Virus record (IMG/VR): IMGVR_UViG_3300003691_000039 | Coordinates: 1-27,093 of that record | Direction: 5' to 3' (one strand) | Length of the DNA: 27,093 nt | Source: a virus | In this document: piece by piece, positions 1 through 27,093 of the stretch | How the letters are laid out: every line of letters begins with the position of its first letter | Numbering within the stretch: the stretch's first letter is position 1 | Notes under the pieces: generated by a model | What the model saw: the letters and a program-made list of their open reading frames with translations, nothing else | Told to the model about the DNA's origin: nothing | Databases searched by the model: none | Position numbers and translations under genes: made by a program

Positions 1-2
1 TC

Positions 3-440
3 ACACCCTCAGGCGACTGGGCAGCATTGGGTGCAGAGCAGTTAGTTTATGGCGGTGCTAGCGCTAATTTGTTATTCCGCTCTGCAAATGATGACGGGTT
101 AAAAGCGACAGACGGCACAAGCACTCCCGCCATATTGAGCGGCCATACACCCGGCACTGAAATAATTGCCTCAGTGTATTGGGACGCTAGCCTTAATATA
201 CTTCAGGTTGGCTATTACGAGATGGATAACACCACTCAGCACTGGGACGCTAGCCCTGCGACGTTCACCACACTCACAGTTGATCCAGAGCTGATCATAG
301 CCAAAATACTGGACGGGGCGATAACTATTCGTGGCCTGCAAATGTTTAATGGAATGCCTGCTAGCGGTGTAGGTCAAGCCAGCATCGAGGCATGGATTGA
401 AGCTAATCAGGAAGCTGAAATACTGAAGAGGCAAGCCTAA
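3..440 (+). CDS. Probable virion surface/appendage protein, 3' end only
   Basis: The reading frame is open to the left edge of the window, so the true start lies upstream. A TTG at 27 is an internal codon rather than a convincing start, because no ribosome binding site precedes it. About 145 C-terminal residues are visible. They alternate short hydrophobic strands with Gly/Asn/Asp turns (for example ASANLLFRS, IIASVYWDASLNILQVGYYEMD and ITIRGLQMFNG), which reads as a beta-sandwich. The end is a short helix (IEAWIEANQEAEIL). Strand patterns of this kind occur in LamG/concanavalin-like modules of phage tail proteins, but no decisive motif is present. The stop overlaps the next ATG (TAATG), so the two genes are translationally coupled. 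It sits just before the terminase genes in a virion gene series, so a structural role is inferred from context. Confidence 0.5.
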   Translation, partial: TPSGDWAALGAEQLVYGGASANLLFRSANDDGLKATDGTSTPAILSGHTPGTEIIASVYWDASLNILQVGYYEMDNTTQHWDASPATFTTLTVDPELIIAKILDGAITIRGLQMFNGMPASGVGQASIEAWIEANQEAEILKRQA

Positions 441-907
441 TGATTGAATATGATATTCACTTAATACTTCCAGAAGCCACTGAATTCGACAACATGCCAC
501 AGGCTTTACAGGATCAGTTGACAGCACTCAATGCAAAGTGGCCCAGCTTCCCTGGGATAGGTACTAAGTCAGATGATGGTAAGAAGCTAATTCATGCAAG
601 GATAACTCATCCAGCATTAAGCAAAGCCGTGCTAGAGGGCTTGTTTGCTGCATTCGGTTTATCTTGGGAAGTCGCAGGCATTCGTGAAGCCAGAGAAACA
701 GCAGGCACTTACGATAATGAGGGTGTAGTGATTAAAGAAGCATACTACTCAGTCGTAGAAGCAATTGATAAAGCGACTATCCTGCCTTATCTGAAAGATA
801 TTATTTCACTCAACGAGGCAGGAGATGTTGTTTCATTGCCTGTAACTTCGGTGGATATTGTTGTATTGCCTATGTATTCCGGCACAAAAGCATTAATTTT
901 AAATTAG
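440..907 (+). CDS. Unknown phage protein, 155 aa
   Basis: I do not recognise the family. The product is a soluble, mildly acidic alpha/beta protein with no signal peptide, membrane segment or metal motif. The N-terminus (MIEYDIHLILP) looks like a beta strand, followed by a helix around residues 20-33 and another around 60-72 (ALSKAVLEGLFAAFG). A second strand-helix pattern is seen near 100-130, and the end (VDIVVLPMYSG) is hydrophobic strand. The start is set by the TAATG overlap with the previous gene. The position between a surface protein and the terminase operon suggests a small virion or assembly accessory protein, but this is context only. Confidence 0.65.
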   Translation: MIEYDIHLILPEATEFDNMPQALQDQLTALNAKWPSFPGIGTKSDDGKKLIHARITHPALSKAVLEGLFAAFGLSWEVAGIREARETAGTYDNEGVVIKEAYYSVVEAIDKATILPYLKDIISLNEAGDVVSLPVTSVDIVVLPMYSGTKALILN

Positions 908-918
908 CAAATGTACGC

Positions 919-939
919 GGGCGTTGGCCCAATTTTATT
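919..939 (+). terminator. Weak hairpin with T-rich tail
   Basis: GGGC (919-922), loop GTTG and GCCC (927-930) form a 4-bp GC-only stem. It is followed by AATTTTATT. The hairpin lies in the 49-base gap before the next gene. The stem is short and the T tract is interrupted, so this is at best a weak or attenuating terminator. Confidence 0.25.
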
Positions 940-956
940 AGACTGAGGAAATAACA

Positions 957-1196
957 ATGGCAGAAAAAAGAATAGGCACAACCTACGACTTGATTACAAG
1001 TGCGGCAGATTTTATTGCGCAGAATAGATCAGGGACGATGCAAGAGTGGGTTAGAGCGGGCAGCACTCCATCGGAGTCCGTCAAAGGCATCCATATTGAT
1101 CCACTGCAAGGCATGAGAGGCAGCGATGGTAGCGGAAGTCTTTATGGCAGGACTCGTCACGCAGCAGGCGGCGGACTTGTGGTATTTTTCACATAA
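957..1196 (+). CDS. Small unknown phage protein, 79 aa
   Basis: The ATG is preceded by GAGGA (945-949) at a good 7-base spacing, which supports translation from this start. The product is basic, Gly/Ser-rich in the second half (around residues 55-75) and ends in a hydrophobic strand (GGGLVVFFT). No catalytic or binding motif is visible. The Gly-rich, strand-terminated C-terminus is compatible with a small head or tail decoration protein, but this is a guess. It lies immediately upstream of the small terminase, separated by 57 bases. That gap contains a 6-bp pair AAGCAA/TTGCTT (1195-1200 and 1227-1232) and a small CAAG-TCCGG-CTTG hairpin. Neither amounts to a clear terminator. Confidence 0.65.
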   Translation: MAEKRIGTTYDLITSAADFIAQNRSGTMQEWVRAGSTPSESVKGIHIDPLQGMRGSDGSGSLYGRTRHAAGGGLVVFFT

Positions 1197-1253
1197 GCAA
1201 GTCCGGCTTGAAGCGGTCACTTGTTATTGCTTTTAGTTATGAATGGGTTGTAG

Positions 1254-1772
1254 ATGTCGCATATGAGGAATGAATGGGGTTTAACGCCGAACGAGGAATC
1301 TGTTGCCCAGGCGTTTATGCTGTCAAACAATAAAATCCAGTCATTCGCCGACAGTATGTACGATACGTCAAAATTCGCCAAGAAATCGCTAGAGGCTAAG
1401 GCTTTTGAGCATCACGCTAAACCCGCAATGGTTCAGCGGATAGCCCAGCTAAAAAAAGAACAAGCAGAGCGCACATCTATAGATTCCGACTGGGTGCTAA
1501 AAGAGGCGGTTGATCTATACAGAGAGTGTAGATCTGAGAACGATTTGACGCAGGCTGTAGCAGCGCTGAAATTAGTGGCCAACCGCGTTGACACCTCAGA
1601 CATAGAGCAAAAACTATTAGATCTAGGTGGCGCAGTGCGAATAATACAGATAGTAGGCATGAGGGGTGACGCAGCAGATAGCGTGGTGGCAACTCAAGCA
1701 AAAGAAACAATTGAACTCAATGAAGATCATTCCCCGGCGATTCATAGGCCGGTGAGAATTATCGGTGTCTAA
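1254..1772 (+). CDS. terS: Terminase small subunit (TerS)
   Basis: This is the DNA-recognition partner of the packaging motor. It would bind the packaging initiation site and stimulate the large subunit. The N-terminal 70 residues have the small-terminase look: LTPNEESVAQAF, then a helix with ADSMYDTSKFAKKSLEAKAF, then KPAMVQRIAQLKKEQ. This resembles the helix-turn-helix plus short coiled-coil opening of Terminase_2-type proteins. The middle (residues 78-125) is helical and would be the oligomerisation region. The C-terminus is short and variable and would contact the large subunit. The length of 172 aa is typical. It overlaps the large subunit gene by 8 bases, and this adjacency is strong support. 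The ATG at 1254 has only a weak GGG upstream; a second in-frame ATG at 1263 is possible. Confidence 0.8.
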   Translation: MSHMRNEWGLTPNEESVAQAFMLSNNKIQSFADSMYDTSKFAKKSLEAKAFEHHAKPAMVQRIAQLKKEQAERTSIDSDWVLKEAVDLYRECRSENDLTQAVAALKLVANRVDTSDIEQKLLDLGGAVRIIQIVGMRGDAADSVVATQAKETIELNEDHSPAIHRPVRIIGV

Positions 1773-3141
1773 CGCCGCAGAAGAAGAAGTCGAAAGTGTT
1801 TTTATACCGGATAAGCTGGTGCCGGTGTTCACGACCAACCGTGTTACAGCAGTTGTTGACGGTCGAAAGCAGTCTCACCGCATAAGAGTGCGTGGTGCTT
1901 ATGGAGGGAGAGGAAGCGGAAAGACTCGCACGTTTGCACTAATGTCTGCTATACGCGGATATGAGCTTGCATCAGCAGGCAAGAGAGGCCGTATTGTTTG
2001 CGGCAGGGAATATATGAACTCTCTCGATGACAGCTCTATGCTTGAGATTAAGGAGGTCATCGCGTCGATACCTTGGCTCGCTGATTATTACGATGTCGGA
2101 GAGAAGTATATCCGCACGAAAAATAGGCGAATAGAGTTTTCATTCGTGGGCATGCACAAGAACATCGACAGCATTAAATCTAAAGCCAAGATTCATCTAT
2201 TTTGGGCTGATGAAGCCGAAGGTATATCTGATACGGCATGGTCTAAAGTGATCCCGACAGTGCGCGAACACAACTCTGAAATATGGGTGACATGGAACCC
2301 TGAGTTAAAAACCAGCTCGACGGATAAACGGTTCCGTAAAATCAAAGATCCTGACATGCTAGTCGTTGAGCTTAATTACAAGGACAATAAGTTCTTTCCT
2401 GAAGTCATGGAGGTGGAGCGTCAGCGTGACTTAAAACACAACCCTGACAATTACGCGCACATTTGGGAAGGCGGGTACAAAGAACATGTCTCTGGCGCGT
2501 ACTACTCCAAGCATTTAATCGAAGCAAAGAACCAGGGGCGGATTGGTCGCGTAGCTGCCGACCCTTTATTGCCGATCAAATTATTCTGCGATATTGGCGG
2601 AACCGGCAAGTCTTCTGATGCGTTTTCGATATGGGCTGCACAGTTTGTGGGCAGAGAGGTGCGCGTTCTGTCCTATTACGAAGCACAAGGACAGGAAATA
2701 TCCGACCACCTAGGGTGGATGCGCGGCATGGGTTATACTTCGGATAAAGCTGAGGTATACTTGCCCCATGATGGTGCGACAAACGACAAGGTGCACCGAA
2801 CAAGCTATGAAAGTGCGTTTCAGGATGCAGGCTATAAAGCCATCGTGATACCCAACCAGGGCAAAGGCGCAGCGCAAGCGCGGATAGAAGCTGTTAGAAG
2901 GCTTTTCCCGAGCATGTGGTTTAACGAAGCAACAACAGTAGACGGGGTTTACACCCTGGGATTTTACAAAGAGAAGCGCGATGAGAAGAGAGATATCGGC
3001 TTAGGCCCAGATCATGACTTTGCTTCTCACTGTGCTGATGCAATGGGGCTTTTGGCTGTAGCGTATAAGCCACCAAGATCAAATGCGAGACGCGTTATTT
3101 ACAACTCACCAAGAATGTCAGACAGCGTTGCAGGATATTAG
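1765..3141 (+). CDS. terL: Terminase large subunit (TerL), PBSX/Terminase_3-like
   Basis: This is the ATP-driven DNA packaging motor and headful nuclease, which docks on the portal. The ATPase half shows Walker A GGRGSGKT (residues 47-54) and Walker B IHLFWADEAE with D149 and E150. A coupling-motif-like VTWNPE follows about 25 residues later. The RNase H-fold nuclease half shows three acidic positions: D276 in LFCDIGG, D336 in LPHDGA, and the GPDHDFASHCADAM cluster (D416/D418/D425). The length of 458 aa is normal for the family. The start is GTG at 1765, overlapping the small subunit gene and giving a short N-terminal arm before the ATPase. All motifs are intact, so the protein should be active. 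Next downstream is the portal gene, with no intergenic space. Confidence 0.96.
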   Translation: MSNAAEEEVESVFIPDKLVPVFTTNRVTAVVDGRKQSHRIRVRGAYGGRGSGKTRTFALMSAIRGYELASAGKRGRIVCGREYMNSLDDSSMLEIKEVIASIPWLADYYDVGEKYIRTKNRRIEFSFVGMHKNIDSIKSKAKIHLFWADEAEGISDTAWSKVIPTVREHNSEIWVTWNPELKTSSTDKRFRKIKDPDMLVVELNYKDNKFFPEVMEVERQRDLKHNPDNYAHIWEGGYKEHVSGAYYSKHLIEAKNQGRIGRVAADPLLPIKLFCDIGGTGKSSDAFSIWAAQFVGREVRVLSYYEAQGQEISDHLGWMRGMGYTSDKAEVYLPHDGATNDKVHRTSYESAFQDAGYKAIVIPNQGKGAAQARIEAVRRLFPSMWFNEATTVDGVYTLGFYKEKRDEKRDIGLGPDHDFASHCADAMGLLAVAYKPPRSNARRVIYNSPRMSDSVAGY

Positions 3142-5406
3142 ATGTTAGAGATCGGAATGATTGCGAAATTACCCGAGGAAGAGTTGGCGCATCTCTGTGA
3201 AGACATGGATGATGAGGATGTTCAGTCCTTGATCGAGCAGATAGCAGCGCATAAGGCCGAGCAGGATCAGATGGTGCAGTCATTAGGCCAGGCCATTGCA
3301 GGTAAGCGCGCTGAAGCTATCTCCTATCGCAAATCGACGGGCATAGAAGATCAATGGAAGTTGGATGAGGAGTATTACGAAGGCATTATTGAAACTGAAG
3401 CCCGTAATGCTGATTCGCTCCGTCCGTTAGGAAGGGCTGACGTGGAAGCAGAAGAGTCAGGCTCCACTATATTCCTCAACATCACTCGCCCTTATTGCGA
3501 TTCTGCTGGTGCAAGCATGGCTGACATGCTGCTTCCCACGGACGATAATGCATGGGATTTGAAAGATACGCCACTGCCTGAGTTGGTATCGATTGCCAAA
3601 GGGGTATTGCCCCCTCATCTTGAAGAGCAGGCCGCAGCATCGCAAAACCCTGATGAGTTCCGTGCCGCGATTATGAATGATGCGAACGCTATGGCCGAGG
3701 AATCAAAAGCTCAAGTAAGGAAGGCGCAGCTAAGAATTGAAGATTGGCAGGTTGAAGGCCAGTATCACGCTAATGTTCGCAAGATCATTGAGGATTCTGC
3801 AAGAGTAGGCAGTGGAGTTCTTAAAGGACCAATACCCGAGAAGAAGCGATCCGTTGCTTATATTGAGGGTGAGCTGGTTATCAGTGAAAAGATTATTCCC
3901 GTTTCGCGTCGCATTAGCTATTGGAACCTATTCCCAGCTAAAGGTTGTGGCGAGAACATCCATGACGGCAGTTATATATTTGAGCGCGACGATATCTCGA
4001 CAAAGCGTCTGCGCGAATTAACGGGAACGCCTGGCTATCTTGACGATCAAATAATGCTGGCTTTGAGTGAAGGGCCAACGGAAGCGCGCGAAACCACCTG
4101 TAACCCAGGCGATATGAAGCGCGATAGAGCAGGCTTGTTTGAAATATGGTATTTCTACGGAGAAGTAGAGCGCGAAGAGCTGTCCGCAGTATTAGATGCT
4201 GCAGATCGGGACGGCAGCGAGCTTGAAGAAGGCCCGATATACGCACAGATAACTATCGTAAACAATCGCGTGATCAAAGGCGTGCTTAATCCGCTGGAAA
4301 CCGGCGACTTTCCATACGACATTATGTTCTGGCAGCAGCGCAAAAACATGCCATGGGGTATTGGTGTGTCAAGCCAGATTCGCGCCCCGCAAAGAATGCT
4401 ATTAGGTGCTTCGCGAAACTTAATGAATAACGCTGGCTTAGCTGGTGGCCCAATGTGGGCGTTCAACGAAGAAATTCTTGAGCCGATTGACGGCATTGCA
4501 GGTGTCGCCCCACGCAAAGGCTTTAGGCTGGCGCCAGGCGCTACAGAGAATGATCTGAACAAAGGGTTCACTTACTTCACAATCGACATGATGGCCCCGC
4601 AGCTGCAGGGAATCATCAGCCTGGCGCTTAAAATGGCCGAGGATGTCACGGGCCTGCCGACTATTATGCAAGGCCAGATGGGGTCGAGAGGCGGCGACAC
4701 GCTTGGTCAAACTCAGATACTCAACAACAACGCCAATATAGTGCGTCGTCGTATCGCTCGAATGTTTGATGACTTGGTAACAGTCCCGCATATCACTCGG
4801 TACTACACTTACCTATTACAGCATGGCGAAGACGACAGCGAGAAAGGCGACTTTAGCGTTAATGCCCGAGGGTCATCGGCGCTTGTCGAGCGGTCGATAG
4901 AAAAAGATAAGCTCAATGAGTTTATGGGCATGTCATCTAACCCTGTGTACGGTCTTGATCCCAAGAAAGTAGCGAAAGAATTACTGCGGTCTCAGAAGCT
5001 TGACCCAGCTAAGTTTGAATATGACGATGAAGAATGGAAAAACATAGTAGCAAATATGGGACAGGCTCCGGCTGATCCTCGAGTAGAAGTAGCGCAGATC
5101 AGAGAGCAAGGACAGGCAGACAGGCAAGCCGCTGAGCATCAGTCTAAGCAAGCGCTTCAGCAGCAAGAGTATGAGCTCAAAGCAAGCATTCAACAGGCCG
5201 AGGATGAGATCACGCTAGCTGTAGAAGAGATGCGGCACATGGGCAAGAAAGATGTGAACGCAGATACATTAAAAGTACGAATCAACGAAGTAATGCAGAA
5301 ACTCATGGTACAGCGAGAGCTTTCCATGCAATCGATGCAATCCGCATCAAGGCCAGCAGTAGAGCCGGTAGGGCGAGCGCCCGCTGGACAGGCTTATCAA
5401 TATTAA
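3142..5406 (+). CDS. Portal protein (head-tail connector), podovirus type
   Basis: This would form the dodecameric ring through which DNA enters and leaves the capsid. The length of 754 aa matches large portals of short-tailed phages. The N-terminal 60 residues are acidic and helical. Motifs common in podoviral portals follow: an early Asp/Glu-Tyr helix (KLDEEYYEGII), TIFLNITRPYCDSAGASMADMLLPTDD, the wing segment YWNLFPAKGC, and a Trp/Pro-rich stem region (WGIGVSSQIRAPQRML). After that comes PTIMQGQMGSRGGDTLGQTQ, typical of the helix leading into the crown. The last 130 residues are a Gln/Glu-rich coiled coil (residues about 635-735), as expected of a crown or barrel. AGGA at 3132-3135 sits 6 bases before the ATG. 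The gene lies directly after TerL. Confidence 0.9.
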   Translation: MLEIGMIAKLPEEELAHLCEDMDDEDVQSLIEQIAAHKAEQDQMVQSLGQAIAGKRAEAISYRKSTGIEDQWKLDEEYYEGIIETEARNADSLRPLGRADVEAEESGSTIFLNITRPYCDSAGASMADMLLPTDDNAWDLKDTPLPELVSIAKGVLPPHLEEQAAASQNPDEFRAAIMNDANAMAEESKAQVRKAQLRIEDWQVEGQYHANVRKIIEDSARVGSGVLKGPIPEKKRSVAYIEGELVISEKIIPVSRRISYWNLFPAKGCGENIHDGSYIFERDDISTKRLRELTGTPGYLDDQIMLALSEGPTEARETTCNPGDMKRDRAGLFEIWYFYGEVEREELSAVLDAADRDGSELEEGPIYAQITIVNNRVIKGVLNPLETGDFPYDIMFWQQRKNMPWGIGVSSQIRAPQRMLLGASRNLMNNAGLAGGPMWAFNEEILEPIDGIAGVAPRKGFRLAPGATENDLNKGFTYFTIDMMAPQLQGIISLALKMAEDVTGLPTIMQGQMGSRGGDTLGQTQILNNNANIVRRRIARMFDDLVTVPHITRYYTYLLQHGEDDSEKGDFSVNARGSSALVERSIEKDKLNEFMGMSSNPVYGLDPKKVAKELLRSQKLDPAKFEYDDEEWKNIVANMGQAPADPRVEVAQIREQGQADRQAAEHQSKQALQQQEYELKASIQQAEDEITLAVEEMRHMGKKDVNADTLKVRINEVMQKLMVQRELSMQSMQSASRPAVEPVGRAPAGQAYQY

Positions 5407-5415
5407 GGGGAATGA
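5399..5415 (+). repeat. 17-base direct repeat, copy 1 (stop plus ribosome binding site)
   Basis: The sequence AATATTAAGGGGAATGA spans the portal stop codon and the strong AAGGGG ribosome binding site of the next gene. An identical 17-base copy lies at 6136-6152. After one differing base, both copies run into an ATG. Confidence 0.85.
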
Positions 5416-5416
5416 A

Positions 5417-5728
5417 ATGACATTAGCAAAGAAAGCAGCAAAAGCAACATCAAAGACATTAATCAACACTTCTGGCGAAGACGCGGCGGTCAATGTCAGC
5501 GATATTGAGTTTCATGGCAACCCTGATACGTTCAAATTAATCGCTAAAGCCAGCTCTAAAGGCGAGGGCTGGATGAAATCGACCAAGGCAATGCAAGTGA
5601 AAGGCGTAGGCTGTTTTTTACAAGTGACGACTCAACAAGGCGACAACATAGCAGAGGCCGTCACATTCGCGCCCGGAACAAAACTGTTCACTGACCGCGA
5701 CAACAAAACTCACATCGTAGCCCTATGA
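5417..5728 (+). CDS. Unknown phage head-region protein, 103 aa
   Basis: I do not recognise the family. The first 15 residues are Lys/Ala-rich (TLAKKAAKATSKTL). The remainder reads as an all-beta protein, with strands around residues 23-33, 38-46 (TFKLIAKAS), 60-74 (MQVKGVGCFLQVTTQQ) and 80-101. This suggests a small beta-barrel or sandwich, compatible with a capsid-associated or decoration protein. Initiation is strong (AAGGGG, ATG). It is the first gene of a three-gene group between portal and scaffold, and its last four bases (ATGA) overlap the next gene's start. Confidence 0.7.
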   Translation: MTLAKKAAKATSKTLINTSGEDAAVNVSDIEFHGNPDTFKLIAKASSKGEGWMKSTKAMQVKGVGCFLQVTTQQGDNIAEAVTFAPGTKLFTDRDNKTHIVAL

Positions 5729-5946
5729 GCAAGATAGTAAATATCAACGGCAAGCCACTGCGGAAAAAGGAGATGGCGAAAGTCATTTTCTTTAAGTCGA
5801 GTGACGGCGAGGAGTGGGAGCTGATTAAAGGCAATGAAGTGCCGCTTGAAATCAAAAACACGCAGGGCATGATGGATGCTTTGATAGATGGTGAGATTAT
5901 CGAAGCGGTCGGATCATCGTATTACCGAGTGGAGCGCGTCAATTGA
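5725..5946 (+). CDS. Unknown small phage protein, 73 aa
   Basis: The start overlaps the previous stop (ATGA), which implies translational coupling. The product is small, charged and predicted mostly beta: KIVNINGKPLR, AKVIFFKSSDGEEWELI, and a C-terminal SSYYRVERVN strand. No known motif is seen and there is no membrane segment. Because it lies between portal and scaffold it may be a head-maturation or connector accessory, but nothing in the sequence proves this. Confidence 0.65.
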   Translation: MSKIVNINGKPLRKKEMAKVIFFKSSDGEEWELIKGNEVPLEIKNTQGMMDALIDGEIIEAVGSSYYRVERVN

Positions 5947-6143
5947 TTTACGAAATTACGGATACTGACAAATCTAGCGCGCAGTTACAGCGGTTAAAGA
6001 AGCTGTTGGAAGACAGGCTGCTAGTATTGCGCAAAAAGAATGACGAGCTGCTGGCGCTCGATGAGACTTTTAGAACTCGTGGAGCTATCGGCGAAGTTAA
6101 AGCGTTATTGCTGGCGATAGAAAAGAAAGCAATTAAATATTAA
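5943..6143 (+). CDS. Small coiled-coil phage protein, 66 aa (TTG start)
   Basis: The TTG at 5943 overlaps the stop of the previous gene and has GGAG at 5931-5934, so the start is supported despite being non-ATG. After a short strand (MIYEITD) the product is almost entirely one or two amphipathic helices with leucines in heptad-like spacing (AQLQRLKKLLEDRLLVLRKK, then GEVKALLLAIEKK). This indicates a helical hairpin or coiled coil. The function is unknown. Such small helical proteins beside scaffold genes can act in head assembly, but this is inference from position. Confidence 0.65.
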   Translation: MIYEITDTDKSSAQLQRLKKLLEDRLLVLRKKNDELLALDETFRTRGAIGEVKALLLAIEKKAIKY

Positions 6144-6152
6144 GGGGAATGA
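6136..6152 (+). repeat. 17-base direct repeat, copy 2 (stop plus ribosome binding site)
   Basis: This is identical over 17 bases to 5399-5415 and again includes a TAA stop and the AAGGGG ribosome binding site of the following gene, here the scaffold. The two copies bracket a three-gene group. Confidence 0.85.
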
Positions 6153-6153
6153 T

Positions 6154-7014
6154 ATGGGTGCTGCAGCGACAGAATTAACAGCAGAGCAAGAACTGAAAGA
6201 CATTGAAGATGCGTTTATGGCGGGGCAGGAATCCGCCGCTGATAGCGCCGAGCCTGAGATTAAAGATGAAGTGATCGAGGCTGCCGAAGAGGCAGCGCCT
6301 GAAATTGTTGAAGACGACCAGCTTGGCGAGACGGTTGTGGAGGCTGGAGATACTGACCCCATACCAGAAGCAACCGCCAGTGAATTAAACATATCTGACG
6401 AAGCGATGGATAAGATTGAAGCCGCGCTGATGAAGAAGATAGGACGCAGGCTGCATAATCTCGAGGGTAATGTCGGTGGGTTTAGTCAAAAGCTAGCACT
6501 CATGCAACAGGCAAAAGAAAAAGTCGCCGACGCGCCTGCAGAGAAGAGCAAAGAATCTGAAGAGATGGCCACGTTGCGCGAAGAGCTACCAGAAATAGCC
6601 AGCGCTTTTGACCTCCAGGCCAGACAGGCTAATCAAAAGTTTGCCGAATCAGAGCAGCTTTTGAATCAAGCGGGCAGTGAAATACAGCAGCTCAGAAATA
6701 TGCGCCAACTTGACGGCTCATTCCCTGGGTGGGAAACAACAATTAATAGCGATCATTATCAGAACTGGGTAATGAATCAAACAGAACAGTATATTAATGT
6801 AGCAATGAATAGCCAGAATGTTAACGATGCCGTTCAGGTTCTATCCGATTACCATGACGCTCATAGGCCGCTTGTCGACCATGACGCTGGTAATCAAGAA
6901 CTGGAAGCGACAAAGCCAAACACACTGCTTGCCGATGCTATTGCCCCAACACGGGGCGCAGGTGGATCAACTCGACGACGCAAAACAGCGCAAGAAGAGT
7001 TTGATTCTGCATAA
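6154..7014 (+). CDS. Capsid scaffolding protein
   Basis: This is the likely internal scaffold that guides capsid shell assembly and then leaves the head. It lies immediately before the major capsid gene, the normal scaffold position. The composition also fits: the first 90 residues are strongly acidic and Ala/Glu-rich (for example DEVIEAAEEAAPEIVEDD), residues 95-185 are helical and Gln/Glu-rich with coiled-coil character, and the C-terminal 30 residues end in a short basic patch (STRRRK), which in scaffolds often contacts the shell. The length of 286 aa is typical. No protease motif is visible, so it is probably not a protease-scaffold fusion. Initiation is strong (AAGGGG, ATG). Confidence 0.78.
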   Translation: MGAAATELTAEQELKDIEDAFMAGQESAADSAEPEIKDEVIEAAEEAAPEIVEDDQLGETVVEAGDTDPIPEATASELNISDEAMDKIEAALMKKIGRRLHNLEGNVGGFSQKLALMQQAKEKVADAPAEKSKESEEMATLREELPEIASAFDLQARQANQKFAESEQLLNQAGSEIQQLRNMRQLDGSFPGWETTINSDHYQNWVMNQTEQYINVAMNSQNVNDAVQVLSDYHDAHRPLVDHDAGNQELEATKPNTLLADAIAPTRGAGGSTRRRKTAQEEFDSA

Positions 7015-7040
7015 AATGTAGGATGTAACGGTACAAGGTC

Positions 7041-8096
7041 ATGGCAACACAACTCTATGCAACAGCAACACCACGAATTGGCAAACTGAAGGGCGAAATT
7101 CTCCCCCGCGCCATCCCCAAAATGGTGCTCGGGATTTCAGGCGATCAGAAGAAGATCGGCAAAAACCAGAGCGATACAATCGTCTATCGACGATGGCTTC
7201 CGAAAGGCGGCTCTACTGCTGGTACGGGCGCTGATTTCGCTGCCAATATCAACAAATGGGATATTGACCCAGCGGCACAACTTTTAGCGGAAGGTGGAGC
7301 GCCTGCTGCTGAAACACTGACCCCGCAAGATATTACAGTTCAGCTTCAGGAATACTACCTTCTGTTCAGCTACTCCAGTAAAACAGCCGAACTGTACGAA
7401 GATAAAATCCCTCCTGCGATGAAAATTCAGGTCGGCGAAGGCATGGGCCTATTGCGTGAAATGATTGACTGGGGTGCGCTCAAAGGCATTACTAATGCGT
7501 TCTACGCTGGCGGTACAAGTTTGGCCACGGTTGACGAGCCTCTTAGCCTTGCTCTTTTGCGGCGCGCCACGAAGTCTATCAAAGGCAATCGCGGATCATT
7601 CGCCACTGAAGTATTAACCGGTGACAAGAACTGGGCAACATACCCTGTTGAGCGCGGCTATATCGTTTACGCTAGCTCAGATTGCGAGAATGATATTCGC
7701 AACCTGCCAAAGTTTCGTGAAACCTCCGAGTACGCCAATCGCCAGGTTCTTCATGATTGCGAAATCGGCTCTGTTGAAGGCTATCGTTTTATCATCTCAC
7801 CTGAGCTGACGGCCACGCCCGATGCTGGTGGTGCTATTGCGTCAACCGGCCTGGTGTCCACCACTGGTGCCAACATTGATGTTTATCATTATGTGGTAGT
7901 TGGTCAGGACGCATGGGCTAACCTCGCCCTTCGCGGTATGGATTCATTCGGTGTTATTGACGTGCCTTATGATCGACCAGATAGTGGCAACCCGCTTGGC
8001 ACTAAAGGGTTTATCGGTGCTCGTATGCACGCTGCTGCATTCATCCAGAACGATGGCTGGTGTGCATTGCTTAATTGCGGTGCTACCGATATCTAA
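7041..8096 (+). CDS. Major capsid protein, N4-gp56 family
   Basis: This is the shell-forming HK97-fold protein. The whole length (351 aa) has the pattern of the N4-gp56 major capsid family. An N-terminal arm ends in LPRAIPKMVLG and is followed by a TIVYRRW strand. EGGAPAAETLTPQDITVQLQ comes next, then a YLLFSYSSKTAELYED segment and a long spine-like helix (AMKIQVGEGMGLLREMIDWG). A C-terminal WANLALRGMDSFGVIDVPY and a GFIGARMHAAAFIQNDGW strand complete the pattern. The nearest Shine-Dalgarno-like sequence, AAGG at 7035-7038, is only 2 bases from the ATG, which is unusually close for a highly expressed gene. A terminator-like hairpin follows the gene. Confidence 0.93.
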   Translation: MATQLYATATPRIGKLKGEILPRAIPKMVLGISGDQKKIGKNQSDTIVYRRWLPKGGSTAGTGADFAANINKWDIDPAAQLLAEGGAPAAETLTPQDITVQLQEYYLLFSYSSKTAELYEDKIPPAMKIQVGEGMGLLREMIDWGALKGITNAFYAGGTSLATVDEPLSLALLRRATKSIKGNRGSFATEVLTGDKNWATYPVERGYIVYASSDCENDIRNLPKFRETSEYANRQVLHDCEIGSVEGYRFIISPELTATPDAGGAIASTGLVSTTGANIDVYHYVVVGQDAWANLALRGMDSFGVIDVPYDRPDSGNPLGTKGFIGARMHAAAFIQNDGWCALLNCGATDI

Positions 8097-8103
8097 GTAA
8101 AAT

Positions 8104-8132
8104 AGGGGTTGTTAACGCGACCCCTTTCTTTT
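8104..8132 (+). terminator. Rho-independent terminator after the capsid gene
   Basis: AGGGGT (8104-8109) pairs with ACCCCT (8120-8125) to form a 6-bp, GC-rich stem over a 10-base loop. It is followed directly by TTTCTTTT. It sits in the 56-base gap after the major capsid gene, where many phages place a partial terminator to set capsid expression above that of downstream genes. No new promoter is evident after it, so read-through is likely. Confidence 0.6.
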
Positions 8133-8152
8133 AAGAAAAACAAGGGAAGATC

Positions 8153-8794
8153 ATGACAGAAATTGCAGATAACGACGGCGTACTAGATGACGCGCTAAGC
8201 GCTAACAAAGAATTCCAAGAGGAAAACAAAGCACTACTAGCTCGCCTTGAGAAAGCAGAAGCTCTTGCGGACGCCTCAAAAACTGAGGCCAAGATAGCAA
8301 AATCTAAAGCCACTAAAGCCATCAATCAACTGACCGAGCTGAATCGATACAACGATGCGCAAGACTATCAAGTCGGGCGCAGCGGAGAGCGCAAGTTTGA
8401 CGCTGAATACGACCTACCTCCCCTATCGAATGATAATCTTGACGAGGCTGCGCTTAAGCATAAAGCAGACTTGCTGGCATTTGATAACGAGGTTATCCAG
8501 GTTCACGTTCATGACAGCGCAGAAATGAATGCCGATAATGGCTGCGTGATTATGGTCAACGGAAAAGAAGAAGGTTTTTTCCGGGGACAGACTCGCGCAG
8601 TTAAGCGCATGTTTGTTGCTGGATTATGCCGAGCCAGAAAAACAGGTTACTCATGCCGCCAGGTAATCGACCCGATGACAGGCGATAAGACGTATGTTTA
8701 TCCCACAAACAGCGGCCTTCGATTCCCTTTCTCGGTGTTAGATGACAGTGATCGCGGCAAAGCGTGGTTGATAGCAGAGTTAAGGCGTCCGTAA
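8153..8794 (+). CDS. Unknown head-region protein with N-terminal coiled coil, 213 aa
   Basis: The ATG is preceded by AAGGGAAG at good spacing. Residues 10-65 form a charged coiled coil (NKEFQEENKALLARLEKAEAL and onward). Residues 65-90 are a linker. The C-terminal 120 residues look like a compact alpha/beta domain (NEVIQVHVHDSAEMNADNG, CVIMVNGKEEGFFRGQTRAVKRMFVAGL, TGDKTYVYPTNSGLRFPFSVLDD). The family is not recognised. Its place between the capsid gene and the head-tail adaptor suggests a head-completion or capsid-associated protein. The coiled coil could instead mean an assembly chaperone. Confidence 0.7.
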   Translation: MTEIADNDGVLDDALSANKEFQEENKALLARLEKAEALADASKTEAKIAKSKATKAINQLTELNRYNDAQDYQVGRSGERKFDAEYDLPPLSNDNLDEAALKHKADLLAFDNEVIQVHVHDSAEMNADNGCVIMVNGKEEGFFRGQTRAVKRMFVAGLCRARKTGYSCRQVIDPMTGDKTYVYPTNSGLRFPFSVLDDSDRGKAWLIAELRRP

Positions 8795-9490
8795 ATGAAC
8801 AGACTCGGCATGTGCAATAGATTGCGGCAGGAGACTGGTATCTCTTCGGTAGACCTCGTGACGACTGTCGGCGTTTCTGCCGGTAGCCTGCGCTTGGTGA
8901 ACTGGATTGATCAGTCTTGGATTGAGCTGCAGAACCGCAAGCCTTGGCAATGGATGCGTAAAACATTCACATTACCAGTTGTGGCGGGGCAAAAATCTTA
9001 TGCGCATGGCGATTGCTCGGACGATGACGGTATAGTCACGCGGCTGAAGCGATGGCATTTCGAGTCTAAAGTAAACCCGCCTTGGATTTACAAAGCGTCA
9101 TCGGGGCCAGGCTCGAGCACTCCGCTGACTTATTTGTCATGGCCGGATTTCAATAATCTATTCAACCTGAATAATTCAGCACCTGGCTACCCGTCATTTA
9201 TAACTGTAGCGCCTGATAGATCCATTGTTATTGGGCCTGAGCCTAATGATGACTATGTGATAACCGGCGAATACATGCGGTCGGCACAGGTACTGGCTTT
9301 AGATACAGATGAGCCTGAGTTGCCTGAGGAATATCATATGCTGATTGTATTCATGGCGATGATCGACCTGGGTTATTACGATGTTGCTGATGAAATAATC
9401 CAGCGAGGAACAGAAAAGAAAAATCTTTATATGCGACAGTTGGTTAATAACCAGACAGACCAGGTTCGGTTCCCAGGGCCAATGGCGTGA
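8795..9490 (+). CDS. Head-tail adaptor protein (gp4/SU10-adaptor-like)
   Basis: This is a probable ring protein that extends the portal and receives the tail nozzle. The order adaptor then nozzle, after capsid, is normal in short-tailed phages. The opening (MNRLGMCNRLRQETGISSVDL, then a helix with VNWIDQSWIELQNRKPWQWMRKTF) is characteristic of these adaptors. The central beta region (KRWHFESKVNPPWIYK, YLSWPDFNNLFN, PSFITVAPDRSIVIGPEPNDDYVITGEY) and the C-terminal helices (PELPEEYHMLIVFMAMIDLGYYD) also match. The length of 231 aa fits. Family identity is from remembered sequence pattern, not a search. The stop overlaps the following GTG start. Confidence 0.7.
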   Translation: MNRLGMCNRLRQETGISSVDLVTTVGVSAGSLRLVNWIDQSWIELQNRKPWQWMRKTFTLPVVAGQKSYAHGDCSDDDGIVTRLKRWHFESKVNPPWIYKASSGPGSSTPLTYLSWPDFNNLFNLNNSAPGYPSFITVAPDRSIVIGPEPNDDYVITGEYMRSAQVLALDTDEPELPEEYHMLIVFMAMIDLGYYDVADEIIQRGTEKKNLYMRQLVNNQTDQVRFPGPMA

Positions 9491-10026
9491 GGCGGATATC
9501 CTCTCAAACAATCGGCCTAGGCGGCGGCGTAGACGGCATTACGCCAAAGTCCCGCATGAAGCCATCATCTTTGCTACGCGGCATTAATATTGAGTGTAAA
9601 AACAATGGTGGTTATCGTCGAGTGCTTGGCTATGTTAAGGCCGGGCCTACGTTGGTTGTGGTGGCTGGAGCAATAGAGGGCATGGTATGGGACGACACGA
9701 TCACAGGTGATGGGCTGCGCACCCTCGGCCCTGATTCTCCTGTTGTCGGGGTGTCTGTAAACCTATACGACAATAACTCTGTGTTGCTGGACACCACCGT
9801 TACAGGCGTTGGGGGCGTGTATTCATTTACCGGACTGGCGGCGGGTGTATATGTAGTTCATTTCAATGCATCGGTGCCTTATTTAGTTAGCTGGAATACC
9901 AATGTTGGAGGGGATGACACCATTGATAATGATGCTTACAACGGAACAGGCAAAACAGACCCAATAACCTTGGCGACAGGAGAGGTGGTGGCAAATATCG
10001 ATTGCGCATTGCTTAACTTCGGCTGA
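9487..10026 (+). CDS. N-terminal part of a tail nozzle-like protein with SdrD-B-like insert
   Basis: The start is GTG, overlapping the adaptor stop (GTGA), with AGGG 8 bases upstream. Residues 1-52 (GGGVDGITPKSRMKPSSLLRGINIECKNNGGYRRVLGYVK) resemble the opening of podoviral nozzle or tail-hub proteins that normally continue without a break. Residues about 60-178 are a different module. IEGMVWDDTITGDG, VVGVSVNLYDNNSVLLDTTV and VGGVYSFTGLAAGVYVVHF match the SdrD-B/Cna-B-like prealbumin fold of bacterial surface proteins, including a possible calcium-binding D/N-G-D-G loop. ITLATGEVVANIDCALLNFG is the closing strand of the same fold. The frame then stops at TGATG, and the rest of the nozzle follows as a separate gene in the -1 frame. 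It could be a genuine two-chain protein, a frameshift product or a sequence error. Confidence 0.7.
   Translation: MRRISSQTIGLGGGVDGITPKSRMKPSSLLRGINIECKNNGGYRRVLGYVKAGPTLVVVAGAIEGMVWDDTITGDGLRTLGPDSPVVGVSVNLYDNNSVLLDTTVTGVGGVYSFTGLAAGVYVVHFNASVPYLVSWNTNVGGDDTIDNDAYNGTGKTDPITLATGEVVANIDCALLNFG
9664..10023 (+). other. SdrD-B/Cna-B-like beta-sandwich domain
   Basis: Residues 60-179 of the GTG-started gene at 9487 encode this domain. Conserved features are VWDDxxxGDG, GVxVNLYD, VTGVGGVYSFTGLAAGVYVV and the terminal LxxGEVVANIDCALLNFG. Such domains are common in bacterial adhesins and as decorative Ig-like modules on phage virions, where they probably bind host or environmental surfaces weakly. 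Confidence 0.72.
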
Positions 10027-11360
10027 TGGCTATCGCAGAGGTTCCAGGGTCAGGCAAGTTGCTCGGCGTCTATTATTACAAAGGTGCTATCTACGCCTTC
10101 CGTAATTCCCCTGACGGCCTGTCTGCGGACATGTATGCAGGCGATGCGGCGGGAGGCTGGCAGAGCATTAAGTCTGGGCTAGCGCCAAATGGTCGGTACA
10201 CATTTTGCACCTATGCCTTTCAAGACGAAGAAAAGATGTATGGCGCTTCAGGTGTTCACCCGGCATTCGAGTGGGACGGCGAAACGTGGCGCGATATCAT
10301 CACCCCGCAAGATGTTGATGAGCCTTCGTTTGTCATCGGTCACAGAAAGCACCTGTTCATGTCGTTCAAGAACAGAATACATCACTCAGGTATTGGCGAC
10401 CCTTTCGCCTGGACGGCGGTATCTGGGACAGAAGAGCGACTACTAAGCCGCAATTGCACCGGATTTGCTGGCCTGCCAAATGGCTCGCTTGGCATATTCA
10501 CTCGCGGCGGCATAATCTTACTTGCTGGCAGCAGCCCTTTAGACTGGGTGGCAAACAGCATGGTTGAATATTCAAACCATGCTGGAGCAGTACCCTACAG
10601 CGTCCAGTCGTTTGGGTCTCAAACTTTATTTGTTGATAGTCGCGGCGTTACAACCATGGGTGCCTCAGACACCTCCTCAGACATGTTTGAGGCGATTATC
10701 TCGCACGACCTTGATGATCGGTACAGAGATCAATGGATACATGTAGTCGCCACTACAGTGATCCGTGCGAAGGGCCAGTACCGCGTGTTCTTTGAAAGCG
10801 GATCGGCGGTCATCGGCACGTTTGCTGGCGAATCGGTTATGTGGACGGAAATGACGATTCCACACCCGGTAAGATGCATCCATTCAACCGAGGATGAAAA
10901 GGGCAATGAGCTGATTTATTTCGGTTCAGACGACGGCTATGTTCGGCAGATGGAACTCGGCACGAGCTTCGACGGCGAGCCAATTAAAGCCTTGATGCAA
11001 CCTGCGCCTTATTCGGCGGGGGCAAAAAACACAGTCAAGAGATGGCGTCGGGTGTTTTTCGACACCGCTAGCACTGGATTGAGGACGCTAACAGTAAAGC
11101 CAGTTTACAGCCTTGAGCACGACACGGCGGCAAAAGAGATTAAACACACCCCTGAGTATGACGGCGATGGAGCGCTTCTTAATCAAGCAACGCTGAATCA
11201 AGCAATACTTGGCGCGGGCATGGTTCGCGATGGCGAAATAGAACTTGAAGGACACAGCGAGTACATCGGGCTGATATTTCAAAGCGAGTCAGACGACGAA
11301 GATCCTTGGGAAATTGACGCTTATACAATAGATTATTTTAACGGACGAAAGAGACGCTAA
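10026..11360 (+). CDS. C-terminal part of tail nozzle/hub-like protein, 444 aa
   Basis: The protein begins AIAEVPGSGKLLGVYYYKGAIYAFRN. In podoviral nozzle-like proteins that phrase is usually internal and follows the GGYRRVxGY segment now found in the preceding gene. The body is a long all-beta protein with repeating blades (GWQSIKSG, AFEWDGETWRDI, HRKHLFMSFKNRIHHSGIGDP, GGIILLAGSSPLDW, GSQTLFVDSRGVTTMG, GQYRVFFESGSAVIGTF, ELIYFGSDDGYVRQME). This is consistent with a beta-propeller-type nozzle. The end (WEIDAYTIDYFNGRKRR) is basic. The ATG overlaps the preceding stop (TGATG) and has no recognisable ribosome binding site, so translation probably depends on coupling. It probably assembles with the upstream product. 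Confidence 0.75.
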   Translation: MAIAEVPGSGKLLGVYYYKGAIYAFRNSPDGLSADMYAGDAAGGWQSIKSGLAPNGRYTFCTYAFQDEEKMYGASGVHPAFEWDGETWRDIITPQDVDEPSFVIGHRKHLFMSFKNRIHHSGIGDPFAWTAVSGTEERLLSRNCTGFAGLPNGSLGIFTRGGIILLAGSSPLDWVANSMVEYSNHAGAVPYSVQSFGSQTLFVDSRGVTTMGASDTSSDMFEAIISHDLDDRYRDQWIHVVATTVIRAKGQYRVFFESGSAVIGTFAGESVMWTEMTIPHPVRCIHSTEDEKGNELIYFGSDDGYVRQMELGTSFDGEPIKALMQPAPYSAGAKNTVKRWRRVFFDTASTGLRTLTVKPVYSLEHDTAAKEIKHTPEYDGDGALLNQATLNQAILGAGMVRDGEIELEGHSEYIGLIFQSESDDEDPWEIDAYTIDYFNGRKRR

Positions 11361-11361
11361 T

Positions 11362-12213
11362 ATGCCCGGCCCTTATTATGTAAACACTAAAATCGATGAC
11401 GTTGATCTTATCCAGGCGCAAGACCTCAATGATATTGCAGCGGGCTTTGCAGCGGTCGAAGCCGACATGGTTGGCACTCCATCCACCTCGCCAGGCAGCG
11501 GAAACTTAGCGGCATTTGATGGCGCGGGCAACTTGGTTGACTCCGGCAAAACCCCGCCCTCTGGCGACATCCTTGGTAAAGTCGGCACATTACCGCAAGA
11601 CAATATTGCTATCTTCGACGCTAGCGGGCAGGTCGTAGACTCATCCAAACAGCTTCCCTCTGGCGACATAACCGGTAAAAGCGGCGCGTTTACAACCGGT
11701 AATATCCCCGAAATGAATGCGTCTGGCGAGCTTGTTGATTCTGGCAAGTCGGCACCGGCTGGCGATATTGTCGGCAAGAGCGGTGCATTCACTACTGGCA
11801 ACATCCCTAGTATCGATGCAGGCGGCGAACTAGTTGACTCCGGCAAGGCCGTTCCGTCAGGAGATATTGTTGGCACAAGCGACACACAAGTATTGACAGG
11901 AAAAGTAATTACAGACGTTGCATATGATTTTACGGGCAGCGGGGGATTGGCGCTAGACCCTAAACTTGGCGGAGTTCAAACGCTTGAGCTGACAGGGAAT
12001 GCCACGCCTATTGCGACTAATTTTGCCAGCGGCGATAGCTTTATTTTAAAAGTGGATGATGGTGCCGGTTTTACTATTGACTGGTCTGGAATGTCGGTCA
12101 TATGGGTGGGCGGGTCAGCCCCGGTGCTAGCCACAACAAACTACACCATGATTCGCTTGTTTAAAATACAGGCAATAATTTACGGCCAAATTATTGGCGA
12201 CGTTACAGCCTAA
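11362..12213 (+). CDS. Repeat-containing tail appendage/fibre-like protein, 283 aa
   Basis: The N-terminal 40 residues (MPGPYYVNTKIDDVDLIQAQDLNDIAAGFAAVEADM) look like the virion-attachment start seen in phage tail-associated proteins. Residues 46-177 are four consecutive 33-residue repeats with the core N(I/L)xxxDAxGxLVDSGKxxPSGDIxGKSG. Residues 178-210 (TQVLTGKVITDVAYDF) are a transition common in phage fibre proteins. The C-terminal 80 residues form a beta domain (GGVQTLELTGNATPIATNF, SGDSFILKVDDGAGFTIDW, GQIIGDVTA). The protein probably forms a trimeric shaft-plus-tip appendage. The receptor is unknown. It begins two bases after the nozzle stop. Confidence 0.72.
   Translation: MPGPYYVNTKIDDVDLIQAQDLNDIAAGFAAVEADMVGTPSTSPGSGNLAAFDGAGNLVDSGKTPPSGDILGKVGTLPQDNIAIFDASGQVVDSSKQLPSGDITGKSGAFTTGNIPEMNASGELVDSGKSAPAGDIVGKSGAFTTGNIPSIDAGGELVDSGKAVPSGDIVGTSDTQVLTGKVITDVAYDFTGSGGLALDPKLGGVQTLELTGNATPIATNFASGDSFILKVDDGAGFTIDWSGMSVIWVGGSAPVLATTNYTMIRLFKIQAIIYGQIIGDVTA
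11497..11892 (+). repeat. Four tandem 99-base (33-residue) coding repeats
   Basis: The units start at 11497, 11596, 11695 and 11794. The protein unit is conserved (xGNIxxxDAxGELVDSGKxxPSGDIVGKSGAFT), while the codons differ strongly between units. For example, GKSGAFTTGNIP occurs twice with different codons at 10 of 12 positions. Confidence 0.9.
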
Positions 12214-12228
12214 TAACAGGAGATAATT

Positions 12229-13389
12229 ATGCCAAGAAACTTTTCTAATAAAAGTCGTCGCGCCCAAACCAGCCTCGGGTATACCACTGCTAGCACCAAG
12301 CTTGGGTTTGACGACCCAAAGCCCAAGTCCGGGCCTATGATTATGCGCAACCCATTTGTCAAAAAGAAAAGCCAGCCAGCTCCGCCACCTGCCGCAAGAG
12401 CTGCTGCTCCAGCAGCCCAACCGGCAGCACCTGCGGCAGCGCCGCAAGCCCCGGCACCGGTGGCACAGCAAGCAGCGCCACAGCAAGCGCAGCCAGCCCC
12501 GCAGGCAACCGGCATACTAGCGCCTCAAGTCACCGGCCTAAAGGATGCAGAGTCTACCAACTACAATGCAGAGACATACAGCGCGGCAGGATACAGCGCG
12601 CCAGAACAAGCCCAGACAGCAGGGTACGGGGTTAGTCAGCAGAATATCGACCCAACCAAAACATCGGCGGGAATTCTAGCGAGCATGACTTCTGGCAACA
12701 GCAAGTATATGCAGGCGGTTCGAACCAACGCTTTGCAAAAATCCAACCGCTCAGGGAACTTAAACACATCTACCGCTGTAGGCGCGGCGGAGCTTGCTGC
12801 AATACAGGCAGCACAGCCGTTCGCGCTGAATGATTCTGCTCAGCATTTCAACGCGGATAGAGATTACGTTAACGCTCAAAACCGCGAAGGCGAGTTCGGT
12901 GCCAGTGCTAGCAACCAAGCCAGTATGCAAGAAAATCGACAGCAAGATCAGTCGCTGAGGTTTGGGGCTGATGCTAATAACGTGGCAAGCCGCACAAATT
13001 CTGCGGCAATAAATAATGCAAGCCAGTATAACGCGAGCGCAGATAATCGGGTCAGCGAGGTCAACGCAGCAGCCCACAATAGAGCAAGCGAGGTTTTTGC
13101 AACAGCCAAGAACGCCGTTGACAGAGACGCCGCAAACAACACTTTTAAGATGTCGCTAGCGGAAATGGACAAAGAGCTATCAACATACAAGACAGACGTG
13201 CAGCGCTCTACAGCCATTGAGCAAATGGGCATCCATGCGCTTGAGTCAGGCATGGCCCAGGGGATATTTGCAGACAGAGATCTCGCCATCGGGTATCTGA
13301 AAACAGTAGGCACAATGATCCCTGAGCTAGGTATTCAAATTGCCGCCCAAGCTGGAGATCAAGCCGCAAGTAGCGGGGCAATCGTATAA
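12229..13389 (+). CDS. Candidate internal/ejection virion protein, 386 aa
   Basis: The ATG follows AGGAG (12218-12222) at 6 bases, a strong start. The product opens with a basic segment (NFSNKSRRAQTS). A low-complexity Ala/Pro/Gln tract follows (residues about 50-93). Residues 140-300 are Asn/Ala/Ser/Gln-rich helix with imperfect repeats (SADNRVSEVNAAAHNRASEVFATAKNAV). The C-terminal helix region (residues 320-380) is hydrophobic in parts (ATAIEQMG-like, LAIGYLKTVGTMIPELG). This soluble, helical, low-complexity composition, together with a place just before the giant gene, is what internal core or ejection proteins of short-tailed phages look like. The family is not recognised. It overlaps the next gene at TAATG. 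Confidence 0.65.
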   Translation: MPRNFSNKSRRAQTSLGYTTASTKLGFDDPKPKSGPMIMRNPFVKKKSQPAPPPAARAAAPAAQPAAPAAAPQAPAPVAQQAAPQQAQPAPQATGILAPQVTGLKDAESTNYNAETYSAAGYSAPEQAQTAGYGVSQQNIDPTKTSAGILASMTSGNSKYMQAVRTNALQKSNRSGNLNTSTAVGAAELAAIQAAQPFALNDSAQHFNADRDYVNAQNREGEFGASASNQASMQENRQQDQSLRFGADANNVASRTNSAAINNASQYNASADNRVSEVNAAAHNRASEVFATAKNAVDRDAANNTFKMSLAEMDKELSTYKTDVQRSTAIEQMGIHALESGMAQGIFADRDLAIGYLKTVGTMIPELGIQIAAQAGDQAASSGAIV

Positions 13390-15227
13390 TGTCGCGGGTA
13401 TTCGATTTAGGGTTTATTCCGAGGAAAGGAGGGTATCAGGCGTTTAATCAACCCGCGTCGCAGCCGGTGATCGAGGCCGGGCCTACGGGCGGGGCGCTCT
13501 CTTCTTATGGCGAAGCGCCCGCCCCGCTTGCACCAGTGACAGCCCCGGCAATAACGCCAACATATCAGCAAGCCCCGGTGCCGGTGGCGCAACCATCAAC
13601 AGCGCCGTATCAGCCGCAACCGAGTACACCGCAAGCACTACCTATTAGCCAGCCACCCGTATCGGCTTTGCCGCCAGCTCAAGGGGTATTAGCCCCGGCA
13701 AATACAGCTGCGCCAGCCAGCGACTCGTCGCCCGCAACTTCTGGCGACCGAGATTACACCGGCGATGTTGCCGGAGTCGCCGTTGATTCCGCAAAAAGCC
13801 TTGTTGGATCTTACGGCAAGGAGCTGCTTGGCGGGAAAGAGGCTGGTCTTGGCACGAATGTCGTAAATGCAGTAGGCGGCGCGGTAGCCTCTTATGCTGG
13901 CGGCAAGCTTGCTAACGAAATATTCGACAATAAAGGATACTCTGACGCGGGTGGAAGCCTCGGGGCTGGTGTTGGGTTCAGCGTCGGTGCTTCTGCCGCG
14001 GCAGGAACTGGTCTCGCGGCAGGTACAACATTGGCCACATATGGGTCGTGGGCAGGCCCGTTAGGCGCGTTAGCTGGGTTCGCAATTGGCTCGATCATGG
14101 GGTCGATGATGGGGCCAAGTGATGCGACTGAGTTTAACTTCAGAACCTATTCAGGGGACATTAGCGGCGGGGAGTCGGAGCTAAATAAAATAAAACGCAG
14201 AGAAGCACAGCTTGACACCAGAGCCATGAGGGCTGGCGATGCAAATATGGCCTTTTGGGGGGGCGATTTTGATCGATACAGGGATAATTCAATTGGCACG
14301 ACATTTAATATCGGAACGACGGTAGATCCTGCGGTCTGGAGTGGCAGGAAGGGGCAGATGGCGGACAACATCTCATCCTATGATGGCCCGTTCGGGAAGT
14401 ACACAATCGGCCATATTGACGACGACATCGACGACCATTCAGAATTTGCAGACAACTGGATGAATCTAATCAAAGGTATCGATAAAGAGGTCGCCAAATT
14501 ATTGACCCCTGAGGAGATTTCAAAAGCAACCAAGCATCTCGCTGGGTCGGCCCAATTTTCAAAAGAATGGGAGTCTAAGCGAGAGTCGAAAACGGCGATT
14601 AACAGCATGGTGGGGGATAGATACGCTGTCATATTTAGAGCCGCCGGAAGGCCCGATTTATACAATGTTATGGCCGAAGGAATGACTAGCCGTAAAAAAG
14701 GTTCTGTTGATATAATTAAAGACATTCTAACTGGCGCTCGTAGCAATGATAGTGGCTTTTACGACCCTGGACATGGGGGCAATCTCGTCGGCGGAGTGTA
14801 CCGAGACCAATACAGGGATGCGGGGAAAGATGAGATGAAGCAGTTCGTGTATGAGCGCACGGGGAATAAGTATGGCGCGCACTTTGATCTAATGGATAAT
14901 ACTCTGAACTGGCGAAACCCAAACCCCGCAGCTCTTGCGGTGCGAGATAAACAGGTCGCGGCGCAAGAAGAATGGTACGCAAGCGGCGCTCATGAGGCGG
15001 CCCAAGAAAAGCAGTTTCGAGCATTCAGCGATGAAGGCGGTATTTATGCCGACAGCCAAGATAAGCTTGATAAAAAAGAAGATGAGCGGCTTGTAAAGGC
15101 TGCCAAGAAAAACAATACAGAAACGCTCTGGGAGTTCATGATTAATCTGAATATAAATAATCAGCTTCCGCCTGGCGGGATAACAGAGATCACCGAGATG
15201 TACAGAAAAAAATGGAGCAATAAATGA
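13389..15227 (+). CDS. Candidate ejection protein with glycine-zipper region, 612 aa
   Basis: The start overlaps the previous stop (TAATG). Residues about 15-120 are a Pro/Ala/Gln-rich disordered arm. Residues about 125-245 are Gly/Ala/Ser-rich and hydrophobic (GVGFSVGASAAAGTGLAAGT, GPLGALAGFAIGSIMGSMMG). The GxxxG-like spacing is typical of glycine-zipper, membrane-inserting segments. The remaining 365 residues are a charged, mostly helical soluble domain (DIDDHSEFADNWMNLIKGID, LTPEEISKATKHLAG, YEMYRKKWSNK-like end). A membrane-active segment inside a virion protein suggests a role in forming the channel that carries DNA and proteins across the host envelope. This is inference, and no enzyme motif is recognised. 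Confidence 0.65.
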   Translation: MSRVFDLGFIPRKGGYQAFNQPASQPVIEAGPTGGALSSYGEAPAPLAPVTAPAITPTYQQAPVPVAQPSTAPYQPQPSTPQALPISQPPVSALPPAQGVLAPANTAAPASDSSPATSGDRDYTGDVAGVAVDSAKSLVGSYGKELLGGKEAGLGTNVVNAVGGAVASYAGGKLANEIFDNKGYSDAGGSLGAGVGFSVGASAAAGTGLAAGTTLATYGSWAGPLGALAGFAIGSIMGSMMGPSDATEFNFRTYSGDISGGESELNKIKRREAQLDTRAMRAGDANMAFWGGDFDRYRDNSIGTTFNIGTTVDPAVWSGRKGQMADNISSYDGPFGKYTIGHIDDDIDDHSEFADNWMNLIKGIDKEVAKLLTPEEISKATKHLAGSAQFSKEWESKRESKTAINSMVGDRYAVIFRAAGRPDLYNVMAEGMTSRKKGSVDIIKDILTGARSNDSGFYDPGHGGNLVGGVYRDQYRDAGKDEMKQFVYERTGNKYGAHFDLMDNTLNWRNPNPAALAVRDKQVAAQEEWYASGAHEAAQEKQFRAFSDEGGIYADSQDKLDKKEDERLVKAAKKNNTETLWEFMINLNINNQLPPGGITEITEMYRKKWSNK

Positions 15228-16009
15228 GCATTATAAACACGGCGATATCAGGTCTAACAAACTTCGCGACTGACTTGTTTGGCGACGGCATGTTAACTGA
15301 CGCAATGGGCGCTATTGGCGACTTTATAGGCGATGGGGTAATGTCGGACGTTGTTAATGGCGCGGTATTTGGCGCAGGTGCTGCCGCGCTTGGGGGCGGC
15401 GACATTCTTGAGGGCGCTGCTTATGGTGCGGCGGGCAATGCTATTGGCGGTGCTGGTGATACTGGTATCTTTGGGTCATTCAGCAACGAGATTGGCGGCG
15501 CGATTACTGGATTTGGCATTGATAAAGCGCTGGGCGGTAGTGGCCTGCTTGGCGCGGGGCTGGGTTTTGGTGCCGAGGCGCTAACCGAGAGGCTGGGCAG
15601 TGGTTACGGTGATGATTACGGCGACGACACGGCATCAACTCACGCGGTTGGCGAAAGACCATCGTTAGAAGCTGGGGCAATCACAGCCCCATCACCGAAA
15701 ACAGCGCTAACAACAAGCTCCGGCGCGATTGAAGAGGTTGGCGAAAAATCAAAGATAGAGCAAATGCTAAAAGACTACGGCCTGCAAAATGCAGACGGAA
15801 CCGGAAGTGTACTAGGCAAGGGATTGCTCCAGGCTGGGCTTGGTTACGCAGGGAATAAAATTACCAGCGATAGAGCAGAAGAGCAGCACGAGCGAGCGAG
15901 TAAAACCCGCAAAGAAGAGGCGCTGTTTAGAAAAGAGCTTGATGAGAAGTTTGACATACGGCGGCTGAGCGCTTTTAAAGGCGCGCCACTATTCACGAGA
16001 AACGGTTAA
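15224..16009 (+). CDS. Candidate membrane-active internal virion protein, 261 aa
   Basis: The ATGA overlap with the previous stop and GGAG at 15212-15215 support the start. Residues 1-125 are very rich in Gly, Ala and Asp with short hydrophobic helices (LTDAMGAIGDFIGDGVMSDV, VFGAGAAALGGGDILEGAAY, GAITGFGIDKALGGSGLLGA), again glycine-zipper-like. Residues 126-190 are an acidic, Ser/Thr-rich linker. The C-terminus (GLLQAGLGYAGNKITSDRAEEQHERASKTRKEEALFRKELDEKF) is one glycine-containing helix running into a charged coiled coil. The likeness to the gene before it suggests the two proteins act together in genome delivery, but no family is identified. Confidence 0.65.
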   Translation: MSIINTAISGLTNFATDLFGDGMLTDAMGAIGDFIGDGVMSDVVNGAVFGAGAAALGGGDILEGAAYGAAGNAIGGAGDTGIFGSFSNEIGGAITGFGIDKALGGSGLLGAGLGFGAEALTERLGSGYGDDYGDDTASTHAVGERPSLEAGAITAPSPKTALTTSSGAIEEVGEKSKIEQMLKDYGLQNADGTGSVLGKGLLQAGLGYAGNKITSDRAEEQHERASKTRKEEALFRKELDEKFDIRRLSAFKGAPLFTRNG

Positions 16010-16018
16010 GGAATCGAT

Positions 16019-16576
16019 ATGCCAGGCTTATTAGCAGCACAGCAGCAATCAGCACCACAAGGCCAGCCGCCAGAGCAGCAAAGCATGGAGGCCACTCCAG
16101 AACAGAATGATTTAATGCAGCGAATTGTAGTAAATGCAATGCGTATTATCTCAGGCGATGAAACCGGCAATATTGTTGACGGCTTATTGTTTGGCTCTCC
16201 CTCGGCAGGGGAGGGCTTGTCCAATGCCCTGACGTACACCATGCAAGCGGTGGTTGGTGGCCTGCAAAAGAAAGGCGTAATTATACCCCCCGAGCTAATC
16301 ATGGCTGAAAATGGCGTAGCGTCGCAGGTAACGCAATTGCTGGTCAGCCTTATTGGCGCAAATGGTGGCGACATCACGCCCAATGAAATCAAGAAAGGCA
16401 TTCAGATTGGATTGAATAACTTTGGTGTAAAGCAAATGCAACAGGCCGAAGGTGCGCAGGAAGAATTATCACAAGGCGGCATCCCGCCTGAGCAGCAGCA
16501 AGCCATGTTGCAGAACCCAAGCGGCCCGCCTCCTCAGTCTGCACCACAAGGCATTCTAGCGGGAGCGCAGCGATGA
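16019..16576 (+). CDS. Unknown virion-module protein, 185 aa
   Basis: AAGGA lies 7 bases before the ATG. Both ends are Gln/Pro-rich and probably disordered (residues 7-27 and 140-180). The centre (residues 30-135) is helical and moderately hydrophobic (DLMQRIVVNAMRIISGDETGN, GLSNALTYTMQAVVGGLQKKG, ASQVTQLLVSLIGANGGDITPNEIKKGI). No motif is recognised. It lies between a glycine-zipper protein and a coiled-coil protein, and its stop overlaps the next start (ATGA), so it is part of the same ejection or internal-protein set by context. Confidence 0.62.
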   Translation: MPGLLAAQQQSAPQGQPPEQQSMEATPEQNDLMQRIVVNAMRIISGDETGNIVDGLLFGSPSAGEGLSNALTYTMQAVVGGLQKKGVIIPPELIMAENGVASQVTQLLVSLIGANGGDITPNEIKKGIQIGLNNFGVKQMQQAEGAQEELSQGGIPPEQQQAMLQNPSGPPPQSAPQGILAGAQR

Positions 16577-17367
16577 GCAACGGATTATTAGCGGCATTCG
16601 GTGGCGCGGCAACTAGCGTATTGCAGGGCTGGGAGCAAAATAGGGAGCAGCTAACAACTGAGGCTGCGCAGAAGTTCAAGATGAAAATGGAGAACTTGCG
16701 CGCCAGTAACAACCTTGCGGCCGAAGATAACCGTGCCGAAAACCAACAGGACAATACGCGGCTTTCAAGAAAACTGGAATCAGAAAACCGGCAAGCTAAT
16801 ACCCGGCTGTCAAGTGAGCTTGAAGGCGGATTGATAGACAAGAGGTCAGCCCACGCTATCGAGCTTCAGCATCTGAAGAAAGAAGACAAGACAACTTACG
16901 GAAAGATGGCCAAAGACAAAGCTACCGGGCTGCTCGGGCAATACAGTAGTGATGGTGAGTTTCATGAGGCTCGCGGAGGTATTGGCGGAAGTGGCGGCAA
17001 TAAGGAACCGGTCAACATCAAAGAATACCGCATATTGACAGCGCCAAAAGAAGAAGGCGGACTAGGTTACAGCGATAAACAGGCAGAAAGTTTTGTTTAT
17101 GAGCAGCAAAGCAAGCCTCTGCAAGCCAAAGCCGAGAGTTTTGCCTACGCCAAGCTGAAAGGGCTTATGCTTGAAGGTGATGAGTTCAACAAGGCTTTTG
17201 CTCAAGAGGTCGGGTATTATAAAAAGAACTTTGGCGAGAAGAAAGCCGGAGGAAAGGCAGACCATAAAGCCGGGAGTAACGATGCCAATATGAGCGCGGT
17301 ACTAAGCGCAAACCCAAGCTGGGACAAGGCAAAAGCAGCGGCATATTTAAAGCATATTGGTAAGTAA
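16573..17367 (+). CDS. Unknown coiled-coil virion-module protein, 264 aa
   Basis: The start overlaps the previous stop (ATGA) and has GGGAG upstream. The first 20 residues form a Gly/Ala helix (GLLAAFGGAATSVLQGW). Residues 20-110 are a long charged coiled coil (NREQLTTEAAQKFKMKMENL, NRAENQQDNTRLSRKLESEN). A Gly-rich hinge at residues 132-142 separates it from a smaller helical domain (YSDKQAESFVYEQQ, SFAYAKLKGLMLEGDEFNKAFAQEV). The lysine/glycine-rich C-terminus ends in a short helix (WDKAKAAAYLKHIGK). The family is unknown. It is the last gene before the giant gene and may be its partner in the virion. Confidence 0.62.
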   Translation: MSNGLLAAFGGAATSVLQGWEQNREQLTTEAAQKFKMKMENLRASNNLAAEDNRAENQQDNTRLSRKLESENRQANTRLSSELEGGLIDKRSAHAIELQHLKKEDKTTYGKMAKDKATGLLGQYSSDGEFHEARGGIGGSGGNKEPVNIKEYRILTAPKEEGGLGYSDKQAESFVYEQQSKPLQAKAESFAYAKLKGLMLEGDEFNKAFAQEVGYYKKNFGEKKAGGKADHKAGSNDANMSAVLSANPSWDKAKAAAYLKHIGK

Positions 17368-17382
17368 TGATAGGGCAAAACA

Positions 17383-20300
17383 ATGACCGAGTATGACTTT
17401 ACTAATGCAGTTGACCCGTTCGCCGATGCTGTTAACCCGTTTAACGAAGATGAATTTGATTTTACTGACGCTGCTGATCCGTTTGCAGGAGCTGTAAATC
17501 CGTTCGACGAACCTACCGAAGAAGAGGGTCGATCATGGGGTGATGTTGCCAGCGACGCAGGCAGCGCAGTCATGGGCGGCTTCAGCTCTTTAGCTGCTGG
17601 GCTTAATTATGCCAACAGGTACAACCCATTAAAAATACTTGCTGACAAGGTGGTTGACTTGTCCGGCGGTGATTCTGGCGCTCTCGATGATGAGTTAACC
17701 CGAACAATAGATAGGTCTACAGACTATTGGAATGAGCAAAAATCCGATGAGATGAAGGCGGCTCAAGGCGCTTTTAGAAAAGCTGACGGTTTTATCGATT
17801 CAGGCAAAGCGATCATTAACAACCCTATGCTAGTGGGTGATTTCGTTGCAGGTTCTGCTCCTCACATGCTAGTTCCCGGCATGGCGGCTAGAGCTACAGC
17901 GGCAAAGTTCGGCACAGTTGCTGCCGGTAAAGTTGGCTGGGCTGTAGGCTCAGTAATGGAAGGGCTTGACGCGGGTGCGTCGAACTACAGCAAAGCTCTC
18001 GGTATGTCTAAAGATGACCTTAAAGATTATTCTGCCGACTACATAGCGCTGACCGGGGAAGGCGTAGAGCATGATGACGCTGTTCGCCAGATTGCATCAG
18101 AGGCGGGCAGGGAAGCGCAAATTATTTCCACTGGAATATCAATGGTGGCGGGCAAGCTAACCGGTGCGCCTGATATCGAGGCCAGGTTCTTTTCTGGCGA
18201 AGGTGTTAAAAACATTTTCTCAACGTTGATGCGCGAGTCGGCAGAAGAAGCGGCACAGGAAGGCGGCAATCAATTTGGCCAAAACTTTGGCATGGCGACC
18301 GGCGCAGATTCCCGCGTCGGCCTTACTGACGATATTGGCAAGGCGGCGGCATCAGGCATTGCCGGTGCTATTGGGCAGAGTGGTGGCATGCACTTGGCTG
18401 GCGGCTTGGTATCAGAGGTTAAACGCACTCCAGAGCAGGCAGGACAGGCCGCCAGAGAAGATACGGCAGCCAAAGGTGGCGATGCATTAGATCAAGAAAT
18501 GGCAGCCTCTAACGCATCGCTGGGGGCGCAAGAGGAGTTATTGAAGCCTCCGGCATGGTTGAGAGAAAAAGAGACGACGCCAGGACGTGATCGCATTATT
18601 GATTTAAGTCGGCCAATGCAAGAGGGCGAGGTCATCGACCTGATGAACCCTGATGCTAATAGTGATAGTAACGGCACGTTTATACCTGGCCCGGTGCAAG
18701 ACTGGGATTTATCGCCAGAGATTGAAAGTGCTTCGCCGGTGATGGTTGAAGATACTGATCTGCCAACACAGGCCCGCAACCTGCAAGAACAAGACACGCA
18801 GCCATTGATGGCAGTCGATGAGGTTATTCAGCCGCAAGAATTTACCCCGCTTCAAGATCAAAGTTATCCACAGGCCGAGGAAGTCATTGTGGATAACTTG
18901 CCAGCGGAGCCAGAAATAACACCGCAAGAAGAGGCTAAACTACAGCTGGCAGCAGAGCAAAGCGAAAGGGCTAAGCGCTTATCCGTCATCAATAAAGACA
19001 AAGACAGCATGCGTGTGGCTGTCACTAAGCTGGGCGGCCTAAATAAAGACTCGCAGCAGGACATCACTGGAGGCTTATCGACTAATCGTAATGTGCCGGG
19101 TGTTGGATTTGTGTTCGCGAAGAAAGGCACGTCGATTGACGACATGGCGATGCGCCTACATGAGCAGGGTTATATCCCAGCGGCAGAAATGGAAAACCTT
19201 GGCGGAGTGCCTTATTTAACTGAGGCTCTTGGCGCAGAGCTAAGCGGCATGGGGACTACCTATGCGGTAGAGTCGAAAGCAAACGACGCGGCGCTTGAGC
19301 AGCAAGAAGCAGATGCTCGGGAAGCCTTCGAGTTTGAAGAGCAAGCAATTCTTGACCAGGCCAAAACCGAGCGCGATAACATCGACTTGGAGATGCGGCA
19401 ATTTCAGGAGGCATACCCAGAAGCCGGGGCGACCTCAAAACCCAGTCGAATGGAGGCTGAAATAAATGAATACTACCAATCCGTTGAGCAAGCACCAGGC
19501 GCGGGAGCAGTGGCTCAAGCTGGAGGCCAAGCGCAAGCAGATTATGAAGCGGCAGGCGTTGAGCATACGCAAGCTAAAGACCGCCGCTCAGAATCGAGAG
19601 GCCCGGAGCGCCGATCTAACGAAGGGCGACGCGAGCGTATAAACGCTATGGGCCAAGACGAGATCATGGCCGAGCTTTACACTGACGCGCTTACCGGTAC
19701 TGGTAATCGCCGTGCATACGAAGAAGATTTAAAAGAATCTAAAAGCATTGCCTATATTGATCTTGATGGCTTGAAATACATCAATGACACAATGGGGCAT
19801 GAAGCAGGCGATAGGCTTTTGTCTGGCTTTGGAAAGGCGATGTCTGATGCTGGTGTTAATGGCTTCCACATCTCTGGTGACGAGTTTGCAATATTAGCCG
19901 ATTCACCCAAAGAAGCAGCGGCAGCAGTCAAGAAACTTGAGGCCGAGGCAAGCAAGGCTGTAATCAGAAGCGGCGACAACGAGTTAACCGGCATTGCGTT
20001 TAGTCATGGCATTGCATCGACAGCGAAAGAAGCCGACACACTAATGGCTGAGCACAAAGTGGAGCGTGAAAAGCAAGGCTTGCGATCTGCCCGAGGCGAA
20101 GCGCCGCCTAATCTTTCAAACAGGAAGGCCAAAGAAGGCTTGACGCTTGATATTGAGCAGGACGGCAAGGTAGCGCCTGATAACTCTAAAGCGATAGCCG
20201 CGGCAGAAACAAAAGCACAGGTTGACAGAGAGGCGGAACACTTCGCGCTTGATGGCGATAGCCTGGCGGTGAGCGTAGAAAAGCCCACGCCTCAAGCCGA

Positions 20301-23300
20301 TATATTCGATGCGCCAAAAAAGCCATCATTGCGGGAAAGGGTTAATAAAAGGAATGGCGAATCGGCAATAGCGAAGCCCGGCAAACCCCCAGTCATGCTG
20401 TTTTCACGCAGCAAATCAAACCTGTTTGTCACGCACAATATAAGCGAAGAAGGCGTTATTGCCGCTGATGATCTTGGTGGATTGGCAGCGCCATCACTAG
20501 CCATCGCAAGAGTTGATCTTGACGGGTTTAATGAGTTTGGGGAAATATCATTACTAGCAGAGCCGAGCATATTAGAGTCGAGTAAGGCCCGTGTTTTTGA
20601 TGCTGATATTTATTCCCCTCGCCAAGCCCGTGCGCATCACAAAGTTGACCGGAAAGCATTGAATAGTTTTGTTGACGCGCTAGCATCGCCAGAAGAGGGG
20701 GTGTCTTTCAGAGCGCCTGATGCCGATATGATAGGCGATCAGAATGGATTCCATGCATTCACTCGCAGCGAGGCGGTGATATACGACTACCTTCATGGAA
20801 TAGGAAAAGCACCAAAACTTAAAAAGAAAAAAGTTTCTTTGCGTATTATTAAAGCCTCGAAAATAGAAGGCATTCCTCACGAGCTGCGAACAAACCCTGA
20901 ATTTATAAAGCTGGCAGAGCAGGAATATAGAGACAAGATAAAAAAATCTGGGGATAATTTAGATAGGGCTGAGCGATTGGAAAAAGCGTTCTTCAATGGC
21001 TCTGGCGGATCACTAAACCCTCAGTTGCTGGCCAGCATGGCCGATGATGTCAATGTTTATAAGTCTAGCACAGGTATGGATGAGGGCCAGTTCAGGCGCG
21101 ACCTTCATAAGAAACTGAGAATCAAGAGTGTCCAACAGGGTTTTGATAACCATGTGAAGCAAGCCTTTGATGGCTTGGTAAAAGGCAAGGTTTTATACAA
21201 AGGAACCGACGACTTTGGCCGCCAGAAATATGTAAACTACACGCTGGATAGCGTCGTAAAAGACATGACACAGCAACTTCAGGCTGGAGAAAGCTTCTTC
21301 CATGGCGCAGGGCAGGTGAGATCAGCTTACGCGAAAGAACTAAAAACGGTTGCCCGTGTAAAAGAAGCGCGGAATAAGATCATTCCCAATAGCGATATGG
21401 CCGCCATTAAAGATCAGGCAACAGATGTTCTAAACGATGCTTTAGATAAGTTGAAGCCTTATTATAAATTCGATGCGGAAAGTTATAGCTACTCGCAAGA
21501 TGCTAGCTTAGCGCTGACAGAAGGCCGCGCAGGAATAGTCGAAACATTTGAGATCACGCCAGAATCAACACAAATCATTGCCGACTTAACAGAGTATTTG
21601 CGGTCGCTTGACACTGATTACTTTGAGGCAAAGATGCAGCGCTCAGTGCAGTTCAGTGAATTTGACACGGCGATTGTGCCTAAAGGTATTAAGCCAGACG
21701 CGCTGAAATCTTTGAAAGATGCTGGCTTAAAGATCAGATATTACGACGATAGAATTGAGGGGAAATCCCGACAGGATGTGGTTGCGAAACAAGAGCGTCT
21801 ATTATTCTCAAAAGAGGAAAGCCAAAATCAATCCAGCCCTGCTGACACAGTCCCGGTCGTTACCGAAAAAGGCAAGGCTGAAGTAGATCCTAAAGGGCTA
21901 AGCACAAAAACAGCGCAGCTAATTACCAATAAATTCCTAAAAAAATACAAAGGTGCAAGCGATGTCACAGTGCGGGTACATGACACTCAAGAAAATGCAT
22001 TTGGCCCGCAGTCCAGGGATTCACACGGCAAGATTAAAGCCGGATATGACCCAAAAACAGACACCCTCTACATTGTCGCTGCCAACATGGACGGCATCAA
22101 AGACCTTCAAGCCACACTGCAGCACGAAATAATTGCGCACAAAGGGCTAGGGTTTTTCAAGAAAGAAGATGTCGATCACCTGCTAAAAATCATTGAAGAG
22201 GCGGCACCCAAAAGTAAAAAGCTAGCGCCAATTTGGGGCAAGGTTAATAAAGATTACGCGGGCGAGTCAGGCGCGGTAAGAGCAGAGGAATTATTTGCCG
22301 CAGTATCAGAAACAAAAATGTCTGCGCTTGATAAATATTGGAACAAAATTATAACTGCTGTGCGCGACCTGCTTAGAAAAGCAGGCTGGGTAACTGAGCC
22401 TTCTTTCAGTGATATGCGCGCAATGCTCTACGATATGGGCCAAGCATTTAAAGATGGCAAACAAGCCAGAAGCCGAACAACGGGAGATAGCAATGAGAGA
22501 GACAACACAGCAAATGATGGAACGGTTTATCGAAAAGAACAAGACGACCCCTATGCGGCCCTCATCGCCGACGCGCAAGCCGACATCGAAAGCGTGGAAA
22601 GCGATGGAACGCTTGACGGGTATTGGTCGGGCGAAGAAGTAACGCTCCTACACAGGTCTCACAATGCGTTTAATTCGTTTGATGATGCAAAGCTAAATAG
22701 CAATACCGGTACAACCACTAGCCTGCTTGGCCACTTCCTATCCTTCGAGGATGCCGGGGCCGACAAGTACGGCGCGCACCAGAGTTCGCACAAGGTAAAG
22801 CTGAAGAAGGTCTACGCTCTGTCAGAGAGTGACTTCGCGGATCTTGGCGACCTGTCATCGGCTGAAGTTTCTGCCATGAGAGATGCGCTAATGGCCGCAG
22901 GTTATGAAGGCATGGCAGTTGACGGGCTGGGCTGGGCTATTGTGTTCGAGGGCAAGAGTTTATCAAAAGTTGCTGATGACACTGGCATTATGTTCAGCCG
23001 CGAACAATCACCGCTTGGCCTTCACAGCTCAGCCGAAAGATACATTGAAAACTTGGGTAGCGTATTCAAGCAAAAAGGCACTACGTCTGGCGACCGCGTA
23101 TTAATCAGGCTGGAGAAATCCAACGTAACGCCGGACGAAATAGCGATACTTGGATTGCCGGAATTCCTACAAGGGCGACAGGTCACCAGGCCCGAAACAC
23201 TCGCTTTTATTCGCAGCAATGGCTTGCGGATTGACGAGGTGGTGGCCGTCGATCCAGAGGCGAATGGAGCAGTCGGAGAGCGGCTTCATTTTGAGCAAGT

Positions 23301-26300
23301 CCATGATGATAACAGCGATCTTGGTATGGATGTATATGCCGCCGAAATCATCGGCAATACTCACATATTTATAACTGGTACAGAGGAGGCTGGATGGACT
23401 GTAATACGAGACGACCACGAGACAGGCGAGGTGTATAACGACGGGATAGGGTCTGTATCAGAGGCAAAAATACAAGCTAACGAGTGGGCGAGTGACTTAG
23501 GCTTGCTAAACGAAACAGGCGAAGAAGATGCGAAGTACATCGACTACACAGAGAATGGCGAGTTTGATAATTACCGCGAAAACAAACTAATCCTGCCTAA
23601 CAGTGAAGGCATTTACGAAGGCGGCCACTTCAACGACGACAACGTGCTGGCATTCACCCGCGTTACTGACCGGGAGATTGACGGCGATAACACCTATTTT
23701 ATCGAAGAAATGCAGAGCGATTGGCATTCTGATGCAAGGAAGGCTGGCGGATATGATGGGCCGACACAGCATGATATGTGGCAAGAGAAAGATGAAGCAA
23801 AGGAGGCTTTGGCCAAAAAAAGCGCGGAAGTGTACGCAAATCTATCAGCTAAAGACAAGCAGCTTGCCGGATCAGAAACCGCTTTTTACTACGACGCTGT
23901 AAAAAACGACTACCAAAAGCTAGCAGATGGCGCGGTTGGCAATAGCGATAAAAGAGAGCTTGCCAGCCTGGTCGCAGCCAGAGACAAGAGCGTAAACAAG
24001 GCAAGAACCTTTAAGCCAGCCCCTCCAGACGCCCCATTTAAAGGCGACAAGTGGCTAGCCCTCACTATGAAGCGCACTCTTATCGACGCAGCAGGGCGAG
24101 GCGCAGAGGCTATCGCATGGCCTTCCGGCAGGATGATGAGCGAACGATGGTCGGATAGTTTCGACTACACCGCGCAGTACGATAAAAAAATGAAGTCTAT
24201 CGTCAAGAAACTGACAGGCATCGAGCCGAAACTAAAGTCAGTCGACTGGAATAATGACGACAGTAAAATATGGTCTGCACCATTACCAAAAGAGGCCCGC
24301 GATAAAATCACCGATAACGGCTTTATGATGTTCAGCCGTGAAGCTGAGTCAACGCGAGACTACACGCCAGAGCAGGAAGCGGCAATCAATGTGGGTGGAT
24401 TTGGGCAGCGCACTAAGAAGCCGTTCAAAGAAAAGTACGAAGAAGCAAGGTATCGAATAAAAAACAAACTACGCCAAAAAGTGGTCGATCAATACGATTC
24501 GTTTAAATCAGTTATTGGAGACAACAAAGCATGGATGATGGCTCACTTAAGCCGCTCATCAAACGGCGCGCTTGAGGCCGCCATGCAGTACGGCCACGTC
24601 GTGCTTGATGATAGCGGGGCCATAGATGTAGTCGAAGGCACGAAAGGGCTGGAGGATACGCTAAAGCCGCTTGGTGCTGAGCTAGATGATTGGCTTATGT
24701 GGATAGCCGGCAATAGAGCTGAGAAGCTGTCTTTTGAGGGGAAAGAAAATCTCTTTGATGGTCAAAATATCCAAGCCCTTAAATCGCTTTCTGATGGCAC
24801 ACTGAAAAACGGAGATAGCCGACTAGAGCTTTATGAAAGTGTTAGGACAGACTTTGAAGCGCTGGGCAATTCTATTACCCAAGTCGGTGTTGATACAGGT
24901 CTCATCAACAAAGAAGAGGCAATAGCTTGGGAAGAGGAGGGCTTCTACCTTCCTTTTTACCGCATGATTGAAGATGGCGGGCGCGGTCCTGGGTCTTTCG
25001 GTAGCGGCTTGGTTAGACAGTCGGCCTATAAGAAGTTGAAAGGTGCCGATATGCAGCTTAATGACCTGCTCACAAACGTTCTTATGAACTGGAGCCACAT
25101 TTTAGGCGCTGGCTTAAAGAACCAAGCCGCGGCGGCAGCGCTTGATAGCGCTAGCAATATAGGATTGGCCACAAAAACAAACAAACATGCAAAAGGAAAA
25201 GATGCCGTTTACGTTAGAGATAATGGGAAAGAGGTATGGTACGACATAGCCGGAGGGCAAGATGGGGCGCTTGTTCTGGAGTCCTTGTTATCCCTAAATC
25301 AAGAGGGGCTGAATAATCCAGCAATGAAGGCGCTTAGAGCGTTCAAGCGAGTGCTAACCATAGGCGTGACAGCATCGCCAAACTTCAAAATTGCGAACCT
25401 GTTCCGGGATACGATACAGGCCATTGCTGTAGCGGACATGAGTACCAATATTGCCAAGAATTTATACGAGGGGTTCCAGTCCACTAAGAAGGGTTCTCGA
25501 ACCATTAACAGGATGGTGGCCGGCGGCGGGGCGTTTGGCGATTCTGGGTACATCCATGGCGCAGATCCAGAAGCTGTAAGGTTTTTGGTGAACAAAGGGA
25601 TTAAGCGCAACACTATTTTGACGCCAAAATATATCAGCACTTTGTGGGATAAGTATCAGGACTTTGGGGCTAGGCTGGAGAACGTAAACCGGGCGGCCAA
25701 TTTCGACCAAGCTATCAATAAAGACAAAGACCTTTTGACAGCAAACTTTGAAGCAAGAGACCATCTTGATTTCTCCCGCACTGGCTCATCTACAGCGGTA
25801 CGGGCATTAGCGGGGATGGTTCCGTTTCTTAATGCGAGACTACAAGGGCTTGATAAACTTAGCCGTTCGGCTATGGATAAAAACCAACGCCGTCAATTTT
25901 CAGTTGTTGTGGGCATGTACTCACTGGCATCAATGGCGCTGTATTTATCAATGAAAGACGATGAGGATTATCAAGACGCAGAAGAGTGGGAGAAAGACAC
26001 CTACCACTTATTCAAGCTTCCTGGATCTAATGTAATGTACCGGCTACCACGACCGTTCGAGGTTGGCGCTATAGCGTCCACGGCAGAGCGATTGCTTGAA
26101 CAGTTGGTTGATGATGAGGTTCACGGAGAGTTGTTTGCCGAAAGACTTTGGCACACGATCAGCCATACATTTGCCTTTAACCCAACACCGCAAGCCGTTA
26201 AGCCAATGGTTGAAATCTGGGCAAACAAGAACAGCTTTACCGGGCGCGGCATTGAGTCTGCCAGTATGAAAAATTTGTCACCGACTGAGAGAAAAAGAGC

Positions 26301-26862
26301 TTGGACAAGTGAAACGGCTATATTAGCAAGCCATGGAATGGACAAAATTACATGGGGTAAAGTTGTATTGTCGCCATTACAGATAGATCATCTTGTTAGG
26401 GGATATCTTGGCTGGGCTGGATCAACAGCAGAGGCGGGGCTTGATATCGCAATCAGGCAAGCCACAGATGCGCCGGTTAAACCGTCGATGCAGATATCAG
26501 ACTACCCGGTCATAGGCAGGTTCGCACGCGAGGGTGATGGCCGGTCGTCAAAATACATTACGACATTCTATGATCGACTCAACAAAACAACGCAGTTATA
26601 TGCGGATATAAGGCAGGCGAGAGAATACGGCGATCTTGCTACAGCTACAAAATTGAGGCGCGAAGGCAAAGGAATCTTGCGACACAAGGCGGCCTTAGCA
26701 AAAGTGCAGCGCAAGCTATCACAGATCAGAAAGAAAATGACCAGGATACATTTAAGTCGAACAATGAGCGCAAAAGAAAAGCGCGATAGCTTAAACAGAT
26801 TGCAGAGGATGCAGAAGAAATACGCAGCGCTTGCGGTTAAGCGCTCAGACAAAGACTTTTAG
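17383..26862 (+). CDS. Giant polyvalent virion protein (GGDEF, zincin-, ART-, LPD38-like), 3159 aa
   Basis: This single open frame fills a third of the window. Visible order: residues 5-46 duplicated DPF/NPF segment; about 50-360 Ala/Gly-rich helices; 360-540 disordered, Gln/Glu/Pro-rich; 540-640 a polyvalent-type module (VPGVGFVFAKKGTSIDDMAM); 640-755 coiled coil then an Arg-rich stretch; 755-910 GGDEF; 1010-1465 polyvalent modules (THNISEEGVIAADDLGGLAAPSLA and onward); 1480-1690 zincin-like with HEIIAH; 1745-1865 ART-like; 1875-2315 a module with FIEEMQSDW; 2325-3159 an LPD38-like C-terminus with PVIGRF and a basic tail. Polyvalent proteins of this type are known from phages and conjugative elements and are thought to be delivered with the DNA. 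AGGGC (17372-17376) precedes the ATG. No RNA polymerase motifs of the N4 virion enzyme are visible. The order of domains is seen directly; delivery into the host is inferred. Confidence 0.93.
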   Translation: MTEYDFTNAVDPFADAVNPFNEDEFDFTDAADPFAGAVNPFDEPTEEEGRSWGDVASDAGSAVMGGFSSLAAGLNYANRYNPLKILADKVVDLSGGDSGALDDELTRTIDRSTDYWNEQKSDEMKAAQGAFRKADGFIDSGKAIINNPMLVGDFVAGSAPHMLVPGMAARATAAKFGTVAAGKVGWAVGSVMEGLDAGASNYSKALGMSKDDLKDYSADYIALTGEGVEHDDAVRQIASEAGREAQIISTGISMVAGKLTGAPDIEARFFSGEGVKNIFSTLMRESAEEAAQEGGNQFGQNFGMATGADSRVGLTDDIGKAAASGIAGAIGQSGGMHLAGGLVSEVKRTPEQAGQAAREDTAAKGGDALDQEMAASNASLGAQEELLKPPAWLREKETTPGRDRIIDLSRPMQEGEVIDLMNPDANSDSNGTFIPGPVQDWDLSPEIESASPVMVEDTDLPTQARNLQEQDTQPLMAVDEVIQPQEFTPLQDQSYPQAEEVIVDNLPAEPEITPQEEAKLQLAAEQSERAKRLSVINKDKDSMRVAVTKLGGLNKDSQQDITGGLSTNRNVPGVGFVFAKKGTSIDDMAMRLHEQGYIPAAEMENLGGVPYLTEALGAELSGMGTTYAVESKANDAALEQQEADAREAFEFEEQAILDQAKTERDNIDLEMRQFQEAYPEAGATSKPSRMEAEINEYYQSVEQAPGAGAVAQAGGQAQADYEAAGVEHTQAKDRRSESRGPERRSNEGRRERINAMGQDEIMAELYTDALTGTGNRRAYEEDLKESKSIAYIDLDGLKYINDTMGHEAGDRLLSGFGKAMSDAGVNGFHISGDEFAILADSPKEAAAAVKKLEAEASKAVIRSGDNELTGIAFSHGIASTAKEADTLMAEHKVEREKQGLRSARGEAPPNLSNRKAKEGLTLDIEQDGKVAPDNSKAIAAAETKAQVDREAEHFALDGDSLAVSVEKPTPQADIFDAPKKPSLRERVNKRNGESAIAKPGKPPVMLFSRSKSNLFVTHNISEEGVIAADDLGGLAAPSLAIARVDLDGFNEFGEISLLAEPSILESSKARVFDADIYSPRQARAHHKVDRKALNSFVDALASPEEGVSFRAPDADMIGDQNGFHAFTRSEAVIYDYLHGIGKAPKLKKKKVSLRIIKASKIEGIPHELRTNPEFIKLAEQEYRDKIKKSGDNLDRAERLEKAFFNGSGGSLNPQLLASMADDVNVYKSSTGMDEGQFRRDLHKKLRIKSVQQGFDNHVKQAFDGLVKGKVLYKGTDDFGRQKYVNYTLDSVVKDMTQQLQAGESFFHGAGQVRSAYAKELKTVARVKEARNKIIPNSDMAAIKDQATDVLNDALDKLKPYYKFDAESYSYSQDASLALTEGRAGIVETFEITPESTQIIADLTEYLRSLDTDYFEAKMQRSVQFSEFDTAIVPKGIKPDALKSLKDAGLKIRYYDDRIEGKSRQDVVAKQERLLFSKEESQNQSSPADTVPVVTEKGKAEVDPKGLSTKTAQLITNKFLKKYKGASDVTVRVHDTQENAFGPQSRDSHGKIKAGYDPKTDTLYIVAANMDGIKDLQATLQHEIIAHKGLGFFKKEDVDHLLKIIEEAAPKSKKLAPIWGKVNKDYAGESGAVRAEELFAAVSETKMSALDKYWNKIITAVRDLLRKAGWVTEPSFSDMRAMLYDMGQAFKDGKQARSRTTGDSNERDNTANDGTVYRKEQDDPYAALIADAQADIESVESDGTLDGYWSGEEVTLLHRSHNAFNSFDDAKLNSNTGTTTSLLGHFLSFEDAGADKYGAHQSSHKVKLKKVYALSESDFADLGDLSSAEVSAMRDALMAAGYEGMAVDGLGWAIVFEGKSLSKVADDTGIMFSREQSPLGLHSSAERYIENLGSVFKQKGTTSGDRVLIRLEKSNVTPDEIAILGLPEFLQGRQVTRPETLAFIRSNGLRIDEVVAVDPEANGAVGERLHFEQVHDDNSDLGMDVYAAEIIGNTHIFITGTEEAGWTVIRDDHETGEVYNDGIGSVSEAKIQANEWASDLGLLNETGEEDAKYIDYTENGEFDNYRENKLILPNSEGIYEGGHFNDDNVLAFTRVTDREIDGDNTYFIEEMQSDWHSDARKAGGYDGPTQHDMWQEKDEAKEALAKKSAEVYANLSAKDKQLAGSETAFYYDAVKNDYQKLADGAVGNSDKRELASLVAARDKSVNKARTFKPAPPDAPFKGDKWLALTMKRTLIDAAGRGAEAIAWPSGRMMSERWSDSFDYTAQYDKKMKSIVKKLTGIEPKLKSVDWNNDDSKIWSAPLPKEARDKITDNGFMMFSREAESTRDYTPEQEAAINVGGFGQRTKKPFKEKYEEARYRIKNKLRQKVVDQYDSFKSVIGDNKAWMMAHLSRSSNGALEAAMQYGHVVLDDSGAIDVVEGTKGLEDTLKPLGAELDDWLMWIAGNRAEKLSFEGKENLFDGQNIQALKSLSDGTLKNGDSRLELYESVRTDFEALGNSITQVGVDTGLINKEEAIAWEEEGFYLPFYRMIEDGGRGPGSFGSGLVRQSAYKKLKGADMQLNDLLTNVLMNWSHILGAGLKNQAAAAALDSASNIGLATKTNKHAKGKDAVYVRDNGKEVWYDIAGGQDGALVLESLLSLNQEGLNNPAMKALRAFKRVLTIGVTASPNFKIANLFRDTIQAIAVADMSTNIAKNLYEGFQSTKKGSRTINRMVAGGGAFGDSGYIHGADPEAVRFLVNKGIKRNTILTPKYISTLWDKYQDFGARLENVNRAANFDQAINKDKDLLTANFEARDHLDFSRTGSSTAVRALAGMVPFLNARLQGLDKLSRSAMDKNQRRQFSVVVGMYSLASMALYLSMKDDEDYQDAEEWEKDTYHLFKLPGSNVMYRLPRPFEVGAIASTAERLLEQLVDDEVHGELFAERLWHTISHTFAFNPTPQAVKPMVEIWANKNSFTGRGIESASMKNLSPTERKRAWTSETAILASHGMDKITWGKVVLSPLQIDHLVRGYLGWAGSTAEAGLDIAIRQATDAPVKPSMQISDYPVIGRFAREGDGRSSKYITTFYDRLNKTTQLYADIRQAREYGDLATATKLRREGKGILRHKAALAKVQRKLSQIRKKMTRIHLSRTMSAKEKRDSLNRLQRMQKKYAALAVKRSDKDF
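17395..17520 (+). repeat. Tandem 21-residue duplication at the giant protein's N-terminus
   Basis: Residues 5-25 and 26-46 share DFTxAxDPFAxAVNPFxE. The repeat is 63 bases long. Amino acids are conserved better than codons, so the duplication is old or codon-diverged. The segment is acidic and probably disordered. Confidence 0.85.
19645..20112 (+). other. GGDEF (diguanylate cyclase) domain inside the giant protein
   Basis: Residues about 755-910. The family makes cyclic di-GMP from two GTP. Visible signatures are DALTGTGNRRAY (768-779), then YIDLDGLKYINDTMGHEAGD (791-810), then SGDEF (831-835). Aligned by eye to PleD, the metal ligand is D793, the guanine-binding residues are N801 and D810, and the catalytic-loop acids are D833 and E834, so all are present. 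The inhibitory I-site RxxD nine residues before the signature is absent (residues 822-825 are DAGV). The C-terminal tail LRSARGEAPPN matches what I remember of GGDEF domains in other phage giant proteins. No EAL, HD-GYP or sensor domain is seen nearby. Confidence 0.9.
20410..21780 (+). other. Large polyvalent-protein-associated modules, central block
   Basis: Residues about 1010-1466. Recognisable phrases of phage polyvalent proteins are VTHNISEEGVIAADDLGGLA (from 1015), a FGEISLL strand, VFDADIYSPRQAR, then YKGTDDFGRQKYVNYTLDSV. The block ends with DTAIVPKGIKPDALKSLKDA. These blocks recur together in phage and conjugative-element giants, but their biochemical activity is not established. I do not assign numbered families. 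Confidence 0.6.
21823..22452 (+). other. Zincin-like metallopeptidase module (HEIIAH)
   Basis: Residues about 1481-1690. LQATLQHEIIAHKGLGFF carries H1581, E1582 and H1586. A downstream helix RAEELFAAVSE (E1635/E1636) could give the third zinc ligand. The HExxxH spacing differs from the usual HExxH but is known in M49 peptidases (HEXXGH), and an equivalent HE..GH phrase is frequent in phage polyvalent proteins. The module closes with YWNKIITAVRDLLRKAGW, a typical ending. Peptidase activity is not proven. Confidence 0.6.
22482..22486 (+). promoter_or_regulatory. Internal ribosome binding site-like GGGAG in another frame
   Basis: GGGAG is followed after 6 bases by an ATG (22493) that opens a 49-codon frame, +1 relative to the giant protein. 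It is better placed than the site of several genuine genes in the window. Confidence 0.4.
22493..22642 (+). CDS. Possible nested small gene inside the giant gene, 49 aa
   Basis: The frame is +1 to the giant gene, in its linker between the zincin-like and ART-like modules. The product would be basic and hydrophilic: MRETTQQMMERFIEKNKTTP (1-20), then a Pro/Ser/Lys-rich middle and KAWKAMERLTGIGRAKK. It starts with ATG behind GGGAG at ideal spacing. The composition is more protein-like (helical, balanced, no runs of Ser, Arg or Leu) than other shadow frames here, and the giant-frame translation at this place is low complexity. It may be a real overprinted gene, a fossil of an earlier gene or frame change, or chance. 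Confidence 0.3.
   Translation: MRETTQQMMERFIEKNKTTPMRPSSPTRKPTSKAWKAMERLTGIGRAKK
22618..22974 (+). other. ADP-ribosyltransferase-like module
   Basis: Residues about 1746-1864. LLHRSHNAFNSFD (H1757) resembles the first strand of ART-fold domains in polyvalent proteins. GHFLSFEDAGADKYG (1783-1797) resembles the second conserved segment. KKVYALSESDF and GWAIVFEGKSL (E1856) complete the pattern. The match is by pattern only; the acceptor glutamate and NAD-binding residues cannot be assigned with certainty. Confidence 0.45.
23005..24327 (+). other. Polyvalent module with SPLG start and FIEEMQSDW signature
   Basis: Residues about 1875-2315. It opens QSPLGLHSSAERYIENL and contains EIAILGLPEFLQGRQVTRPE. 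FIEEMQSDWH lies at 2106-2115, and PDAPFKGDKWLALTMKRTL from 2215. IAWPSGRMMSERW follows. This is one of the commonest modules in phage polyvalent proteins. Its conserved Glu, Gln, Asp and Trp suggest an enzyme or ligand-binding site, but no activity is known to me. Confidence 0.65.
24355..26862 (+). other. LPD38-like C-terminal region with basic tail
   Basis: Residues about 2325-3159. It includes KIANLFRDTIQAIA, ARDHLDFSRTG (2791-2801), VPFLNARLQGLDKLSR (from 2813) and YRLPRPFEVGAIASTAERLL (from 2886). VEIWANKNSFTGRGI and SDYPVIGRFARE (3039-3050) follow. These match my memory of LPD38 and of the PLxRFG-type ending of phage giants. MYSLASMALYLSM (around 2850) is hydrophobic enough to contact membrane. 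The last 90 residues are strongly Lys/Arg-rich helix, which could hold DNA in the capsid. Confidence 0.62.
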
Positions 26863-26890
26863 CGGATAACACCATGGCAATAGACACCGT

Positions 26891-26895
26891 AGGGG
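26891..26895 (+). promoter_or_regulatory. Ribosome binding site AGGGG for the TTG-started endolysin
   Basis: AGGGG lies 7 bases before TTG (26903-26905). No in-frame ATG lies nearby before the conserved region, so this site decides the start. A 10-codon frame from ATG 26874 ends at TGA 26904-26906, overlapping the TTG. Confidence 0.6.
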
Positions 26896-26902
26896 CAGAT
26901 CA

Positions 26903-27093
26903 TTGAACAACAGCAAACGCGTATCGACAAAGAATTTTACACCAGAGTACGACTTTAAACTGCGCTGCACTTGCGGCCACTCTGATTGCGATCATCGCAG
27001 TGTGAGCCAGGAGCATTTAAATCGAATGCAGACAGTGCGGGATATTGTAGGGCATCCGTTGCCAGTAACGTCAGGCGGTCGATGCCCTAATCA
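26903..27093 (+). CDS. Endolysin, peptidase M15 (D-Ala-D-Ala carboxypeptidase-like), 5' part
   Basis: This enzyme family cuts peptide bonds in peptidoglycan to release phage at lysis. The window ends after 63 full codons. Visible are FTPEYDFKLRCTCGHSDCDH (12-31), then VSQEHLNRMQTVRDIVGHPL (34-53), then VTSGGRCPN (55-63). The next codon begins CA, which fits the first zinc-binding His of the SxxRCxxH pattern. The extra cysteines and histidines at the N-terminus (C22, C24, C29, H26, H31) are common in M15_3-type phage endolysins. The start is TTG with a good ribosome binding site. No signal peptide is seen, so a holin would be expected, and none is visible in this window. It follows the giant gene by 40 bases. 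Confidence 0.82.
   Translation, partial: MNNSKRVSTKNFTPEYDFKLRCTCGHSDCDHRSVSQEHLNRMQTVRDIVGHPLPVTSGGRCPN

Follow-up and report, generated by a model that had tools for sequence, protein, structure and literature searches.

What role could a GGDEF domain of the diguanylate cyclase (DGC) type play inside a giant phage protein, and would it reach the host cell together with the phage DNA? This question is raised by a 3159-codon ORF in the window, i.e., the whole stretch of 27,093 bases analyzed here, a virus record from a virus of bacteria. Genes for terminase, portal and major head proteins lie upstream of this ORF, and several unassigned genes are also present in the window (Table 1).

Table 1. 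Features of the window related to the giant protein and its GGDEF domain (nucleotide positions within the window; residue numbers refer to the 3159-aa protein).
Feature	Position	Strand	Evidence or remark
Small and large terminase, portal/head-tail adaptor, major head protein	1254..8096	+	PHROGs
Giant protein, polyvalent-protein type, 3159 aa	17383..26862	+	Last gene of the structural module in the contig
N-terminal segment, aa 107-383, glycine/alanine rich	17701..18531	+	N-terminal part of phrog_2206 (phage virion RNA polymerase family)
GGDEF domain, phage 'SGDEF' clade, aa ~756-909	19648..20109	+	Pfam, AF2 model, PDB DGC matches
Metal/GTP motif D793-x-D795-G-L-K798-Y-I-N801	19759..19785	+	D793, D795, N801 77/77 (partly circular, motif used for retrieval); K798 72/77
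Active-site hairpin H829-I-S831-G-D-E-F835	19867..19887	+	G832, D833, E834 kept 66/66
Phosphate-binding end K892...R901, spacing 9, then (S/A)xRGExPP	20056..20085	+	K892 76/76, R901 74/76, spacing 9 in 76/76
PBECR5 predicted RNase domain, aa 1011-1194	20413..20964	+	Pfam 5.3e-15
Probable zincin metallopeptidase block, aa ~1505-1690, motif HEIIAH	21895..22452	+	Kept in giant proteins with and without GGDEF
Conserved C-terminal scaffold, aa 2345-3159	24415..26859	+	52-53% to L257/L258, 36% to Achromobacter phage CF418P1, 27% to PTXU04 gp25
LPD38 domain, aa 2860-3044	25960..26514	+	Pfam 1.6e-35

A GGDEF domain in a polyvalent phage protein

The sequence-only reading had placed the domain at nt 19645-20112, corresponding to aa ~755-910, and this position, the ORF and the numbering of D793, N801, D810 and S831-G832-D833-E834-F835 all proved right. 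The similarity is far beyond chance, as the Pfam GGDEF profile (PF00990) matches with an E-value of 3.2e-12 (47.0 bits versus a cut-off of 23.8). In addition, TIGR00254 scores 42 bits (cut-off 37.4), and a genome-scale scan recovered the domain at 6.9e-16 and 52.8 bits, free of stops. An AlphaFold (AF2) model built on 69 sequences shows a confident GGDEF fold (mean pLDDT 96.2, pTM 0.89), whose best solved neighbors are DGCs and related GGDEF proteins, with Z values of 14-16.6 in the top rows. Among these matches are SiaD and PleD complexed with GTP-alpha-S (2v0n; Z 15.0, rmsd 2.1 over 132). Also in agreement with the earlier reading, neither a sensor nor an EAL domain was recognized by Pfam in the 3159-aa protein.

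With GGDEF, PBECR5 and LPD38, the ORF combines at least two unrelated domains, including LPD and PBECR types, on one phage polypeptide, and is hence classified as a polyvalent protein. Its N-terminal segment matches phrog_2206 (whole-protein E-value 2e-26; positions 174-464 of 3406 in the profile covered), the match being confined to the N-terminal part, and the polymerase domain of N4-type virion RNA polymerases was not seen in the 3159-aa protein. This N4-vRNAP-like segment may represent a packaging or membrane-passage module. By eye, a stretch at aa ~1780-1915 (about 22720-23130) resembles ADP-ribosyltransferases; the Pfam ART-PolyVal profile did not match there.

Active site and phage clade

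Relatives of the domain were retrieved from viral contigs by a pattern search for the DxD..ND or SGDEF motif (105 relatives, 80 kept), and this set, further relatives and the window yielded 77 distinct domains with a mean pairwise identity of 37%. Because retrieval by motif biases the counts, the invariance of D793, D795, N801 and D802 is partly circular, and the hairpin, K892 and R901 were counted on domains fetched via the other motif. Retrieval via DxD without SGDEF accounted for 67 domains, one of which is truncated; Gly-Asp-Glu and K892 are retained in each of the other 66, and R901 in 64. Of the guanine contacts expected from PleD, N801 occurs in all 77 domains and D810 in 70, the other seven having Asn at the latter position. 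By homology to PleD, we take D793, K798, N801, H806, D810, D833, E834 and K892 to be the metal-, guanine- and phosphate-binding residues, while R901 faces PleD residue 447, the neighbor of R446, where the structural alignment ends.

Accordingly, the claim that every residue expected for a working GGDEF domain is present holds for the metal/GTP set (DxD, N, D, DE and K), which is complete and constrained, but not for its surroundings. There, S831 replaces the first Gly of the motif and H829 the Arg usually preceding it, helix alpha-1 falls about 10 residues short of its length in solved DGCs (T771-D793 comprising 20-22 residues in most members), and the C-terminal Lys-Arg spacing is 9 compared to 4 in canonical DGCs. 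Across the clade, His prevails at position 829 (56 domains, versus 20 with Arg) and Ser at position 831 (59, versus 12 with Gly). None of the four departures (S831, H829, alpha-1 length and Lys-Arg spacing) reflects decay; all are family traits. For nine close pairs with usable values, dN/dS amounts to 0.09-0.29 in eight and 0.38 in one (L030/L044), values that are rough because synonymous sites are near saturation in several pairs; on this estimate, the GGDEF domain is under purifying selection.

The earlier observation of a missing I-site was likewise confirmed, RxxD being absent five residues before the motif (D822..V825) not only here but also in 76 of the 77 clade members. Absence of the I-site is nothing unusual among DGCs and, taken alone, does not imply that activity is unregulated. 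DGCs need to form dimers for activity. As to the altered motif, SGDEF is active in ECA3270 (PMC3974145) and has also been reported in other active DGCs (PMC9683572), whereas Ser at the first motif position abolished activity in VCA0965 (PMC3974145), so that activity of the SGDEF variant depends on context.

In a maximum-likelihood tree of 79 rows, the phage sequences, including the stand-alone YuA type, split from bacterial SGDEF cyclases with 100/99 support; as the SGDEF motif served to pick the outgroup and bootstrap values had not quite converged, the clade is claimed relative to the retrieved bacterial SGDEF cyclases. Two of 80 prokaryotic contigs score like phage members (145-156 bits versus at most 98 for the rest) and encode the domain within long ORFs. 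Both clade members (L097 and L098) had been binned into bacterial genomes, namely an Acidobacteria and a Deltaproteobacteria MAG, respectively, and are probably phage or prophage contigs. A tblastn search of 50,697 phage records for isolates with a clade GGDEF in a giant protein gave strong scores only for the Yuavirus/Vojvodinavirus stand-alone type, and a tblastn search of plasmids did not find any clade GGDEF.

Giant-protein context and cargo exchange

Embedding in long polypeptides is the rule within the clade, with 65 of 75 distinct relatives residing in ORFs of 900 aa or more, mainly 1500-4500 aa long, and the remaining ten in ORFs of 158-665 aa, most of which are stand-alone genes. In 46 complete giant ORFs, the GGDEF domain begins, by median, 28% of the way into the protein, and in alignments of the giant proteins it is nearly the sole conserved stretch. 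Companions assigned by Pfam include InPase, LPD38, LPD22, RadC, ART-PolyVal, polyvalent kinase and helicases. One 3447-aa ORF (L051) bears two clade GGDEF domains in tandem (aa 1072-1237 and 1376-1547). About 16 distinct giant proteins with GGDEF also contain InPase (PF18823), frequently adjoining the domain; in L003, L022, L023, L029, L035, L037, L041, L045 and others InPase is located within tens of residues of GGDEF, on either side, which may be coincidental. The idea of a coupled pyrophosphatase was rejected, as only one of 80 independently fetched InPase loci also has a GGDEF domain, and no specific coupling is claimed since InPase is a common polyvalent domain.

L257 and L258, the two viral proteins most closely related to that of the window, share 52-53% identity with it over aa ~2330-3159, i.e., about 800 C-terminal residues, whereas they do not possess a GGDEF domain and their N-terminal parts are largely different. 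Similarly, the giant proteins of CF418P1, phiARM81mr, PTXU04 and Vibrio phage 1.232.O have only the peptidase-like block and the C-terminus in common with the window protein. As the nearest scaffold relatives keep the C-terminus in the absence of GGDEF, the latter is an exchangeable cargo.

The giant phage proteins retrieved contain 83 instances of the peptidase-like block, and HExx[AG]H plus an invariant downstream Glu is present in 41 sequences. Pfam gave no match above noise for the block, with MPTase-PolyVal (PF18818) also unmatched. Its AF2 model has a mean pLDDT of 75, and the nearest solved structures are zincin metallopeptidases at Z values of at most 7.2, among them the antirestriction protein ArdC at 4.8. 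The model is no more than suggestive; the block is probably a zincin and a probable processing peptidase. The scaffold homologue PTXU04 gp25 is essential according to CRISPRi-ART and is listed among proteins that are toxic on expression or interfere with infection (PMC11879866).

Proposed delivery, alternative roles and known systems

For the window protein, the position in the structural module, LPD38, PBECR5 and the N4-vRNAP-like N-terminus speak for what is most likely the route, namely late synthesis of the protein, incorporation into the virion and ejection along with the DNA. The GGDEF domain would then be one exchangeable payload in the N-terminal half, carried by a scaffold consisting of the conserved C-terminal half and the metallopeptidase-like block, and the peptidase may release the payloads. 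The domain is predicted to make c-di-GMP from GTP, and a cyclase free of product inhibition would drive up the c-di-GMP level of the cell just infected. Neither EAL nor PilZ domains were detected in 48 phage records, many of them fragments, so that a phage-encoded c-di-GMP eraser or receptor was discarded as candidate and the host's own pathway is considered the target. Hence, a PilZ/EAL-type network of the host might be pushed toward a low-motility, altered-surface state, presumably to the benefit of the phage. Taken together, that a competent cyclase domain travels as cargo of a polyvalent virion protein and raises c-di-GMP in the host has, from sequence comparison, about even chances in our view. 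The core of the sequence-only reading, a competent-looking GTP-cyclase fold lacking the I-site within a structural-module giant protein with polyvalent domains, is upheld, but a proposal along these lines had already been made (Iyer et al., 2017). We consider it conceivable, though with somewhat less confidence, that a phage-dedicated DGC lineage serves as interchangeable virion-delivered cargo within giant polyvalent proteins of many uncultured phages, with setting of c-di-GMP at entry being widespread and the Yuavirus-type phages having it as a small gene.

Against an active DGC speak the unusual H829, short alpha-1 and long K-to-R spacing as well as the seven members with Asn at D810, and in the literature found, enzyme activity is reported for no clade member. 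Regarding packaging, no virion proteomics of phages of the window type was found in the literature, and peptide fingerprinting of PTXU04 assigned four gel bands to gp7, gp10, gp11 and gp12, not to the giant protein gp25 (PMC6563267). An active cyclase that is not delivered by the virion, with the giant protein acting late in the producing cell (assembly or lysis) or the domain acting during lysogeny, is a less probable alternative. It would fit the stand-alone YuA-type subclade, which is nested within the clade and has gp44 flanked by gp43 and the anti-restriction gene gp45, ahead of the terminase genes. It would also fit the overproduction of biofilm by LK3 lysogens, whose phage carries the clade gene (PMC8471281), a correlation only, as there are many other phage genes. 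However, the embedding of 65 of the 75 distinct domains in ORFs of at least 900 aa, many with phage polyvalent domains, and the placement of the window ORF at the close of the structural module argue against this alternative.

Receptor-type GGDEF domains usually keep the RxxD I-site and lose the active motif, which is the reverse of the pattern in the window domain. Moreover, GDE, K892 and the DxD/N/D set are retained throughout the clade. It is therefore unlikely that the domain is catalytically silent and, by binding GTP or c-di-GMP, serves the giant protein in a regulatory or structural capacity, although S831 and H829 are non-canonical and degenerate GGDEF domains can serve as receptors (background in PMC3974145). 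Even lower is the probability of an active nucleotidyltransferase with another product, such as linear pppGpG, a mixed cyclic dinucleotide or a decoy nucleotide disturbing cyclic-nucleotide defence. Changes in the first shell, namely S831, H829 and the long spacing between Lys and Arg, could shift the outcome, the D810 guanine contact is Asn in seven members, and interference with nucleotide-based responses has been proposed by Iyer et al. (2017; PMC5512222). On the other hand, N801 is invariant (partly by way of retrieval) and D810 is kept in 70 of 77 domains, as in c-di-GMP cyclases, and PADLOC found no defence-system match in the 3159-aa protein. Ser has been reported at the D810-equivalent position of GGDEF domains making cGAMP, whereas the window domain has Asp. 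Finally, chance similarity or a decayed remnant is refuted by the E-values, the conservation, the purifying selection and the confident fold.

The sequence-only reading had mentioned GGDEF domains in other phage polyvalent proteins and regarded their function as undescribed. The former is correct (PMC5512222), whereas roles have already been proposed, both there and in the record of YuA gp44, whose annotation names a diguanylate-cyclase domain and adds 'putative role in host cell conversion'. A phrase search of the literature for phage-encoded diguanylate cyclase found no paper. Compared with the literature searched, the single phage clade linking polyvalent and YuA types, its size, the catalytic signature and the behavior as exchangeable cargo appear new. 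Phages may thus commonly tamper with c-di-GMP in infected cells; if true, this messenger controlling motility, surface and biofilm would be a direct early target of many phages, via an enzyme delivered before any phage gene is read. The clade might also provide compact cyclases without product inhibition for structural comparison.

With the canonical DGCs PleD, SiaD, DgcR and WspR, the window domain shares the fold (Z 14-16.6) and the active-site residues, but these enzymes are usually sensor-linked and show GG(D/E)EF, a longer alpha-1, a Lys-Arg spacing of 4 and often an RxxD I-site. Ser at the first motif position is shared with ECA3270, which is active, and CdgB, described as a dual-function enzyme (PMC3974145, PMC9683572), both being bacterial chromosomal proteins, unlike the window domain. 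Similar in context are the polyvalent GGDEF proteins of Iyer et al. (2017; PMC5512222), where the domain likewise resides inside a giant multi-domain phage protein and is predicted to be an injected effector, with interference with host nucleotide signaling or action against rivals proposed as roles. That paper calls GGDEF 'not very widespread' in polyvalent proteins, gives an Acetonema longum prophage protein as an example and, in the passages considered, contains no clade, residue or cargo-exchange analysis. The giant proteins PTXU04 gp25 and CF418P1 have the homologous C-terminal scaffold (27 and 36%, respectively) and the peptidase-like block but no GGDEF domain, CF418P1 bearing InPase in the N-terminal half instead. 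A further known system is the stand-alone GGDEF of Yuavirus/Vojvodinavirus (YuA gp44, MP1412 and Bordetella CN1), which belongs to the same clade (100/99) with up to 41% identity and has SGDEF, the short alpha-1, the K..R spacing of 9, the RG end and the missing I-site in common with the window domain, whereas it is a separate 156-aa gene outside the virion module and has Arg in place of H829. As phages of this type are cultured, with LK3 shown to lysogenise (PMC8471281), activity and phenotype of a clade member are measurable now.
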